From contig JAQSWS010000021.1 of NCBI GenBank assembly GCA_029266495.1, positions 1 through 64,000 of the forward strand: 64,000 bases of DNA. Reading direction: 5' to 3'. Position numbers and translations under genes: made by a program. This document shows, in pieces, positions 1 to 64,000 of the stretch (positions are counted from its first letter, which is position 1; every line of letters starts with the position of its first letter). This stretch comes from Rariglobus sp. (GTDB lineage Bacteria > Verrucomicrobiota > Verrucomicrobiia > Opitutales > Opitutaceae). The notes under the pieces were generated by a model. That model had not been told where the DNA came from. It did no database searches and was given only the letters and a program-made list of their open reading frames with translations.

Positions 1-971
1 AAGCCATGCGCGACCTCCCAAGAGTTAGGCATCCCGTCTAAATCCGTGTCGATGGAAGGAGCCGGAGGGGCAAGCAGGCGCAGCAAACCACCACCATTCA
101 CCACAAGCCGGTCGCTGGCCACACCACCAACGAGCAGGCCACTGCCATTGATGGTCACAGTGCCACTCGGAGCGTTTACATAACCGCTAAACGAACTGGC
201 TCCGTTCAACGTCAACCCCCCAGCATAGAAATTGATTATCAGCCAGGCTGGATCCTCTGCACCGACCTCGCTGCCATTGATGGTAAGACTGGCGGCCATG
301 GTCACGATAACCGGACCCACAATGCGAATCCGGGACCGGCTGTTGAGTGTGAGCTGCTGAAAGTGGTAGATTGAAGGTTGTGTCGCTCCGGCTACGCCAA
401 GGATAAAACCACTGCCATTGTTCGCGACAAAGTTACCATAGGCACCGGCTGGCACGGTGATCAGGCCTACGTTACTGTTGAGAGTAAGGTTGCGCAGCGT
501 GCCAAAGCTGCCGATGGAACCATTCGCAGAGTTAAGACTCACATTGCGGGTCCCAACCGAAGCCAAAGGAGCTCCGACGCTTGGCAATGAAACTGGACCT
601 GTGCGGCGAACCAGATTCCGCAGACTGGAATTGCCATTAAGTGTAACGCGATAATTTGAGGGAATGGCCTCGCCCATTCCGTCAATGATCCCCGCGAACC
701 GGGGATGTCCATTGAGCCGCACTTCAGGTGCGCCAGGAACAAGTAAATCACGGCTCACAACCGAACCTCCGTTCAACGTGACGTTTTGTCCGGTCATCTG
801 CTGGATCGATCCATCCACGGTTCCGTTGATCGATGGCGCCTGCATGACGTAAGCCGTGCCGGTTTGCCCCTGTCCAATCGGACATAGGCACAGAAAAATT
901 CCTCCTACAATCAGCGACCTACGCCCCATACGATCCGTTCTTAACCCAAGGATACGGGAGGACATGGTCAT
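1..971 (-). CDS. secreted repeat protein with thrombospondin type 3-like motif, C-terminus outside window
   Basis: The minus strand is open from ATG at 971 to the window edge (about 323 codons) with no stop, so this is the 5' part of a larger gene. Residues 1-35 contain a basic segment followed by a hydrophobic stretch (SLIVGGIFLCLCPIGQGQ), which reads as a signal peptide. The next roughly 270 residues are rich in Asn, Gly and Ser and repeat the phrase LNG or ING (for example VTLNGGSVV, VTINGSGLL), a beta-helix-like pattern. The last visible part, DTDLDGMPNSWEVAHG, matches the Ca-binding thrombospondin type 3 repeat style often seen in very large verrucomicrobial surface proteins, including some with RHS/YD repeats further on. 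That continuation is only an inference. A GAGGG lies 13 nt upstream of the chosen start. A second ATG at 965 is possible. The exact function is not recognised. Confidence 0.75.
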   Translation of the reverse strand, partial: MTMSSRILGLRTDRMGRRSLIVGGIFLCLCPIGQGQTGTAYVMQAPSINGTVDGSIQQMTGQNVTLNGGSVVSRDLLVPGAPEVRLNGHPRFAGIIDGMGEAIPSNYRVTLNGNSSLRNLVRRTGPVSLPSVGAPLASVGTRNVSLNSANGSIGSFGTLRNLTLNSNVGLITVPAGAYGNFVANNGSGFILGVAGATQPSIYHFQQLTLNSRSRIRIVGPVIVTMAASLTINGSEVGAEDPAWLIINFYAGGLTLNGASSFSGYVNAPSGTVTINGSGLLVGGVASDRLVVNGGGLLRLLAPPAPSIDTDLDGMPNSWEVAHG

Positions 972-1329
972 CAGTTTAACTTAACCCTCGAGTAAATGTG
1001 ACTCGGGCCACCAAATGCTCTCACACCAGACGCGCTACCGGCCAATGCACTCTCGTTAGCCGCCCCACGCTCTATCCCATTATCTGAATTCATACATAAC
1101 TCCCGATTTTTAAGGAAAATGTAAATTTCACGCACGGCCGAGGTTTCAGTCGTAGCCCCGCAATTAATGCAAATAAAATGCCCGGCAATTGACTGCGGCG
1201 GCAGCCTATATAAGGCCAACTGATTCATCAGTCGTGAGCATATACGTTCGGCTGCCACCTTCGGGGGCCGCCCCATGATGCGGCGACCACCACAGCCATT
1301 AACGCACTCTGCACGGCATATTTTGAGTC
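972..1329. other. intergenic stretch with no supported gene
   Basis: This stretch of about 360 bases is clearly less GC-rich than the rest of the window. A 101-codon minus-strand frame crosses it, but it shows no domain, no convincing ribosome binding site and an unlikely composition, so it is not called. It probably holds the promoter of the secreted protein that starts at 971. I see no clear -35/-10 pair. Confidence 0.5.
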
Positions 1330-1363
1330 AAAAAAAGCCGCCAACGTGGGCAGTTGGCGGCTT
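1330..1363 (-). terminator. rho-independent terminator of the tRNA-Glu gene
   Basis: The stem AAGCCGCCAAC/GTTGGCGGCTT (1335-1345 with 1353-1363) has a 7-nt loop. Read on the minus strand it is followed directly by a run of T. It lies 6 nt past the 3' end of the tRNA. Confidence 0.85.
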
Positions 1364-1369
1364 AAAAAG

Positions 1370-1446
1370 TGGCGTCCCCACGGGGATTCGAACCCCGGTG
1401 CCCACCGTGAAAGGGTGGTGTCCTAACCGGGCTAGACGATGGGGAC
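1370..1446 (-). tRNA. tRNA-Glu (anticodon TTC)
   Basis: On the minus strand the sequence folds into a full cloverleaf. The acceptor stem pairs GTCCCCA with TGGGGAC. The anticodon stem CCACC/GGTGG encloses the loop CTTTCAC with anticodon TTC. The T arm contains GGTTCGAATCC, and the 3' end encodes CCA. The gene is followed by a strong terminator and appears to be a single-gene unit. Confidence 0.95.
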
Positions 1447-1562
1447 GTAAAGACCGAGAGGGCGAGACCGTAGCCCCGGCCCCATTTCGCGCAAGCGTTA
1501 ATTTAACCCGTTTTTCGCCTTTCGCTCGTTCCTTCCGCCGTCTTCTGTCCTCCGCTTCCGTC

Positions 1563-2474
1563 ATGACCTCCGCCCAAATCGCCGCCGCCCTTCCCGCCCG
1601 TGCCGTCACCTCCATCGACGGCCTTCCCTTCCCTCGCATCGCCTCCGGCAAGGTCCGTGAAATTTTTGACCTCGGCGACGCCCTCCTCCTGACCGCCACC
1701 GACCGCCTTTCCGCCTTCGACGTCATCCTTCCCGACGGCATCCCCGGCAAGGGCATCATCCTCACCCAGATCAGCAATTGGTGGTTCGCCCAGGTCGCCC
1801 ATCTTTTGCCCAACCACCTGCTCCCCGACCAGGCGGGCGAGTTCGCCCGTCGCGGAATCACCGATCGCGACCTGCAACTGCGCTCCATGATCGTTCGCAA
1901 ACTCAAGCCCCTCACCATCGAATGCGTCGTGCGCGGCTACCTCGTCGGCAGCGGCTGGGCCTCCTACCAGAAAACCGGCGAGGTCTGCGGCCATCGTCTC
2001 CCCGCCGGCCTCCGCCAGGCCGACAAGCTCCCCCAGCCCCTCTTCACCCCCACCACCAAGGCCCCCAAGGGCCAGCACGACGAACCCATCAACGACGCCC
2101 AGGGCGCCGCCGCCGTCGGCCCCGCCCTTTACGAGCAGGTCAAGGCCACCAGCCTCGCGTTGTATTCGCTCGGCCATGACAGGGCCCGCGCCGCCGGCAT
2201 GATCCTCGCCGACACCAAGTTCGAGTTCGGCACCGACGGCGCCGGCAACCTCGTCCTCATCGACGAGGTCCTCACCCCTGATTCCTCCCGCTACTGGCCC
2301 GCCGACCAATACCGGCCCGACTGCTCGCCCCCGAGCTACGACAAACAGTTCGTCCGCGACCATCTCCTCGCCATCAAGTGGAACCAGACGCCGCCCGCGC
2401 CTCCCCTTCCCGCCGAGGTCATCCGCCGCACCCAGGAAAAATACCTCGCCGCACTCAAAAACCTCCTCGGCTGA
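1563..2474 (+). CDS. purC: phosphoribosylaminoimidazole-succinocarboxamide synthase
   Basis: This 303-residue enzyme joins aspartate to CAIR with ATP to give SAICAR in de novo purine synthesis, in the cytoplasm. The N-terminus has the family signature (SGKVREIFDLGDALLLTATDRLSAFD at about residues 24-49, read as two adjacent motifs). Further on come the substrate-binding segments ECVVRGYLVGSGW and LIDEVLTPDSSRYW. The length fits the longer, yeast ADE1-like subfamily, not the roughly 240-residue Bacillus form. The frame is open back through the tRNA, but ATG 1563 is the first start giving a normal N-terminus. No neighbouring pur genes are present, so it stands outside a purine operon. Confidence 0.93.
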   Translation: MTSAQIAAALPARAVTSIDGLPFPRIASGKVREIFDLGDALLLTATDRLSAFDVILPDGIPGKGIILTQISNWWFAQVAHLLPNHLLPDQAGEFARRGITDRDLQLRSMIVRKLKPLTIECVVRGYLVGSGWASYQKTGEVCGHRLPAGLRQADKLPQPLFTPTTKAPKGQHDEPINDAQGAAAVGPALYEQVKATSLALYSLGHDRARAAGMILADTKFEFGTDGAGNLVLIDEVLTPDSSRYWPADQYRPDCSPPSYDKQFVRDHLLAIKWNQTPPAPPLPAEVIRRTQEKYLAALKNLLG

Positions 2475-2583
2475 ACATCCTTCGGGGGCTGATGGGAACC
2501 ATCATCTTCCCGTGAACCGCCCCCGCTCCCCGCACGCGCATTGACGCCTTTCGTCCAAAACGCCATCTAACCTCTCCTTTTTC

Positions 2584-3645
2584 ATGAGTATCGCACCTTC
2601 CGTCTTCATCGGCACCGACAGCGGCGCCACCACCTCCAAAACCGGCGGCGTCTGGGCCGATGGCACGCCCATCTCCACGCAGCTCCGCCAGAGCTCCACC
2701 AACTCCCAGGACGGCACCGCCGCCGTCATCAAGGGCTGGGTCGAGGGCGTCGAAGGCTTCCTTGCCGACAATAAACTTACCTGGACCCAGGTCGCCGGCA
2801 TCGGCCTCGCCCTGCCCGGCCCCTATCAAAGCTACGGCGTGCTCGATCGCTCCGCCAACCTGCCGCTCGCCTTCACCGGCTGGAATTTCCACGCCGACTA
2901 CTCCGCCGCCATCGCTGCAAAAGCCGGCCGCAACATCCCCCTCGTCGTCGGCAACGACGGTGACCTCGGCGGCGTCGGCGAAGCCGCCCGCGTCCGCGGC
3001 GACGAGAAAGCCTCCGTCGTCCTCCTCGCCCCCGGCTCCGGGCTCGGCACCGCCTACATCGATGCGCACGGCCTGCCCCTCTCCGGCGACCATCTCGCCG
3101 GCATGGAGGCCGGTCACATGCCGACCCCTCTTCATCTCCTCGGCGCCGGCCTGGACAAGGTCCCGCCCTTCACCTGCGGCTGCGGACGCACCTGGGGCTG
3201 TATTGAAGCCTACACTACAATTTCCGGCCTCCCCCAGTATCTCCAGCACCTGCTGCCCAAGTATCCGGCCCACCCGCTGGCGACGTCCACCGACACACCC
3301 AAGCACAAGGCGCTCTCCCTCCGCGGCCTCGCCCAGAAAGGCGACGCGCTCGCCCTGGAAATCTTCGATCTGCAAGCCAAGGCCCTCGGCGTCCATGTGG
3401 CCAACCTCGCGATGGCGCTCGACCCCGGCTTCGTCGTGATCGGCGGCGGCCTGATCGACCCCGAGTCCACCACGCCCGCGTTCCGTCAGCGCTACCTCGA
3501 CGGCATTCGCTCCGCGGCGGATCCCTACCTCTTCCCCGCCCAGCGCAAGTGCATGAAAGTCTCCGCGGCCACCCTCGGCGAACTCTCGCAGGCCATCGGC
3601 GCCGCACTCGCCGCCCTCTACACCGCCGCCAAAGCGGCGGTCTGA
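2584..3645 (+). CDS. ROK-family sugar kinase (glucokinase-like)
   Basis: This 353-residue cytoplasmic protein belongs to the ROK kinase/regulator family and has no N-terminal helix-turn-helix, so a kinase role is more likely than a repressor role. The ATP-binding phosphate-1 loop is at the N-terminus (GTDSGATTSKTGGV). The zinc-binding ROK signature is visible as CGCGRTWGCIEAY around residues 198-210. The likely catalytic Asp lies in VVGNDGDLGG, and VVIGGGLI near the C-terminus is the adenosine motif. The substrate is probably glucose or another hexose, but the sequence does not decide it. The gene is monocistronic and converges on cinA. Confidence 0.85.
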   Translation: MSIAPSVFIGTDSGATTSKTGGVWADGTPISTQLRQSSTNSQDGTAAVIKGWVEGVEGFLADNKLTWTQVAGIGLALPGPYQSYGVLDRSANLPLAFTGWNFHADYSAAIAAKAGRNIPLVVGNDGDLGGVGEAARVRGDEKASVVLLAPGSGLGTAYIDAHGLPLSGDHLAGMEAGHMPTPLHLLGAGLDKVPPFTCGCGRTWGCIEAYTTISGLPQYLQHLLPKYPAHPLATSTDTPKHKALSLRGLAQKGDALALEIFDLQAKALGVHVANLAMALDPGFVVIGGGLIDPESTTPAFRQRYLDGIRSAADPYLFPAQRKCMKVSAATLGELSQAIGAALAALYTAAKAAV

Positions 3646-3657
3646 CGCAGGCTCGGT

Positions 3658-3690
3658 GATGCAGGCCCGACCGCCGGTCGGGGCTGCATC
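3658..3690. repeat. REP-like palindrome between ROK kinase and cinA
   Basis: Near-perfect inverted repeat GATGCAGGCCCGACC / GGTCGGGGCTGCATC with a 3-nt centre. It lies between two convergent genes and could end both transcripts. The core GCAGGCCCGACC recurs after uvrC, and a related core lies after the AraC gene at 43.7 kb. Confidence 0.6.
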
Positions 3691-3699
3691 AATTCACGG

Positions 3700-5028
3700 T
3701 CACCCGCCCGATTGCGAGCCGGTGACGGGCGACATTCCCGCCCCGCGCGACGCACGCACCAGCTCTCGTCGCAGCCAGTCGAGCGCCGCATTGATCGCGC
3801 GGCGGTTCACCGTCGCGCGCGGCCCGGGGTAGTGAAGTTTTTTTGACCACACCCCGTGCGGTGAATGCAACGCGATGTAGATCGTGCCCACCGGGTTCTC
3901 GTTGCTGCCGCCGCAGGGTCCCGCAAAGCCCGTGATCGCGAGGCCATAGTCCGCGCCCAGCCGCTCCGCCGCCCCCACCGCCATCGCCACCGCGTTCTCC
4001 GCCGACACCGCACCGTGCTGTTTCAACAAGCACTCCGGCACGTCCAGAAGCTGCATCTTCGACTCGTTCGAATAACACACGCAGCCGCCCGCAAAAAATT
4101 TCGACGCGCCGCAGATATCGGTGAACGCGCTCGCCAGCATTCCGCCCGTCGCCGTCTCCGCCACGGCAAGCGTGAGCTCCTGCGCCCGCAGCAAATCCGC
4201 CGCGACCTTCGCCATCGAATCCGCCCCGAAACACAAAAAATCCTCGCCGAGCGACGCCGCGCACTCCGCCGCGATCGAGTCGAGCTGCGCAAACGAGAGC
4301 GCCGCCGAGGGCGAACTCACGCGCACGTCCACCTGCCCCTGGTGCGCGCAAAACGCGATGCTCAACGCATCCCCGTAACGATCGAAAATCGGCTGCAGCT
4401 TCACCTCGAGCGCCGATTCGCCGATGCCCGCGCTGCGGATCTGCACATACGCCTCGCGGTCGAGCAGCAGCCCGCGCTGCGCAAGGCGCGGCACGACCTG
4501 CTCGGCGAACATCGGCTGCAATTCGTTCGGCGGCCCCGGCAGCATGATCAGGACCTTGCCGTTCTGCTCGACCCACAGGCCGGGCGCGGTGCCGTGGGCG
4601 TTGGGCAACACCTCGCCGCGCTCAAACCGGTAGGCCTGCTTGAGATTATTGTCCGTCATCTTGCGACCCAGCCGCGCGAACCGCGCCTCGATCGCCTTCA
4701 CGATTTCCGGATCGAAGACCAGTTTCTGCCCGAGCACCGCGGCAATCGCCTCGCGCGTGCGGTCGTCGCAGGTCGGCCCGAGCCCTCCCGTGGTGATGAT
4801 CACGTCGGCCCGCGCCCAGCTGTCGCGAAATTGTTCAACGATCGCCTCCGCCTCGTCGGTGATGGTGACGTTGCGCTGCAAGAGCACCCCGCGCCGCCCG
4901 AGTTGCGCGCCGACATACGTCAGATGCCCGTTGGCGGTAAGGCCGAGGAGCAACTCGTCGCCCAGCGTAAGGAGCTCGTAACGCTTGGACCTGACTGCGG
5001 AAGCCGGCGGAGTAATTGCAGAAACCAT
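3700..5028 (-). CDS. cinA: CinA-family protein: nicotinamide-nucleotide amidase / competence-damage protein
   Basis: The 442-residue protein has the two CinA parts. An N-terminal MoCF/COG1058 domain (about 15-180) carries ITTGGLGPTCDDRTREA and the PGPPNEL segment. A C-terminal CinA/PncC domain (about 280-435) carries ATGGMLASAFTDICGASKFF and FAGPCGG. In this family the C-terminal domain deamidates nicotinamide mononucleotide in pyridine-nucleotide recycling and the N-terminal domain can act on ADP-ribose. The start at 5028 (MVSAITPPAS) was chosen because 27 further upstream codons would run almost into the divergent uvrC start at 5065. The shared 36-bp gap must hold both promoters or start sites. 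Confidence 0.9.
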   Translation of the reverse strand: MVSAITPPASAVRSKRYELLTLGDELLLGLTANGHLTYVGAQLGRRGVLLQRNVTITDEAEAIVEQFRDSWARADVIITTGGLGPTCDDRTREAIAAVLGQKLVFDPEIVKAIEARFARLGRKMTDNNLKQAYRFERGEVLPNAHGTAPGLWVEQNGKVLIMLPGPPNELQPMFAEQVVPRLAQRGLLLDREAYVQIRSAGIGESALEVKLQPIFDRYGDALSIAFCAHQGQVDVRVSSPSAALSFAQLDSIAAECAASLGEDFLCFGADSMAKVAADLLRAQELTLAVAETATGGMLASAFTDICGASKFFAGGCVCYSNESKMQLLDVPECLLKQHGAVSAENAVAMAVGAAERLGADYGLAITGFAGPCGGSNENPVGTIYIALHSPHGVWSKKLHYPGPRATVNRRAINAALDWLRRELVRASRGAGMSPVTGSQSGG

Positions 5029-5064
5029 ACTTGCGATGCGGGAAACTAGGCTAAACTGCCGAAA

Positions 5065-6549
5065 ATGCCAGCACCCGAACCAACAAACCTCAAAGAGAAG
5101 GTCCGCCACCTGACCGACAAGCCCGGCGTCTACCTCATGAAGGACCGGCTCGGGCGCATCATTTACGTAGGCAAGGCCAAGGCGTTAAAGAAACGCGTCT
5201 CGTCCTACTTCACGCCGTCGCGGGCGATGACGTTCCACCCCAAGATCCGCGCCTTGATCGAAATGATCGCCGATTTTGACACCATCGAGGTGAAATCCGA
5301 GCCCGAGGCCCTCCTCCTCGAGGGCAAGCTGATCAAACAGTGGAAGCCGAAATACAACACCGACTTCACCGACGACAAACGCTTCCTCCTCGTCCGCGTC
5401 GACCTCTCGCAGGAACTGCCGCGCTTCGCCCTCACGCGTTTTAAAAAAGACGACCGATCGCGCTACTTCGGCCCGTTCGCGCACAGCGGGCTTCTCCGCA
5501 AAACCCTCGCGCAGATGCGCCGCCAGTTCGGCATCCTGCTCGGCGACGCCTCCCCGCAACGCCTGCCCGACGGACGCTGGCAGCTCTACAACGACGTGCG
5601 CCAGGAACTCTACGGCTTCACCAACGAGACCACCGCCGAGGACTACCGGCGCCGCGCGGAAGACGCCTGCGCATTCCTCGATGGCAAGTCCCGTGAATGG
5701 CTCGAAACCCTGCGCGCCGAGATGTTGGCCGCCGCGGAAAAACACGAATTCGAAAAGGCCGCCGAGCTGCGTGATGTCGTTTTCGCGTTGCAGAAAACCC
5801 TCGCGAAAACCCGCACCTTCGAGCGCTTCGACCCGACCGTCCCCGAACACGACGAGGAGGCCATGCGCCTGCTGGGCGAAGCGCTCGGCATGGCGGACAC
5901 CCCGCGCACGATGGAGTGTTTCGACATCTCTCACATCAGCGGCACGTTCGTCGTCGCCTCGATGGTGTATTTCGCCAACGGGCGCCCCGATAAAAACGAA
6001 TACCGCCGCTTCCAGATCAAGAGCTTCATCGGCAACGACGACTTCCGCGCGATGGAGGAAGTGGTCGGCCGCCGCTACCGCCGCCTGAAGGAAGAGAACA
6101 AGCCCATGCCCGACCTCGTGGTGATCGACGGCGGACGCGGCCAGATCGGCGCGGCGTTGAAGGCGTTCATCGCGATCGACGTCACTCCGCCCACGCTCAT
6201 CGGCCTCGCGAAGAAACATGAGACGATCATCTTTCCCGACGAGCGTGCGCCGCTGAACCTTCCCCTCAACTCACCCGCGCTCAATCTCCTCCAGCGCCTG
6301 CGCGACGAGGCCCATCGTTTCGCCAATACCTACAACGCCGACCTGCGCTCGAAAAAAATCCGCGAAAGCGTGCTCGACGACTTCCCCGGCCTCGGCCCCG
6401 TCCGTCGCGCCGCGTTGCTCGCGCACTTCGGCAGCATGGACCGGTTGCGCACCGCGACCGTCGAACAGATCGCCGAGGTCCCCGGCTTCGGTTCGCGCAT
6501 GGCCGCCGACCTCCACGCCTTCTTCCACGCCCCGGAGCCGCCCGTGTAG
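5065..6549 (+). CDS. uvrC: short UvrC, excinuclease ABC subunit C
   Basis: This 494-residue protein is the nuclease subunit of nucleotide excision repair and makes the 3' and 5' cuts around a UvrB-bound lesion. In order it has a GIY-YIG domain (GVYLMKDRLGRIIYVGKA, about 21-38), a UVR coiled coil (about 205-240), an RNase H-like 5' nuclease domain (ECFDISHISGT, VVIDGGRGQ, RDEAHRFA supply the expected Asp, Asp and His) and a C-terminal helix-hairpin-helix pair (DDFPGLGPVRR and AEVPGFGSR). It is about 100 residues shorter than Escherichia coli UvrC. The region between GIY-YIG and UVR has no cluster of cysteines, so the 4Fe-4S site of the long form is absent. The gene diverges from cinA. Confidence 0.92.
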   Translation: MPAPEPTNLKEKVRHLTDKPGVYLMKDRLGRIIYVGKAKALKKRVSSYFTPSRAMTFHPKIRALIEMIADFDTIEVKSEPEALLLEGKLIKQWKPKYNTDFTDDKRFLLVRVDLSQELPRFALTRFKKDDRSRYFGPFAHSGLLRKTLAQMRRQFGILLGDASPQRLPDGRWQLYNDVRQELYGFTNETTAEDYRRRAEDACAFLDGKSREWLETLRAEMLAAAEKHEFEKAAELRDVVFALQKTLAKTRTFERFDPTVPEHDEEAMRLLGEALGMADTPRTMECFDISHISGTFVVASMVYFANGRPDKNEYRRFQIKSFIGNDDFRAMEEVVGRRYRRLKEENKPMPDLVVIDGGRGQIGAALKAFIAIDVTPPTLIGLAKKHETIIFPDERAPLNLPLNSPALNLLQRLRDEAHRFANTYNADLRSKKIRESVLDDFPGLGPVRRAALLAHFGSMDRLRTATVEQIAEVPGFGSRMAADLHAFFHAPEPPV

Positions 6550-6574
6550 ACCCGACCGGTCGGTCGGGCCTGCA
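6546..6574. repeat. REP-like palindrome overlapping the uvrC stop
   Basis: Inverted repeat CCCGACC/GGTCGGG with outer TGTAG and CTGCA arms. The uvrC TAG stop (6547-6549) forms part of the element. The sequence is closely related to the element at 3658. Confidence 0.55.
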
Positions 6575-6647
6575 CCCCGGCTCACGCCCCGCGCCACGCG
6601 ATTCCGGCAAGCCGTAAAACACATTTGCACGCCCCGCTCCCATCGGC

Positions 6648-8177
6648 ATGGATTCACCTCCCATGCGTTCTACCCTTACCTGCCTGACACTCGTGTGCCT
6701 CGGCGCGCCCCTCGGCGCCGACGTCATTCCCGCACCGTTGTTCACCGACAACGCCGTTCTCCAGCGCGACAAACCCATCCCGGTCTGGGGCACCGCCGAT
6801 GCCGGCGAAAAAGTCGCGGTCGCCTTCGCCGGCGCCACGACCGAGACCACCGCCGATGCCTCCGGCAAATGGCGCGTCGACCTCCCGCCGCTCCCCGCCA
6901 CCGCGACCCCTTCCGATCTCGTGATCAAGGGCAACAACACGATCACCCTCGGCAACGTCGTCGTCGGCGAAGTCTGGATCGCCTCCGGCCAGTCCAACAT
7001 GGAGTGGGTCCTCAGCAACACCTACGACAAGGCGCTCGACATCCCCGCGTCCGCTCATTTTCCGCTGATCCGGCACATCAAGATCAAGCGCACCGTCGCC
7101 GAGGCCCCCGCGGCCACCGTCGTCGTCGACAAAGACAAATGGCAGGTCGCCGGCCCCGACACCACCGGCGGTTTTTCCGCCATCGGTTACTACTTCGCCA
7201 AGGACCTCTACGAACTCCTCAAGATTCCCGTCGGCATCATCGGCAGCAACTGGGGCGGCACCCCCGTCGAATCCTGGATCGACGCCGAGGCCTACAAGAC
7301 CGTTCCCGCCGAAGCCGCCAAAGTCCATGACCGCTGGTCCAAGGCCCTTGCCGACTATCCCGCCAACAAGGCCAAGTTCGACACCGACCTCGCCGCATGG
7401 AAGGCCGAGCAAGCCGCCGCCAAGGCCGCCAACCAGCCCTTCACCAAGCGCGCCCCCGGCAGCCCCCAAGGCCCCGGCCACCAAAACACCCCCTCCGGCC
7501 TTAACAACGGCATGATCAATCCCCTCGTGCCCTACGCCCTTCGCGGCGCGATCTGGTATCAGGGTGAATCCAACGCCGGCCGCGCCAACGAATACCGCGC
7601 CCTCTTCTCGGCCATGATCACCGGCTGGCGCTCCCAGTTCGCCCAGGGCGATTTCCCCTTCTACTGGGTCCAGCTCGCCAACTACCAGAGCCCCACGGAC
7701 ACGTCCTGGGCTTTCCTCCGCGAAGCGCAGACCCAAACCCTCGCCCTTCCCAACACCGGCCAGGCCGTCATCGTCGACATCGGCGACGTCCGCGACATCC
7801 ATCCGCGCAATAAAAAGGACGTCGGCCGCCGCCTCGCCCGTCTCGCCCTCGCCCGCACCTACGGCCAGCCGATCGTCGACAGCGGCCCGGTCTTCGCAAA
7901 AGCCGAGCGCGAAGGCGCCGGCTTCCGCGTCACGTTCACCGAGGTCCACGGCGGTCTCATCGCCCCGCTCAACACCCTCGCCGGGTTCGAACTCGCCGGC
8001 GAAGACAAGGTCTTCAAGCCCGCCGAGGCGAAGATCGAAAACAACACCGTCCTCGTGACCAGCGCCGACATTCCCGAACCGACCGCCGTCCGCTACGCCT
8101 GGCGCAACGCCCCCGTAGCCGGCCTCTCCAACAAGGAAGGTCTCCCCGCCGTTCCGTTCCGCAGCGACTCCTGGTAA
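6648..8177 (+). CDS. secreted sialate O-acetylesterase-like SGNH esterase
   Basis: The 509-residue protein starts with a signal peptide (about residues 1-24; the ATG at 6663, MRSTLTCL, would give a cleaner one than 6648). An N-terminal beta-sandwich leads to an SGNH esterase domain with the nucleophile block IASGQSNMEW (about 112), the GESNA block in GAIWYQGESNA, and the Asp-x-His block DIHPRNKKDVGRRLA. Family members remove O-acetyl groups from sialic acids or plant polysaccharides, so a role in deacetylating glycans outside the cytoplasm is likely. The gene stands alone and is followed by a strong terminator. Confidence 0.87.
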   Translation: MDSPPMRSTLTCLTLVCLGAPLGADVIPAPLFTDNAVLQRDKPIPVWGTADAGEKVAVAFAGATTETTADASGKWRVDLPPLPATATPSDLVIKGNNTITLGNVVVGEVWIASGQSNMEWVLSNTYDKALDIPASAHFPLIRHIKIKRTVAEAPAATVVVDKDKWQVAGPDTTGGFSAIGYYFAKDLYELLKIPVGIIGSNWGGTPVESWIDAEAYKTVPAEAAKVHDRWSKALADYPANKAKFDTDLAAWKAEQAAAKAANQPFTKRAPGSPQGPGHQNTPSGLNNGMINPLVPYALRGAIWYQGESNAGRANEYRALFSAMITGWRSQFAQGDFPFYWVQLANYQSPTDTSWAFLREAQTQTLALPNTGQAVIVDIGDVRDIHPRNKKDVGRRLARLALARTYGQPIVDSGPVFAKAEREGAGFRVTFTEVHGGLIAPLNTLAGFELAGEDKVFKPAEAKIENNTVLVTSADIPEPTAVRYAWRNAPVAGLSNKEGLPAVPFRSDSW

Positions 8178-8209
8178 ACGACCCGCAACCTCCTTCGCCT
8201 GCCTGTCCC

Positions 8210-8244
8210 GCGGCGGCTCCTTCACCGGAGCCGCCGCTTTTTTT
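8210..8244 (+). terminator. rho-independent terminator after the esterase gene
   Basis: Perfect 11-bp stem GCGGCGGCTCC/GGAGCCGCCGC with a 6-nt loop followed by seven T, 33 bases past the stop codon. Confidence 0.92.
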
Positions 8245-8328
8245 ATAACCCCGTAAAAGCATTCCACTAATTAATCGTCCCTTGGATCGTTTTCGAATCG
8301 GTGCAGTCTCACTCCACCCCTCCCTACC

Positions 8329-10104
8329 ATGAACGTCCTCCGTTTCCCGCTTCTCCTCGCCGCGCTGGCTGCCACCGCCGCGTTCGCCGCCCCGATTCCC
8401 GCCACGTCCACGATCACCGCCGCCACCGTCTACGGCGATCGCGCCGTGCTCACCCGCGCCGCCACCGCCCTGGAAGTGCCGGCCGGCGTCAGCGAAATCA
8501 CCTTCGCCCACCTCCCCGCCGCCTTGCTGGACGAATCGGTGCAAGTCTCCGCCAAGGGCACCACCGCGGCCTCCCTCCTCGACATCGCCACCCGCACCGT
8601 GTTCGTCACCGCCGAGCCCGACGCCCGCCTCAAAGCCCTCGACGACCAGCTCCTCTCCCTCCGCCGCGAGGAACGCGTGCTCAACGACCAGCGCGCCGTC
8701 CTCGATTCGCAGTGGGCCCTCCTCGGCAACATCGAGAAAGCCTCCACGACTCCCGTGAACGCCCCCGGCGGCGCCACGCCGCCCCCGCGCCCGTCGCTTG
8801 ACGACTACGAAAAACTCCTCGGCTTCTCCGCCGGCCAGCGCGCCCGCCTCAACGAAACCGCGCAAAAGCTCGAGGTCTCCCTCACCGCCCTCACCGAAAA
8901 AATCACCGCGCTCCAATCCCAAATCAACGAACTGCGAGGCAAACAGCCCGGACGCCGCGCCAGCAAAACCGTCACCGTCCGCCTCTCGACCTCCGCCGCC
9001 GGCAAGCTCGACCTCACCCTCAGCTACGGACTGCCCGGCGCGTCCTGGACCCCCGCCTACGACGCCCGCCTGCATTCCGAAAAACGCCAGGTCCAGCTCG
9101 ACGCCTTCGGTCTGGTCCGCAACGCCACCGGCGAAGACTGGGCCCACCTCGTGCTCACCCTCTCCACCGCCCGCCCCGGCTTGGGAGGCGCCGCACCCGA
9201 GATCTCCCCGTGGTATGTCGACGTCTCCCGTCCGATCACCTACGGCAAACTTTCAAGCAGCTCGATGGCCTTCGACCGCGCAGTCGGCTCGGCCGCCTTG
9301 AGACCCAAACGCCCCGAGCCCAGCTCCACCCTCCTCGGCATGGACGCCGGCCTCTCGGGTGGCGCTGAATTCGAAGCCGCCCTGCCGCCGCCTCCTCCGA
9401 CCGTCGACGCCACCTTCAGCATCGCCGGCGTCGAAACCGCCGCCACCAGCGCCAGCTTCAAGATCGCCACGCCCGTCTCGCTCGCCAGCGACAACACCCC
9501 GCAACGCGTCCCCCTCGGCTCCGCCACGCTCGCCGCCGAGCTCCAGTATCAGGCCACGCCCAAGCTTCAGGAGACCGCCTACCTCGCCGCCTACGTCCAG
9601 AACCGCAGCGAACTCCCCTTCCTCGCCGGCGCGCTCAATGTCTTCCTCGACGACACCTTCGTCGCCGCCTCACGCCTCGCGACCACCATGCCGGGCGAAA
9701 AATTCACCCTCCACCTCGGTGCCGACGAAGGCCTCTCCATCAAGCGCAAGATCGTCTCCCGCTTCACCGAGGACACCGGCTTCACCACCAAGAGCCGCCG
9801 CACGACCTATGACATTCTCGTGACGGTGACCAACAACAAGCGCACCGGCGAACGCGTAGTCATCACGGACGCCGTCCCCGTCGCCCGTGACGAAAAGGTT
9901 ATCGTGAAGCTCCTCGCCCCCTCCGAACGCGAGCTGCTCAAGCCGGAGGATGCCGCCGCCCAGCCGCCAAAAACGGGCATCGCCCGCGATGCCGACGGCA
10001 AACTCACCTGGCGCCTCGACCTCAAGCCCGGCGAAAAACGCGAACTTCCCCTCAGGTTCTCCGTCGAACACCCCGCCGACCTGCCCGTCAGTGGCCTTGA
10101 ATAG
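8329..10104 (+). CDS. MuiA-family exported protein (DUF4140/DUF4139)
   Basis: The 591-residue protein has a signal peptide (MNVLRFPLLLAALAATAAFA, cut about residue 21). An N-terminal DUF4140 part (ITAATVYGDRAVLTRAATALEVPAGVSE) is followed by a coiled-coil stretch (about 95-205). The DUF4139 beta-rich domain begins at LSYGLPGASWTPAYDARL and ends with the typical LTWRLDLKPGEKRELPLRF. Proteins of this kind have been called mucoidy inhibitor MuiA, but their biochemical role is unknown. It lies 52 bases upstream of the ammonium transporter fusion on the same strand, so the two could be cotranscribed. Confidence 0.82.
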   Translation: MNVLRFPLLLAALAATAAFAAPIPATSTITAATVYGDRAVLTRAATALEVPAGVSEITFAHLPAALLDESVQVSAKGTTAASLLDIATRTVFVTAEPDARLKALDDQLLSLRREERVLNDQRAVLDSQWALLGNIEKASTTPVNAPGGATPPPRPSLDDYEKLLGFSAGQRARLNETAQKLEVSLTALTEKITALQSQINELRGKQPGRRASKTVTVRLSTSAAGKLDLTLSYGLPGASWTPAYDARLHSEKRQVQLDAFGLVRNATGEDWAHLVLTLSTARPGLGGAAPEISPWYVDVSRPITYGKLSSSSMAFDRAVGSAALRPKRPEPSSTLLGMDAGLSGGAEFEAALPPPPPTVDATFSIAGVETAATSASFKIATPVSLASDNTPQRVPLGSATLAAELQYQATPKLQETAYLAAYVQNRSELPFLAGALNVFLDDTFVAASRLATTMPGEKFTLHLGADEGLSIKRKIVSRFTEDTGFTTKSRRTTYDILVTVTNNKRTGERVVITDAVPVARDEKVIVKLLAPSERELLKPEDAAAQPPKTGIARDADGKLTWRLDLKPGEKRELPLRFSVEHPADLPVSGLE

Positions 10105-10156
10105 TTTCCGCAGGTTTTTGTTGGTGAGTCCGCGGGATCTGACATAACACCCGGGC

Positions 10157-12301
10157 ATGCCCTTTCCCGGTGTAGACATGTTATGGGTGGTCATCGCCGC
10201 CACGCTCGTGATGTCGATGCAGACCGGCTTCTGCATGCTGGAAGCCGGTCTCGTGCGTTCGAAGAACACGATCAACGTCGCGATCAAAAACCTCCTCGAT
10301 TTCTGCGTCGCCAGCATCTGCTTCTGGGCCTTCGGCTTCGCACTCATGTTCGGCGCTTCCGCCTCCGGGTGGATCGGCACCAGCGAATGGCTCTTCGCCA
10401 CCTGGCCCACCGCCCATAACGCGACTTTTTTCCTGTTCCAGGTGATGTTCTGCGCCACCTCCGCGACCATCGTCTCGGGCGCGGTCGCCGAGCGGATGAG
10501 CTTCCGCGGCTACCTTTTGATGACCGCCCTGGTCTCCAGCACCATTTATCCCCTGAGCGGCCACTGGATCTGGAATGAGAACGGCTGGCTCGCGAAACTC
10601 GGTTTCGTTGATTTCGCCGGCTCCACCGCGGTGCACAGCGTGGGCGGATGGCTCTCGCTCGCGGCCGTGCTCATCATCGGCCCCCGGCTCGGCCGTTTTT
10701 CTTCCTCCACGCCGCTCGCCAGCTCCCACAGTCTCGGCACCGCCACTTTCGGCGTGTTGATTCTCTTCGTCGCCTGGCTCGGCTTCAACGGAGGCAGCCG
10801 GCTCGCGCTCACGGAAGACGTGCCGCTCATCCTGATCAACACCGTGCTGGCCGGCAGCGCCGGTGCGCTCGCCGGACTCTTCGCCGCCTGGAAATTCAAG
10901 GGGCTGCCCGACCTGCCCGACACCCTGAACGGCACCCTCGCCGGTCTGGTCGCGGGCACCGCCAGCTGCCATGCGGTCAGCCCGGCCTCGGCGGTCGTGA
11001 TCGGCGCCGCCGGCGGGCTGTTGTGCTATTACGTCACCCTCCTCCTGGAAAAAGCAAAAATCGACGACGTCGTCGGCGCCACCGCCGCGCACGGGGCCGC
11101 GGGTGTCTGGGGCACGCTCGCCGTGGCGTTGTTTGGCCAGCCCGAAAAACTCGGCACCGGCCTCGGCTTCTGGGCCCAGCTCGGCGTTCAATCGCTCGGC
11201 ATCGCCGCCGTGGGAGCCTGGGCCTTCGGCGGCGGCTGGGTGTTGCTGAAGCTCATCAACCGCTTCGAGCCGCTGCGGGTCTCTCCCGAGGCCGAACGCG
11301 TGGGCCTCAACGTCGCCGAACACGGCGCCAGCACCGAGATCATCGATCTCCTCAGCGAGATGGGCCGCCACCGCTCCCAGGGCGAGTTCACCCGGCGCCT
11401 CGAGTTCGACGCGTTCACCGAAGTCGGCCAGATCGCCCACGAATACAACCAGGTCATCGCCAAGGTGGTCGAAGAAATGGAACTGCGCGAGGGCATCGCC
11501 ACCCGGCTCCGCTCCGAACGCGAGACCGCCGAGGAGTCCAACCGCAAGATCGTCTCCTCGATCGAATACGCCCGGCGCATCCAGCAGGCCATCCTTCCGC
11601 GGCCCGAAACCCTCACTGAAACCCTCGGCGAACACGCCCTCGTCTACCGTCCGCGCGACCTGGTCTCCGGCGATTTCTATTGGTGCCTGCGGGAGGGGGA
11701 CCACACCTTCGCCGCCGTCGTCGACTGCACCGGCCATGGCGTGCCCGGCGCGTTCATGTCGCTGGTCGGCCACGCCCTCCTCCAGCAAATCGTCGCCGAA
11801 CAAGCCATTCTCGACCCCGCCGCCATCCTCACCGCCATGCATCAACGCGTGCGCGACGCCCTCCGCCAGGACACCCCGGGCAGCGACAACCAGGACGGCA
11901 TGGACGTCTGCCTCATCCGCATCGACGCCGACAAAATCCTCTTCGCCGGCGCACGCCGTCCGCTTTGGTGGGCGTTGCCCGACGGCACGTTTGGCGAGAT
12001 CAAGGGCAACCGGGTTTCCCTCGGCGGCGGCCACCACGAAAAACGCCGCGCGCACTTCGACCAGCACACGGTGCCGCGGTCGCCCGGACTCACGCTCTAC
12101 CTCGCCAGCGACGGTTACGCCGACCAGCCCAACCACCTGCGCCAGCCTTTCGACACCCGCCGTCTCCGCGAATTGCTAAAACGCATCGCCCCCGAACCCA
12201 TGTCCGCCCAGACGGTCGCTCTCGACGAGGCGCTCGACGCCCATCGCGGCGGCGCCGCCCAGCGCGACGACATCACCCTTCTCGCCCTCCGACTTAACTG
12301 A
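10157..12301 (+). CDS. ammonium transporter (Amt) fused to a SpoIIE/SiaA-type PP2C phosphatase
   Basis: One 714-residue protein. Residues 1-370 are an Amt/Rh channel with about ten to eleven membrane helices. They keep the early GFCMLEAG helix, the conserved Asp152 in DFAGSTAVH, and both pore histidines, His160 and His312 (AAHGAAGVWG), so the channel looks functional. Residues 385-490 form a helical, coiled-coil-like linker. Residues 495-714 are a SpoIIE/RsbU-type phosphatase with the metal-binding aspartates in SGDFYWC, VVDCTGHGVPGAFMS and LASDGYADQ. Amt domains fused to output domains are known as ammonium sensors. Here the output is a Ser/Thr phosphatase, and the next two genes encode SiaB-like and SiaC-like proteins, the usual partners of the membrane phosphatase SiaA. 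The Amt domain therefore seems to replace the usual SiaA sensor. ATG 10178 is an alternative start. Confidence 0.9.
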   Translation: MPFPGVDMLWVVIAATLVMSMQTGFCMLEAGLVRSKNTINVAIKNLLDFCVASICFWAFGFALMFGASASGWIGTSEWLFATWPTAHNATFFLFQVMFCATSATIVSGAVAERMSFRGYLLMTALVSSTIYPLSGHWIWNENGWLAKLGFVDFAGSTAVHSVGGWLSLAAVLIIGPRLGRFSSSTPLASSHSLGTATFGVLILFVAWLGFNGGSRLALTEDVPLILINTVLAGSAGALAGLFAAWKFKGLPDLPDTLNGTLAGLVAGTASCHAVSPASAVVIGAAGGLLCYYVTLLLEKAKIDDVVGATAAHGAAGVWGTLAVALFGQPEKLGTGLGFWAQLGVQSLGIAAVGAWAFGGGWVLLKLINRFEPLRVSPEAERVGLNVAEHGASTEIIDLLSEMGRHRSQGEFTRRLEFDAFTEVGQIAHEYNQVIAKVVEEMELREGIATRLRSERETAEESNRKIVSSIEYARRIQQAILPRPETLTETLGEHALVYRPRDLVSGDFYWCLREGDHTFAAVVDCTGHGVPGAFMSLVGHALLQQIVAEQAILDPAAILTAMHQRVRDALRQDTPGSDNQDGMDVCLIRIDADKILFAGARRPLWWALPDGTFGEIKGNRVSLGGGHHEKRRAHFDQHTVPRSPGLTLYLASDGYADQPNHLRQPFDTRRLRELLKRIAPEPMSAQTVALDEALDAHRGGAAQRDDITLLALRLN

Positions 12302-12338
12302 CCACTGACATGACCCCCCATTCAGGATTTCAACCTTC

Positions 12339-12890
12339 ATGACTCCCGAGCTCCTTCACGCCCATTACCTCGCCATGCGCGAGCAACGCCTCGTGCTCTC
12401 CTTCATGGGCATCGTCACCCAGGAGATCATGGTCGAATACGGCAAACTCATCCAGGCCCAGGAGGGCCTGAGCGAGAACAGCCGCCTCCTCCTCTTCGGC
12501 ACCTTCATCGAACTCACCCAGAACATCCTTCGCTACTCCGCGGAACGCAGCGGCCCCGCCGAGAACAGCCGCGGCATCGGCATCGTGCTCGTCAGCGAGC
12601 AGGACGACACCTTCACCGTCGCCTCCGGCAACCTCGTCACCGCCACCGCCGCCGCCGCCCTCTCCTCCCAGCTCGCCCACCTCGTCTCCCTTGATCGCGA
12701 CGCGCTCAAACAACTCCACAAGGACCGCCGTCGCTCCGGTCCGCCCGCCGGCAGCCTCGGGGCCGGCCTCGGGTTGATCGAAGTCTGCCGCCGCGCCGCC
12801 ACGCCCCCCGCCTACACCTTGATGCCCCAGGAAGGCGGCGACGTATTTTTCTCCCTCTCCGTCCCCATCGCCAAAGGCCTCTCGTCATGA
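12339..12890 (+). CDS. SiaB-family protein kinase (DUF6272)
   Basis: This 183-residue cytoplasmic protein resembles SiaB, a GHKL-type kinase that phosphorylates SiaC. An N-terminal helical region precedes FIELTQNILRYSAE (about 51-64), which supplies the Glu/Asn of an N-box. A glycine-rich lid, GSLGAGLGLIEVCRRA (about 138-153), forms the ATP pocket. The gene begins 37 bases after the Amt-phosphatase gene and its stop overlaps the next start (ATGA), indicating translational coupling. Kinase and phosphatase should act in opposite directions on the product of the next gene. The family call rests on motif pattern and gene order. Confidence 0.85.
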   Translation: MTPELLHAHYLAMREQRLVLSFMGIVTQEIMVEYGKLIQAQEGLSENSRLLLFGTFIELTQNILRYSAERSGPAENSRGIGIVLVSEQDDTFTVASGNLVTATAAAALSSQLAHLVSLDRDALKQLHKDRRRSGPPAGSLGAGLGLIEVCRRAATPPAYTLMPQEGGDVFFSLSVPIAKGLSS

Positions 12891-13258
12891 TCGCACTCGA
12901 CCTCCCCGCCACCGACACCACGCCTCACGTCCGTTACGACGCCGGCGCCGCCACGCTCCGCTTCGAAGGCGAATCCTACCCGGAAAACGTGAGCCAGTTC
13001 TACGAGCCCGTCTTCGCCTGGCTTCGCGACTTCCTCGCCGAAAAGCCCGCCTTCAAGGTCGTGCTCGCCTTCAGCTACCTCAACACCAGCTCGACGAAGA
13101 TGCTCCTCGATCTGCTCCTCCTGCTCGACGACTACCACCGCACCGGCGGAAAAGTCGAAGTCGAGTGGCACTACCGCCCCTCCCTTGAGGTCATGCAGGA
13201 AGCCGGCGAAGAATTCGGCGAGGACCTCTCCCTGCCCTACCGCCTGGTCGCAATCTAA
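12887..13258 (+). CDS. SiaC-family regulatory phosphoprotein (DUF1987)
   Basis: This 123-residue protein has the DUF1987/SiaC fold pattern: a short beta-hairpin start (LRFEGESYPENVSQFYEPVFAWL), a central FSYLNTSSTKMLLDLL and a final strand LPYRLVAI. The NTSS motif at residues 66-69 is the conserved place where SiaC is phosphorylated on threonine in Pseudomonas aeruginosa, so Thr67 is the likely site here. There, dephosphorylated SiaC binds and activates the diguanylate cyclase SiaD. No GGDEF protein is encoded nearby. The next gene is a histidine kinase instead, so the output partner may differ. The start overlaps the upstream stop by four bases. Confidence 0.88.
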   Translation: MIALDLPATDTTPHVRYDAGAATLRFEGESYPENVSQFYEPVFAWLRDFLAEKPAFKVVLAFSYLNTSSTKMLLDLLLLLDDYHRTGGKVEVEWHYRPSLEVMQEAGEEFGEDLSLPYRLVAI

Positions 13259-13312
13259 TCCCCGTATCCACCGCGCAGGCCGCGAGCTCGCTCGCGCTCC
13301 GACCCTCCTCCC

Positions 13313-14284
13313 ATGTCCAAAGCAGACCGAGCCTCCCGCGACCAGGCCGTAGAAAGCCTCTACGCAAAGGAGACCGCCGCCCTTCGCCTCGCCGAAGGCG
13401 CGCTCACCCGCCAGCAACTCAGCGACGTCGTCTACGAACCGTTTCGCGATGTCATTAAAAATTACCGCCGCCTGCTCCGGCAGACGATGAAGGTCACCGC
13501 CGTCAGCGACGCCACCCAGCTCCAGCTCCGCCGCACCAGCCGCGAACTCGCCGACGCCCTCGCCAAGGTCGAAACCCTTAACGCCGAACTCCGCGCCCTC
13601 CAGGAGGAGAAGGACGAGCTCTTCGCCATGGCCATCCATGATTTGAAGAGTCCGCTTTCCGGGATCTGCGGACTCGCCCAGCTCATTTCCGACTCCGCCC
13701 TTTCCGAATCCACGGAACACCGTGAAATGGGCGCAGACATTTATCACCTCGGCGGCGACATGCTCGCCATGGTTGCCGACCTCGTGGACCTTTACCGCTT
13801 CGAGTCCGCCCCGCTCACCCTCGCCTCCGCCGAATACAGCCTCGCGGGATTTCGCGATATCATCTCCGGCACGCTCGGCGGAATCGCCCGGCGCAAGCGC
13901 ATGGCCCTCGTCTTCAAAATCGAGCCGGCCGATGCCACGGTGGTGATCAACGAAGAAGCGTTCGTGCGCATCGCCAATAACCTGGTGTCCAACGCACTCA
14001 AATACGCCCCCCAAGGCAGTCCCGTGACCGTGACGCTGTCGGTGGAGGACGGGGAATTCCGCCTGTCAGTCGCGGATCAAGGCCCCGGCATCAGCCCCGC
14101 CGACCAGAAAAAACTCTTCCGCAAGTTCGCCCGTCTCTCCGCGCGCCCCACCGGCGGGGAAAGCTCCTCCGGCCTCGGCCTCGCGATCGTCAAGCGCCTC
14201 GTCGACACGATGAAGGGCCGCGTCTGGTGCGAAAGCGAACTCGGCCTCGGCACCACCTTCCACGTGGCCCTCCCCGCCGGCTGA
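13313..14284 (+). CDS. soluble sensor histidine kinase
   Basis: The 323-residue protein has no signal peptide or membrane segment, so it should be cytoplasmic. Residues 1-65 are a helical region of unknown type, and 66-103 form a coiled coil. The HisKA H-box is MAIHDLKSPLSG with His109. The HATPase domain has the N-box NNLVSNALKYAP, the G1 box DQGPGIS and the G2 box GLGLAIVKRLV. No receiver domain and no response-regulator gene are visible beside it. It starts 54 bases after the SiaC-like gene and probably belongs to the same transcript. With no sensor domain of its own, it may receive its signal from the SiaC-like protein. That is inference. Confidence 0.88.
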   Translation: MSKADRASRDQAVESLYAKETAALRLAEGALTRQQLSDVVYEPFRDVIKNYRRLLRQTMKVTAVSDATQLQLRRTSRELADALAKVETLNAELRALQEEKDELFAMAIHDLKSPLSGICGLAQLISDSALSESTEHREMGADIYHLGGDMLAMVADLVDLYRFESAPLTLASAEYSLAGFRDIISGTLGGIARRKRMALVFKIEPADATVVINEEAFVRIANNLVSNALKYAPQGSPVTVTLSVEDGEFRLSVADQGPGISPADQKKLFRKFARLSARPTGGESSSGLGLAIVKRLVDTMKGRVWCESELGLGTTFHVALPAG

Positions 14285-14315
14285 GTTTCCGGCAGGGTGC
14301 GCCGTGGCACGCCCG

Positions 14316-16586
14316 TCAATAAAGCAGCGCGACACCGATGGAGTTGCAGCGAAGGCGACCGGTAAGACTGGCGGCGGCCGGGCTGACATTGGTGAACGTG
14401 ACGGGCGTGCCGGCGTCCGCCTCGACTCCGGTGAACGTCGTAAGCGCGGCATCCAGAATGAACGTCTGCTGCCGGACGATTCCGGCCTGGGTCCACTTGA
14501 CGTGAAGGATTTCGTCGCCGGTCCATTCGCGCCAGTTGATCTGCTGGAGCGCAAACGCATGGTTCGCTTGCAGCGTAAAACTTTCGCCGCGATCGAAACG
14601 TCCGAGTCCGCTATTGGCCACGCCGAAGCCGGAGCTTTCAAAGCCGAAGAAGGAGGCGGTCGCGCCGCTTGCGTCGGGGGCGGAGGGATTGGCAATATTC
14701 ACACCGGTCTTCGGATCGGCGAAGGTCAGCGTGACAGGCGTGCCGTCGGGCGTGAAACCCGCGGAAAAGGAGACGCCGCCATTGACGGCGTTCCATGGAG
14801 CGGCGGTCCAGGCCTGCAGATCGAATGAAGTGCCGGGCGTGGTCACGGCGACGGGCGTGAACTTGACTGCGTCGACGATCACGTGGCCGTCAGTGGCGGT
14901 ATTTCCGACGAAGACGCCGTGATCGCCGCCGGGCGAAAACGTGAACACGCCGAGGGGATGCCAGGCGCCTCCGCTTTGTTGGTTGACGGTGAAGGGCGCG
15001 ATGCCGCCGGCGTGGATGACGTCGATCGGCGTATTGGTGGCGCGGTTGGGGGCGGCGGTCCAGTTGACCGAAACCGCATAGGCTCCCGTGGCGGGAAACG
15101 CGGGAGTGAAGAGAGCGGATTTGGAGCCCTTGCCGGCGTCGCCATCGTGGAGGTAGTCGGAGCCGTATTGACCGGCGACGCCGGAACCGGTGGCCCAGCC
15201 GGAAGACTTGGTGAAACGCGGGGCCGGATCGAGATTGTCGATGATGAGTTCGACGGCGGCGGGCGGAGGAGGCGTGGTGTCGTCCACCGTGAGCGAGAGC
15301 AGGGCGGCGCGCAGCGGGATGGCGAGACGGGCGTTTCCGGCGGCGGAGACATGCGTGCCGTCGCTGGTGACGTATTTGGCGGTGCCGTTGACGAGCCAGC
15401 GCGTGTTGTCGGACGGAGCAGCGATCGCGGCGAGGCAGTCCAGGAGGATGTCGATTTTTCCGTCGGCGAGGGCGGTGGCGAAGCCGGCGTTGATGAGGTC
15501 GCGTTTGCCGCCCGCGGCCCAGCCGCTGTTGGGCGTTTGTCCGGCCAGGGTGGCCCATGAGTCGGTGCTGGCGGTGCGCGGCATGAGCTGGGTGCGAATG
15601 ATTTTTTGCACGCCGGCGTCACGGGCCATGGACCAGATCGTTTCGGTGCGCGTGAGAATGGCGGACGTGCTGCCGGTGCCGCCGGAGCCGAGGTCGTTGG
15701 TGCCGTATTCCTCGACCACGACATTGGCGAAGGGCAGGAAATGGGTCTGGCGTTGCTGGCGGGTGGGATTGACGAAGTTGGCGGCGCTTTGGCCGTGACG
15801 GGTGAGGTTGAACATGGCGATGGCGTTGGCGCCGTTGGTGTCCACGGCGGCGCGGTTGAAGAAGCCGTAGCCGGCGATGACGGGCACGGGATTGGCGGAG
15901 TCACCGGTGCCATCGAGAATGCTGTCGCCGATGCCGATGACCGCGAGGTGGCCCGGCGTGCTGAAGCGGCCGAGAAAGACCATCGGCAGGCCGGCGGTGC
16001 GGGTGGAGCCGCCGGTGATCGACGGAACCGGGCCGGTGGTGTCGAAGGAGCCGGGGTCGTTGGCGGGCGGATACACGACGAACTTCGCGCCGGCGTAAGT
16101 GGTGGGCGTGCCGCTGGGGATTTTTCCGCCGCTGGGGATGAATCCGCGAACGTTCAGCCAGAAGACCTCGTCACGGGCGGGGGTGGCGCCGGTCCACACG
16201 GAAGAGGAAACGGGATCGGACAACCAATAGGGCGTGGTCGAGTTCATCGGCAGCACGAGCGTGCGGGAGCCGGAGAAGGTGAGCGGCACGATCTGGCCGG
16301 TGGAGGCGCGCTCGAGCCAGGCGTGGGTGAGGGTGACGGCGTTGGTGGTGTTGGGGGTCTCGGCGTCATAAGGATACATCCAATCCATGAAACCGATCCG
16401 GATCTCGGCCACGGGTCCGCCAAGTTTGTGCGGAGTGCGCTGGCGGAAGGCGGTGTTGGCGGCGGCGGGCGTGTAGAAGTTGCTGGCGATGCGTCCGCCG
16501 GTGGCGACGACGCGAACGGGCTGTTGCTGGGCAACGAGCGGCGCGGCGAAAGTCACCGCGAAGACGAGAACGGAAAGGAGTTTCAT
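14316..16586 (-). CDS. secreted SGNH/GDSL hydrolase with golvesin-like and C-terminal beta modules
   Basis: The 756-residue protein begins with a signal peptide (MKLLSVLVFAVTFAAPLVAQ). Residues 25-210 are beta-rich. The SGNH esterase domain follows with GIGDSILDG (Ser222), VEEYGTNDLGSGG for the oxyanion Asn, and DGTHVSAAGN (Asp409, His412). A golvesin C-terminal-like domain spans about 440-580 (GWATGSGVAGQYGSDYLHD and HVIVDAVKF). The last roughly 170 residues (from DLQAWTAAPWNAVNGG to the end) are closely similar to the C-terminus of the next upstream gene. The catalytic type suggests removal of acetyl or other acyl groups from a polysaccharide. It is read after that glycosidase gene on the same strand and converges on the histidine kinase gene. 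Confidence 0.82.
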   Translation of the reverse strand: MKLLSVLVFAVTFAAPLVAQQQPVRVVATGGRIASNFYTPAAANTAFRQRTPHKLGGPVAEIRIGFMDWMYPYDAETPNTTNAVTLTHAWLERASTGQIVPLTFSGSRTLVLPMNSTTPYWLSDPVSSSVWTGATPARDEVFWLNVRGFIPSGGKIPSGTPTTYAGAKFVVYPPANDPGSFDTTGPVPSITGGSTRTAGLPMVFLGRFSTPGHLAVIGIGDSILDGTGDSANPVPVIAGYGFFNRAAVDTNGANAIAMFNLTRHGQSAANFVNPTRQQRQTHFLPFANVVVEEYGTNDLGSGGTGSTSAILTRTETIWSMARDAGVQKIIRTQLMPRTASTDSWATLAGQTPNSGWAAGGKRDLINAGFATALADGKIDILLDCLAAIAAPSDNTRWLVNGTAKYVTSDGTHVSAAGNARLAIPLRAALLSLTVDDTTPPPPAAVELIIDNLDPAPRFTKSSGWATGSGVAGQYGSDYLHDGDAGKGSKSALFTPAFPATGAYAVSVNWTAAPNRATNTPIDVIHAGGIAPFTVNQQSGGAWHPLGVFTFSPGGDHGVFVGNTATDGHVIVDAVKFTPVAVTTPGTSFDLQAWTAAPWNAVNGGVSFSAGFTPDGTPVTLTFADPKTGVNIANPSAPDASGATASFFGFESSGFGVANSGLGRFDRGESFTLQANHAFALQQINWREWTGDEILHVKWTQAGIVRQQTFILDAALTTFTGVEADAGTPVTFTNVSPAAASLTGRLRCNSIGVALLY

Positions 16587-16599
16587 GGGAAGAATCGGA

Positions 16600-16641
16600 T
16601 AAAATGAAACGACGGAGCCGCGCGCGGGGCGGCTCCGTCGT
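16600..16641 (-). terminator. terminator-like hairpin between the glycosidase and SGNH hydrolase genes
   Basis: A 13-bp stem ACGACGGAGCCGC / GCGGCTCCGTCGT (16609-16621 with 16629-16641) is followed on the minus strand by TTCATTTTATCC. It would reduce read-through from the 1151-residue glycosidase into the SGNH hydrolase gene. The imperfect T tract lowers confidence. Confidence 0.55.
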
Positions 16642-16658
16642 CGTGGAGAAACACGGCG

Positions 16659-19600
16659 CTACTGAAGCAACGCGGTGAAAATCTGCTCGATGCGGAGGCG
16701 GCCGCTCAGGTTGGCGGTGGCCGCGCTCACGTTGGTGATGACGACCGGCGTGTTCGCGTCGGCGAGGATGCCCGCGAAGTTCTGCGGGTCGGCGGTGATG
16801 TTGAATAACTGCTGCTGCACGACGCCGCCCTGGGTCCATCGGATGTGGAGCACCTCGTCGCCGGTATATTCGCGCCAGTTGATCTGCTGGATCGTGAAGG
16901 CGTGGGTCGCCTGGAGCGTGAAGCTCTCGCCGCGCTCGAAGCGGCCGAGGCCGCTGTTGCCCACGCCGAAGCCCGTGCCTTCGAAGCCGAAGTAGGAATT
17001 GACCGACGGCGTGAAGTCCGGCGCGGCGGGCGTGTTGACGTTCACGCCGGTCTTCGGATTGGCGAAGGTCATCGTGACGGGCGTGCCGTCGGGGCTGAAG
17101 CCGCCGGAAAACGACGTCGCGAGGTTGACGGCGTTCCACGGCGCGGCGGTCCAGCCCTGAAGCGTGAAGGTGGAACCGGGGGTCGAGGGGCCGGCGGCGC
17201 CGTTGTCGGTCGTGATGCGCAGATTCTGGATGAGGTTAATCTGCGAGAACGTCGCGGTGGACGAGGTGAAGCCGAAGACGGTGCCGGCGGGGAGCGTGCC
17301 GGGATTGCCGAGGCGGTTGATGATGTCGGCCGCGGGCGTGCCGGTATCGGTCGTGCCCTGGTAGAGGCGGGTGCGCACGGTGCCGGCGTCGCCGTCGTAG
17401 TCCACGACGACAAACATATCCGTCGCGTAGCCCCACGGGTAGACGGGCAGCGGCTGGGATGCGAAGCCGTCGACGTTGGCGGTCACGGGTGCGGGCGTGA
17501 TCGCGATGAGGTCGGGCTCGGCGCCCTTCGCCTGCACCTTCACGCCGAAGAGGACGTTGGGTTGCTGGTAGAAGCCGAGACCGGCGAGGGCGCCACCGTG
17601 CTGGCCGGGGTTGGCGGAGTAGGCGCCGAAGACGAAGCCGGAGCCGGCATGGCCGGAGTCGATCCGGTAGCCGAAGCGGGCCTGCATGCGTTTCTGCGAC
17701 GAGGCGAGCGGCTGGCCGGCGAAGACGACGGCGGTGGTGAGGTTGGCGCTGTTGTGGGTGAGCTTCAGGTTTCCGTTGAGGACGCCGGGCGTGAAGGTGC
17801 CGGTCTGGTAGGGGAGCATGCCGGTGGGTGCGGTATCGAAGCTCGTGTCCAGGACGACATTCGTCGAGGGCGGCGCGGGCGGCGGAACCACCGGAGGCGC
17901 GTCGCTGCGAAGATAACGAAACACGCGCGTGGTCATCGCCGGGAAGGTGTAGCTGAAACTGGTGCCGAGACTGGTGGGCACGGCGACGTCGGGCAGCTCG
18001 GTCGCGGACATGACAAACATCTCGGCGACGGTGGCGCCGGCGACCGGGGCGTTGGCGATCGCGAGCGACGCGGTGATGGCGGCGTCGCTGCGATTCAAGA
18101 CCTGCACGTAGACGTAACGCTCGTCCTTGGTGGCGGTGACGAGCAGGTGCGCGTCGCTGCTGTGCTGCTCGAGGATTTCGTCGCCGGTGAGGCGGTTGTG
18201 GACGTAGGTGGCCCACCACGCGTGGTTCGGCAGGTTGTTCTGGTAGTAGTGCATCGCGGGGTTCGTCTTGATGTCGAAGGCGAAGCCGCTGCTCAGAATG
18301 TTGCGCGGATTATAGAGCGAGAAGTGGTCGTAGGTGAGCCACCACAGGCCTTGGGTGATGGTGTGGCGCACCTCCAGCGGGACGTTGAACTCGGTGATGC
18401 CGGTGCCGACGTTCTCGGGGAAACCGTATTCGCGGAGCTTGGCCTGGATGGCACCTTCGCCGCGGTAGGTCCATGGTTGGATGCGGGCCTGGGTGAACGA
18501 GACCTGCTCGGTCGGATGGTTGAGGAGGTTGTAGGCGTTCTCGACCGGGTCGGGCGCGTTCGTTTCCCAGTCGTAGATCTCGGCGTAGAGGTGGCGGGTG
18601 AGCACGTCGACCTGCTGGTGCCCGTTGAGGGGCGCGGCGCACTGGGCGAAGAAGGCGTTGAGGATGTTGTCGGTGCGGTTGCCGTTGGCGGCGAAGCCGT
18701 ATTCGAAGGCCACGACGGGGCCGCAGAGCTTCACGTTGTCGCGCAGGCCGGAGGCGACGAGCTGGTTGTGAACGCTCTGGTAGATGTCGACGTATTCCTG
18801 GGGCGAGGCGACCTGGTAGTCGACGGAGATGTCGGGCTCGTTGCCGACCTCCCAGTATTGGGTGGCGAGGTTGTAGGGCGGCGCCATGTAGCGCTGGACG
18901 AGGAAGGCGATGTTGGTGGCCATGGTGCCGGAGCCGATGTTGCCGTTCAGGTCGCGGAAGTTGTCGTGCAGGTGCTGCTGCTCGGTGGTGAAGGGCGGGG
19001 CCGGCTTGGTGATCGGGCCGACAAAGAGCGGGATGCCGCCGGCGTTGAGGATCTGGGCGACGCGGATATCCATGTCGAGAAGCGTGTAGTTCTTTGAGGG
19101 ATACACGCCGGTGCGGATCATGCCCACCTTGAGGCGCTCGAGGTCGGCGCGGTAGTTGGGCGTGGTGGACATCCAGAACTCGCCGGCGCTGAGGTTAACG
19201 CCGAGCTGGCCGATGCCGACCTGGTCGACGACGCTGGCGGCGTTCACCGCGAGCGCGGGCCGGGTGACGGTGATGCTGCCGGTGCCGCTCAGGAAGACGG
19301 CGGGGAAGGCGGCCTGAAGCTGCGCGAAGGTGTAGGTGGTGTCGGGTGCGAAGGACGTGCCGCTGCGCTTGAGGCCCGGCAGGCCGTCGGTGCCGTTCAA
19401 GGTGCCGCCGACGACGAGGCTGGTGACGGTGAGGTGGTGGTTCAGGTTGATCTTGCCGCCGGCCTCGACAACGAGAGCACCCTTGACGCTGGCAGCGTTC
19501 TTGGTGGTCAGAGTCGTGCTGCCGGTCACGTAGAGCGTGCCGTAGAACGCGGAGCCGGTGGTGACGCCGAGTTGAATCGTGCCACCGCCCAGGAAGTTGA

Positions 19601-20114
19601 GATCACCGTCGCCCCGGAGGTTGCCAAACGTGAGGTCCAGACCCTTGGTCGCTCCGGCGGTGCTGAACGTGGTGGCCTCGGAACGCGTGGTGAGCACGTC
19701 ATTGATGGTGACGATCTGCGTTCCGCCGGTGCCATTGGAGACGCCGCGGGCTGTGCCGCCTTTGGTGAGGAGTCCGGGGATGGTAACCGCGTTGGCCGAA
19801 GAAGCGCTTTGTTTAACGAGGATGGAACCGCCGTTGATGATGAGCGCACCTCCTGCGAAGGGCGATGCGGCGGAGGTCTCGGGCGTGCGCAAGGCATAGC
19901 CGTTGACGTAGAAGTTATCGGCGCCGCTGATTGAGGCCGGATTGGTGCCGCCTCCGGAGGGCTGCGACCACCAGGTGGATAGCGTATTCCAGTTTTGAGA
20001 AAGGCCGTGATTGGCTTGTAGATACCAGTCGGCTGCGTGGAGGGAGGACATCAACCCGGCCAACGCGGTGAGCGTCAGGGGCAGCAAGTAGCGTTTGCTA
20101 ATCGAGGAGTTCAT
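16659..20114 (-). CDS. large secreted glycoside hydrolase of clan GH-A type
   Basis: The 1151-residue protein starts at ATG 20114 with a signal peptide (about residues 1-27). Residues 28-285 are Gly/Ser/Thr-rich beta repeats like autotransporter-associated strands. The catalytic region (about 290-620) looks like a (beta/alpha)8 barrel with YWEVGNEPDIS (acid/base Glu426) and TGITEFNVP (nucleophile Glu575), the two-glutamate arrangement of clan GH-A families such as GH39 or GH79. The exact family is undecided. A beta-sandwich follows to about 780, then a laminin-G-like region, then the roughly 170-residue C-terminal module shared with the SGNH hydrolase read next. A LacI regulator is encoded just upstream, so sugar-dependent control is likely. 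Confidence 0.78.
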   Translation of the reverse strand: MNSSISKRYLLPLTLTALAGLMSSLHAADWYLQANHGLSQNWNTLSTWWSQPSGGGTNPASISGADNFYVNGYALRTPETSAASPFAGGALIINGGSILVKQSASSANAVTIPGLLTKGGTARGVSNGTGGTQIVTINDVLTTRSEATTFSTAGATKGLDLTFGNLRGDGDLNFLGGGTIQLGVTTGSAFYGTLYVTGSTTLTTKNAASVKGALVVEAGGKINLNHHLTVTSLVVGGTLNGTDGLPGLKRSGTSFAPDTTYTFAQLQAAFPAVFLSGTGSITVTRPALAVNAASVVDQVGIGQLGVNLSAGEFWMSTTPNYRADLERLKVGMIRTGVYPSKNYTLLDMDIRVAQILNAGGIPLFVGPITKPAPPFTTEQQHLHDNFRDLNGNIGSGTMATNIAFLVQRYMAPPYNLATQYWEVGNEPDISVDYQVASPQEYVDIYQSVHNQLVASGLRDNVKLCGPVVAFEYGFAANGNRTDNILNAFFAQCAAPLNGHQQVDVLTRHLYAEIYDWETNAPDPVENAYNLLNHPTEQVSFTQARIQPWTYRGEGAIQAKLREYGFPENVGTGITEFNVPLEVRHTITQGLWWLTYDHFSLYNPRNILSSGFAFDIKTNPAMHYYQNNLPNHAWWATYVHNRLTGDEILEQHSSDAHLLVTATKDERYVYVQVLNRSDAAITASLAIANAPVAGATVAEMFVMSATELPDVAVPTSLGTSFSYTFPAMTTRVFRYLRSDAPPVVPPPAPPSTNVVLDTSFDTAPTGMLPYQTGTFTPGVLNGNLKLTHNSANLTTAVVFAGQPLASSQKRMQARFGYRIDSGHAGSGFVFGAYSANPGQHGGALAGLGFYQQPNVLFGVKVQAKGAEPDLIAITPAPVTANVDGFASQPLPVYPWGYATDMFVVVDYDGDAGTVRTRLYQGTTDTGTPAADIINRLGNPGTLPAGTVFGFTSSTATFSQINLIQNLRITTDNGAAGPSTPGSTFTLQGWTAAPWNAVNLATSFSGGFSPDGTPVTMTFANPKTGVNVNTPAAPDFTPSVNSYFGFEGTGFGVGNSGLGRFERGESFTLQATHAFTIQQINWREYTGDEVLHIRWTQGGVVQQQLFNITADPQNFAGILADANTPVVITNVSAATANLSGRLRIEQIFTALLQ

Positions 20115-20316
20115 TGGGGGTGGGGTTATGCTTTGAACGTCGTCAGGCGCGCCCCCGACAATGTCTGCGTCCAATGCAGGACGACGGCGCAAACAGCAAG
20201 GGGTGTGCATGACGACGTCAGCCCATGCCGTGAACCAAGGGCGGGCCCAAAGGGTATTTTGCCGATCACGATTCGCAGTGCTTGCTAAGGCCCCGTTTGT
20301 TTACGGCAGCTTTACG

Positions 20317-20342
20317 GCTCATCAGGTTTCCGCCTGATGAGC
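20317..20342. repeat. inverted repeat downstream of the LacI gene
   Basis: Perfect 10-bp stem GCTCATCAGG/CCTGATGAGC with a 6-nt loop, 11 bases past the lacI-type stop. No T tract follows on the minus strand, so it is either a weak terminator or an operator near the glycosidase promoter. The 238 bases between the two genes hold no other clear feature. Confidence 0.45.
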
Positions 20343-20352
20343 TGAAATTTGA

Positions 20353-21429
20353 TCAGGACGCGCGCGAGTTTTCCACCAGATCAGGTTCCCCTCGTTGAGG
20401 GACACTTTCGCCATCACGCCATTTTCCTTCGATCTGGAGCAGTTTTGGAATCAAAGGGAGGCCACGTTCGTTTTGCGTCAATTGCGAGGTGAGCAAATCC
20501 ACCGCCATCGCACCGATGATCTCATGGCCCTGATAAATTCCACCGACTTCGAGGTGTTCGTCGGACCAATCAAAGGTGGCGAACGCGACATCACTCGGAA
20601 TCGTCCAGCCCATCTCATGAATCACGTGCCACGCGAGATATTCACCGAGGATCACATCCGGGCGTTCTTTTTCGATCCAGGCGCGCACCCGTCGCCGGTC
20701 CGACGCATCGGTGCCGGAAAAAATGCAGGACTTGATCCATTGCCGGCCCCAGGGCTGCTTCTGCTCGTAATAAAGGGGGTAAAGCCAGCCGTGATTCACC
20801 TTCTTGTCGTAAGCGGTGGACACGATCACGCCGATGCGGCGATAGCCCATTTCAAACAACCGGTGCAGGGCCATGGGCACGGCCCGGTTATAATTGAAAG
20901 CCACCCGGTGCAGCGGGGATCCGGCCAGCCCGGAGCTCAATGCCACCGAGGAGAAACTCCCCCACTCAAAGGTGGTGAACAGGTTCGTCGGGCTTATCAA
21001 GCCCGGGATGATCAGCCCGTGAATTCCCCGGTGCTGGAGCATGCGGGCGAAATTATCCGAGTTGATCCCGGGCTCCCGCACCCACACGGGCTCCAGCACA
21101 TAGCCCAGCTGCCCGGCCCGTTCCCGGGCTCCGATAAAGCTGTCGCGCTGGTGCGGGGGCAGGTCCTCGACCCTGGCGCTCTCTGGATTGGACACGACAA
21201 ACGCCAGGTTGGCCTGATACTTGGGCGCCTTGGTGGAGCGCAGGTGGGACATGAACGCGGCCGCAAGCGGATTGGGCCGCCAGCCCATATCTGTCGCGAC
21301 CTGTTGAATACGCGTGCGTGTTTCCTCGGAAATGCGCGGATCGTTGCGCAAGGCGTTGCTGACGGTGGACTGGCTGCAGGCGCAGGCAGCGGCAATCTCT
21401 CTAGTCGTGGGGTAACGGCTCAGGGGCAT
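20353..21429 (-). CDS. LacI-family transcriptional regulator
   Basis: The 358-residue protein starts at ATG 21429 with a LacI helix-turn-helix (TTREIAAACACSQSTVSNALRNDPRISEETR, residues about 7-37, read as adjacent motifs) and a hinge helix (GWRPNPLAAAFMSHLR). A periplasmic-binding-protein-like ligand domain follows to the end. GIHGLIIPGL and YRRIGVIVST mark its two lobes. Family members bind palindromic operators and are released, or sometimes activated, by a sugar. It lies directly upstream of the large glycosidase on the same strand, which is the probable target. A start 29 codons further upstream is possible but would precede the normal family N-terminus. Confidence 0.9.
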   Translation of the reverse strand: MPLSRYPTTREIAAACACSQSTVSNALRNDPRISEETRTRIQQVATDMGWRPNPLAAAFMSHLRSTKAPKYQANLAFVVSNPESARVEDLPPHQRDSFIGARERAGQLGYVLEPVWVREPGINSDNFARMLQHRGIHGLIIPGLISPTNLFTTFEWGSFSSVALSSGLAGSPLHRVAFNYNRAVPMALHRLFEMGYRRIGVIVSTAYDKKVNHGWLYPLYYEQKQPWGRQWIKSCIFSGTDASDRRRVRAWIEKERPDVILGEYLAWHVIHEMGWTIPSDVAFATFDWSDEHLEVGGIYQGHEIIGAMAVDLLTSQLTQNERGLPLIPKLLQIEGKWRDGESVPQRGEPDLVENSRAS

Positions 21430-21606
21430 GCGCGAACACCTTACAAGCCCGGACGCCCGTTGGGAAGCCCCTGAAACGACCAGGCTGCAATTCCCCGGGC
21501 CTGGCTTAACGACCATGGCATCGCCGCCTAACGCCTAAGTGGCCGGCCGGGCGGAGCCTTCGCTTGCGAAGGCATCCGATCGGGGTCACCGTGGCTGGAT
21601 ATCACA

Positions 21607-22107
21607 ATGAAACGCCTCCTCACCCTCACCGCCTTTCTCACCATGTTTTCCTTTGCCTCCGCCGAACCCCTCAAAGTCGGCGATCCTGCCCCGCAGGTCA
21701 CCGCCACCACCGAAACCGGCGCCGAGCTCGCCTTCTCGGACGCGTATCAAAAATCCCCCTACACCTTGGTTTTCTTTTATCCCAAGGCGTTCACCGGCGG
21801 GTGCACCGCGCAAAGCTGCGCACTCCGCGATGGCTACGAGGCGCTCTCCAAGCAGGGAGTGTCTGTCATCGGCGTGAGCACGGACAGCGTCGAGACTCAG
21901 AAGAAATTCAAAGAGGAGCACCGCCTGCCTTATACCCTGATCGCCGACACCGAGAAAAAAGTGATCAAGGCGTTCGGCCAGACCGGCCTGATGTTCGCCA
22001 GCCGCCAGGCCTATCTCATCCATGATGGAAAAATCGTTTACGCCGACCTTAAGGGCTCCACCAAGCAGCAGGCCGACGACATTCTTAAGTTTCTAGCGCA
22101 AAAATAG
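21607..22107 (+). CDS. exported peroxiredoxin (Bcp/thiol peroxidase type)
   Basis: The 166-residue protein reduces peroxides through a reactive cysteine. The catalytic motif is FYPKAFTGGCTAQSCALRDG, with the peroxidatic Cys at residue 60 and a second Cys five residues later, the Bcp arrangement. Unlike typical cytoplasmic Bcp, it starts with a signal peptide (MKRLLTLTAFLTMFSFASA), so it should work in the periplasm and would need a periplasmic thiol donor. The small hairpin GCCTTCG/CGAAGGC at 21556-21573 lies in its leader. The gene converges on a sensor kinase gene. Confidence 0.9.
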   Translation: MKRLLTLTAFLTMFSFASAEPLKVGDPAPQVTATTETGAELAFSDAYQKSPYTLVFFYPKAFTGGCTAQSCALRDGYEALSKQGVSVIGVSTDSVETQKKFKEEHRLPYTLIADTEKKVIKAFGQTGLMFASRQAYLIHDGKIVYADLKGSTKQQADDILKFLAQK

Positions 22108-22146
22108 CCCGCGACACGTCCTCAGCCGTGGAAAAACTTCTACGGC

Positions 22147-23829
22147 TCAGATCGCCTCGGTGACGGATCCCGTCCCGCCGGCCGCCACGGCCGGCAATTC
22201 CACAATGAATACGGCGCCTTCGCCCGCCGTGCTCTCACAACGCACCGTGCCGCCCATCGTCGTCACGAGTTGTTTCACGATGGCCAGCCCCAACCCGGAC
22301 GATTGCTCGCCACCAGTCGGCCGTGCGCTCAGGCATGCGTATTTTTGAAACAATCGCGGCATCTCTTCCCGCGTGATGCCCGGCCCCTGGTCGCGCACGC
22401 GCAGCACCAGCTTCCCGCCCATCCCCGGCTCAACCTCGATCGTGACCACGCGGTCGAAAGGCGAATACTTCACCGCGTTTGAAATCAGGTTGTTGAGCAC
22501 CTGGTGCAGGGCGGAACGATCCGCCAGCGCCTGCGGAGCCGTGCGTGCAAACTCGGTGGTCAACATGATGCGTTTGCGCGCGGCCTGCGTCTGCATCGCG
22601 GCCAGCACCGTCTCGACCTCCGCGGTGACATCGAGCGGCTCGATGCGCAGCCGGCGGCGGCCGTCCTCCAGCGCCTGCACATCGAGCAGGTTGCGAATCA
22701 TGTGAATCATCTGGTGCGCCAGCACCATCATGCGCTCCAACGGCTCGCGATCCGCGGGCGGCGTCCTTTCCGCCAAGATCTCGATGTTCAGCATGAGGCT
22801 GCTCAAGGGATTGCGAAGGTCATGCGCGGCCATGTGCATCAAACCGCTTTTCTCCTCGTTCAGCTCCTCCAGCCGCCGCTTCGTCGCCTCCAGCTCCCGT
22901 TGCACATGCGCGCGCTCCGCGAGTTCCGATCGCAAGCTCCGGTTGTGCCACACCATGATCCCGATGAACGCCCCCGCCACCAAAGCGCCGCCCGCCACCC
23001 AGATCATCACATGGTCCCAACGCACGATCCGCACATAGTCCACCCCCACCCAGGGCCCGACGATGTCCTGGCGGTCCTTGGCGCTCAACGAAACGACCCC
23101 CTTGTCGAGCAGATCGCGCAGGACGGGCTGATCCTTGCGCACGGCATAACGCAGGTCGAAGAGGTAGGGCGCCACCCCGGCAATCTTCAGATTCGAAAGC
23201 CCGAGCGACTTGATGATGTAATTGGCGTTGGCGATGTTGGTCGCCGCCACATCCGCCCGACCCGCCGCCACTGCAAGAAAAGCGTCCTCCATCGACTTTA
23301 CCGTCAGACGGTCGATGTCAGGATGCTCGCGCGCCAGCACCACCGCCGCGACGTAACCCTCGACGATCGCCATGCGCTTCCCGCGCAACTGCGCGATCGA
23401 CATCACCGCCGGCGAGTCGGGCCGCGTCACAAACACCATCGGGAACGAGTTATACGCCCGCGTAAAAATAAAATCCCTTTCGCGCCCGGACTCCTCCGCC
23501 GTGCTCACTAGAAAATCCACCACCCCTGACCTCCCTCCCTCATAGGCTTCGGGCCACGAACGCGAATGCACCGGCTCGAACTTCAGGCCCAGCCGCTGCC
23601 CGATTAATTTCAGGAAGTCCGCGTCAATGCCCGCAAAGCCTCCCTGGCCGTCCCGGTAACTGAATGGCCCCCAGCCTGGATCATAACCAAAACGCACCAC
23701 CGGATGATCTCGAATCCAGTCCCGCTCCGTCTCCGTTAATTCAATACGCGACTCCGCCCCTTCCGCCTTCGCCATCGCAAAGGCCAGGCCGACCAACACC
23801 AGACGAAGAAGCTGGGGCAGCCGTCGCAT
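22147..23829 (-). CDS. sensor histidine kinase with periplasmic solute-binding domain (BvgS-like)
   Basis: The 560-residue protein has a signal peptide (about 1-26) and a family 3 solute-binding domain (about 30-265; WGPFSYRDGQGGFAGIDADF is its ligand entrance). One membrane helix follows (VMIWVAGGALVAGAFIGIMVW, about 274-294), then a coiled coil. The HisKA H-box is MAAHDLRNPLSS with His336, and the HATPase has NNLISNAVKYSP, DQGPGIT and GLGLAIVKQLV. The ligand is probably an amino acid or a small organic acid, as in BvgS/EvgS relatives. It has no receiver or Hpt domain. The kinase core is closely similar to the soluble kinase at 13.3 kb, including LSARPTGGE in the lid. The start at 23829 avoids overlap with the next gene. 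Confidence 0.88.
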   Translation of the reverse strand: MRRLPQLLRLVLVGLAFAMAKAEGAESRIELTETERDWIRDHPVVRFGYDPGWGPFSYRDGQGGFAGIDADFLKLIGQRLGLKFEPVHSRSWPEAYEGGRSGVVDFLVSTAEESGRERDFIFTRAYNSFPMVFVTRPDSPAVMSIAQLRGKRMAIVEGYVAAVVLAREHPDIDRLTVKSMEDAFLAVAAGRADVAATNIANANYIIKSLGLSNLKIAGVAPYLFDLRYAVRKDQPVLRDLLDKGVVSLSAKDRQDIVGPWVGVDYVRIVRWDHVMIWVAGGALVAGAFIGIMVWHNRSLRSELAERAHVQRELEATKRRLEELNEEKSGLMHMAAHDLRNPLSSLMLNIEILAERTPPADREPLERMMVLAHQMIHMIRNLLDVQALEDGRRRLRIEPLDVTAEVETVLAAMQTQAARKRIMLTTEFARTAPQALADRSALHQVLNNLISNAVKYSPFDRVVTIEVEPGMGGKLVLRVRDQGPGITREEMPRLFQKYACLSARPTGGEQSSGLGLAIVKQLVTTMGGTVRCESTAGEGAVFIVELPAVAAGGTGSVTEAI

Positions 23830-23893
23830 AGGATTTCCGCGTTGGCGCCATCCTATGTCGACAGGCGACCAGCACAAGCTGCGTGTCACCCGG

Positions 23894-24679
23894 TTATCGT
23901 GCACTCGCAAACTTGCGCAGGTATTTCAACGCCACTTCAAACTCGTTCGGCAGCGGAGCCGTGATCGTAATCATCTCACGTGTAACCGGATGCCTAACAA
24001 TCAACCGGCTCGCGTGCAACGCCAGCCGGTTGATTAAAGGCTTCTCGTCCAGGCGCCCTTTGTAACCGCGTTTCAACTGCGAGAGCTTCAGTTCCGTAAC
24101 CCCGTCACCATAAAAGGGGTCATTCAGGATCGGCAGTCCGCTGTATTGCAGGTGCACGCGGAGCTGATGCGTGCGTCCCGTGAGCGGACGGCATTCGACG
24201 AACGTGAACTGCTGGAAGCGCTCCAGCACCCGGACCACCGTCTGACTCGCCTTGCCATGCTTGCGCACCGCGCGCATCCGCCCCGGCTGCGTCTCGTCGT
24301 CAATCAAATCGCGATCGACAAAAAATTCGTCCTCCGCGAGCGGCTCCGGCGGCGCGTCACGAGGATCCTCGGAACGCACGAACAACTCCGCCCCCGGCGT
24401 CCCCACGCACAAGGCGTGATACACCTTCTTCACGGTCTTCGATTGGAACTGCCCGCTCACGAAATCGAGCGCCGCCTTTTCCTTCGTGCACAGCAGGATC
24501 CCGCTCGTGTCGGCATCGAGGCGATGCACGTTGGCCACGCCGTGCCCCATCTTGTCGTGCACGAGCCCCATGAGATTCTCGCGCTTTTTGTCCCAACGAT
24601 CGGGTGCAACCAGCATGCCGCTGGGCTTGTCGAACGCGATCAACGTGTCGTCTTCGTAAATAACAGGAGGGATGGGCAT
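23894..24679 (-). CDS. RluA-family pseudouridine synthase
   Basis: This 261-residue cytoplasmic enzyme isomerises uridine to pseudouridine in rRNA or tRNA. The catalytic motif is [17 protein letters not shown] with the invariant Asp in [24 protein letters not shown] is the second family block, and [15 protein letters not shown] lies near the end. There is no N-terminal S4 domain, as in RluA, RluC-short or TruC forms, so the target site cannot be fixed. Translation most likely begins at ATG 24679, with AGGAGG about 10 bases upstream. It is divergent from glpK. Confidence 0.9.
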
Positions 24680-24777
24680 GGACTGACTGCCATCGCAATG
24701 CCACTCTCCCACCCGCGCAAGCCCCGCTTCACCCCATCTCCCGACTCTGGACTCCTGCCGCTGGACTTCCTCACCCC

Positions 24778-26277
24778 ATGAGACCTCCCCGCCACATCCT
24801 CGCTCTCGACCAAGGCACGACCTCCTCCCGCGCCATCGTCTTCAACCACGCCGGCGAAATCGTCTCGGTCGCGCAAAAGGAATTCGCCCAGCATTACCCC
24901 CGGCCGGGCTGGGTCGAACATGACCCCTTGGAAATCTGGTCCAGCCAGAACTCCACCGCCGCCGAGGCCCTCGCCCGGGCCAACCTTTCCGCCGATGCCA
25001 TCGCCGCCGTCGGCATTACCAATCAACGGGAGACCACCGTTGTGTGGGACCGCGAGACCGGCCTCCCCGTGTGCAACGCCATTGTCTGGCAGGACCGGCG
25101 CACCGCCGCCTATTGCGCGCAGCTCAAGCGTGACGGCGTCGAGCCGATGGTGTCCGAAAAAACCGGCCTGCGACTCGATCCCTATTTCTCCGCGACAAAA
25201 CTCCGGTGGATCCTGGAAAACATCCCCGGCGCCCGCGCCCGCGCCGAGGCCGGGGGACTGCTGTTCGGCACCGTCGACACCTGGCTGCTCTGGCAGCTCA
25301 CCGGCCGGCAGGTCCATGCCACCGACCTGACCAACGCCTCGCGCACCCTCCTCTGCAACCTGCACACCGGCGCGTGGGACGAAGATTTGCTGGCGCTTTT
25401 TGACATTCCTCGCGCCGTCCTCCCGGAAATCCGCTCCTGCTCCGAGATCTACGGTCAGGTCGACCGCCACCTCTATCCCGCGGGCGCCCCCATCGCGGGC
25501 ATCGCCGGCGACCAGCATGCCGCGCTCTTCGGCCAGGCCTGCTTCACCCCCGGCATGGTCAAGAACACCTACGGCACCGGTTGCTTCACGTTGATGCACA
25601 CCGGCGAAAAACCCGTCGTCTCCCGCAACAACCTGCTCACCACCGTCGCCTGGAAAATCGACGGCCGGACCGACTACGCCCTCGAAGGGTCCGTCTTCAT
25701 CGGCGGTGCGGTCATCCAGTGGCTGCGTGACGAATTGCAGCTGGTGCGCGACGCCGCCGAACTCGACCGCCTCGCCGCCTCCGTGCCCGACGCCGGCGGA
25801 CTGTTTCTTGTTCCCGCCTTCTCCGGTCTCGGCGCCCCGCATTGGGATCCGTATGCCCGCGGCACGATGCTGGGCATCACCCGCGGCACCAATCGCGCCC
25901 AACTCTGCCGCGCCGCGCTTGAAGCCATCGCCTTCCAGACGGCCGATCTCATCGCCTGCATGGAGAAAGACAGCGGGATCCCGCTCAAGGAACTGCGCGT
26001 CGACGGCGGCGCTTCGCGCAGCGACCCGCTGCTCCAGTTCCAGGCCGACCTGCTTGACGCCGGCGTCATCCGGCCGCGCTGCATCGAAACAACCGCCCTC
26101 GGCGCCGCCTGCCTCGCCGGCCTGGCGACAGGCTTCTGGTCCGGTCGCGAAGAGATCGCGCGTAATTGGTCCGTGGATACGACCTTCCTCCCGCTCCGCC
26201 CTCGCGACGAAATCGGCCGTCTGCGCTCCGGCTGGGAACGCGCCTTGGAACGGGCCAAAGGCTGGGAACACCCCTGA
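24778..26277 (+). CDS. glpK: glycerol kinase
   Basis: The 499-residue length is normal for GlpK, which phosphorylates glycerol to sn-glycerol 3-phosphate with ATP. The FGGY phosphate loop [15 protein letters not shown] starts at residue 8. The glycerol-binding residues lie in [32 protein letters not shown] and the FGGY signature 2 region ([20 protein letters not shown]) are present. No glpF, glpD or regulator gene is near, so glycerol uptake and oxidation must be encoded elsewhere. The gene appears to be monocistronic. Confidence 0.95.
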
Positions 26278-26516
26278 TCCGCCCCCCGTGTGGTCTTGAA
26301 AGCGGGGGCGCCCGTGGAACCGCCAGCCGCCCGGCGTGCAAACCACCCCGCCGCAAACCACGATTCGTCCCATTTCCCCCATCCCTCAGATCATCAAATT
26401 GCTGCCTTCCCTCACGTCTTTTTGACCGGGGTTAAAAGTGCGTAAGCTTTTGGGGGCTGGATGAATTCGCTTGCGAGTCCCCCCTCGGCCAAGCTGCCTC
26501 CAGACAGTCGTTCCGT

Positions 26517-28109
26517 ATGTTCTCACTCATGAGAAGCCTGCTCTCCGTAGGCACCAGTTTTCTCACCACCCGCACCGCCCGCAAATTGCGCGACGGCGCC
26601 ACCGGCGTGCCCGCGCAGGAACGCACCCTTGCCAGCCTTTGCACCCAGCTCGCGGCCACCGCCTATGGCCGCATCCATGGCATCACGCCGGACATCACTT
26701 ATTCACAGTTTCAAGCACGTGTCCCGCTGCAGAACTACGAAGGATTCCTTCCCTACATTGAACGCATGAAAGGAGGGGAGTCTGACGTGCTCTGGCCCGG
26801 ACATTGCAATTTTTACGCGGTCTCCTCGGGCACCACGACAGGCGTCGCCAAACACCTCCCCGTCACCGACGCCATGCTGGAACATTTCCGTAAGGCCGGC
26901 CTCGACTCCCTGCTCTACTACACCGCGCGCGTCGGCCACACCGGCGTGTTTCGCGGCAAACACCTCTTCCTTGGCGGCTGCACCACCCTCCACCGCCTCG
27001 ATGAATCCAGGGAGCCTGCCACCTACGCCGGCGACCTCAGCGGCATCACCGCCCTCAATCTTCCCAACTGGGCCGAAAAACATCTCTACGAGCCGGGCCC
27101 TCAAATCGCCCGGATCGCCGACTGGCCCGCCAAGATCCAGGCCATCGCCGAGCGCACCTGGAACCGCGACATCACCCTTCTCGCCGGAATTCCCAGCTGG
27201 GTGCTCCTGCTCGCCGAAGCGGTCGAGGCGCGCGCCTCCAGCGGCAAAATCCGCCCGTCCCACCTCCAGGGCGTCTGGCCCAATCTCGAATGCTTCGTCC
27301 ACGGCGGCATGCCCATCAGCCCCTACATGGACGAACTGCGCGCGCACATCGGCCCCAAGGTCAATTTCCACGAGGTGTATCCCGCCTCCGAAGGGTTCAT
27401 CGCCGCGCAGGATTCCGAGTCGGTTTTCGGCCTCCGCCTCATGACGGATGCCGGTCTGTTTTTCGAGTTCCTGCCCATGCGGAGCTATCACTCGGACAAC
27501 CTCGCCCAACTCGGCCCCCTCACCGTGCCGCTGGAAGGGGTGAAGGCCGGGGTCGATTATGCCCTCGTCCTGAGCACCCCGGCCGGACTCACCCGCTACA
27601 TTCTCGGCGATGTCGTGCGCTTCATTTCGACCGATATTCCGCGGCTCGTCTACGTCGGCCGCACCTCCCTCCAATTAAATGCCTTCGGCGAAAACGTGGT
27701 CGAGAAAGAGCTGACCGACGCCCTCGTCGCCGTCTGCCAGCGACATGGCTGGATGATCGTCAACTTCCACGTTGCCCCGCTCTTTAACGACACCGTCGGA
27801 GGTATCCGTCGCGGACGGCACGAATGGTGGGTGGAACTCAGGCCTTTCACCGCCGAAACACCCACCGGTCCCGTGATCGCGGCGGAATTGGACGTGGAAT
27901 TAAAGCGGCTGAATAATGACTACGACGCCAAGCGTGCCGGCGGTGGTCTTGAGGCTCCCCACGTGAAACTCGTCATGCCAGGAATCTTTGAATACTGGCT
28001 GCGCACCAAGGACAAATGGGGCGGCCATAACAAAATGCCCCGCTGCCGCAGCGATCGCGCCATTGCCGACGAACTGGCTCAGGTCGCCCGCTTCTCCGCC
28101 GACGCCTGA
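26517..28109 (+). CDS. GH3-type acyl-adenylating enzyme (auxin-responsive GH3 family)
   Basis: The 530-residue protein matches the GH3 branch of the acyl-adenylate/firefly luciferase superfamily. The three nucleotide motifs can be read: motif 1 in YAVSSGTTTGVAKHLP, motif 2 in VYPASEGFIAAQ and motif 3 in TRYILGDVVRF. The C-terminal cap domain includes NAFGENVVEKELTDAL. Plant members couple amino acids to jasmonate or auxin. Bacterial members are widespread but mostly uncharacterised. A role in activating a carboxylic acid for amide formation is the safest statement. It is flanked by glpK upstream and by the structured element at 28.2 kb downstream. No partner gene suggests the substrate. Confidence 0.85.
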   Translation: MFSLMRSLLSVGTSFLTTRTARKLRDGATGVPAQERTLASLCTQLAATAYGRIHGITPDITYSQFQARVPLQNYEGFLPYIERMKGGESDVLWPGHCNFYAVSSGTTTGVAKHLPVTDAMLEHFRKAGLDSLLYYTARVGHTGVFRGKHLFLGGCTTLHRLDESREPATYAGDLSGITALNLPNWAEKHLYEPGPQIARIADWPAKIQAIAERTWNRDITLLAGIPSWVLLLAEAVEARASSGKIRPSHLQGVWPNLECFVHGGMPISPYMDELRAHIGPKVNFHEVYPASEGFIAAQDSESVFGLRLMTDAGLFFEFLPMRSYHSDNLAQLGPLTVPLEGVKAGVDYALVLSTPAGLTRYILGDVVRFISTDIPRLVYVGRTSLQLNAFGENVVEKELTDALVAVCQRHGWMIVNFHVAPLFNDTVGGIRRGRHEWWVELRPFTAETPTGPVIAAELDVELKRLNNDYDAKRAGGGLEAPHVKLVMPGIFEYWLRTKDKWGGHNKMPRCRSDRAIADELAQVARFSADA

Positions 28110-28198
28110 CGCCCAAAGTCCGTCCGCCACGGGGGCTGCCGTCCGGACCCCGCTCCGTTTCGACGCTCCGCCGGAGCCAACACAGGCCCCGCCCGGTT

Positions 28199-28212
28199 GG
28201 CATGCCCGATGC
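28199..28212 (+). promoter_or_regulatory. possible sigma-54 promoter before the structured element
   Basis: TTGGCATGCCCGATGCTA has GG and GC separated by exactly 10 bases, the sigma-54 -24/-12 spacing. The expected transcript start near 28224 would fall just before the first hairpin of the downstream element. A chance match is quite possible. Confidence 0.3.
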
Positions 28213-28223
28213 TAAATTACTTC

Positions 28224-28335
28224 CGAACACAATTCCCTGCCTCGGCAGGGTTAGGGGTAAACATGGAACCGGCCTAGCGCCGGGTAAGAAAAATAGAGGG
28301 CCCGCCGTTAGGGGTTTCGGCGGGCCCTTCCTGTT
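28224..28335 (+). ncRNA. structured RNA candidate, copy A (unrecognised family)
   Basis: Three hairpins in about 100 bases between convergent genes. Hairpin 1 is CCCTGC/GCAGGG (28235-28240 with 28245-28250), followed at once by TTAGGGGTAA. Hairpin 2 is CCGGC/GCCGG (28269-28273 with 28279-28283). Hairpin 3 is a perfect 10-bp stem GGGCCCGCCG/CGGCGGGCCC (28298-28307 with 28318-28327) with the 10-nt loop TTAGGGGTTT. A second copy at 37.6 kb keeps the order, the stem length and the loop while its stem bases differ. That is compensatory change, the mark of selected RNA structure. The strand is inferred. On the other strand hairpin 3 would be followed by TCTATTTTTC and could terminate the tlpA-like gene. 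It matches no riboswitch that I can recall. Confidence 0.5.
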
Positions 28336-28356
28336 TAAAGAGGGAGTTCCGCCCTG

Positions 28357-28878
28357 TCACAACAGCGACACGATCAGCTTTTCATAAGCCTCCATGTCCG
28401 AAAGCCCCGTCTTCACGTGCCGGATGTTCCCTTCGCGATCGATCAGATAAGCCGTGGGCAAAAATCCTTTAAAATCACCGAATGAGCCGGCGACGTCCGC
28501 ATCCGCCATGATGAGCCGGTAGGTCACCTTCAAGGTCTCCCCAAATCGCTTCACCTCCACCGGCTCCGCTTCGTCCAAAGACAAGCCGAGGATCACCAAT
28601 CCACGATCCGCATACTTCTTCTGCCATGCGGAATATTCCGGGATCTCCTTGCGACACGGCGCACACCACGTTGCCCAAAAATCGACCAGCACGACCTTTC
28701 CCTTGAACTCACTCGAGCGCACCTCGCGGCCATCGACATCCTTCAATGCCCAGGCGGGCGCCGGGCGCAACACCGGCAATACCGGCAACGCCGTCGCAAC
28801 CGCCTCGCGGCCGCATGCCGTCATGAACAGCCCTGCGAGCGCCAGCAGTCCGGTGAGCAGAAAAGGTTTCATTTGCAT
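28357..28878 (-). CDS. TlpA-like thioredoxin-fold lipoprotein
   Basis: The 173-residue protein has a lipoprotein signal (LLALAGLFMTAC, Cys22 as the lipidation site) and a thioredoxin fold with the redox motif DFWATWCAPCRKEIPEY. The cis-proline region is GFLPTAYLIDREGNI. Such proteins are held on the membrane facing the periplasm and reduce disulfides in cytochrome c maturation or in other exported proteins. No cytochrome biogenesis gene is adjacent, so the partner is unknown. The start at 28878 has GAGG about 7 bases upstream. ATG 28872 is an alternative. A GT2 synthase gene lies 33 bases upstream on the same strand, so the two may form one unit. Confidence 0.88.
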   Translation of the reverse strand: MQMKPFLLTGLLALAGLFMTACGREAVATALPVLPVLRPAPAWALKDVDGREVRSSEFKGKVVLVDFWATWCAPCRKEIPEYSAWQKKYADRGLVILGLSLDEAEPVEVKRFGETLKVTYRLIMADADVAGSFGDFKGFLPTAYLIDREGNIRHVKTGLSDMEAYEKLIVSLL

Positions 28879-28911
28879 GAGAACCTCAACGGACGCCGCT
28901 TATTCCCGCCG

Positions 28912-30402
28912 TCAAGCCCGCGCCGCTCCGAAACGCGGCAGCAAGTCGCCGGTCGAGATCAACGCCAGTCCCAGGAAGCCGCACGCTTTCACCAGCAGCA
29001 CAAGTGCGACGGACTCCAGTCCCTCGAGTTCAAAATAAATCGCCCCGGCGAGCATCATGCCACCCAACACCAGCTCGACCATGGTGATCGCGGCGAACAG
29101 AGTGCGGCTGCGCAACCGCATCAACAGCCCGCCTGCGGTTACCACACGACCGCCCTTGGGCGTGCGCACAAATTCACCGCCGCGCTGAAACAGACCCTCC
29201 ACCACCGCCACGCAGCACGTGACACTCATGGCCAGGCCGAATGCAAGCATCAGAGGCGCGGCGATAAAGAGCAGCACGCCTTCCTTCCACTGCCGCCGGC
29301 TGAAATACTGGCCCGTGATGTAGAGCGCCACCGTCGCACCGCTCGTGAGCACCACGACGACGGGATTAAAAATCATCCACGTCCCCGTGAGCCGCGCGCC
29401 GAATAACAAATACGGCACAAAAATCACCGAAAACAGCACCAGCAACGGATGAATGAACCCCACCAGCAGGTGGCTGGCCGCCTCGCGTTTGATGCGCCCC
29501 GACACCTCGCTGCGCAGGATGGTCCCCAATTGCTTGCGCATCACCTGAATGCCACCCTTCGTCCAGCGCAGCTGCTGCGACTTGAAGGCCGTGAGGTTCT
29601 CCGGCAGCTCCGAGGCCACCGAGTAATCCGGCAGATAAACGAATCGCCAGCCCTTGAGCTGCGCACGGTAACTTACATCGAGATCCTCCGTGACCGTGTC
29701 GGGCGTCCAGCCACCCGCCTCCTCCAACGCGGCGCGGCGCCACACGCCCGCCGTCCCGTTGAAATTAAAAAACAACCCCGACGCATGCCGGGCCGCCTGC
29801 TCCACCACAAAATGGGCATCGAGGAAGATGCCCTGAAAGCGGGTGAGAAAACTCGCATTGCGGTTATTGAACTCCCAGCGCGCCTGCACCACGCCAATCT
29901 TGGGATCGGCGAACTGCGGCATCATCGTTTCAAGGAAATCGGGCTCGGGGCGGAAATCCGCGTCGAAGATCGCAAAGAATTCCGCATCGGTCAGCGTGTT
30001 GGCATAAGCCAGCGCACCGGCCTTGTAGCCCGACCGGTCCGTGCGGCGGATGTGCCGCACCACGGCGGCCTGTTGCGGATGCGCCTTCAACCAGCGGTCG
30101 ATGATCGCCGGCGTCTCGTCATTGGAATCATCGAGCACCTGAACCTCCAGCAAGTCCGCGGGCCAGCGGATCGCGGTGACCTTTTCCAACAACGCCTCGA
30201 CCACCAGCGGTTCGTTGAACAGGGGAAGCTGGATGCACACCTTGGGCTGCGGACCGGTCCAGGGCGGCGGCGCGACCGGACGTCGGCGCGATCCCAGAAG
30301 GTAGAGCCAGAGCATCTTGACCTTGTGCAGACCGAAAACGCACATTCCCGCCAAGGTGAATAAATAGAGTCCCAGCAATAACTGGGAAAAGAAAGGAGAC
30401 AT
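28912..30402 (-). CDS. membrane glycosyltransferase family 2, cellulose/mannan synthase-like
   Basis: The 496-residue protein begins with a membrane helix (about 6-28), then a cytoplasmic GT2 domain with IQLPLFNE, VLDDSNDET, FAIFDADFRPEPDF, TEDLDVSYRA and the QQLRWTKGG form of the QxxRW motif. All catalytic elements of a processive beta-glycan synthase are present. Four or more helices follow to the C-terminus (for example LLVLFSVIFVPYLLFG and GVLLFIAAPLMLAFGLAMSV). It resembles the plant CslA/CslC type, which makes beta-mannan or glucan backbones, so it may make an exported polysaccharide. No PilZ domain or BcsB-like partner is encoded nearby. It is followed closely by the TlpA-like gene. 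Confidence 0.88.
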   Translation of the reverse strand: MSPFFSQLLLGLYLFTLAGMCVFGLHKVKMLWLYLLGSRRRPVAPPPWTGPQPKVCIQLPLFNEPLVVEALLEKVTAIRWPADLLEVQVLDDSNDETPAIIDRWLKAHPQQAAVVRHIRRTDRSGYKAGALAYANTLTDAEFFAIFDADFRPEPDFLETMMPQFADPKIGVVQARWEFNNRNASFLTRFQGIFLDAHFVVEQAARHASGLFFNFNGTAGVWRRAALEEAGGWTPDTVTEDLDVSYRAQLKGWRFVYLPDYSVASELPENLTAFKSQQLRWTKGGIQVMRKQLGTILRSEVSGRIKREAASHLLVGFIHPLLVLFSVIFVPYLLFGARLTGTWMIFNPVVVVLTSGATVALYITGQYFSRRQWKEGVLLFIAAPLMLAFGLAMSVTCCVAVVEGLFQRGGEFVRTPKGGRVVTAGGLLMRLRSRTLFAAITMVELVLGGMMLAGAIYFELEGLESVALVLLVKACGFLGLALISTGDLLPRFGAARA

Positions 30403-30495
30403 AGATTGTTACAGGCTAGTGGCTAAACCGCTGATTTTGTTCCGGTGAACCCCGCCGGTGCAAGCCACCAAACGCGACGCTCCAAACCGCCCCGC

Positions 30496-31404
30496 TCAGG
30501 CATCATCGCTGGACCCCGGTAAATTCATCCCCAGCGTCTCAATGAATTTTTTCATCGCCGGGGTGAGCACGCGGCCCTTCCGGTGCAAAATGGCCAGCGG
30601 ACGGGTGAATTCCTTGTTCTTGAACGGAATCACCGCGAGTGTCCCCTGCTGCTGCTCTTGAAGCACCGTGGCTTGGGGAACAATCGCGATGCCGTGGTCG
30701 ATTTCGACCGCGCGCTTCACCGTCTCGATATTGTCGAACTCCATGACCGGCTCGATCTCCAGCTTGTTGTCGCGGAAAATCTGGTCCACCGCCTTGCGCG
30801 TCGGAATGTCGGGATCGAAGCCGATGAACTTCTGCCCGGCGAGCTGCTTCAACTCCACGCCCGCATCCCCGCACTTGGCCAGCGGATGATTGGGATGGGC
30901 GATCAACACCAGGCGATCGTTGCGAAATGGCAACTGCTCGATCTGACGCGTGCGCACCGGGAACGCCACCAGGCCAAAGTCCACCGAGTTGTGGAGGATG
31001 TCCTCGTAAACAAGATTGGAACGACGGTATTCCACCCGCACGTTGACCGACGGATAATCGACCAAAAACCGTTTGATAAAGGGCGGCAGCTCGTGAAGAC
31101 CGATCGAATAAATCGTCGAAATACGGATCGTGCCGCTGATGACTTTCTTCATCTCCTGAAGCTCGCTCGCGAGCTTGTCATAAGCGTGCAACAGCTCCTT
31201 CGCCGCCTCGTAAACACGCTGGCCCTCACGCGTCAGCTGGAACTGCTTCTGACTGCGATCTATCAGCAGCGCCTTGAAATGACGCTCCATTGCACGGGCC
31301 TGCTGACTGACGGCGGATTGTGTGATCGCGTTGATCTTTGCCGATTTTGAGAAACTCTTCGTCTCAACCAAGTCCGCAAAGATTTTGAAGTTTTCGATTT
31401 GCAT
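30496..31404 (-). CDS. LysR-family transcriptional regulator
   Basis: The 302-residue protein has an N-terminal winged helix-turn-helix (NFKIFADLVETKSFSKSAKI and ITQSAVSQQARAMERHF) and a LysR substrate-binding domain with two lobes (about 90-295). SGTIRISTIYSIGLHELP and HGIAIVPQATVLQEQQQ are typical of the CysB/CysL branch. It diverges from the YggS gene with a 68-bp AT-rich gap. LysR proteins usually control the divergent neighbour and themselves, but a link to YggS is only inferred from position. Confidence 0.9.
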   Translation of the reverse strand: MQIENFKIFADLVETKSFSKSAKINAITQSAVSQQARAMERHFKALLIDRSQKQFQLTREGQRVYEAAKELLHAYDKLASELQEMKKVISGTIRISTIYSIGLHELPPFIKRFLVDYPSVNVRVEYRRSNLVYEDILHNSVDFGLVAFPVRTRQIEQLPFRNDRLVLIAHPNHPLAKCGDAGVELKQLAGQKFIGFDPDIPTRKAVDQIFRDNKLEIEPVMEFDNIETVKRAVEIDHGIAIVPQATVLQEQQQGTLAVIPFKNKEFTRPLAILHRKGRVLTPAMKKFIETLGMNLPGSSDDA

Positions 31405-31456
31405 AGGCGCGCAGTAGTGAGTGTTCAGTATAAATAAATCTTATTCTAAGCAACCC

Positions 31457-31474
31457 TATAATAGACCCGTCTAT
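31457..31474 (+). promoter_or_regulatory. TATAAT -10 box and ATAGAC/GTCTAT palindrome at the yggS start
   Basis: A consensus TATAAT lies at 31457-31462, ten bases before the ATG at 31473. Transcription from it would give a leader of only about three or four bases. The perfect palindrome ATAGAC-CC-GTCTAT (31461-31474) overlaps both the -10 box and the start codon and could be an operator. The -35 region is poor. Confidence 0.4.
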
Positions 31475-32165
31475 GCTTCCTACTTATGATGCGTTTAAAA
31501 GCCGCGCTGATGGCGTGCGCGCCCAGATCGCTGCGGCTTGTCTGAGGTCGCATCGTGATCCTGTTGAAGTCGAGCTACTTGCCGTGACAAAAACCCACCC
31601 GGCCGAGGCCGCCGATTATGCGGCCCGCTACGGATTGCGCGCCGTCGGAGAAAACCGGGTCCAGGAGGCGGTCGAGAAGCAGCCGCACTGCACGACCAGG
31701 ATTGGATGGGAACTGATCGGACATCTTCAATCCAACAAGGCAAAGCTCGCCGCCGTGCATTTTGACCGCGTGCAAAGCGTCGACAGCGAAAAACTTCTCA
31801 ATCACCTCGACCAAGCCGCGGCGACGCTCGGAAAAATCCTGCCCATTCTCCTGCAAATCAACGCCGGCCGGGATCCCGCCAAATTTGGCGCCGAAATCGA
31901 GGATGCGCCACGTCTGCTCGAAACCGCGCTCGCCAGAAAAAACCTGCGTATCGACGGATTCATGACAATCGCCCCGCTCTCAGACGATCCATCGGTGGCC
32001 GAACGCACCTTCGCCACGTTGCGCACGCTTCGTGACGATCTGGCATCACGCTTCGGAGTGCCGCTCCGCGAACTCTCGATGGGCATGAGCGGCGACCTTG
32101 AGGCGGCCATCCTCGCCGGCAGCACTCAAGTCCGCATAGGCAGCGCGCTCTACGGCTTGCGTTGA
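31473..32165 (+). CDS. YggS-family pyridoxal-phosphate homeostasis protein
   Basis: The 230-residue protein has the fold-type III PLP barrel of the YggS/PROSC family. The cofactor lysine is in LLAVTKTHPAEA. GENRVQEAVEK, WELIGHLQSNKAK, LSMGMSGDLEAAI and VRIGSALYGLR are the other family blocks, and the length is normal. Members have no known catalytic reaction and buffer free PLP, affecting amino-acid pools. It starts almost at the predicted transcription start and diverges from a LysR gene. Confidence 0.93.
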   Translation: MLPTYDAFKSRADGVRAQIAAACLRSHRDPVEVELLAVTKTHPAEAADYAARYGLRAVGENRVQEAVEKQPHCTTRIGWELIGHLQSNKAKLAAVHFDRVQSVDSEKLLNHLDQAAATLGKILPILLQINAGRDPAKFGAEIEDAPRLLETALARKNLRIDGFMTIAPLSDDPSVAERTFATLRTLRDDLASRFGVPLRELSMGMSGDLEAAILAGSTQVRIGSALYGLR

Positions 32166-32320
32166 ATGCTTGAAGCGGGGCGAAACGGGCGGACTCCGAC
32201 ATGAATGTGGCTTGATTTTTTGCGGCCCAAACCGACCCGGCCGCTGGCCACGCTCCACCTGCATATCTGTAGCACTCTTTCCCGTTTGCCACCCGCGTAA
32301 AACCGCTTTGGATTTCGCTC

Positions 32321-33190
32321 GTGGAAAACGCACAACCCAGCCTCGGCTCCCGCGAAGCAGTGCTGGCGTTGCTCGACGACCCCAGCCCCACCGTCCGCAA
32401 AGCCCTGCTCGCCCACTTTTCCGCTCAAGGCGAACCTGCCCGCATCTTCCTCGAAAGCCTCGCCAACGGCGGCAGCCGCCTTCTCTCCACCCATGCCCGC
32501 GGATACTTGGAAGAACTCAAGTTCACCGATCCCGTTTCCGAATTCCGCGACTTCATCCGCTCGCTAAACTACGAACTCGAAACCGGCGCCCTGCTCCTCA
32601 CCCGCACGGTGTTTCCCAACCTCGATGTCGGCCTCAGCTGCCAGCGCCTTGACGACCTCGCCGCCCGCTGCCGTGAGCTGATCGCCGAGCCGCTTTCAGT
32701 CCGCGAAAAATGCCGCATCATCAATCGCGTGCTGTTTCACGAGAACGGCTTTCGTGGCAATCTCGAGCACTACACCGACCCGCTCAACAGCTTCCTTCCG
32801 ATCGTGCTGGAGCGCCGCAAGGGCATCCCGCTCTCGCTCAGCATCGTCTACCTGCTCGTTGCACAACGCCTCGGAATCGACCTCGAACCCGTCGCCCTGC
32901 CCGGACACTTCATGGTCGGCTGCTATCTGGAGGATGCCCCCCTTTTCATCGACCCGTTCGAACAGGGCGCCTTCCGTTCGCCCGAGGAGGTCTTCGCCTT
33001 CGTCAAAGCCGGCCCCATCGCGCCCAAAATCTCCGACCTCGCCCCGGCGACGGTCCGCGAGGTTCTCTGCCGTAGCTGTCGCAATCTCGTGCATCATTAC
33101 ACCGCCGCGGGCGACGCGGACCATGCCCGTCTGTTCACGAGTTTCGTCGAGGAGTTCGAATCCACCCACGAGCGCCACGCGCAGCCGTAG
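32321..33190 (+). CDS. SirB1-family protein (transglutaminase-like fold)
   Basis: The 289-residue protein uses a GTG start at 32321 (MENAQPS). After an N-terminal helical region of about 80 residues, the SirB1/transglutaminase-like core runs from about 85 to 230, with NRVLFHENGFRGN, RRKGIPLSLSIVYLLVAQRLG, VALPGHFMVG and LFIDPFEQG. The classic transglutaminase cysteine is replaced by serine (PLSLSIVYLL). The His and Asp positions (GHF, FIDPF) are kept, so enzyme activity is doubtful. A role has not been shown for the family. It is read in the same direction as yggS and aroE. Confidence 0.82.
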   Translation: MENAQPSLGSREAVLALLDDPSPTVRKALLAHFSAQGEPARIFLESLANGGSRLLSTHARGYLEELKFTDPVSEFRDFIRSLNYELETGALLLTRTVFPNLDVGLSCQRLDDLAARCRELIAEPLSVREKCRIINRVLFHENGFRGNLEHYTDPLNSFLPIVLERRKGIPLSLSIVYLLVAQRLGIDLEPVALPGHFMVGCYLEDAPLFIDPFEQGAFRSPEEVFAFVKAGPIAPKISDLAPATVREVLCRSCRNLVHHYTAAGDADHARLFTSFVEEFESTHERHAQP

Positions 33191-33195
33191 GACCG

Positions 33196-33231
33196 CATAA
33201 TCGTTCTCGTTCTCATAATCGTTCTCGTTCT
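33196..33231. repeat. 18-bp tandem duplication before aroE
   Basis: Two exact copies of CATAATCGTTCTCGTTCT in the 64-base gap between the SirB1 gene and aroE. Each copy itself contains TCGTTC twice. It forms part of the aroE leader. Confidence 0.8.
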
Positions 33232-33254
33232 CTCTTTCAGATGGAACGTAAACG

Positions 33255-34193
33255 ATGACGCCCTCCGACAAGATCTACACGCTCGCCGATCTCGACACCT
33301 GGTCCTTCGCCGGAACCGCCCTCGCCGTGCTCGGCCATCCGATCAAGCACTCGATCAGCCCGCCCATGCACAATGCGGCGCTCGCACGGATGGCGACGAA
33401 CGATCCGCGCTTCGCAACGTGGAAATATTTCCGCTTCGACATCGCCCCCGACGACCTGCCCGTCGCGCTCAAAAAACTGCACGCCTGCGGCTTCGCCGGC
33501 CTGAACCTCACGGTGCCCCACAAGATACTGGCATTCCATGACGAACTCGTGAAGGAGATCGATCCTGCCGCTTGCGATATTGGTGCCATAAATACTCTGC
33601 GCCGAACCGCCGCTGGCTGGCATGGCTACAACACCGACGGCTACGGCCTGGCGACCGGCATCCGCGAAGACCTTCACCGTGAACTCGCCGGCGCACAGAT
33701 TATTCTTCTCGGCGCGGGAGGAGCTGCTCGGGGTGCCGCGGTAGAGTGCGGACTTCAAAAATGTGAAAAACTTTGGCTGGTAAATCGAACCCCTGAAACG
33801 CGAGACCAGCTCCATCATAGGCTTGATCTTGCATGGGCCGGCAACGGTCCCGCCGTTCAAGTTCTCGATTTGAAAAACCCACCAAAGGAGCTTCCCCAAA
33901 ACGCCTTGGTCATCAACGCCACCAGCGCCGGCCTGAAACCCACCGATCCGCTGCCCATCGACCTCGCCGCTCTGGCCGCGCACGCCCGGCCGGCCGGTGT
34001 TTACGACATGATCTACAACCCGGCCGAGACTCCCCTCCTGGCCCAGGCCCGCGCCCTCGGCATTCCCGCCGCCAACGGTCTTTCGATGCTCGTCCACCAA
34101 GGCGTCCGCGCCCTTGAAATCTGGAGCGAAGCCACCGTGCCCGTTGACGCAATGCGCACCGCCGTCCATTCAGCCATGAAAGCCTCCGCATGA
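33255..34193 (+). CDS. aroE: shikimate 5-dehydrogenase
   Basis: The 312-residue enzyme reduces 3-dehydroshikimate to shikimate with NADPH. The shikimate-binding motifs are VLGHPIKHSISPPMHNAAL and LTVPHKILAF, where the catalytic Lys lies in VPHK. GYNTDGYGLATGI supplies the conserved Asn/Asp. The NADP-binding GAGGAARGAA is followed by VNRTPE. The protein is about 40 residues longer than Escherichia coli AroE because of an N-terminal extension. The stop overlaps the pilD start (ATGA), so the two are translationally coupled although their functions are unrelated. A DAHP synthase for the same pathway is encoded 4 kb away. Confidence 0.94.
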   Translation: MTPSDKIYTLADLDTWSFAGTALAVLGHPIKHSISPPMHNAALARMATNDPRFATWKYFRFDIAPDDLPVALKKLHACGFAGLNLTVPHKILAFHDELVKEIDPAACDIGAINTLRRTAAGWHGYNTDGYGLATGIREDLHRELAGAQIILLGAGGAARGAAVECGLQKCEKLWLVNRTPETRDQLHHRLDLAWAGNGPAVQVLDLKNPPKELPQNALVINATSAGLKPTDPLPIDLAALAAHARPAGVYDMIYNPAETPLLAQARALGIPAANGLSMLVHQGVRALEIWSEATVPVDAMRTAVHSAMKASA

Positions 34194-35107
34194 CCTTCGA
34201 TTACGCCGAATTCGCCGCCGCCTTTCCCTGGTTTTTCCCTGTCGCCGCCGGCCTCTTCGGCGCAATCGTCGGCAGCTTTCTCAACGTCGTCATCTACCGG
34301 ATGCCGCTGGACAAATCCATCGTCACCCCCGGCTCCCACTGCGCCTGCGGCGCACCCATCAGGTGGTATGACAACATCCCCGTGCTCAGCTGGTTTATTT
34401 TGCGTGGCAAGGCCCGCTGTTGCGGACGCCCCTATTCGTTCCGCTACCCGTTCGTTGAATTGCTCACCGCCGCGCTCTTCCTGACCAGCTGGCTGATGTT
34501 CCCGCCTGCAAAGGCGCTCTGCGGCATGCTTTTTGTGAGCTGCCTGCTCTGCGCCACGTTCATCGACCTCGACCACATGATCATTCCAGAGCCGTTCACG
34601 ATCGGCCTGGGGGTCGTGGGTGTGGTGCTTTCCGTATTCGTTCCCTCACTACATAACCAGGATGACGGCCTGTTTTTTGTCAGCGCGCTGCATTCCGGGG
34701 TGATCTCGCTGCAGGGATTGCTGGTCGGCTCGGGACTGGTGCTCTGGATCGCCGTGATTGCGGAAACACTGCTCAAGAAGGAGGCCATGGGATTTGCCGA
34801 CGTGACTTTTGTCGGCGCCATCGGCGCTTTTACCGGCTGGCAGGGCGCGGTCTTCGCGGTCTTCGGCGGCGCGGTGGTCGGAACCGTCTGGATCGGCCTG
34901 GCCGCGCTGGTGAAAAAACTTTCAGGCAGCCGGGTCCATCTCGCCCCCCGCGCCGAAACCGCCGACGGAAAAACCACCGAGGACCTCGGCATGAATGTGC
35001 ACGTTCCCTTCGGGCCGATGCTGGCCATCGGCGGGTTGCTGCATTTTTTCTGCTTCAGCGCCTGGATGGACGACTACTTCGCCGAGCTCGCGGCGATGTT
35101 CCAGTAG
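34190..35107 (+). CDS. pilD: prepilin peptidase (A24 family)
   Basis: The 305-residue membrane protein cleaves and methylates type IV prepilins. An N-terminal helix (about 16-37, GAIVGSFLNVVIYRMP) leads to the cytoplasmic cysteine-containing loop (HCACGAPIRWYDNIPVLSW and ARCCGRPYSFRYPFVE). Aspartates of the A24 active site are seen in CATFIDLDHMIIP and in GFADVTFVGAIGAF. The cysteine pairs are spaced C-x-C and CC, not the usual C-x-x-C, so zinc binding may be altered. A roughly 40-residue insert lies between the last helices. It probably serves the prepilin-like proteins at 54-58 kb and at the window end, besides any pilus system elsewhere. Confidence 0.9.
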   Translation: MTFDYAEFAAAFPWFFPVAAGLFGAIVGSFLNVVIYRMPLDKSIVTPGSHCACGAPIRWYDNIPVLSWFILRGKARCCGRPYSFRYPFVELLTAALFLTSWLMFPPAKALCGMLFVSCLLCATFIDLDHMIIPEPFTIGLGVVGVVLSVFVPSLHNQDDGLFFVSALHSGVISLQGLLVGSGLVLWIAVIAETLLKKEAMGFADVTFVGAIGAFTGWQGAVFAVFGGAVVGTVWIGLAALVKKLSGSRVHLAPRAETADGKTTEDLGMNVHVPFGPMLAIGGLLHFFCFSAWMDDYFAELAAMFQ

Positions 35108-35128
35108 CCCAGCCTTGTCTGCCCGGGC

Positions 35129-36268
35129 TTAAAGCCGCTGCGCACCGTCGCCCGTGCGCATGTGCAGCACATCAGGCCGTGCTCCGTATTTCCGGGCGTA
35201 GGCATCCGCAACCACCTGGGCCTGCGCGTCATCAAATGCCGCGTTCGTCAAGGCCATGACCGCGCCGCCGAAGCCACCACCCGTAAGCCGCGCGCCGTAA
35301 ACGTTCGCCTCGCCCGCGAGCGTATCCACCAGGAAATCGAGCTCCTCCGTGCTGTTGCCAAACAGGTGTTGCGAACTGCGATGCGATGCGGTGAGCAAGG
35401 TTCCGACTGCGGGCAAATCGCCCTTTTCCAGCACCTTGACCGCCTCATCCACCCGCCCGATCTCCTCGACCACGTGCTTTGCGCGTTTGTAAGCGTCCGC
35501 GGAAAGCGATCCTTTCGCGCCCTCGACTTTCGCCGGGGTCGCCTCGACGAGCAGCGACACGCCCAACGCCTTTGCCGCCTCCATGCACTCACGGTGGCGG
35601 GCGGCATAAAGTCCGTCCACGAGCGCGTGCTTCGTGTGAGTATTAAAAATCCAAAAATGCGCATCGGCGGGCAGCGGCACGGTATCGAAGCGCGGTCCCC
35701 GGCAATCGATGAACACCAGGGAATCCGCCTTGCCAAAGCCCGACACACCCTGGTCCAGAATGCCGCAAGGCACGCCCACAAAATGATTCTCCGCATGCTT
35801 GCCGATCTTCACGAGCGTCTCGCGGTCCGCCTGCTGGCCGGTGATGGCGAGAAATGCCAGACCCGACGCCAGCTCGATCGCCGCGCTGCTGGAGAGCCCC
35901 GCGCCCGTCGGCAAATCGGACATGGCCACGTAATCAAAGCCGTGCGGAACATGCAATCCGAACGCCGGCAGGGCCGCGATCACACCAAGCGGATAGTTGA
36001 TCCAACTCGCCTCCCCCACCTGTTTGACGCTCACGGCGGCATCGAGGGTCTCCATCTTGCAGGTGAACAAGCTGTAGAAGTTGCGCTGTCCATCCTCCCG
36101 CGGAGCAATCGCCACCCACACGCCGCGATCAATGGAAGCCCCGAGCACCGTGCCGCCATTGTAATCGGTATGATTGCCGATGAACTCGATACGACCGGGC
36201 GCACGCGTGATGACGGCGGGCTCGCGACCGTGGACTTGCTGAAAGAGGGCGGCGATTTTCTGCTTCAT
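35129..36268 (-). CDS. galK: galactokinase
   Basis: The 379-residue protein phosphorylates galactose at C1 in the Leloir pathway. The galactose signature is APGRIEFIGNHTDYNGG (about 20-36), the GHMP ATP loop is LPTGAGLSSSAAIELASG, and the C-terminal GHMP motif is GARLTGGGFGGAVMAL. The start at 36268 (MKQKIAAL) gives the family N-terminus. A longer reading would add 34 unlikely residues. It converges on pilD with a 21-base gap. GH42 and GH16 enzymes encoded further on could supply galactose, but galT or galE is not in the window. Confidence 0.94.
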   Translation of the reverse strand: MKQKIAALFQQVHGREPAVITRAPGRIEFIGNHTDYNGGTVLGASIDRGVWVAIAPREDGQRNFYSLFTCKMETLDAAVSVKQVGEASWINYPLGVIAALPAFGLHVPHGFDYVAMSDLPTGAGLSSSAAIELASGLAFLAITGQQADRETLVKIGKHAENHFVGVPCGILDQGVSGFGKADSLVFIDCRGPRFDTVPLPADAHFWIFNTHTKHALVDGLYAARHRECMEAAKALGVSLLVEATPAKVEGAKGSLSADAYKRAKHVVEEIGRVDEAVKVLEKGDLPAVGTLLTASHRSSQHLFGNSTEELDFLVDTLAGEANVYGARLTGGGFGGAVMALTNAAFDDAQAQVVADAYARKYGARPDVLHMRTGDGAQRL

Positions 36269-36380
36269 GGAAGCCTGCCGGAATGCCCTGCCGAACCCCG
36301 TGCCGTCAACGGTCTTTCGCAAAGGTGAACTCTGCCACAAGCCCCGGAGCGCGGCAGTTCGCCGACCCACGGCCCGATCC

Positions 36381-36599
36381 CTACTTCGTCACGCCCTCGA
36401 ATCCCGGCGGCGCTTCGCCTTGCGCGCCCTTGGTCACCAATTGCAACAAGTAGCCCATCGCCTCCACCCGCGAAATCCCCCGTTGCGCAACCAGCTGCTC
36501 GCAACGCTTGAGCAATTGATCCGCCATCGTGGCGGCCGCCACCGGTGTCGCCGCCCCGAGCTTGGTGCAAAATTGAATAAGCTGTTCGCGTTCGGTCAT
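36381..36599 (-). CDS. small 72-residue protein translationally coupled to ygfZ
   Basis: MTEREQLIQFCTKLG begins a 72-residue, mostly helical protein with two cysteines (residues 11 and 33). Its ATG overlaps the stop of the ygfZ-type gene by four bases (ATGA), so it is very likely translated. It has no signal peptide, membrane segment or recognised domain. Its position suggests a link with iron-sulfur or folate metabolism, but no function can be assigned. Confidence 0.7.
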   Translation of the reverse strand: MTEREQLIQFCTKLGAATPVAAATMADQLLKRCEQLVAQRGISRVEAMGYLLQLVTKGAQGEAPPGFEGVTK

Positions 36600-37522
36600 G
36601 GCAGGTCGACCAATGCAATAAAACCTTCGCCGCCCGGTTCGGGTGCAAGCAACGCCGCCGGATCCAGCCCCAGCTTGGTGATCATCGCGATCCCGATGAA
36701 CCCGCCCGCACCATCCGCCACCGCCGAGCGCAACTCGCCTACCCGCTTCTCCCCTTGCAACAAAGCCGAAGGCACGGCCGGAGGGATTCGTCCCCCGGCC
36801 CGCACGCGCACCAGCCGCCGCCGCACGGTGCCCATCGCCTTGAGCCGCGCCATCACCTCCTGCCCCAGATAGCAGCCCTTCGTGTAAGAAATCGCCACCG
36901 CGTCCAAACCTCCTTCGTTCGGCAGATCGCCAGGCCCGATATCCTGCGGAACCTTGGGAATTCCGGCCGCGATCCGTTTCCGTTCCAACTCCTCCGCCGG
37001 CACTTCCGTCAACCCGCCCGGCACCGGGGCGGTGCAGGGCAACAGCCATTCGAAACTCGGTCGATTCTCGCGCCTGCCGGAAAAAACAAATCCTCCACCC
37101 GCACGTTTGAATTCTCCCACCGCCGGCACCCCACCCGCCTGCCGGGCCAGCCAGGCCTCCGCGTCGGCCCCCCCCACCGCGATCCCCTGCCAGTCTGCCG
37201 TGACGTCGGTCACCACCACATCATCCGCGATGATATAGGATTCAAGTCGCTCCCGAATGCCCGTCGCGCCCGACGAAAAACTAATAATCCACACACTATC
37301 AGGTGCTTCCCTAAGCACAAAACTATCGGCCAGCACCTTCCCCTTTTGATTCAACCATAACCCATAGGCGGCCGCATCAGGCGTCGACGACCTCAATTCC
37401 TGCGTAAGCTGCCCTTGCAAAAAGGATAAGGCGTCCTCACCGGTTACATGCAGGCATGCGGCGGGCCGATGCACGTTCTTCCACGTCATATCGGGATCGA
37501 AAATAATGAGGTTTTTATCCAT
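36596..37522 (-). CDS. ygfZ: folate-binding YgfZ/GcvT-like protein
   Basis: The 308-residue protein has the GcvT-like fold used in iron-sulfur cluster enzyme maintenance. The family signature KGCYLGQEVMARL (about residues 215-227) contains the critical Cys. The N-terminus (HVTGEDALSFLQGQLTQEL) and LWLNQKGKVLADSFVL are also typical. Members bind tetrahydrofolate and help MiaB-type enzymes. It is the first gene of a two-gene unit with the 72-residue protein. Upstream lie the structured element B and a divergent DAHP synthase. Confidence 0.9.
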   Translation of the reverse strand: MDKNLIIFDPDMTWKNVHRPAACLHVTGEDALSFLQGQLTQELRSSTPDAAAYGLWLNQKGKVLADSFVLREAPDSVWIISFSSGATGIRERLESYIIADDVVVTDVTADWQGIAVGGADAEAWLARQAGGVPAVGEFKRAGGGFVFSGRRENRPSFEWLLPCTAPVPGGLTEVPAEELERKRIAAGIPKVPQDIGPGDLPNEGGLDAVAISYTKGCYLGQEVMARLKAMGTVRRRLVRVRAGGRIPPAVPSALLQGEKRVGELRSAVADGAGGFIGIAMITKLGLDPAALLAPEPGGEGFIALVDLP

Positions 37523-37607
37523 CTAAACTGGAGCAATTTGAAGCAAGTGCTGAGAGATTCTGAGAACTTTATATTGACCAGAATCGAGCATCGACTACTT
37601 CTTACAA

Positions 37608-37767
37608 CGTTAGATTAAAACACTTCTCCTGCCTAGCAGGAGTTTTGGGGTAACTAAGAAAGCAAATGGCCGGTCGCTTAGGGGTAGGCGACCGGCCAAC
37701 TTATTTTTAAGATTCGAGACCGTCAGAAATCCCCACCGCACCGCTTCCCATCCGAAGCGGTTTTTTT
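37608..37767 (+). ncRNA. structured RNA candidate, copy B, with promoter-like box and terminator
   Basis: Hairpin 1 is CTCCTGC/GCAGGAG (37626-37632 with 37636-37642), followed by TTTTGGGGTAA. The main hairpin is a perfect 10-bp stem GGCCGGTCGC/GCGACCGGCC (37668-37677 with 37688-37697) around the loop TTAGGGGTAG. Order, stem length and the TTAGGGGT loop match copy A at 28.2 kb while the stems differ. A possible -35 box TTGACC lies at 37574-37579 with a weak -10 about 16 bases on. A clear terminator closes the unit on the plus strand (CCGCTTC/GAAGCGG, 37741-37760, then seven T). It may be a free small RNA of roughly 150 bases, or an attenuated leader of the DAHP synthase gene. The first base is a guess. 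Confidence 0.5.
37741..37767 (+). terminator. rho-independent terminator after structured element B
   Basis: Perfect 7-bp stem CCGCTTC/GAAGCGG with a 6-nt loop and a T7 tract. It lies 145 bases before the DAHP synthase start, so it either ends a small RNA or works as an attenuator. Confidence 0.8.
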
Positions 37768-37791
37768 GCGCCCTCTCGTAATTCCCCGGCC

Positions 37792-37840
37792 GGTCATTGG
37801 TCATTGGTCATTGGTCATTGGTCATTGGTCATTGGTCATT
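37792..37840. repeat. seven exact tandem copies of GGTCATT
   Basis: A 49-base microsatellite of a 7-base unit, 72 bases before the DAHP synthase ATG. The same unit (AATGACC on the other strand) is repeated at 58045-58079 inside the start of the large prepilin gene. Confidence 0.95.
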
Positions 37841-37911
37841 CCGAGCGCCGCTCGGCGCGGCGCTCGGCAGGCTTGCCCTCGGGGAGACAGTTGCGCCACT
37901 TTCTTCCCTTC

Positions 37912-38967
37912 ATGCACAAGACGTCCGACATCAATGTCGTGGAGACCCGCCCTCTCCCCTCGCCCGCCCAGTTGCTGGCCGAATTGCCAAAAACCGAGGC
38001 CCAGGCGGATTTCATCACGCGCACCCGCGACGAAATCAACCGCCTCATTTTCACGAGCGACCGCCGCTTTCTCCTCATTATCGGCCCTTGCTCGATTCAC
38101 GACACCGAGGCCGGACGCGATTATGCCCGGCGCCTCGCCAAACTCGCGGCCGAAGTCTCCGACCGCGTGATGGTGGTCATGCGCGTCTATTTTGAGAAAC
38201 CCCGCACCACCGTCGGATGGAAGGGCCTCGTGATGGACCCGCATCTCGACGGCTCCCACGACATCGCCGCCGGCCTTCGCCTCGGTCGCGCCTTCCTTCG
38301 CGAAGTGCTCGATCTCGGCCTGCCCACCGCCACCGAGTTCCTCGACCCGATCACCCCTCAATACATCGCCGACCTCGTCTGCTGGGGTGCCATTGGCGCC
38401 CGCACCACCGAATCACAGACGCACCGCCAGCTCGCCTCGGGCCTGTCGATGGCCATCGGCTTCAAGAATGGCACCGACGGCAATCTCACCACGGCGGTCA
38501 ACGCCATCAAAGCCGCCGGCCAGCCCCAGACTTTTCTCGGCGTCAGCCTCGAAGGCGCGGCCTCGGCGATTGTCACCCGTGGCAATCCCAATTGCCACAT
38601 CGTCCTCCGCGGCGGATCCGCGGGTCCCAACTACTCCGCCGACCATATCGTCAAAACCGAACAGGCGCTCACCAAGGGCGGCCTTCCGCTCTCAATTCTC
38701 GTCGACGCATCGCACGACAACTCGGCCAAAAAACCCGAGCTCCAGCCCGACGTGATCCGCGCGCTCCTGTCACAGATCAGCGCCGGTAACACCTCGATCA
38801 TGGGCGCGATGGTCGAAAGCAACATCGAGAGCGGCAATCAGCCCTTCCCCCAGCCCAAGGACAAACTCCGCTACGGCGTGAGCATCACCGACGGCTGCAT
38901 CGGTTGGGACACGACCGAAAAGATGGTGCGCGAAATCCACGCCGCCCTCGCCCCGCATTTCGCCTGA
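37912..38967 (+). CDS. class I 3-deoxy-D-arabino-heptulosonate 7-phosphate synthase
   Basis: The 351-residue enzyme condenses phosphoenolpyruvate and erythrose 4-phosphate, the first step of aromatic amino-acid synthesis. Class I AroF/G/H features are clear: LIIGPCSIHD (metal and PEP binding), MRVYFEKPRTTVGWKGL, ATEFLDPITPQY, WGAIGARTTESQTHRQLASG, FKNGTDG and VSITDGCIGWDTTE. The length is normal from ATG 37912 (MHKTSDINVV). A start further upstream would translate the GGTCATT repeats. Which aromatic amino acid inhibits it cannot be told. Upstream are element B, a terminator and the 7-base repeat. Confidence 0.94.
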   Translation: MHKTSDINVVETRPLPSPAQLLAELPKTEAQADFITRTRDEINRLIFTSDRRFLLIIGPCSIHDTEAGRDYARRLAKLAAEVSDRVMVVMRVYFEKPRTTVGWKGLVMDPHLDGSHDIAAGLRLGRAFLREVLDLGLPTATEFLDPITPQYIADLVCWGAIGARTTESQTHRQLASGLSMAIGFKNGTDGNLTTAVNAIKAAGQPQTFLGVSLEGAASAIVTRGNPNCHIVLRGGSAGPNYSADHIVKTEQALTKGGLPLSILVDASHDNSAKKPELQPDVIRALLSQISAGNTSIMGAMVESNIESGNQPFPQPKDKLRYGVSITDGCIGWDTTEKMVREIHAALAPHFA

Positions 38968-39044
38968 TTTAACCGCCATTTTCGCGCAACAAATCGCAAT
39001 CCCTGCGTTCCGCTTCTTCCCTCAACCCGCTAACCTTACCAGCC

Positions 39045-40034
39045 ATGAGCAAAACTCCCATTCGCGTCGCCGTCACCGGTGCAGCCGGTCAGATCTCCTA
39101 TTCGCTTCTTTTCCGCATCGCCTCCGGCGCGATGTTCGGCCCCGACCAGCCGGTCATTCTCCAACTCATCGAAGTCCCGGTCGAAAAAGCCATGAAGGCC
39201 CTCGAAGGTGTCGCGATGGAACTCGATGACTGCGCCTTCCCGCTCCTCAAGGGCATGGTCCTCACCGACGACCCGCGCACCGGCTTCAAAGACGCGAACT
39301 GGTCCCTTCTCGTTGGCGCCAAGCCCCGCGGTCCCGGCATGGAGCGCGCCGACCTCCTCAAGGACAACGGCAAGATCTTTATCGGCCAGGGCAAGATCAT
39401 CGATGAAGTCTCCGCCGCCGATGCCCGCGTCGCCGTGGTCGGCAATCCTGCCAACACCAACTGCATGATCGCCGCCTCGCAGGCCAAGCGCCTCACGCCC
39501 GATCGCTTCACCGCCATGGTGCGCCTCGACCAAAACCGCGCCCAGGCCCAGCTTGCCAAAAAGGCAGGCGTCGAGCTCACCGCCGTCAAAGACATCTTCA
39601 TCTACGGCAATCACAGCCCGACCATGTTCCCCGCGTTCAAACACGCGACGATCAATGGCAAGCCCGCCAAGGAAGTCATCAACGACTGCGACTGGCTCAA
39701 GGGACCGTTCCTTGAAACCGTCGGCAAGCGCGGTGCCGCGATCATCGCCGCCCGAGGCCTGTCCTCGGCCGCCTCCGCCGCCAACGCGTTGGTCGACCAC
39801 GTCCGCTCGCTGGTCACTCCGGGCGCGATTCACTCCGTCGCCGTGAAGAGCGAAGGCCGCTATGGCTTCGACCCCGAAGTCTGGGCCGGCATGCCGGTGC
39901 GCACGACCACACCTGGCAGTTACGAGGTCATCACCAGCTACGAAATGTGCGATTTCTGCAAAGAAAAGATCGCCCTCACCAACAAGGAACTCGTCGAAGA
40001 GCGCGCCGCCGTCCTCGACATGATCAAGGCCTGA
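39045..40034 (+). CDS. mdh: malate dehydrogenase
   Basis: The 329-residue enzyme interconverts malate and oxaloacetate with NAD in the citric acid cycle. The NAD-binding loop is [19 protein letters not shown]. Substrate residues are in the mobile loop [15 protein letters not shown] and in [12 protein letters not shown]. The catalytic His is in [19 protein letters not shown] and the length place it in the type 2 (cytosolic-like) MDH group also seen in many Gram-negative bacteria. It is followed by a REP-like sequence and a strong terminator. Confidence 0.95.
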
Positions 40035-40063
40035 GTAGACGCGGCATCTTGTCGCGTTTCCCC
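40035..40063. repeat. dispersed palindromic repeat, copy 1
   Basis: GTAGACGCGGCATCTTGTCGCG starts directly after the mdh stop codon. It is a near-perfect hairpin (ACGCGGCA/TGTCGCGT). A second copy at 40872 differs at one base in the arms. Confidence 0.7.
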
Positions 40064-40093
40064 AAACGGCGCCCCTCCCGGGCGCCGTTTTTT
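40064..40093 (+). terminator. rho-independent terminator of mdh
   Basis: Perfect 11-bp stem AAACGGCGCCC/GGGCGCCGTTT with loop CTCCC, followed by T. It lies 30 bases past the stop codon. Confidence 0.9.
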
Positions 40094-40105
40094 ATTGGAG
40101 GCGCC

Positions 40106-40822
40106 TCACAACAACCCCGCCAGCGCCCGGTCCTTCGTCAGCGCAAACGCCTTCCTCACGGCCGCGAACGCCTCGACCAATTCACGCGGCGAACCGCTCC
40201 GTTCAAAGCGCATCTCCAGCGATGCGCCATCACATACCACCGCCGCATCGACACCCGCGACCGTGAGCGTGCAATCGCGATAATCCGACGGGTAATCCAC
40301 GCGCAACCGGGCCGTCTCTTCATCGGCATCGAGCCCTTCCACCGCATCGATGACCGCCTCGACACGGACGCCTTTTTTCAACGCAAACGCGATCGCTGAG
40401 AACTGTCCTGCGAACAACCCGTTGAACTCCTCCACCTGCAATAAATCGCCGCTCTTGATCGAGTGCAGCGTCCGGGTGATCGCATAGTTCGAGGGGTCAC
40501 CCGCCTCCAGCGCATAGGCAATCTCCAGGGTAAAATCCTTCGCGCTCAGCACCGCCACCGGCGACGTCACATCCAGCCCGATGTCCTTCCGCTTGTAACC
40601 GAGCGCCTCCTTCGCCCGCTGAAAAAATCCCTCCGCCTCCTCGGACAACTCCGCCGCACACAACTTCGCCAAAAAGCCCGACGTCGCGTTGTTCACCGCA
40701 TCCGGCACCGTGTGCCGGGACTTGTCGAAGCCGCGCAGATTTTTAAACGCACCGCCGCCCCTCCCCACCAAGCTGACTTGGGAAATAAACGAACGTGGAT
40801 CATCAGCCGCCGACTTGGCCAT
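40106..40822 (-). CDS. conserved-looking protein of unknown function, 238 residues
   Basis: A 238-residue protein with no signal peptide or membrane helix, so probably cytoplasmic. It reads as an alpha/beta protein: an N-terminal part with HTVPDAVNNATSGFLAKL and FFQRAKEALGYKRKDIGL, then alternating strands (AVLSAKDFTLEIAYAL, AARLRVDYPSDY-like segments) and a C-terminal helix (ELVEAFAAVRKAFALTKDRAL). Codon use is like that of its neighbours. I do not recognise the family. It is placed between the mdh terminator and a divergent mutT-like gene, which gives no hint of function. Confidence 0.75.
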   Translation of the reverse strand: MAKSAADDPRSFISQVSLVGRGGGAFKNLRGFDKSRHTVPDAVNNATSGFLAKLCAAELSEEAEGFFQRAKEALGYKRKDIGLDVTSPVAVLSAKDFTLEIAYALEAGDPSNYAITRTLHSIKSGDLLQVEEFNGLFAGQFSAIAFALKKGVRVEAVIDAVEGLDADEETARLRVDYPSDYRDCTLTVAGVDAAVVCDGASLEMRFERSGSPRELVEAFAAVRKAFALTKDRALAGLL

Positions 40823-40871
40823 AAAGCGTCGAGTCAGTGCACGAACCCGCGCGACCGGAAGTCTAAAGAAA

Positions 40872-40899
40872 GTAGACGCGGCATCTTGCCGCGTTCACC
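40872..40899. repeat. dispersed palindromic repeat, copy 2, in the mutT leader
   Basis: GTAGACGCGGCATCTTGCCG followed by CGTT forms a perfect hairpin ACGCGGCA/TGCCGCGT with a 3-nt loop, 9 bases before the mutT-like start. It is nearly identical to the sequence after mdh. Confidence 0.75.
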
Positions 40900-40907
40900 G
40901 TGCCCCC

Positions 40908-41327
40908 ATGTCCACCGCTCCGATCCTCGTCGTCTGCGCCCTCATCGAACGTGACGGCTGCGTGCTCATGGCCCAGCGCCCCGCGCACAAGCATCTCGGC
41001 GGAAAATGGGAGTTCCCCGGAGGTAAAATCGAGCCCGGCGAAACCCCCGAGTTCGCGCTCCACCGCGAACTCCAGGAAGAACTCGGATGCACCGTCGAAA
41101 TTCTCCGCCCGCTCGCCCCGCATACGCACGCCTACGCCACCGTCACCGTGCAACTGATCCCCTTTGTCGTCCGGCTCTGTCCGGGCGGCGGCCAGCCGCA
41201 GACGCATGAACACGCCGCCCTTCAATGGGTCCCCTTCAACGAGCTTGCCGCGCTTGATCTGCCCGAGGCAGACCTGCCCATCATCGCCGATTATCTCCGG
41301 ACGGTTCCGGCGTCGCCCGAGGCGTGA
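40908..41327 (+). CDS. MutT-like Nudix hydrolase (8-oxo-dGTP diphosphatase type)
   Basis: The 139-residue protein has a complete Nudix box, GGKIEPGETPEFALHRELQEE plus LG, at about residues 40-61. It starts VVCALIERDGCVLMAQRP and continues GGKWEFPGGK, the usual MutT context, so removal of oxidised dGTP from the nucleotide pool is the likely job. The C-terminus (LQWVPFNELAALDLPEADLPI) is also typical. ATG 40908 is used because upstream codons cross a palindromic repeat. Confidence 0.9.
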   Translation: MSTAPILVVCALIERDGCVLMAQRPAHKHLGGKWEFPGGKIEPGETPEFALHRELQEELGCTVEILRPLAPHTHAYATVTVQLIPFVVRLCPGGGQPQTHEHAALQWVPFNELAALDLPEADLPIIADYLRTVPASPEA

Positions 41328-41383
41328 GCCAAGGGAGTTCGCATCCGCCCGCCCCGCACCGTTCCCCCGCACACAATGACTCC

Positions 41384-41418
41384 GGAAAGTTTGTCACTTA
41401 ATAAGTGACAAACTTTCC
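41384..41418. repeat. 35-bp perfect palindrome
   Basis: GGAAAGTTTGTCACTTA, one A, then its exact complement TAAGTGACAAACTTTCC: 17-bp arms with no mismatch. It is AT-rich against its surroundings and lies between two convergent genes, 18 bases past the start of the gap to the FAD oxidoreductase stop. It has no T tract, so it is not a standard terminator. Confidence 0.9.
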
Positions 41419-41436
41419 AAGCGCGCACGTGCATCT

Positions 41437-42756
41437 TCAGACGAACGCGCCCTGCTTGCGCAGCGTTTCGCGCAGCAGGTTCACGTCGAGCTGGCGGGTC
41501 GAGGTCAGGTCCTGCTTCACACAGAGCGCCGCCGCCGCGCCCGCGCCTTCGCCGATCGCCATCACCTGCGGGGTGATGCGGATCGCCGCATGAGCCTCAT
41601 GCGTGCTGTCGAGGCAGCGCGATGCAATCAGCAGGTTGTCCACGCCCTGCGCCCGGATGCTGCGGTAGGGGATCTCATACCACTTGCCCTCGGGCGGATG
41701 GATTCGCTCCGTGCCCTCGCCCGTCGGACTGTGGATGTCGATGAACCAGTTTCCACGCGCGATGCAGTCTTCGAAAGAAACAACATCGATGATGTCCCTC
41801 GCGGTAATGGTATGATCGCAGCGGATACGACGCGTTTCGCGCACGCCGATGTGCGGAGCCGTCTCGGAAACCACCGCGTTCTCAAATCCCGGAATATGTT
41901 TTTTGAGAAACGCCGCGACTTCGGCGACCTGGCGGCGGCCCTCGATCATCGCGTCCGTCACGTCGCGCAGCTTGGTGCCGTCCTTGTTGATGATGCGCGT
42001 GGTGTTGAAGTTCCACTCGCCCGGCCGCGGGTTGCGCGACGACAGCACGTCCTCCCGCGGCACGGTGACCTCGCCGCGGGCCTTGGCCGCCTGCCAGGCG
42101 CGCGCAAAATCCGGGTCTGCTTTCTTAGATTCCATCGCCCGCGCGTCGTCGACGCCGGTCATCTTGAAAATCATCGTCATCGGTTGAACACCGCCGTCGC
42201 TCTCACGCCCCTGGTCGGCGGGGACGCCTGCCAGCACGCTCACATCACCGTCGCCGGAAGCATCGATGATCATCTTCGCAAGGATGACCTGACGGCCCTC
42301 CTTCGACTCAATGATCACGCCGCGGACGCGGTTTCCTTCGCGGATCACGCCCGCCACCTGGGCAAAGAAATACGGCGTCACGCCCGCGGACGTCACCAGC
42401 CGGTCGAGCGTGACCTTGGCCGTCTCGGAATCGTAGGTGCCGGAGGCACCGTAGCTGTCGGCGCCCCATCCATTGTCATTCCAGCCACCCGCGGCCGCCC
42501 ACGAATTGACGACTTCGGTGAAAATCCCGCGCACATACGGGAACGGCATGATCGCACTGAGAATGCCGGCCGTCCATGTGCCGCCGAAGCTTCCGAAGCG
42601 TTCGACGAGGATCGTCTTCGCACCGTTGCGCGCGGCCGACACCGCGGCGCCGATGCCGCCCGGACCGCCACCGACGACCAGCACATCGGCCTCGGCCACA
42701 ACCGGAAGCTTGCGCGCAGGCTCTTCATAAAAACCAGAAACAGGGGTTGAACTCAT
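41437..42756 (-). CDS. FAD-dependent oxidoreductase (FAD_oxidored family)
   Basis: The 439-residue protein has an N-terminal dinucleotide fold (ADVLVVGGGPGGIGAAVSAARNGAKTILVER). IIDASGDGDVSVLAGVP is the second FAD motif, and a C-terminal FAD segment reads NLLIASRCLDSTHEAHAAIR. No signal peptide is visible, so it is probably cytoplasmic. In Verrucomicrobiota and Planctomycetota such proteins often sit in carbohydrate loci, but their substrates are mostly unknown. The ATG at 42756 is preferred over a GTG at 42765. It diverges from an AraC regulator with an 81-base gap, so that regulator is its likely controller. Confidence 0.85.
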   Translation of the reverse strand: MSSTPVSGFYEEPARKLPVVAEADVLVVGGGPGGIGAAVSAARNGAKTILVERFGSFGGTWTAGILSAIMPFPYVRGIFTEVVNSWAAAGGWNDNGWGADSYGASGTYDSETAKVTLDRLVTSAGVTPYFFAQVAGVIREGNRVRGVIIESKEGRQVILAKMIIDASGDGDVSVLAGVPADQGRESDGGVQPMTMIFKMTGVDDARAMESKKADPDFARAWQAAKARGEVTVPREDVLSSRNPRPGEWNFNTTRIINKDGTKLRDVTDAMIEGRRQVAEVAAFLKKHIPGFENAVVSETAPHIGVRETRRIRCDHTITARDIIDVVSFEDCIARGNWFIDIHSPTGEGTERIHPPEGKWYEIPYRSIRAQGVDNLLIASRCLDSTHEAHAAIRITPQVMAIGEGAGAAAALCVKQDLTSTRQLDVNLLRETLRKQGAFV

Positions 42757-42837
42757 GGCTTCCACAGTGCCCCGGCGCCTCGAATCCGCCAGTGACGACG
42801 CTTGCTTAGCTTACATATTAAGTTGTAATTTTTCAGC

Positions 42838-43704
42838 ATGAAAACCGCCGCCACGGTGCCTTCCGTGCTCACCTTTGAGGACTGGTCGTTCCTGCAGGCG
42901 CACTTGCTCTGGTGCTACGAAGGCGAAGTCGCGGTGCCCAACCGGCGGCTGCTTTCCCAACGCAACCAGCTCTCCGCGTGGTTGCTGCAAGCCGGCTCCG
43001 TCACCGTCCGCCGCGGCGGGCAAACCTGGGTGGCGCGGCCCGGGGAGTGGGTGTTTTGCGGCCCGCATCCGATGCACCAGGAGTTTTCACCGGACGCGCG
43101 CATTCTTTCGATCAACTTCAAACTCGAGTGGCCGTCCGGCGACTCGCTCGTCGAGCACATCCTGCTCGTGCCCGCGCGCGAACATCCCGCACTGGGACGG
43201 GCGGCGCGCGCGTTGCTGCGCTTCATCTCGAAACGGTTTCCCCATGCCGGCACCGATCTGCGTCCGCGGCCGATGGAACTCACCGATTTTTTTGAGATGC
43301 AGAAACTTTTCTCCGCCTGGGCGCAGGCCTATTTGAAGACCATGCTGGCCGCCGGCGTGGTGCCCGCGCGCATGGCCGGCCTCGACCCGCGCGTGCTCAA
43401 CCTGGTGCGCCGCCTGGACCGACACGACTGGCGCGTCCCGTTTCGTGAAAAAAAGCCCGCGCTCGCCACCGGCCTGAGCGCAGGTCATCTCGACCGTCTG
43501 TTCGTGCAGCAGCTCGGGCTGACGCCTCACGCCTATCTGCAAAAGCGCCGCCTTGAATCCGCGCTGGCCGCCCTCGCCGGCTCGGAGGTGCCCGCCAAAA
43601 AAATCGCCTACGATCTGGGATTTTCCTCCGCGTCGCATTTCACCCACTGGCTGCGCAACGCCACCGGGAAATCCCCGCGCGAGGTGCGCGCCGGCTCATC
43701 GTAG
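42838..43704 (+). CDS. AraC-family transcriptional regulator
   Basis: The 288-residue protein has an N-terminal cupin-like sensing domain (about 30-110; WVARPGEWVFCGPHPMHQEF) and a C-terminal pair of helix-turn-helix motifs (about 195-285), ending FSSASHFTHWLRNATGKSPREV. The second helix-turn-helix is well conserved, the first (ATGLSAGHLDRLFVQQLG) less so. It diverges from the FAD oxidoreductase gene and probably controls it in response to a sugar or sugar acid. Its TAG stop is part of a REP-like element. Confidence 0.88.
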   Translation: MKTAATVPSVLTFEDWSFLQAHLLWCYEGEVAVPNRRLLSQRNQLSAWLLQAGSVTVRRGGQTWVARPGEWVFCGPHPMHQEFSPDARILSINFKLEWPSGDSLVEHILLVPAREHPALGRAARALLRFISKRFPHAGTDLRPRPMELTDFFEMQKLFSAWAQAYLKTMLAAGVVPARMAGLDPRVLNLVRRLDRHDWRVPFREKKPALATGLSAGHLDRLFVQQLGLTPHAYLQKRRLESALAALAGSEVPAKKIAYDLGFSSASHFTHWLRNATGKSPREVRAGSS

Positions 43705-43781
43705 GGCCCGACCTTGTGTCGGGCCGGTGAGGCGTGCGCAGGCGAAAAGACCGCGCGGCCTCACGCAAGGTGAGGCCCTAC
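43701..43781. repeat. paired REP-like element (BIME-like)
   Basis: Two hairpins, GGCCCGAC/GTCGGGCC (43705-43725) and GGCCTCAC/GTGAGGCC (43757-43777), are bounded by GTAGG at one end and CCTAC at the other. The whole is thus an inverted pair of REP units. The upstream AraC stop codon is embedded in it. Confidence 0.75.
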
Positions 43782-43783
43782 TC

Positions 43784-43930
43784 TCAGCACCGCGCCAATT
43801 CGCAGAAGACCAACGCACACGGGGCGACGTCGGTGGAAAACGCAAACTCGCCGTCGAGCGTCAGCGTTTCATCGCGCAGCACCACCGGCTCGGCGGCGTG
43901 GCGGAGGCGGTAGCGGTGGACATGGGTTAA
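43784..43930 (-). pseudogene. C-terminal remnant of a lost gene, possibly a glycosidase
   Basis: The minus strand encodes VHRYRLRHAAEPVVLRDETL and TLDGEFAFSTDVAPCALVFC followed by ELARC and a stop at 43784. The strand pattern looks like the end of a real beta-sandwich domain, as found at the C-terminus of glycosidases. There is no start codon in a suitable place, and the piece is cut off at 43930 by the terminator of the GH16 gene. It is too short to name. Confidence 0.45.
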
Positions 43931-43963
43931 AAAAAAGGCGGGACGCCGGAGAGGCGTCCCGCC
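43929..43963 (-). terminator. rho-independent terminator of the GH16 operon
   Basis: Perfect 11-bp stem GGCGGGACGCC/GGCGTCCCGCC with a 5-nt loop, followed on the minus strand by eight T. It lies 48 bases past the last GH16 stop codon. Confidence 0.92.
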
Positions 43964-44011
43964 GGGGCGCGGGTGGTGCTGTGAGGAGCGATTGGCGCGG
44001 AGTGTGGCGAA

Positions 44012-46603
44012 TCAGGGTGAGGTGTAGCCGGTGATCGTGAACTGGCTCAGCGCGGCGCTCTGGATCGATTCGCTGGAGATCGCGGGATAGAGCGAGGTGT
44101 CACTGAAGAACGTGGCGGAGGTCGTGAAAGCGGGGACGTTGAGCGTCGCCGCGGTGGCCCCGGTGGTGAGGTTCTTGAGCGTGATCGTCGCGGTCCAGGC
44201 GGCGGCGGTGGCACCGCGGTTGAGCGTGAAGTTCAGTTGCAGCGGATCGGAGACGTTGTCCCCGCCGGCGGAATTCAGGCCAAGAGCGGAACCGGCGACG
44301 TTGGCGGTGAGGCTGGTCGCGGGCGTGCCGTTGGCTTGATAGAAACCGATGCGGTAGAGGTCGGTTCCGGAGGCACGGCCGAAGTAGGCGCGGAGGCTGG
44401 TGGTGCCGGAGGTGGCGTTGTAGAAGTAAGTGGGCGCGATGATGGTGGCGGTGCCTCCGGTGGCGGCGGACTGGGTGAAGTTAAAATCGAACACGGTGGT
44501 GCGCGAAGGCGTGGCGGTGTAGCTGACGGGCGTTTGCCAGACGGCGTTTTGCGCGGCGGTCTGGGCGGTGTTGACGACGAGGCCCTTGGTCAGGTCGATG
44601 TTGAAGCTGCCGGAGCCGGAGACGAGTTGCCAGGCGGGTGCGGAGCCGGGCTGGTTGTGCAGGGTGCCGTTCGCGTAGCCTTCGGCGGCGGTGAAGTTCA
44701 CCGCTTGCAGGCCCTCGTGGATCTTCACGTTGGAGTAGCGGGCGCAGACAGCCTTGTTGCCAGCGGCATCGTTGTCGTTGGCGATGGCGAGGTGGGTCAT
44801 CGCGCCGGTGTAGAAAGTGCCAAGCGGGATGAGGTAGGTCTTGGGGCCCGAGGCGGAGACATAGTCCTTGTAGTTGGTCCAGGCGCCGGACCAGATTTGC
44901 GAGCCGGCGAAGTGGAAGAGGCGTTTGGCGTCGGTGTGGCTGTCGTTGTTTTCGAGCCCGAGGGCGATGATCTCGCCGGGGGCGGCGGATTCGACGGTGA
45001 CTTCGAGCACGGTGTCGGGGGTGACGGTGTAGTTGAGCGGGAATTTCCACCAGGCGTCCTTGTGGACGGTGACGGCGCCACCGCCGTCGGCGATGGTGAC
45101 CTGGCCGACGGTGTTGGCCTGGGCGGAGTAGGCGGTATGGTCGGTGCCGAAGGAGATGGCGCCGTTGGCGGAGCGGGAGGTGGCGGAGGGGACGGCGGGG
45201 GTGGTCTTGGCGCCGGACCAAACGCGGACGTAGTCCACGTCGAGGGTTTTGTTATGCACGACGGAGGTGACGTTGTCGTTGCCGTCCCAGCCGCCGAGTT
45301 GGAGCGAGAGGATGAGGTAGCCGGGGGTGGTCATCACGCGGGAGCCGGCGTAGGAGCCGGTCTTCACGCCATCGACGTAGAACTCGATGAGCTGGCCGGG
45401 GACCCAGTAGCAACCGTAGGTGTGGTAGGTGGTGTCGGTGTTGAGAGCGGGGACGGGGCCCCAGCCGCGGGATTGCTGGCTGGTGGTGTAGCCGTCCCAG
45501 TGGATGGCGTGGGATGAGACGTTGTTCCCCCAGACGCCGAGGGTCTCCATGATGTCGAGTTCCATGCCGCCGTCGAACGTGGTGGTATTGTTGGGCGACT
45601 GGGCGTAGTCGGTGCGGATCTCGATTTCGGCGTGGTTTCCGTAGTTGGTGGCCGAATACGAGCCCCACTTCACGGAGGCGTCGGCGACGGGGGTGACATT
45701 GACGGAGCCGTTCAGGACGAGGACGGGGCGGTCGGCGGCGTTGACGGCGTTGCGGCTGTGGAAACGCATGCCGCGGCCGCGACGGAACTCGTCGGCGAGG
45801 GCGACGGACATGACGCCGTCGCCGGCGAGCTGGGACTGGGCCCAGGCGGTGACGTCGATCTCGACGATGGCGCCGGCGGCGGAGTCGAAGCCCCACTTGT
45901 GGTCGAGGTGGAGGGGGTTGAGAGGGGGCTGGTTGTTCCAGTTGATACCGGTCTCGGTCCAGGCGTCGTTATCGACGGCCAGGGCCTGAAGGTTGTTGGG
46001 CCTTTCGGAATCGTTGCCGACGACGATGGTCTTGATGCGGAGCTTGGCGCTGGTAATCGACGAGACGCCGGAGCCGGCGAGGTTCCACTTCAGGAAGGCG
46101 CGGCTGAACCACTCCTTGGTGCCGTAGCCGTCGCGCTCGGGCATGACCCAAAAGGCGGGCCAGAGACCGGTGGCCTGATCCCCGCGCATGCGGGCCTCAA
46201 GGTAGCCGCCGGTCTGCTTGAAGCGCATGTAGCTGGAGATCTCGCCAGTGGAGTAGGCGAAGTTGGTGCCGGCGAAGGCAACGGGGTCGGTGGACGCGCG
46301 GAAGGTGACCTTGCCGTTGGCGACGGTGGTGCTGGAGGGGTTGTTGCCACCGGGGCCCTCGATGCCGGCGTCGCCCTGGCCGAGCTTCCACTTGGAGCCG
46401 TCGAGGGCGGTGCCGTCGAATTCATCCTGGAAAGTGAGCGTCCAGTTCCCCGGAACGCCCACGGGAGTCTGGGCAGCGAGCGGAAGGGCAAGCGCGGCGA
46501 GGTTCAGTCCGAGAATGCCGGCGAAGCGGGCAAAAAAAAGCGCCGGCGAAAGAACGCGGGCACGAGGCTGCACTGACACTCCAGCAAGGGTAGGTGTTTT
46601 CAT
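44012..46603 (-). CDS. secreted GH16 glucanase with domain inserted in the catalytic fold, copy 1
   Basis: The 863-residue protein has a long signal region (about 1-44). The GH16 beta-jellyroll starts at TWTLTF-like NWTLTFQDEFDGTALDGSKW (about 53-72) and runs to GLWPAFWVMPERDGYG (about 161). It is then interrupted by about 180 residues before resuming at GGMELDIMETLG, where Glu348, Asp350 and Glu353 form the catalytic ExDxxE. It ends at LDVDYVRVWSG (about 464). The insert contains AFLKWNLAGSGVSSITSAKL, WTETGINWNN and then ADASVKWGSYSATNYGNH, the parts of a DNRLRE/CBM96 domain in swapped order. Two beta modules follow to the end. Likely substrates are laminarin or another beta-glucan. It is the last gene of the operon and a tandem duplicate of the next gene upstream. 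Confidence 0.88.
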   Translation of the reverse strand: MKTPTLAGVSVQPRARVLSPALFFARFAGILGLNLAALALPLAAQTPVGVPGNWTLTFQDEFDGTALDGSKWKLGQGDAGIEGPGGNNPSSTTVANGKVTFRASTDPVAFAGTNFAYSTGEISSYMRFKQTGGYLEARMRGDQATGLWPAFWVMPERDGYGTKEWFSRAFLKWNLAGSGVSSITSAKLRIKTIVVGNDSERPNNLQALAVDNDAWTETGINWNNQPPLNPLHLDHKWGFDSAAGAIVEIDVTAWAQSQLAGDGVMSVALADEFRRGRGMRFHSRNAVNAADRPVLVLNGSVNVTPVADASVKWGSYSATNYGNHAEIEIRTDYAQSPNNTTTFDGGMELDIMETLGVWGNNVSSHAIHWDGYTTSQQSRGWGPVPALNTDTTYHTYGCYWVPGQLIEFYVDGVKTGSYAGSRVMTTPGYLILSLQLGGWDGNDNVTSVVHNKTLDVDYVRVWSGAKTTPAVPSATSRSANGAISFGTDHTAYSAQANTVGQVTIADGGGAVTVHKDAWWKFPLNYTVTPDTVLEVTVESAAPGEIIALGLENNDSHTDAKRLFHFAGSQIWSGAWTNYKDYVSASGPKTYLIPLGTFYTGAMTHLAIANDNDAAGNKAVCARYSNVKIHEGLQAVNFTAAEGYANGTLHNQPGSAPAWQLVSGSGSFNIDLTKGLVVNTAQTAAQNAVWQTPVSYTATPSRTTVFDFNFTQSAATGGTATIIAPTYFYNATSGTTSLRAYFGRASGTDLYRIGFYQANGTPATSLTANVAGSALGLNSAGGDNVSDPLQLNFTLNRGATAAAWTATITLKNLTTGATAATLNVPAFTTSATFFSDTSLYPAISSESIQSAALSQFTITGYTSP

Positions 46604-46747
46604 GGGGTAGCGCCGGATTCTATCAGCAAGTGGTTGGAAGACGTGAGCCCGCAGCCGACTCGTGATGTGACAAAAGCCGACTCCACCCCTGCCGCGCCGG
46701 CTAATTAGGGGAGCGACTTGGGACCGTCGTCGGACGTGGCGAGATCA
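46604..46747 (-). pseudogene. duplication scar: remnant of the 3' end of the upstream-type GH16 gene
   Basis: These 144 bases align almost without gaps with 49484-49627, the stretch that joins GH16 copy 2 to the 3' end of the third GH16 gene. The remnant still encodes DLATSDDGPKSL and a stop, matching the true end of the gene at 49585. Similarity stops at about 46747. Then at about 46788 the sequence becomes like the region after GH16 copy 1, with only half of its terminator. The remaining bases to 46846 carry no gene. Confidence 0.75.
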
Positions 46748-46846
46748 AGGAGCACGGGCGCGCAGGCGGATGACGTGACGGTGGTCAAGAGGCGTCCCGC
46801 CGGGACGAGCCTTCTGCAAGGAGCGATTCGGGAGGGGCGTGGAGGA

Positions 46847-49483
46847 TCAGGGCGAGGTGTAGCCGGTGATCGTGAGCGTGGAGAGCGCGGCGGTGTGGAC
46901 GGAGCCGCTGGTGACGACGGGATACAGCGAGGCGTCGTTGAAGAACGTGGCCGAGCTGGTGAAGCCCGGCACGTTGACCGTCGCGAGCGTGGTTCCGGTC
47001 GAGCGGTTCTTGAGTTCGATGACGGCGCTCCAGTCGGAGGCGACGGTTCCGCGCACGAGGGTGTAGCGCAGTTGCAGCGGCACGGAGGTGTTGTCGCCGC
47101 CTCCGGAGTTCAATCCGAGCGCGGCGCCGGAGACGTTGGAGACGATGCTGGTCGCGGGCGAACCGCTGTTTTGATAGAAACCGATGCGGTAGAGATCGGT
47201 GCCGGAGGCGCGGCCGAAGTAGGCGGACACGTTGGAGGCGCCGGAGGTCGCGTTGAGGAAGTTCGTCAACGACACGATGGTCGGGGTGCCGGACGTGGCG
47301 GCGGACTGGGTGAACTCGAAGTCGAGCACGGCGGTGCGCGAGGCGACGGCGGTGAAATCAACCGGGGTCTGCCAGACGGCGTTTTGCGTGGCGGTCTGGG
47401 CGGTGTTCACGACGAGGCCCTGGGTGAGGTTGACGTTGAAGCTGCCGGAACCGGACACGAGCTGCCAGGCGGGGGCGGAGACGGGCTGGTTGTGCAGCGT
47501 GCCGTTGGCGTAGCCTTCGGTGGCGGTGAAGTTGACGTCTTGCAGGCCCTCGTGGACGCGAACGTTGGTGTAGCGGGCCGCGACCTTGCCGCCGGCATCG
47601 TTGTCGTTGGCGAAGGCGAGATAGAGCATCGGTCCGGTGTAGAACTGGCCGATGGGGATGACGTAGGTCTTGGGGCCGGTGCCGGAGACGTAGTCTTTGT
47701 AGTCGGTCCAGGCGTTGGCCCAGACCTGGGTGCCGGCGAGATGGAAGAGGCGCTTGGGGGCGGTGTTGTTGATGTCGTCCTCATCGAAGCCGACGGCGAG
47801 GATCTCGCCGGTGGCGATGGACTCCACGGTGAACTCAAGCACGGTGTCGGGAGTGACGGTGTAGTTAAGCGGGAACTTCGTCCAACCGTCGCGGCTCAGG
47901 GTGACGGCGACGCCGTTATCGGCGAGGGTGATCTGGGGGGCGGTGTTGCCGCCGTAGCCGGAGTGGTCGCGGCCGAAGCGGATGGAGCCGTCGGACAGGC
48001 GTGTGGTGGTCGCGGGGACGGAGACGGTGCGGGTGCCGGACCAGGCGCGGACGTAGTCCACATCGAGTTGTTTGCCATCCACGGCGGCGGTGGGGGTGTT
48101 GCCATCCCAGCCGCCGAGTTGGAGGGAGAGGATGAGGTAGGCGGGGATGTTCATCACGCGCGGATCGATGTGTTCGCCGGTCTTCACGCCGTCCACGTAG
48201 AACTCGATCAGGCCCGCCTCCCAGTAGAGGCCGTAGGTGTGGAAGACGAGGTCGCTGTCGTAGGCGGGCACGGGGCCCCAGCCGGCGGCCTGGTGGTTGG
48301 CGCCGTAGCCGTCCCAGTGGAGCGCGTGGGAGGTGGTGTCGACGCCCCAGATGCCGAGGGTCTCCATGATGTCGACCTCCATGCCCTGGCCGTAGGAATC
48401 GGTGCCGGTGTTGGCGGTGTTGTAGAAGTGGTCGCGGATCTTGAGCGTGGCTGTCGTTCCGTAGTTTAAGTTTGAATACGAACCGGCCGAAACCATGGCG
48501 TCGGCGTCGGCGGCATAGGACGTGCCGTTGATGATAAGGACGGGACGGTCGGCGGAGTTGGCGGCCTCACGGCTGTGATAGGTCACGCGGTTGTCCTTCA
48601 TGAAGGTGTCGGCGAGGCAAAGGCTGTAGGTCTTGTCGCCGATCGCGGCCTGGGAGGCGACGAAGGCGGTGACATCCAGGTCGATGTAAGCGCCGACGGC
48701 GGGCGTGCCGGCGCTCTGGGCACGCCAAAGTGCCTCGGTGGCGGGCATGTTGCCCCAGGTGATGCCGGTTTCGGTCCAGCTATCGTTGGTGACGCCAAAG
48801 GCGACGACGTTGCTCTTTTGGGATTTTTGGATGGCCGCGATACGCACGCGGAGGATGGCGCTGGTTACGGAGGAGGGGCTGCCGGCGCCGGTGATAAACT
48901 TCAGATAGGAGCGTTCGAAGCCGCCCCATGGTTCGGTTTGCCCCGCGGGGATGCCGGTGGATTGCGGGCCGTAGTAGCCGCGGTCAGGCATGAGCCAGAA
49001 GGCGGGCCACAGGCCGGTGGCCTGGTCGTGGCGCATGCGGGCCTCGAAGTAGCCGTAGCGTTGGGTAAAGCCCTGTTTGACGCCGCCGGTGGTGACGGTC
49101 GAGAAGGTGCTGATCTCGCCGGTGGCGTAGGCGAAGGGTGCGCCACCATAGGATACGGCGCGTTGTTCGGCGGTGAGGGTGAGCACCCCGGAGCCGACGG
49201 CGATATTTTCCCGGGCGTTGCCGCCCTGGCCGGCGATGCCCTCGTGGTGGGTGCCGAGCCGCCAGCGGGAAGCGTCGAGTGAGGAGCTGTTGAACTCTTC
49301 GTTGAGGGTGAGAGTCCAGGTGCCGGGCACGCCGACCGGGGCGGGGGTCTGGGCGGAGAGCGGAAGGGCAAGCGCGGCGAGGTTCAGGCCGAGAATGCCG
49401 GCGAAACGGGCAAGAAAAAGCGCCGGCGAAGAAACGCGGGCGCGAGGCTGCACTGACACTCCAACAAGGGTAGGTGTTTTCAT
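46847..49483 (-). CDS. secreted GH16 glucanase with domain inserted in the catalytic fold, copy 2
   Basis: The 878-residue paralogue of the gene at 44012 starts at ATG 49483 with an almost identical signal region (MKTPTLVGVSVQPRARV). GH16 part 1 runs from about 55 to 172 (GLWPAFWLMPDRGYYG) and part 2 from about 366 (GQGMEVDIMETLGIWG, catalytic Glu369, Asp371, Glu374) to 482. Between them lies a roughly 170-residue insert with RSYLKFITGAGSPSSVTSAI, WTETGITWGNMP, YIDLDVTAFV and then DADAMVSAGSYSNLNYGT. The roughly 390-residue C-terminus is shared with copy 1. The two differ throughout, so the duplication is not recent. Only half of the downstream terminator is left. Confidence 0.88.
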   Translation of the reverse strand: MKTPTLVGVSVQPRARVSSPALFLARFAGILGLNLAALALPLSAQTPAPVGVPGTWTLTLNEEFNSSSLDASRWRLGTHHEGIAGQGGNARENIAVGSGVLTLTAEQRAVSYGGAPFAYATGEISTFSTVTTGGVKQGFTQRYGYFEARMRHDQATGLWPAFWLMPDRGYYGPQSTGIPAGQTEPWGGFERSYLKFITGAGSPSSVTSAILRVRIAAIQKSQKSNVVAFGVTNDSWTETGITWGNMPATEALWRAQSAGTPAVGAYIDLDVTAFVASQAAIGDKTYSLCLADTFMKDNRVTYHSREAANSADRPVLIINGTSYAADADAMVSAGSYSNLNYGTTATLKIRDHFYNTANTGTDSYGQGMEVDIMETLGIWGVDTTSHALHWDGYGANHQAAGWGPVPAYDSDLVFHTYGLYWEAGLIEFYVDGVKTGEHIDPRVMNIPAYLILSLQLGGWDGNTPTAAVDGKQLDVDYVRAWSGTRTVSVPATTTRLSDGSIRFGRDHSGYGGNTAPQITLADNGVAVTLSRDGWTKFPLNYTVTPDTVLEFTVESIATGEILAVGFDEDDINNTAPKRLFHLAGTQVWANAWTDYKDYVSGTGPKTYVIPIGQFYTGPMLYLAFANDNDAGGKVAARYTNVRVHEGLQDVNFTATEGYANGTLHNQPVSAPAWQLVSGSGSFNVNLTQGLVVNTAQTATQNAVWQTPVDFTAVASRTAVLDFEFTQSAATSGTPTIVSLTNFLNATSGASNVSAYFGRASGTDLYRIGFYQNSGSPATSIVSNVSGAALGLNSGGGDNTSVPLQLRYTLVRGTVASDWSAVIELKNRSTGTTLATVNVPGFTSSATFFNDASLYPVVTSGSVHTAALSTLTITGYTSP

Positions 49484-49584
49484 GGGGTAGCGCCGGACTT
49501 TATCAACAAGCGGCCGGAATGCGTGAGCCCGCAACCGACTCGCGATGTGACAAAAACCGACTGCACCCTCGCCGCGCCGGCTGA

Positions 49585-51525
49585 TTACTGGAGCGACTTG
49601 GGTCCGTCGTCGGAGGTGGCGAGATCCTTGCGCTGCCAGACGCGCACGTAGTCGATCACGAGATCTGCCGGGAGCGTCGCGGGATCAAGCGGATCGTATT
49701 CAAAGCCGCCAGGAAGGAGGTCAAAAATAAGATATGACTGGACCGAGCCGACGCGGGGCGAATCCCAGCTGCCGCCCTTGCGGCCTTGCGAATAAACGGA
49801 AACGTGGCCGGGCGTCCACAGCATGCCGATGGTGAGGAAGCCGTCCTTGTCGGGGAGGTTGTAGTGCATACTCGTGCCCGCGGACTTGTGATACTTCACG
49901 TAGGAATCCCAGTGCGTGCCGAAGGTGGTGCGATACGGACCCCACATGGACTGGCCTTCAAAGACGTCGAACTCCATCCCGCCGTCCTTGGTGTCGGTGC
50001 GCTGATGTTTGGGCCAGCTGGAGGGACCGCGTTCGGGCATGAGCCAGAAGGCGGGGAACATGCTCGGAACGGCGGGCATCTTCACGCGGACTTCGTAATA
50101 GCCATAGCGCTGCGTCCACTTGCCGTAGGAGTCGAGCCAGCCCGTGGCGAACTCCGTGGCACGCTCATTGGGGTCGTCGTTATGGTGGCCGGCGCGTTTC
50201 TCGATGCGGAGGCGGGCGAAACCGTCACCGAGCAGGACGTTGTCCTTGGAGAAACCGACGCGTTTGTCCCACCAGTTCGCGGCATAAACGTTCCAGACCT
50301 CGGTGTTGAGCGCAGGACCGTCGAAGTTGTCCTCAAAGGTTTTCACCCAATCCCCGGCGACGGGCGGACGCTGACCGAGCCAGGCGGGAGGCGGCACGGG
50401 TGCGGGCATTCCGGCGTTGATGGCAACGATCTGGAAGGTGGACGGCTTGGCGTGATTGACCGGCTGGAGGATCACGCCGGTGGTCTGGTGGCTGGTGAAG
50501 CGCGCTCCGGGAGTTTCCTTCACTCCCCAGCTTTTTTTGTGCTCGAGTTGTTCCTGCTCGGGATCGGAAAGGATTTCGAAAGGCGTCTTCGGGATGAAGG
50601 GGATGACGAGGTCGGCGGTGGCGCCGGGGGCGATGGGTTTATCGGGTAATCCAAAATCGGATACGCCTCCGCGGCTGGTGAGCTGGACGCTGAGTGCGGC
50701 GGGGGCGGAGCCGGTGTTTTTGACCCGGACCGTCACCTGAAGAAAACTGCCGAGATCCCAGAAGCCGCGGACGGGACGGACCAGGATGTTCTGGGCGGGT
50801 TGTCCGGTGAAGGCGATGTCGAGCGGTTTGTCGGCAGCGGCTTCGGCCTTGGCGCCGGCGCGGGCGACGAGCTGTTTTTCCCCGTCGAACGGCACGGCGG
50901 TGCCAAAGAGTATTCCTGCCTTGGGCTTGGTGCGCACGAGGTCGGGGTTGGTCGGTGCCCGGTCACCGGGATTTCCGCCTGCAAGGATGGACTCGATGCG
51001 AAAGGAGCGGGCGACCTTCTCGTTTTTGCCGACGAAGAGAAGGATCCGGCTGATCTGCGCAGGGTTTACCGGGTCGGAACCCTTGGATGGCGAGGCATAG
51101 TAGGCGCGGGCGGTGCCGGACTCGCCAGGCTTGAGATAGACGACGCCGGCGCAGGAGCCTTTGCCGCCGGCGTTGTCGAGGCGGAGAGTGGCACTGATGA
51201 TCTGCGATCCGGTGTTGGTGAGGCGGGCCTCGACGTAACCGGTGCCCGACAGATCATAGACGACGAGCGGGGATGTGAAGCTAACACCCGGGAATGCGGC
51301 GGGGCCGGATTGAATGGCAACATCCAGGCCCTCGCCGGAAGCAGCCCGCGTCACGGTGATCTGCGGGTGGCTGGGTTCGGCAAGTTGCTCCGCGCCGCGA
51401 ACGGAAAGATTCATGACCGGGCGCGTCGCGGCTTCGGACGTGGGCGACGGGAGCGAGTCTTGCGCGTGAAGGAGGGGCGTAAGAAGAAGACCAAGAGTCA
51501 GGACCAGGGAGGCGGCAGGGTTCAT
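49585..51525 (-). CDS. secreted GH16 hydrolase with N-terminal beta-sandwich domains
   Basis: The 646-residue protein starts at ATG 51525 (MNPAASLVLTLGLLLTPLLH signal peptide). A GTG four codons upstream is possible. Two galactose-binding-like domains of about 150-170 residues precede the linker PPPAWLGQRPPVAGDWVKTF and the GH16 domain (about 385-635), with GYYEVRVKMPAVPSMFPAFW and the catalytic GMEFDVFEGQS. The closing strand is VIDYVRVWQRKDL. The EFDVFE form and the WPKHQ segment recall GH16 enzymes on galactans (agarase/porphyranase branches), but beta-glucan is also possible. It has no inserted domain. It resembles the GH16 gene at 58138 in architecture and linker. It lies 56 bases downstream of the GH42 gene. 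Confidence 0.87.
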   Translation of the reverse strand: MNPAASLVLTLGLLLTPLLHAQDSLPSPTSEAATRPVMNLSVRGAEQLAEPSHPQITVTRAASGEGLDVAIQSGPAAFPGVSFTSPLVVYDLSGTGYVEARLTNTGSQIISATLRLDNAGGKGSCAGVVYLKPGESGTARAYYASPSKGSDPVNPAQISRILLFVGKNEKVARSFRIESILAGGNPGDRAPTNPDLVRTKPKAGILFGTAVPFDGEKQLVARAGAKAEAAADKPLDIAFTGQPAQNILVRPVRGFWDLGSFLQVTVRVKNTGSAPAALSVQLTSRGGVSDFGLPDKPIAPGATADLVIPFIPKTPFEILSDPEQEQLEHKKSWGVKETPGARFTSHQTTGVILQPVNHAKPSTFQIVAINAGMPAPVPPPAWLGQRPPVAGDWVKTFEDNFDGPALNTEVWNVYAANWWDKRVGFSKDNVLLGDGFARLRIEKRAGHHNDDPNERATEFATGWLDSYGKWTQRYGYYEVRVKMPAVPSMFPAFWLMPERGPSSWPKHQRTDTKDGGMEFDVFEGQSMWGPYRTTFGTHWDSYVKYHKSAGTSMHYNLPDKDGFLTIGMLWTPGHVSVYSQGRKGGSWDSPRVGSVQSYLIFDLLPGGFEYDPLDPATLPADLVIDYVRVWQRKDLATSDDGPKSLQ

Positions 51526-51581
51526 GCAGGCTGACACATATAACAGCCCGAGGCCCGCCGGCGTGAGTCCGAAGCCGATTC

Positions 51582-53681
51582 TTAATGTGCGAATACCCGA
51601 CTTTCCGCTTCGGCGACGAGTTGAAGGATGCGCACGCCGCGGGGAGCGAGCCCGGTTTCTTCGTGAACGACCGCACCCGTAAGCAAGTCGTGATACTCAC
51701 CGGCAGGCAGCGGAACGACACGGTCTTCGGGCATATGGTTGATAAGGTAAAGCAGCGGCGAACCTTCGGGAGAAACGCGCACCGCGACCTCCACCCCCCC
51801 GGGCGGAGGCGCGCCGTTGCGCAGGGGCGAAACGATTCCGTGTCGTGCGCAGAAGGCACGGAGCAACGCACCGAGCGCACGGTCTTCGAGCTTGGTTGCA
51901 AGATACAGGGAGCGCCCCGCACCGAAGGCGTTTTCAGTGATGGCCGGCTCTCCGGCATAGAAATCGGCAGTGTAGCGGGCGAGCGGGCGGGCGGTGGCGA
52001 GCCAGAGTCGTTCGTTGAGAAATCCGCAAGCAACGTCACTCCCTGCCGGCAACGTGTCGGCAAGGGCTTCCTCAAAACGCACCCGCTGGACACCTTCCCC
52101 GGGGGGCGCATCGAATTCCTCCACGGTCAATCCAAGCAGATCGCGCAGCGGCCCGGGCGCGCCGCCAGAATGGATGCGGTCGTGTTCATCCACGCGGGCG
52201 GTGAAATGCGTGGCGATGAAGGTCGCGCCAGCGCGAACGCGGTGCTCGATACGCAGGGCCTGACCAGTGGTGAGCATCGTCGTCCACGGAGCAATGATCA
52301 CGTCATAAGGCGCGAAGTCGGCATCGAGGCCGATCACTTCCGCCGCGATACCGGCGGCATGAAGCGCGGTGTAGTAAGGCTGGACGGCGGCAGGGTAATC
52401 GAGGTCGCGACGCGGACCGGAGGTCACGGAAAACGCCCACCAGGACGCCCAGTCGAAAATCACCGCGACGCGCGCGCGAATGCGTCCGCCGACGGTGGCG
52501 GAGCCGAGTGCGGCCAGTTCGGCGCCAAGCGCGGCGACCTCGCGAAACACGCGGGATCCGGATCGGCCGTGATGCTCCAGCACCGAACCGTGGTATTTCT
52601 CGATGCCACCGGGCGATTGCCGCCATTGGAAATACAAGACGGCGTCCGCCCCATGGGCCAATGCCTGGAAGGAGTGTTGCCGGAGTTCGCCGGGCGGACG
52701 AAGGCGGCAGTGAGAGGCCCAGTTCACACCCGACGGACTCTGCTCCATGAGCAGAAAAGGCTCGCCGGGACGCAACCCGCGCATGAGAGCGTGACGAAAG
52801 GCGACGGCGGCCGGCGGATCCTCCGGCATCGGGTAGCTGTCCCACGAAATGACATCGAGATGCGGTGCCCAGACGCGGTAGTCGAGCGGACCAAAAGCCC
52901 CCATGAAGTTGGTGGTCACGGGCACGCCGGGCGTGAGTTCGCGCACAATGGCCACCTCGCGAAGATAACTGCCAAGGAGGGCTTCGGTGTGAAACCGCCG
53001 CCAGTCAATGCGGTGGGCGGGAATGGACATTTCCCCGTGGGCGAAGGGAGGCTCGACCTGCGACCAGTCGCCGTAGGCGTGCCCCCAGACTCCGGTGCTC
53101 CAGTGGGCGTTGAGCGAGGCGAGCGAGCCGTGTCGCGCGCGCAGCCAGTCGCGGAAGGCGGCGGCGCAACGCGGGCAATGGCAATAGGGAGAACGGCTGC
53201 CGCCGTATTCATTGCCGATGTGCCAGAGCTTTAGACGCGGGTGACGTCCGTAACGCGTGGCGAGGGCGCGCACGAGGTCGGCCGCGAGACGGCGGTGATC
53301 GGGGGAGTGCGGACAGAACGAGTGCCGGTTGCCATGGGGGCGCACGCGTCCGTGCTCGTCGGTGACGAGGGCGGAGGGGTATTTTTCATCGAGCCAGGCG
53401 GGCGTGGCGGCGGTGGCCGTGGCGAGGCAAAGGTCGATGCCTGCGGAGTCGAGACGATCGATAATCCGGTCGAGCCAGTCGAACGTGAAGACGCCCTCGG
53501 AGGGATTGAGCGCCTGCCAGCCGAAGACGGGGAGCGTTGCCAGGGAGACCCCGGCCTCACGCATGAGCCGCATATCTTCATCCCAGATGGCCTCGGGCCA
53601 CTGGTCCGGGTTGTAGTCCCCGCCGTGATACACACGATCGCAGCGAAAGCGAACGGGCGTGATCGATGGCGTCGGGATCAT
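51582..53681 (-). CDS. GH42 beta-galactosidase
   Basis: The 699-residue protein has the three GH42 domains. The catalytic barrel (about 1-390) begins YHGGDYNPDQWPEAIWDEDM, has the acid/base Glu in LKLWHIGNEYGG and the nucleophile Glu in FLLMEQSPSGVNW. The trimerisation domain (about 395-620) includes RVAVIFDWASWWAF. A small C-terminal beta domain ends the protein. A cysteine cluster (YCHCPRCAAAF) marks a possible zinc site. There is no signal peptide, so it is probably cytoplasmic and cleaves imported galactosides. The start at 53681 overlaps the upstream stop by four bases (ATGA), showing translational coupling. Confidence 0.92.
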   Translation of the reverse strand: MIPTPSITPVRFRCDRVYHGGDYNPDQWPEAIWDEDMRLMREAGVSLATLPVFGWQALNPSEGVFTFDWLDRIIDRLDSAGIDLCLATATAATPAWLDEKYPSALVTDEHGRVRPHGNRHSFCPHSPDHRRLAADLVRALATRYGRHPRLKLWHIGNEYGGSRSPYCHCPRCAAAFRDWLRARHGSLASLNAHWSTGVWGHAYGDWSQVEPPFAHGEMSIPAHRIDWRRFHTEALLGSYLREVAIVRELTPGVPVTTNFMGAFGPLDYRVWAPHLDVISWDSYPMPEDPPAAVAFRHALMRGLRPGEPFLLMEQSPSGVNWASHCRLRPPGELRQHSFQALAHGADAVLYFQWRQSPGGIEKYHGSVLEHHGRSGSRVFREVAALGAELAALGSATVGGRIRARVAVIFDWASWWAFSVTSGPRRDLDYPAAVQPYYTALHAAGIAAEVIGLDADFAPYDVIIAPWTTMLTTGQALRIEHRVRAGATFIATHFTARVDEHDRIHSGGAPGPLRDLLGLTVEEFDAPPGEGVQRVRFEEALADTLPAGSDVACGFLNERLWLATARPLARYTADFYAGEPAITENAFGAGRSLYLATKLEDRALGALLRAFCARHGIVSPLRNGAPPPGGVEVAVRVSPEGSPLLYLINHMPEDRVVPLPAGEYHDLLTGAVVHEETGLAPRGVRILQLVAEAESRVFAH

Positions 53682-54433
53682 GAACGGGGAGCTTCCGCCG
53701 TTTCGGGAATCGTTTCCAGGATTTTTCCGAGGAGAAGCCCGATGGGCTTGGGGTCGTATTGACTCGGCGGAATATCGCGCAGGAAAAGCGAAAGGCGTGT
53801 GCGGGGGCCAAGGGTCTGCGGAGTGCCAATGACGCGCTGCCATCCTTGCTCGCCGATGGTGGCGATGTGAAGCCAGGTGCGCCGGTCATCCGGATAGGGC
53901 ACGATAACCGTCTGCATCGACGGGACAGGGACGGCGGCGGGGCCGATTTTCATGGCGACAGGTCGTGCTGAAAAACTGAATACGCGGATCGTTCCGTGCG
54001 GAAATCCCCCGGCCGATTGGTCGAAGACGAGCGACCGCAGAGGCCGGGTGTCGGGCGTGCCGTCCGGCGGTGGCGGTCCCTCGGGGTAGATCAGAAGGAG
54101 CGTTTGGGCGCCTTCACGAGCGGTCACGGCGGCGGAGAGCACGGGCTCCCGCACCGGAGGGAGACCAGGCTCGGCGGCGGGCTTGAAGCGGTAAAGGACG
54201 ACGTTGCCGCCAGGAGGAACAACCGCGGCCGCAGAGAAGGATTGGTGGCCGACGTGGATGGAGACCGGACGGCCCTTCAGATCGTAGAACAGGTCGCCGA
54301 GGGGCGCGGGTGCGTAGAGCTGGAAGGTGGCCGGTGGCAGCGAAACCGGCTGCGCGCGCAAGCCTGAGCCCGCAATGAGCAGCGCCGTGACAACGAAGGC
54401 GTGGCGGATCAGATGTCGGAAGGAGAAAGCCAT
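53678..54433 (-). CDS. small exported protein coupled to GH42 and the prepilin-like gene
   Basis: A 251-residue protein with a signal peptide (MAFSFRHLIRHAFVVTALLIAGSGLRAQ). The rest is beta-rich and Pro-rich (FQLYAPAPLGDLFYDLKGRP, VVPPGGNVVLYRF, LLLIYPEGPPPP). I do not recognise the family. Its start overlaps the 3' end of the large prepilin-like gene by 25 bases and its stop overlaps the GH42 start, so all three are made together. A role as an envelope partner of the prepilin-like protein is a reasonable guess and no more. Confidence 0.75.
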   Translation of the reverse strand: MAFSFRHLIRHAFVVTALLIAGSGLRAQPVSLPPATFQLYAPAPLGDLFYDLKGRPVSIHVGHQSFSAAAVVPPGGNVVLYRFKPAAEPGLPPVREPVLSAAVTAREGAQTLLLIYPEGPPPPDGTPDTRPLRSLVFDQSAGGFPHGTIRVFSFSARPVAMKIGPAAVPVPSMQTVIVPYPDDRRTWLHIATIGEQGWQRVIGTPQTLGPRTRLSLFLRDIPPSQYDPKPIGLLLGKILETIPETAEAPRS

Positions 54434-57400
54434 CGGAAGGAAACGATTTGAAAGCGGCGGCCAAAACGAATGTTTGCAGGCGTGGTGGGCGGCGACTCGG
54501 CGGCATCGGCGGTCTCCACATAATCCGGCGTGCGTTGAACGACGGCTTCGCACCATGCCCGGCCGGTGGTTTCGTTGGTCACGGGGTTGATGACCTCGCC
54601 GTAGGTGCGGACGAGAAACGTGTCGGAGCGCGCGGAGAGGGACGCGCCGACCGCGGAAAGCACGTCGGCCTGCGTAAGAAACTTGGGGGCGAACGCGGCG
54701 AATTTCTGATAGGCGGCCGTGGGCCGGCTGACGGCGCCGCCGCGAGCGGCGGGTTGGGAATAATAGAGGGCGTTGCCCGGACCGGGGCCCAGGTTGGCGA
54801 TGGGCGTGGCCACGCTCCAATAGGTTCCCGGAGCGGCGTCGTTGGAGGCAAAAGCGGACGGGGCCGCAGAGGTGAGCACCGTGGCATCGATGGCCGCCTG
54901 GAGGGCGCCCTTGATCCGCTCGTCCTCGGACGTGGCCGGGTTGTCCACGAGTCGTCGATTAACGAAGTCGGCGAGGGAAACGAAAGGTCCCCGCGCGCGG
55001 ATTTCCGCGACAATGTTGCGGGCGAGCTGGGCGATTTGATGCTCCGAGAGCACGCGGTAGCCCTGCCAGAGATCGGCAAGATCGGGGCCAAGGATGGGCG
55101 TGGTGCCGGAAGGCACATTGGAGCCGCCGGTGGGGCGGCTGAAACGGGTGAGCGCCGCGCCGAGCGCAGTGCCGGGGTTCGCGGGGGTGACGGGATCGTA
55201 GACGAGCTGGTTCACACCGCCGAGAATGGCCCGCCAGGCCTGCTCGGAAGTGGAGTTGATGTTGAAGGCGCCATCAAGCAGAAGGGCGGCGGCCGCTTGA
55301 TCGGGATCGCGCAGCACCTTCGTCGTGTCGCGGACGATGTGGCGTGGATTGGCCGGCAAGGCGGGCAGCGGGGCGGCGGGGACCGTTGAGAAAAAGTAAC
55401 GGTCCCAGAGCGCCCGGTTAAGGAGCCAGCTGTTGTCATAATAATAACGCTGGCGCGCGGCGGCACTGTGCGTGTCGGGCGGCTCGCTGCTGAACCGGCC
55501 TGCGCTGGTGGAGATTTGCGAGAAATTGGGCAGCCGGTAATCGGCGAGGCTGTTGCCAACGGCGTAGGCGGGGTAGGTCCCGGAAAGGGAGAGATTGGCG
55601 TGTTGAAGCTGCCCGATCGAAAACAGGGGATCGGCGGCGCGAGGGACCTCAAAAAGCGTGGCGTTGACCGGCTGGTTGCTGGTGGAGTCCCAGTCGTGGG
55701 TCAGGCCGGCGGAGGCGCGGTCGCCGGGCGCGTCGATGATGAACCACGTGGGCCACATATTACTGTCGGTGCCCACCTGCCCGATGTAATTGGTGCAAAA
55801 ATTAAGGTCGCGCCGGCTGCGGAAGGAGATGGGGGCGCGGATGTTCGTCTGGGCGATCCAGCGGATAAGCGGGACCTTACTGAGGTTCGCAGTGCGATTG
55901 TTGCCCGTGGAAGAAAAATTCTGGATGACAAAAGTCTTGAGCGCGGGGTCGTCGGAGGAGGACGGGCCGAGCAGGGCGGGCGCCTGGAGTGGATTGTCCA
56001 CCGTGTTACTGTCGTGGCCGGGGGATTCGATCAACTGATACCGCCGGTTTAGATTCGGATCCCAGCGCTCTTGATCGGAAGTGACGTTCGGCGCGGTCGT
56101 GCGGGGGACGCCGAGATAAAGCGTCATGCCGCCCGAAGCGGGACTGGCCAGTTGCTGCCCCGAGGCCGGGAAGGTGTTCGCGTGAGTCTTCATCCGCGAG
56201 TCGCTCACGAAACGGAACCGGCGTGTCTCCTCACCGGACTCGAACACGGAATTGGACATGCTCGCGTAGGCATGCTGGTTGAGTCCGCGCGCGAGCGGCG
56301 TCGGGCACGGGGTGATCGCACCATCGGTATAGGTGGCGTTGGCCGGCAAAGTCAGGATGAGGCTTTCGCCCGCCTCCATGTCGGGGCATTGGACGAGGAA
56401 GCGAAAAAAACGTTCGGTGCGGTCGGTGGCAAAGCCCGTGGGGATGTAGAGGCCGGCATATTTGATGTCTCGGCTTTCCTTGACGAGCCAGGCGGCTTCA
56501 AGCTCGGGGGGAGTGGGGTTGGCGGGGATGAGCGACGTGTCCTCCATTTGAAGCTGCACGCGGCGGTTGTTGCCAGGGAGGCTGTAGCCCACCTCGTAGG
56601 TGGCGCCCTTCATACGGGAGTTATAAGGGTTCCAGAGGACGACGAGCGGGTAGAGGTTGAAGTTGATGGCGACACCCGGGGCGGGTGCGGAGGCGGCGGC
56701 GTAACGAAAGCCGAGCGCAGCGTAGGTAATCACCGGATACACACCGACGTCGTCGGGGCGGGACGGATCGTTGAAGACCGGCAGGCGTGGCGTCAGAAGA
56801 CCGTCGGCACCCACGGTATTGCGGGCGTGGGAGCGGAGATGCAGCCAGGTAGGCACAGTGTAGGCGCCAGCCTCGTCAGTGGCGTGCACCGGGCGGGTAT
56901 CGGCGGTGGGATCCCCCCCGGGCGGTGCGACATAGAGCAGAGAGGAGAGATCCCGCTTGAGGCCGCCGGCATAGGTGTCCGCGAGAACACCGGCCGAAAG
57001 CGCGGTAAGATCGTGGAACCGGCGGGCGGCGGTGTCGGCGAGCGGCGCGCCCAGCAAGGTAAACTGCCGCGGCGCGAGAAGATGTCCCAAGAGGGAATTG
57101 GTGACCGGATCCGGATTATAGGCGGCCCCAATGCGTGAAGCGGTGAGCGCCGGTTGGGGCACTGCAGGGTTGGCGGCATCCATCAATTCGATCGCGGCGC
57201 GACGGCTGCTCGCAAAGGCGGCAGGCTTGTCGGCAGACGTAGTGGCAAGCGGGAAATTGATGCGGGCCTTTACGCCCTCGTCTCCCACCCACCAGGCGTA
57301 ACGTCCGATGGTCCCGAGGGACGAGCCGGTCAGGCCGGGGAGATTGTTCGCGGCGACTTCGATTTTAACGAGCGGCGCGGCGACGTAGTCGATGGGCGTG

Positions 57401-58092
57401 ACACCGACGACAGCGGAACGGACGCTGCCCGGACCGACCAGCAAGACGGCCGGACGCTCGGTGCCGCCGCGGTCGGCAATGCTCAATGCGGAAGAGGCGG
57501 CGGACGTGACCGTCAACCCGGATATCGCAGTCGTCGGCGAAAATTCCAGGCCGCCGAGGAGATTGGCGGCCGAGACGGTGACGTGCCCGCGGGCACCGAT
57601 ATCCGTGGAAGGATCGAAAGCATCCGTTTCATTGCCACTGACGAGCCAGGAGAGGAGTCGGGCGGGCGAGCCGGTGCCGTTGGCAACAAGGTTGGCGGGG
57701 GTGGCGAGCGCAGTCGCCACGTCGGATGGACGCTGGTCGTAATCGGGGGAAACGGCGGAGCCGTAGGCACCGGTCCAGCGGGCGCTGGGCACGGTCTCAC
57801 CGCCCTGAAGGTCGGCGCGCGCAGTGATACGCTGGTCGGGGCCGGCGTGTTTTTGCAACTGGCCGAGGGCGATGTTGAGCGCCAAGAGCGCGTTCTGGCG
57901 GGCCTGCGCGAGGTGCTGGTTGTTGCTCGCCACCTGGGTTTCCACGCGCGTGAGCGCCGCCAGCGACACGAGCAGGAGGACGAGAAACGCCAGCAGGGTG
58001 ATCGTGATGAGCAGGGCGAAGCCGCCGCGCCGCCGGCGGCGCGGAATGATCAATGACCAATGACCAATGTCCAATGAGGGGGTGGGCGGCAT
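54409..58092 (-). CDS. giant PilX-like prepilin protein (Verru_Chthon cassette A-like)
   Basis: The 1227-residue protein has a prepilin-type N-terminus: basic RRRRRGG, then a hydrophobic helix ALLITITLLAFLVLLLVSLAAL and TRVETQVASNNQHLAQARQN (residues about 18-70), as in PilX/GspK minor pilins. The rest is a very large, mostly beta region with a conserved look (WWVGDEGVKARINFP, PLVVLWNPYNSRM, WLLNRALWDRYFFS) and a C-terminal region (DFVNRRLVD, YGEVINPVTNETTGRAWCEA). This resembles the verrucomicrobial Verru_Chthon cassette A family, whose role is unknown. It should be processed by a prepilin peptidase such as the one at 34.2 kb. The first 17 residues are encoded by imperfect AATGACC repeats. 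It sits inside the glycosidase operon. Confidence 0.82.
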   Translation of the reverse strand: MPPTPSLDIGHWSLIIPRRRRRGGFALLITITLLAFLVLLLVSLAALTRVETQVASNNQHLAQARQNALLALNIALGQLQKHAGPDQRITARADLQGGETVPSARWTGAYGSAVSPDYDQRPSDVATALATPANLVANGTGSPARLLSWLVSGNETDAFDPSTDIGARGHVTVSAANLLGGLEFSPTTAISGLTVTSAASSALSIADRGGTERPAVLLVGPGSVRSAVVGVTPIDYVAAPLVKIEVAANNLPGLTGSSLGTIGRYAWWVGDEGVKARINFPLATTSADKPAAFASSRRAAIELMDAANPAVPQPALTASRIGAAYNPDPVTNSLLGHLLAPRQFTLLGAPLADTAARRFHDLTALSAGVLADTYAGGLKRDLSSLLYVAPPGGDPTADTRPVHATDEAGAYTVPTWLHLRSHARNTVGADGLLTPRLPVFNDPSRPDDVGVYPVITYAALGFRYAAASAPAPGVAINFNLYPLVVLWNPYNSRMKGATYEVGYSLPGNNRRVQLQMEDTSLIPANPTPPELEAAWLVKESRDIKYAGLYIPTGFATDRTERFFRFLVQCPDMEAGESLILTLPANATYTDGAITPCPTPLARGLNQHAYASMSNSVFESGEETRRFRFVSDSRMKTHANTFPASGQQLASPASGGMTLYLGVPRTTAPNVTSDQERWDPNLNRRYQLIESPGHDSNTVDNPLQAPALLGPSSSDDPALKTFVIQNFSSTGNNRTANLSKVPLIRWIAQTNIRAPISFRSRRDLNFCTNYIGQVGTDSNMWPTWFIIDAPGDRASAGLTHDWDSTSNQPVNATLFEVPRAADPLFSIGQLQHANLSLSGTYPAYAVGNSLADYRLPNFSQISTSAGRFSSEPPDTHSAAARQRYYYDNSWLLNRALWDRYFFSTVPAAPLPALPANPRHIVRDTTKVLRDPDQAAAALLLDGAFNINSTSEQAWRAILGGVNQLVYDPVTPANPGTALGAALTRFSRPTGGSNVPSGTTPILGPDLADLWQGYRVLSEHQIAQLARNIVAEIRARGPFVSLADFVNRRLVDNPATSEDERIKGALQAAIDATVLTSAAPSAFASNDAAPGTYWSVATPIANLGPGPGNALYYSQPAARGGAVSRPTAAYQKFAAFAPKFLTQADVLSAVGASLSARSDTFLVRTYGEVINPVTNETTGRAWCEAVVQRTPDYVETADAAESPPTTPANIRFGRRFQIVSFRWLSPSDI
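58045..58079. repeat. AATGACC heptamer repeats inside the prepilin gene start
   Basis: Five 7-base units (AATGATC, AATGACC, AATGACC, AATGTCC, AATGAGG), two of them exact copies of the unit repeated seven times at 37.8 kb. They encode residues about 6-16 of the giant prepilin (LDIGHWSLII). Gain or loss of one unit would shift the frame. Confidence 0.85.
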
Positions 58093-58137
58093 GAGGGGAT
58101 GAAGCCGTGGAGGTGAGGCGGAATCTCCCGGTGCGGA

Positions 58138-60108
58138 TTAGTTTTTGATGCGTTCGCGGAGCTGCCAGGTGCGGACGTAGTCCACGATCATGTAGTCGGG
58201 GAGCTTGGCGTCATCGACGTTCTTGGTGGCCCAGCCGCCGATCTGAATGTTGAGCTTGATGTAGGCGGGCACGGTGGAGACGCGTTCGTTTTCCCACTCG
58301 GCGGCCTTCTTTCCGTCCATGAACCAGGTGAGCTTGCCCGGTTCCCAGAGCACGCCGAAGACGTGCCAGCCGTCAGGAGTGGGGCCGTAAAAGATGCCGG
58401 TGCCCCAGGCCTTGTGGTTGTCGCCGTAATCGTCCCAGTGGACGGCAGCGTTGTGGCGGCCCGCACCCCATTCGCAGAGGTGTTCCATGATATCGATTTC
58501 CATGGCACCGTTGCTGGTGCTGCGACGTTGCCAGAGGTTGAGGCCGGAGGCGGCGCCGCGATCGGGCATGGTCCAGAAGGCGGGCCAGAGGCCGCGTGTA
58601 GTGGGAAGCTTGATACGGGACTCCATGTAGCCGTAAAGCTGGGTGAACTTGTCGTAGCTCTGGATGATGCCGGAGGTGTAATCGCGGGCGGGACGGGCGG
58701 GGTCGTCGTTGTGGTGGCCGCGGCGTTTCTCGGCCTTGAAGCGGGCGTGGCCTCCGGAGACGGTGACGTTTTCGGCGGAATAACGCTGGAGCTGGCCGGG
58801 CTGGAGACCGTCCCACGGGAAGCTGGGGGTCCAGAGCTTGTCGTTCAGTTTTTCGCCATCGAAGTTTTCGTTGAGCGTCTGCACCCAATTACCTTCGACG
58901 GGGGGGCGTTGTCCGAGCCAGGCGGGCGGGGTGACCGGGATGGAGCGGTCGGCGGGTTTGGTGAGGACGGTGTTGAGCGCGCGGTCGCCGGCACTGCCCC
59001 AGCCCTTGATGTCGGAGAGGACAAGCGTGGTGCCGGGTTTGGGGGTGACAAGAAACAGCTGGATGGCGGAGACGCGGCCGGCGTGCAGGTCGTAACCGGG
59101 GGAGCCGTTGTTCTGGCCGAAGGTGAGGCGAAGGGGGACGGTCTCGCCGGGCTTGATGGTGAGCTTTTCGGTATTCCAAGGTTTCTGGCCGAGTTCGTCG
59201 GCGCGGGCGTTGGGGCGGTTTTCGACGCGGAGGTGCGTGACGGCGGCGGCGGTGCCGGTGTTGGTGACGGTGAGTTCGATACCGGCGAAGGCAGAGAGAT
59301 CGAGGCCGTCTTTCGGGGTGACGATGTAGAGATTGGGGTAGCTGCTGGTGGTTGCGAAGGAGACGGTGAGTTTGCCGTCGGCGATCCTGCCGGTGGAGTG
59401 GTTGAACTTGAGTTTGGAAAGGGCGTCGGGGGATTTCAGATCAACGAGTTCGCCGGAGATGGGCGGAGAGGACTGGCTGTTGCCTTCGGGAAGGGGCGGG
59501 GCGGAGGCGCGCGGCGCGGCCGGAGTGGCGGCGGTGGCGGGAGGAGGAACGGGCGGCTGACCGGTGACGGCGACGAGGCGCTTGATGAGGATGGTGGCGT
59601 CGGTCTGCTTGGGGGCGTCGGCGAAAAGTTTGACGGCGCTGATGAGCTTGGGGTCGAGCTTGTAGGCGGGCTGGCCTTGGCTGAGACCGAAGAAGAGGCG
59701 GAGGGTTTTGGTTTCGCCGGGGGCGAGCATGGCGCGCTCGGTGTTCCAGGGAGAATTTTTCCAGTCGCCGGGGTTGTCTACGCGGAGGTGGAGACGCACG
59801 CGGGTCTGGCTGATGTTGCTCACTTCGAGTTCAATGCCGGTGAAGGCGGAGAGGTCGACCGTGGGTGCGGCGCCGAGCGGGAAATTAATGCCCGGGTAAC
59901 CGGAGTCGGCGGGGAGCTCGACGCGGAGTGCGGGTTGTCCGGATGACGTGTCGAGCGTCACGACCGCTCCCTTCTCAGTGCGGATCGCGGCGAGAGCCTC
60001 CGGGCTCACAGGCAGCGTGAGGCTGGCGGCGGAAGTCACGGACGCGCTCAGCGCGAGCAAGGCCAGGCCGGTCAGGAGGGTGCTTAAAAAAAATCGGGGG
60101 GAGATCAT
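58138..60108 (-). CDS. secreted GH16 hydrolase with duplicated N-terminal domains
   Basis: The 656-residue protein begins at ATG 60108 with a signal peptide (MISPRFFLSTLLTGLALLAL). Two related domains of about 160 residues follow, each with the pattern DLSAFTGIELEVSN / DLSAFAGIELTVTN and PWNTE (APGETKTLRLFFG / KPGETVPLRLTFG), probably sugar-binding beta-sandwiches. The linker PPAWLGQRPPVEGNWVQTLNE leads to the GH16 domain (about 405-650), with LWPAFWTMPDRG and the catalytic GAMEIDIMEHLCEWG. It ends MIVDYVRTWQL. Architecture and linker match the gene at 49585, while the active-site motif is closer to laminarinase types. It lies 52 bases after GH1 and 45 bases before the giant prepilin. Confidence 0.89.
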   Translation of the reverse strand: MISPRFFLSTLLTGLALLALSASVTSAASLTLPVSPEALAAIRTEKGAVVTLDTSSGQPALRVELPADSGYPGINFPLGAAPTVDLSAFTGIELEVSNISQTRVRLHLRVDNPGDWKNSPWNTERAMLAPGETKTLRLFFGLSQGQPAYKLDPKLISAVKLFADAPKQTDATILIKRLVAVTGQPPVPPPATAATPAAPRASAPPLPEGNSQSSPPISGELVDLKSPDALSKLKFNHSTGRIADGKLTVSFATTSSYPNLYIVTPKDGLDLSAFAGIELTVTNTGTAAAVTHLRVENRPNARADELGQKPWNTEKLTIKPGETVPLRLTFGQNNGSPGYDLHAGRVSAIQLFLVTPKPGTTLVLSDIKGWGSAGDRALNTVLTKPADRSIPVTPPAWLGQRPPVEGNWVQTLNENFDGEKLNDKLWTPSFPWDGLQPGQLQRYSAENVTVSGGHARFKAEKRRGHHNDDPARPARDYTSGIIQSYDKFTQLYGYMESRIKLPTTRGLWPAFWTMPDRGAASGLNLWQRRSTSNGAMEIDIMEHLCEWGAGRHNAAVHWDDYGDNHKAWGTGIFYGPTPDGWHVFGVLWEPGKLTWFMDGKKAAEWENERVSTVPAYIKLNIQIGGWATKNVDDAKLPDYMIVDYVRTWQLRERIKN

Positions 60109-60160
60109 GAGGGGAGACGGAGAAATAAAAGGGGAGATGCGAGACAGGCGGTGGTGCGGG

Positions 60161-61516
60161 TCAGCCGAGATTGGCGCCGTTGGCGTGAATGACGTCGCGA
60201 TACCAAAAGGCGGAGTCCTTGAGCGTGCGCTTCTGGGTTTCGTAATCGACGTGGATGAGGCCAAAGCGGTGCTTGTAGCCCTCGGCCCACTCGAAGTTGT
60301 CCATGATCGACCAGTGAAAGTAGCCGCGGACGTCCACGCCGTCGGCCGCAGACCGGCGCAATTCACGGAGGTAGCGCTGGAGAAAATCGATGCGCGCGGC
60401 GTCATGCACGCCACCATCAAGCGACACCCAGTCGGGAAGCGTGAGGCCGTTTTCGGTGATGACGATGGGGAGCTTGTAGCGTTCGTGGAGAAACTTCGGC
60501 CCCCAGTAGAGCGCGGAGGGCGTGACTTTCCAAAGGATGTGCGTGTGCGGATGACCGGGCGCGGTGGATGCGGCGACTTCGCGTCCTGCGGGACCGGCCT
60601 TCACGGGCGGACCGGAGTAAATGTTGGCGCCGTAGAAATCGAGCGGCTGACAAATCGTCTTCATGTCCTCCGCCGTGTAGCGCGGCACGGCCTTGCCATA
60701 GACGCGCAGACCCTCCTCGGGATATTCGCCGAGCACGGCAGGGTCGCCCCACCAGGTATTGTTCCAGATGCCACCCGGATAAACGGCGGCCATGCCCTGT
60801 TCGGCGGCGCGCCGGTCATCGGCGGTGTCGGTGGCGGGCGTGTAGGCGACGCCGACGGGAGCCCAGCCGATAACCGGGGTGGTCTTGGCGCGGGCACGGA
60901 TCGTCTGCACCGAAAGGCCGTGCGCGAGGAGAACATGGTGCGATGCGAGCAACGCCTCGGTCATACCGAGTTTGAGTCCGGGCGCGTGTTCGCCGGCGAT
61001 GTGCCCGGGCCCGATGAAGCACTGCGGCTCGTTGAGCGTCATCCAGTGACTGACGCGATCCGAGAGCCGGTCGACCACGGTGGCCGCATAGTCGGCAAAC
61101 CATTTGGGGCTGTCGGGATTGAGCCACCCACCGCGCAGGAAAAGATCATACGGATAATCCCAGTGAAACAGCGTGACCCACGGTGCGATGCCGGCGGCGA
61201 GGAGTTCATCCACCAAGCGGTCATAAAAACCGAGCCCAAGGGGGTTGATCGCGCCGGTGCCCTGAGGGAGCACGCGCGGCCACGACACGGAAAGACGATA
61301 GGCCTTGAGACCGATCTTACGCATGAGCGCGACATCGTCACGGTAACGATGATAATGATCACACGCGGTGTCGCCGGTGTGCCCCTCCCAGATTTTGCCG
61401 GATTGCCGGGTAAGCATGTCCCAGATGGACGCACCTTTGCCGTCGGCTTGGGCGGCGCCCTCGATCTGGTAGGACGCGGCCGCCGCGCCCCAGACAAAAT
61501 CTTGACGGAAACTCAT
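60161..61516 (-). CDS. GH1 beta-glucosidase
   Basis: The 451-residue enzyme has the GH1 N-terminal signature (FVWGAAAASYQIEGAA), the acid/base Glu in WMTLNEPQCF, the nucleophile Glu in PIVITENGLTLP and the aglycone-site region GYFHWSIMDNFEWAEGY. The length is normal and there is no signal peptide, so it acts in the cytoplasm on beta-linked oligosaccharides made by the secreted GH16 enzymes. It is the first gene of the eight-gene minus-strand run. The 292 bases upstream, to the PEP-CTERM gene, should contain the operon promoter, but no clear box was found there. Confidence 0.94.
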   Translation of the reverse strand: MSFRQDFVWGAAAASYQIEGAAQADGKGASIWDMLTRQSGKIWEGHTGDTACDHYHRYRDDVALMRKIGLKAYRLSVSWPRVLPQGTGAINPLGLGFYDRLVDELLAAGIAPWVTLFHWDYPYDLFLRGGWLNPDSPKWFADYAATVVDRLSDRVSHWMTLNEPQCFIGPGHIAGEHAPGLKLGMTEALLASHHVLLAHGLSVQTIRARAKTTPVIGWAPVGVAYTPATDTADDRRAAEQGMAAVYPGGIWNNTWWGDPAVLGEYPEEGLRVYGKAVPRYTAEDMKTICQPLDFYGANIYSGPPVKAGPAGREVAASTAPGHPHTHILWKVTPSALYWGPKFLHERYKLPIVITENGLTLPDWVSLDGGVHDAARIDFLQRYLRELRRSAADGVDVRGYFHWSIMDNFEWAEGYKHRFGLIHVDYETQKRTLKDSAFWYRDVIHANGANLG

Positions 61517-61743
61517 GATGGGCGATGCGGGGTTGGGTTACGTTACAGGGGTGGCAACGGTGCCGTGAAAGGGGTGCCCCTAAGATAGGACAAACGACAC
61601 CAAAGGGTGAGCCATCTTCAGATTCGAAATAGGTGAATTGCCGACGACGAGCGTCGGATAAAACGCACAGAACGGCACCACACCATCACAGCATGCCCGG
61701 CATCGGATTCAACGCGCACCAGGCATGAGGTGGCACTACAAAC

Positions 61744-61780
61744 GCAAAAAGCCGTCGGACCCGCCCTGGTCCGACGGCTT
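61744..61780 (-). terminator. rho-independent terminator of the PEP-CTERM gene
   Basis: Perfect 13-bp stem AAGCCGTCGGACC/GGTCCGACGGCTT with a 6-nt loop, then TTT and GCG on the minus strand. It lies 29 bases past the PEP-CTERM stop and isolates that gene from the GH1 operon. Confidence 0.88.
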
Positions 61781-61808
61781 CGAATCAACGGCGGGGCCGT
61801 TCGCTCAG

Positions 61809-62645
61809 TTAAGCCGCGCCACGACGGCGACGGGCGACGACCGCCAGGCCAAGAACGGCAAAACCACCGAGCGCAGCATAGGTGGAGGGCTCGGGGATGG
61901 TGGAGGTGCTGACGATCTGCATGGCATTGAGGAAGCCGCGAGTAGTGCCATTGCCCGCCACCGCGAGATTCAGATATTCGCCCGCAGTGAGCGTGATGCT
62001 CAGCTTAACGTAGTTGTCGCCCTGAACCCACGCAGAGGCACGATAGGTGTCTGGGTTCTGGTCCGCCGCGTAGCTGAGCAGAGATGAAGTGTAACCCGTG
62101 AAGCTGAAGTTTGCGGCGGTGGATGCTTTCCCAACATATGCAATCTGGTCGTAGGCGGCCTGCCCGCTGCCCGTGTTTGTGTTGCGGGCTGCAATGTAGA
62201 TGTCGTAAGTGCCCGCCGACAAACCACCAATCTGCACACCAAAGTAGGGGTTGCTCGAGTTGCTGGTGAATATGCCATCACGCCCCACCGAATTTCCCGC
62301 ATAGATCAGGCTGTCGCTGGCGGTGCCGGCCAGCTGGCTGAACGTATTGCTTCCCAGATTGATCGTCGTGGTGGTGCCGGAGCTTACGCCCATGTTCACG
62401 CTGACCCCAGTGGCTGCGCTATTATCGCTAAAAACCAAACCGGAGGGAGCATCGGCGGTGATGGTATTCCATTTGGCGCCCGTGAAACTCGGTCCGGCCG
62501 CCGTATGATACGGGCTGTTGGTGAGGTTGCCGAGGGTCGCTTCGGTCGATCCGAAATCCAACATGAGAACGCTCGCGGAAGCGGATGAGATAAAGGCGGT
62601 GCCAAGGCACGCGGCGACACAAGAGACGAGGATGTGAGTTTTCAT
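61809..62645 (-). CDS. PEP-CTERM sorting-domain protein
   Basis: The 278-residue exported protein starts at ATG 62645 with a signal peptide (MKTHILVSCVAACLGTAFISSASA). It ends with a full PEP-CTERM tag: IPEPSTYAALGGF, a hydrophobic helix and the basic tail ARRRRGAA. Such tags are cut by an exosortase, and the proteins go to the outside of the cell, often with an exopolysaccharide. The middle is beta-rich and reads like a lectin- or PEP-CTERM-specific beta domain (VLMLDFGSTEATLGNLTNSP, GGLSAGTYDIYIAARNTNTG). No exosortase gene is in the window. An AraC regulator diverges from it. Confidence 0.92.
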   Translation of the reverse strand: MKTHILVSCVAACLGTAFISSASASVLMLDFGSTEATLGNLTNSPYHTAAGPSFTGAKWNTITADAPSGLVFSDNSAATGVSVNMGVSSGTTTTINLGSNTFSQLAGTASDSLIYAGNSVGRDGIFTSNSSNPYFGVQIGGLSAGTYDIYIAARNTNTGSGQAAYDQIAYVGKASTAANFSFTGYTSSLLSYAADQNPDTYRASAWVQGDNYVKLSITLTAGEYLNLAVAGNGTTRGFLNAMQIVSTSTIPEPSTYAALGGFAVLGLAVVARRRRGAA

Positions 62646-62735
62646 GGGGCTTAGTGCTGCCAGCCTGCCTTTCGGCACGCCTGAGGAAAGGTTATGGGCT
62701 TGTAGAAAATAACTTTAAAGTTACGGAATCCTCCC

Positions 62736-63614
62736 ATGGCCAATCAGCATCTAGAACACTCCAAACTGGATTTCTACGGGCTGCAGCCGCGGTTGATATG
62801 GGCCAACGAGCGAACGCTCGCGCAGCATTTTTTGGACATGAATACCACGGCCGCGGCAGATGAGACCGTGGCGTGGTTTATCAAGCAGGGCGAGGTCACG
62901 GTGTCTTACGGGCGGGGCGTGGCGGCGCACGCAGGCGTGGGCGAGTGGCTGTTGTTGCGCGCCGAAAACGGGCGGCAGCACTTCACGCCGGGCACACGAC
63001 TGATCTCGCTTCGCTTCCACCTGCGTTTGCGCGGAGGCAAGCCGCTCTTCGCACGACCCCGCGACGTGGTGGTGACGGGAGCGAGAGCGGAGCGTCTGCA
63101 ACAGGCGGCGCGCAATCTGGTCGAGGAGTTCGAGCGAGTGGATGCACCGGAAACCGTATTCGTGGCGCGGGACCGCATAAAAATCGTGGATAATTTCCGC
63201 ATCGAGGCGGCGTTCATGCACTGGCTGGGGCGCTACGTGGATGCGATGTTGCAAGCCGGCGAAAAGCCCGAGGCCGTGAGCAACCGGGACCACCGGGTGA
63301 CCAAGGCGTTGATCTGGATCGAAGATCACTCGATGCGCGAAAAGTTCTCCGAAGCCGAGCTGGCGCGACGCTGCGGCTTGGGGATCAACCAACTCGGGCG
63401 GCTGTTTCGAAGCGAGCAGGGGATGTCGCCGTTTCAATACTACGAAGAGCGGCGAATGGAGCTCGCCCGGCACGCGCTGACTGACAGTTCCCTGCCGATC
63501 AAGGAAATCAGTTTCGAGCTGGGCTTCAGCTCGTCGCCGCATTTTTCCAACTGGTTCAACGCGCGGGCAGGCATGTCGCCACGCGCGTGGCGGACGAAGA
63601 AACGCAAGGGATGA
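62736..63614 (+). CDS. AraC-family transcriptional regulator
   Basis: The 292-residue protein has an N-terminal sensing part (about 20-170; GVGEWLLLRAENGRQHFTPG) and two C-terminal helix-turn-helix units: FSEAELARRCGLGINQLGRLF, then PIKEISFELGFSSSPHFSNWF and GMSPRAWR. It has the same layout as the regulator at 42838. It diverges from the PEP-CTERM gene by 90 bases and lies close to the GH1 operon, so it may control either or both. Confidence 0.88.
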   Translation: MANQHLEHSKLDFYGLQPRLIWANERTLAQHFLDMNTTAAADETVAWFIKQGEVTVSYGRGVAAHAGVGEWLLLRAENGRQHFTPGTRLISLRFHLRLRGGKPLFARPRDVVVTGARAERLQQAARNLVEEFERVDAPETVFVARDRIKIVDNFRIEAAFMHWLGRYVDAMLQAGEKPEAVSNRDHRVTKALIWIEDHSMREKFSEAELARRCGLGINQLGRLFRSEQGMSPFQYYEERRMELARHALTDSSLPIKEISFELGFSSSPHFSNWFNARAGMSPRAWRTKKRKG

Positions 63615-63650
63615 ACCCAGTGACCCGAATCGATCAGGTGACCGTCTCGA

Positions 63651-64000
63651 TCACCGGGCGCGCCAGAAATAATAAACCTGCTCGTTCTGCCCCGGCTTGA
63701 GCGTGGTCTCCGTGTTGTCGGGGATCTCCGCCGCCGCGCGACTTTCCACATGTCCGTCGGCGAAGGCGATGTTGGCCTTGCCGTCGTGCGCGTTGACATC
63801 GGGTTTTGTGGCGGTGCCCCAGATGGCCGGATTGAACGAGCCCGAGGCTTCCGGCACCGCTCCGTCGGAAAGCAACATCGTCCGATCGGGACGCGTGAAG
63901 AACGAGAACTTCGGAAAATGATAACTCGTGGCGATGTTGCTCATCGCATAGGTCGAGACCCGTCCGCCCGCCGGATAATTAAACTGCCCTTCATAGAAGT
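63651..64000 (-). CDS. prepilin-type H-X9-DG protein, N-terminus outside window
   Basis: The minus strand is open from the window edge to the stop at 63651 (about 116 residues seen). The visible part contains the H-X9-DG motif as AHDGKANIAFADGHVES, preceded by RTMLLSDGAV, which is the C-terminal pattern of the DUF1559/type II secretion-like prepilin proteins common in Verrucomicrobiota and Planctomycetota. The end YYFWRAR is also typical. The N-terminal prepilin helix should lie beyond 64000. It is a likely substrate of the prepilin peptidase at 34.2 kb. Confidence 0.85.
   Translation of the reverse strand, partial: FYEGQFNYPAGGRVSTYAMSNIATSYHFPKFSFFTRPDRTMLLSDGAVPEASGSFNPAIWGTATKPDVNAHDGKANIAFADGHVESRAAAEIPDNTETTLKPGQNEQVYYFWRAR

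What the first reader, a model, noticed from the sequence alone, without database searches (positions are those of the whole stretch)
44012..49483. Circularly permuted DNRLRE/CBM96-type domain inserted inside a GH16 catalytic domain
In both tandem GH16 genes the catalytic jellyroll is broken between AFW-MP and the ExDxxE strand by about 170-180 residues. The insert reads first like the middle and end of a DNRLRE domain (YLKF..., SAxLR, WTETGxxW, PVL) and then like its beginning (ADA-V-GSYS-NYG). The normal order is the reverse, which implies circular permutation with the break in a loop. The insert would lie next to the active-site cleft and could form part of substrate binding.
Basis: partly seen in the sequence, partly recalled or inferred. 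Interest (0 to 1): 0.75.

Follow-up and report, generated by a model that had tools for sequence, protein, structure and literature searches.

The report
Permuted sugar-binding domain inside GH16 enzymes
Two neighbouring sugar-cutting enzyme genes carry, in the middle of their catalytic domain, a sugar-binding-type domain whose chain has been cut open and rejoined in a different order, and the same arrangement recurs in related enzymes from several bacterial phyla.

Summary
The finding holds. P0001 (44012-46603, -) and P0002 (46847-49483, -) are GH16 enzymes in which the strand PAFWxMP and the catalytic strand GMExDIME are 187 and 197 residues apart, against 15-20 in GH16 paralogues. The extra stretch is one CBM96/DNRLRE domain in circularly permuted order. 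For P0002, Pfam CBM96 positions 41-163 come first and 4-35 second; swapping the pieces gives one match over 4-163 with a higher score. A profile made from 25 normally ordered CBM96 copies reads 28 of 28 distinct GH16 inserts as permuted. AlphaFold2 folds the insert confidently alone and inside GH16. Sequential structure alignment stops at the predicted break. Trees fit one origin, then inheritance with the host domain. Carriers are Verrucomicrobiota, Planctomycetota, one Bacteroidota MAG and the myxobacterium Hyalangium. The break lies in the loop bearing ligand residues of the founding CBM96. My reading, not shown, is that permutation turns the CBM's groove face towards the GH16 cleft as part of the substrate site. 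CBMs inserted in hydrolases, and permuted inserted domains, are each known; the combination in a hydrolase was not seen in my literature searches.

The parts
44012..46603 (-). P0001, 863-aa GH16 enzyme (signal-peptide-like N-terminus, by eye) with permuted CBM96 insert and a C-terminal region without Pfam match
46133..46450 (-). P0001 GH16 catalytic domain, first half (residues 52-157, ends PAFWVMPER)
   Evidence: model strand E117-125
45710..46102 (-). P0001 insert, segment A = canonical CBM96 positions about 41-161 (residues 168-298)
45572..45703 (-). P0001 insert, segment B = canonical CBM96 positions about 2-39, plus linker 2 (residues 301-344)
45194..45571 (-). P0001 GH16 second half (residues 345-470) with the catalytic-motif residues E348, D350, E353
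46847..49483 (-). P0002, 878-aa GH16 enzyme (signal-peptide-like N-terminus, by eye) with permuted CBM96 insert
48980..49324 (-). P0002 GH16 first half (residues 54-168)
48914..48979 (-). P0002 linker 1 (residues 169-190; 11-12 residues longer than in the other 27 members)
48527..48913 (-). P0002 insert, segment A (residues 191-319), Pfam CBM96 41-163
48407..48526 (-). P0002 insert, segment B (residues 320-359), Pfam CBM96 4-35
48017..48388 (-). P0002 GH16 second half (residues 366-489) with E369, D371, E374
49585..51537 (-). P0003, neighbouring GH16 without insert (15 residues at the same place); internal control

Best explanation
Each protein is a retaining GH16 endo-hydrolase, most likely acting on a beta-1,3- or mixed-linkage glucan (inferred), with a complete CBM96-type beta-sandwich spliced into the loop before the catalytic strand. 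SHOWN by sequence and prediction: the inserted domain is whole and circularly permuted. Its old N- and C-termini are joined by 0-2 residues between the two profile segments, and its new termini lie in the canonical loop between the strand after the NYG motif and the YLKF strand. Trees fit a single event followed by inheritance together with the host domain. INFERRED origin: unequal recombination within a tandem CBM96 array, which yields a unit of about the same length in shifted phase. INFERRED function: because the new termini sit in the loop that carries ligand residues of the founding CBM96, the permutation points the CBM's groove end at the GH16 active site. The two grooves, plus the conserved aromatic linkers, then form one longer substrate site, as reported for the unrelated inserted CBM of MtGlu5 (GH5).
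For: Order: (28 of 28 inserts permuted, and 2 later ones; 25 canonical copies not). Solved structures: the insert profile maps 135-167 to 8WAB residues 16-48 and 4-135 to 53-186; 7VBO gives the same order, though its first piece (5.5 bits) is not significant on its own. VIA-align joins insert residues 1-139 to 8WAB 48-186 (Z 14.7) and 1-137 to 7VBO 31-179 (Z 13.1), so the insert's last 43-45 residues (9 of them disordered) and the targets' residues before 48 and 31 stay unaligned. Folding. Host fold intact: 226 residues aligned to 7WWC, Z 27.0, across model 14-434. Catalytic-motif E, D, E invariant in 28 of 28. One origin: insert clade 97/92 among CBM96s, bootstrap not settled, and 100/100 among GH16s once one long-branch row was dropped. 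Groove: of the residues shown to matter for alginate binding in TM6-N4 (PMC9971899), K10, K22, K25 and K27 lie in the moved segment and K31 and R36 in the opened loop. Linkers: aromatic residue in 28 of 28 at one linker-2 column; YG in linker 1 (Y 27, G 28 of 28). Substrate: the best solved relatives are laminarinases and other beta-1,3-glucanases, and GH1 genes lie beside some members.
Against: No ligand, activity or coordinates. Most alginate-binding residues of TM6-N4 are not kept: K10 is G in 27 of 28, K25 is K in 4 of 28, Y159 is Y in 1 of 28, R36 is R in 14 of 28, so alginate binding is not expected and glycan binding as such is unproven. The insert changes faster than its host (mean pairwise identity 0.435 against 0.551). 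Linker 2 is modelled at low confidence (block 301-310 at 63). Neighbours are mixed: the window also has a GH42 beta-galactosidase, and 6 of the 10 neighbours scanned are not glycoside hydrolases. In another enzyme, deleting an intercalated CBM made no significant difference to kinetics (PMC13357471, abstract).
Confidence: 0.5

Rival explanations
1. The permuted CBM96 is a structural module: it clamps the loop before the catalytic strand, stabilises or spaces the enzyme, and binds no glycan.
For: The ten invariant positions of the insert (A25, W54, E56, W61, P65, D89, D110, P132, L134, D147 in A4) look like core positions of the fold (inference); the known alginate-binding residues are largely lost; an intercalated CBM112 could be deleted from a GH26 without significant kinetic change (PMC13357471, abstract).
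Against: Conserved aromatics in both linkers; K or R kept at the K27 position in 21 of 28; solved relatives 7VBO and 8WAB bind acidic glycans according to their titles.
Confidence: 0.3
2. The insert is a wall or gate that closes one end of the GH16 cleft and changes the enzyme's mode (endo to exo, or chain-end specificity) without binding along its own groove.
For: Its last strand ends 17 residues before the nucleophile position in the P0001 model; pTM 0.88 for the two-domain model suggests a fixed orientation (inference).
Against: No coordinates to look at the cleft; low confidence in linker 2.
Confidence: 0.17
3. Not a permutation: two unrelated fragments of CBM96 domains (a C-terminal piece and an N-terminal piece) left by decay of an inserted tandem pair.
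For: A tandem pair trimmed at both ends gives the same order; this is also the likely origin.
Against: The pieces are complementary (from 38-41 to 161-162, then from 2-7 to 31-42, of 163) in 28 of 28, fold as one compact domain, and have been kept across phyla with invariant residues.
Confidence: 0.02

Closest known systems
CBM96 / DNRLRE domain (Pfam PF24517, NCBIfam NF033679; TM6-N4, PDB 7VBO; chondroitinase CBM, PDB 8WAB)
   Same: Profile match over the whole family length once re-ordered; same beta-sandwich by alignment to 8WAB and 7VBO; W, E, P and D motif positions kept.
   Different: Strand order circularly permuted; located inside a catalytic domain; alginate-binding residues of TM6-N4 mostly replaced.
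GH16 laminarinase-type endo-beta-1,3-glucanases (e.g. 3AZX, 6XOF, 4BQ1, 7WWC)
   Same: GH16 fold and ExDxxE catalytic motif.
   Different: Loop before the catalytic strand replaced by a domain of about 180 residues; substrate untested.
MtGlu5, GH5 endoglucanase with an inserted CBM29-like domain (PMC9063844)
   Same: CBM inserted in the catalytic domain; the authors suggest one continuous groove from CD to CBM.
   Different: Different GH and CBM families. I read only the outline, introduction and conclusions, and saw no permutation described there.
GH26 beta-mannanase with intercalated CBM112 (PMC13357471, abstract and passages); the same paper cites internal CBMs in GH10, GH13 and GH148
   Same: CBM intercalated in a catalytic domain, present in many homologues (61 of 82 CBM112 proteins by that paper).
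   Different: Other families; deletion of that CBM had no significant kinetic effect; the word 'circular' does not occur in its main text.
Circularly permuted inserted domains of RNA polymerase (Manriquez-Sandoval & Fried 2022, as cited in PMC13114784)
   Same: Insertion and circular permutation in one domain.
   Different: Not a hydrolase and not a CBM; known to me only through the citing passage.
Engineered circularly permuted RoCBM21, CP90 (PMC3511584, search listing only)
   Same: Permutation of a CBM changes its binding properties.
   Different: Man-made, in a starch-binding domain of another CBM family; no insertion in an enzyme mentioned in the listing.

Membership tests
CBM96 / DNRLRE (PF24517, NF033679), by sequence | Whole-protein score above the curated cut-off | tested here: met
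   PF24517 93.7 and 104.7 bits against 26; NF033679 61.6 and 73.0 bits against 34
CBM96 / DNRLRE (PF24517, NF033679), by sequence | Full family length represented | tested here: met
   Positions 41-163 and 4-35 of 164; one match 4-163 when re-ordered
CBM96 / DNRLRE (PF24517, NF033679), by sequence | Canonical strand order (NYG strand first, YLKF strand second) | tested here: not met
   Order reversed in 28 of 28 under the canonical profile. I therefore call it a permuted relative, not a standard member
CBM96 as a CAZy family | Demonstrated carbohydrate (alginate) binding | not testable with these tools
   Ligand residues of TM6-N4 mostly not conserved
GH16 | GH16 profile and beta-jelly-roll fold | tested here: met
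   PF00722 48.3 and 61.8 bits against 22; VIA Z 27.0 to 7WWC over 226 residues
GH16 | Catalytic ExDxxE motif | tested here: met
   E, D, E invariant in 28 of 28
GH16 laminarinase type (endo-beta-1,3-glucanase) | Activity on beta-1,3-glucan | not testable with these tools
   Highest-scoring solved sequences are laminarinases and beta-1,3-glucanases, 115 bits for 3AZX against 74 for carrageenase 9XKT; NCBIfam equivalog models (EglC, kappa-carrageenase) score far below their cut-offs
Hydrolases with inserted CBM and continuous groove (MtGlu5 type) | CBM groove in line with the catalytic cleft | not tested
   No coordinates were available from the predicted model

The most novel reading that the evidence does not exclude
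Circular permutation was the step that made insertion useful: by moving the chain ends of CBM96 to its ligand-groove loop, evolution turned a tethered sugar-binding module into a built-in wall of subsites of a GH16 active site. This founded a distinct GH16 group now spread over Verrucomicrobiota, Planctomycetota, Bacteroidota and Myxococcota.
Probability: 0.35. Interest if true: 0.75.

Novelty: new variant of a known kind. Interest (0 to 1): 0.58.

Why it matters
CBMs inside hydrolase catalytic domains are uncommon, and a recent paper says the reason for such layouts is poorly understood (PMC13357471, passage). Here the inserted CBM has a permuted chain, seemingly formed once and kept across phyla, so its orientation relative to the cleft may well have been selected. 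That makes a direct test possible: compare the permuted domain, a normally ordered one in the same loop, and the deletion. It also shows a pitfall: annotation reports an ordinary CBM96 hit plus a split GH16, and sequential structure aligners leave about a quarter of the insert unaligned.

Tried and rejected
Normal-order insertion: none among the 44 GH16 domains compared (28 inserted, 16 not); the one normal-order CBM96 seen on a GH16 (L041) is C-terminal.

Two independent insertions: the first GH16 tree needed two changes because L041, a divergent GH16 with end branch 1.85, fell into an unresolved fork with the insert clade. I dropped this row, and the second tree separates 28 inserted from 15 non-inserted rows at 100/100. 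I did not run an AU test.

Viral spread: 56 stretches of viral contigs matched the short peptide patterns but none encoded a relative. The scan is limited by its patterns.

Alginate binding: looked at and not supported. The R36 column is next to an alignment gap, so the count of R (14 of 28; the next column has R in 19 of 28) is soft. In canonical copies a pattern match found R there in 21 of the 23 it could read, of 25.

Structural first look with the whole model listed only GH16 chains among the 50 rows shown, so the insert was folded and searched alone.

Literature: no paper holds both GH16 and DNRLRE. CBM96 is in 10 papers and DNRLRE in 9, judged from the listings apart from PMC9971899, of which I read the abstract and two results sections. 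Four broader searches (20 of 154 listed, 9 of 9, 15 of 15, 20 of 45) showed no title or abstract start describing a permuted CBM inside a hydrolase. A search for subfamily work and one for the 8WAB paper gave nothing useful. Subscription papers, and preprints apart from copies held in PMC, are not covered.

Rows dropped before counts: loci that repeat a gene already held (L001-L005, L024, L033 first gene, L035, L044-L046, L049) were left out of the 28. In one search some CBM96 hits had segment A only or no B close by (L013, L064, L068, L069, L072, L073, and copies in L067 and L071); they are in neither the 28 nor the 25. A third Cerasicoccus frondis copy (G428:C23) was seen but not aligned. 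The neighbour genes for one search were 10 that I chose from the list.

Full report
WHAT WAS CLAIMED AND WHAT IS THERE. The two ORFs (P0001, 44012-46603, 863 aa; P0002, 46847-49483, 878 aa; both minus strand) start at matching ATGs with near-identical N-termini and a signal-peptide-like stretch, judged by eye. Pfam finds CBM96 and GH16 in both, each in two stretches; NCBIfam finds the DNRLRE domain. With profiles for the two GH16 halves, the gap between them is 187 and 197 residues in these proteins and 15-20 in paralogues such as P0003 next door and the GH16 at 58138-60420.

PERMUTATION. Separate Pfam scans of P0002 pieces place the first piece on CBM96 positions 41-163 and the second on 4-35. 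The pieces in swapped order give a single match over 4-163 and a better score (120.1 against 109.3 bits); the insert of the L021 gene from a relative, also swapped, matches over 4-163 at 119.0 bits. In 9 further insert-bearing proteins scanned whole, the best Pfam CBM96 stretch starts at 34-39 and ends at 162-163 in 9 of 9, and 7 of 9 have a second stretch, whose place the tool does not print. I split the insert into segment A (YLKF to the end) and B (ADA-NYG to VKD), built a profile for each from 28 homologues, and scanned the ORFs of the fetched loci. The GH16 inserts read A then B, as they must since the profiles come from them, with 0-2 residues between. The informative part is that in 25 CBM96 copies in other proteins B comes before A with 2-13 residues between. 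Other A-then-B pairs were in proteins with more than one CBM96 hit; L051, L052, L053, L059 and L062 are B-A-B-A arrays, where the B belongs to the next copy. A profile made from the 25 canonical copies matches the inserts as two complementary stretches (from 38-41 to 161-162, then from 2-7 to 31-42) in 28 of 28. Swapping the segments improves the total score in 27 of 28 and ties in one, and in 26 of 28 the best stretch then runs from 2-7 to 161; the two exceptions, L037 and L038, have a long linker. The reverse control agrees: under the permuted-order profile, 24 of 25 canonical copies score better when rotated, by 8.1 bits on average. Two genes found later and not used in the profiles (L078, L079) also read GH16 half, A, B, GH16 half.

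STRUCTURE. AlphaFold2 with the 28-row alignment gives mean pLDDT 87.9 and pTM 0.88 for the 441-residue GH16-plus-insert stretch of P0001, and 89.8 and 0.87 for the 182-residue insert alone. The GH16 halves reassemble: VIA-align joins 226 residues across model 14-434 to 7WWC (Z 27.0, rmsd 2.2). The insert alone has three Foldseek matches at E up to 0.001: 8WAB chains A and B, and 7VBO. VIA-align pairs insert 1-139 with 8WAB 48-186 (Z 14.7, 134 aligned, 1.9 A) and insert 1-137 with 7VBO 31-179 (Z 13.1, 133 aligned, 2.3 A); the next match, a TGF-beta prodomain, has Z 9.0. The profile of the insert finds the missing part where a permutation puts it: positions 135-167 on 8WAB 16-48 (22.8 bits), and 138-166 on 7VBO 14-43 (5.5 bits, not significant on its own). 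The model files could not be opened, so geometry was not measured. That pTM 0.88 means a fixed domain orientation is my inference.

WHERE THE BREAK LIES. The residues of 7VBO printed fit the published numbering of TM6-N4 with an offset of 16 (K10-S11-S12-T13, K22-Q23, K25 and K27 all coincide). The break is then between K27 and about G38; VIA-align, which uses the entry's own numbers, starts at 31. In TM6-N4 the residues K10, K22, K25, K27, K31, R36 and Y159 were shown to matter for alginate binding, R36 most (PMC9971899, sections read). K10 to K27 are in the segment moved to the insert's end; K31 and R36 are, by number, in the opened loop. So both chain crossings to GH16 leave from the ligand-groove region. 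Most of these residues are not kept in the inserts, so the same ligand is unlikely. Linker 2 keeps an aromatic residue in 28 of 28 (W 17, Y 10, F 1) and linker 1 keeps YG (Y 27, G 28 of 28).

DISTRIBUTION AND ORIGIN. The own genome has five such genes. In a search of 56 relatives, 4 of the 13 genomes of its genus have a match that spans the insert, and none of the 43 others has a match at that threshold. A pattern-based scan of a collection of 84,980 species genomes returned 20 loci. Eighteen span the whole insert, from 14 genomes by accession: Verrucomicrobiota of several lineages, Planctomycetota, one Bacteroidota MAG, and Hyalangium versicolor (Myxococcota). The other two are a normal C-terminal CBM96 and a GH16 without insert. 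Sampled genomes give full-length matches in 7 of 387 of the own phylum, 3 of 294 of the phylum of the planctomycete syqfu, the seed included, and 1 of 193 of the phylum of Hyalangium, which is the seed itself; the phylum of the Bacteroidota MAG was not sampled. All 28 inserts form one clade among 53 CBM96 domains (97/92, bootstrap not settled), and their GH16 halves form one clade among 43 (100/100), after one long-branch row was dropped. A deep split between a planctomycete/Bacteroidota/G236 set of five and the other 23 appears in the insert tree, and the 23-row side is starred in the GH16 tree. Hyalangium sits among Verrucomicrobiota in both (in a fork of 85/81 and one of 95/90), which suggests lateral transfer. 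Identities of host and insert run together over 378 pairs (correlation 0.83, pairs not independent), with the insert changing faster (0.435 against 0.551). A tandem array in L052 repeats about every 169 residues, close to the insert's length, so a phase-shifted unit from such an array is a simple source (inference).

FUNCTION. The catalytic-motif E, D and E are invariant in 28 of 28; their roles are recalled from the GH16 literature. Among solved structures the family profile scores best with laminarinases and other beta-1,3-glucanases (3AZX 115 bits) and lower with carrageenases (9XKT 74 bits). GH1 genes lie near members in the window (60161-61516), in L031 and in L032 (two), and a GH5 gene in L026; but the window also has a GH42, and of 10 neighbours scanned six are other things (a pectate-lyase-like protein in L028, a CotH protein in L040, two sugar-transporter parts in L009, and two without match). 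I therefore favour a beta-1,3- or mixed-linkage glucan, with modest support. In the P0001 model the last insert strand ends 17 residues before the nucleophile position. I favour a composite binding site as proposed for MtGlu5 (PMC9063844, introduction and conclusions read), at about even odds; a stabilising module or a cleft gate are the main rivals. Against it stands the finding that an intercalated CBM112 could be removed from a GH26 without significant kinetic effect (PMC13357471, abstract).

NOVELTY. CBMs inserted in catalytic domains are known in GH5, GH10, GH13, GH26 and GH148 (PMC9063844; PMC13357471, passages). Permuted inserted domains are known in RNA polymerase (PMC13114784, passage), and a CBM has been permuted by engineering (PMC3511584, listing). 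I saw no natural, permuted CBM inside a hydrolase, as far as their listings go. I rate it a new variant of a known kind.

Noticed in passing
L032:7225-9009 (+), Cerasicoccus maritimus: One ORF of 595 aa carries a complete GH1 domain (11-459) followed by an AraC-type DNA-binding domain (497-576): a hydrolase fused to a regulator's DNA-binding part. Not checked for sequencing error.
   Followed up: no
window 46847-48016 and 44012-45193: The C-terminal 390 or so residues of P0001 and P0002 have no Pfam match, yet are kept in L014-L016; other insert-bearing GH16s carry Golvesin_C, DUF1349, ricin-type or Big_7 modules there.
   Followed up: partly
P0002 insert, 48407-48913: The P0002 insert has a long end branch (0.9) while its GH16 part has 0.3, with an 11-12 residue longer linker 1: possible relaxed or changed selection on the insert.
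   Followed up: no
window 54409-58092: 1227-aa ORF between a GH42 and a GH16 gene without a Pfam match at E up to 0.001.
   Followed up: no
window 42838-63614: Carbohydrate cluster: four GH16 genes (two with insert, two without), GH42, GH1, a PEP-CTERM protein (61809-62678) and AraC-type regulators at 42838-43704 and 62736-63614.
   Followed up: partly
L025, Hyalangium versicolor: A myxobacterial genome holds one copy nested among Verrucomicrobiota; no other of 193 sampled genomes of its phylum has it.
   Followed up: partly
L041: The genome that holds the insert-bearing genes of L024 and L033 also has a GH16 with a normal-order C-terminal CBM96 (Pfam 6-159, 137.9 bits), so both arrangements coexist.
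   Followed up: yes
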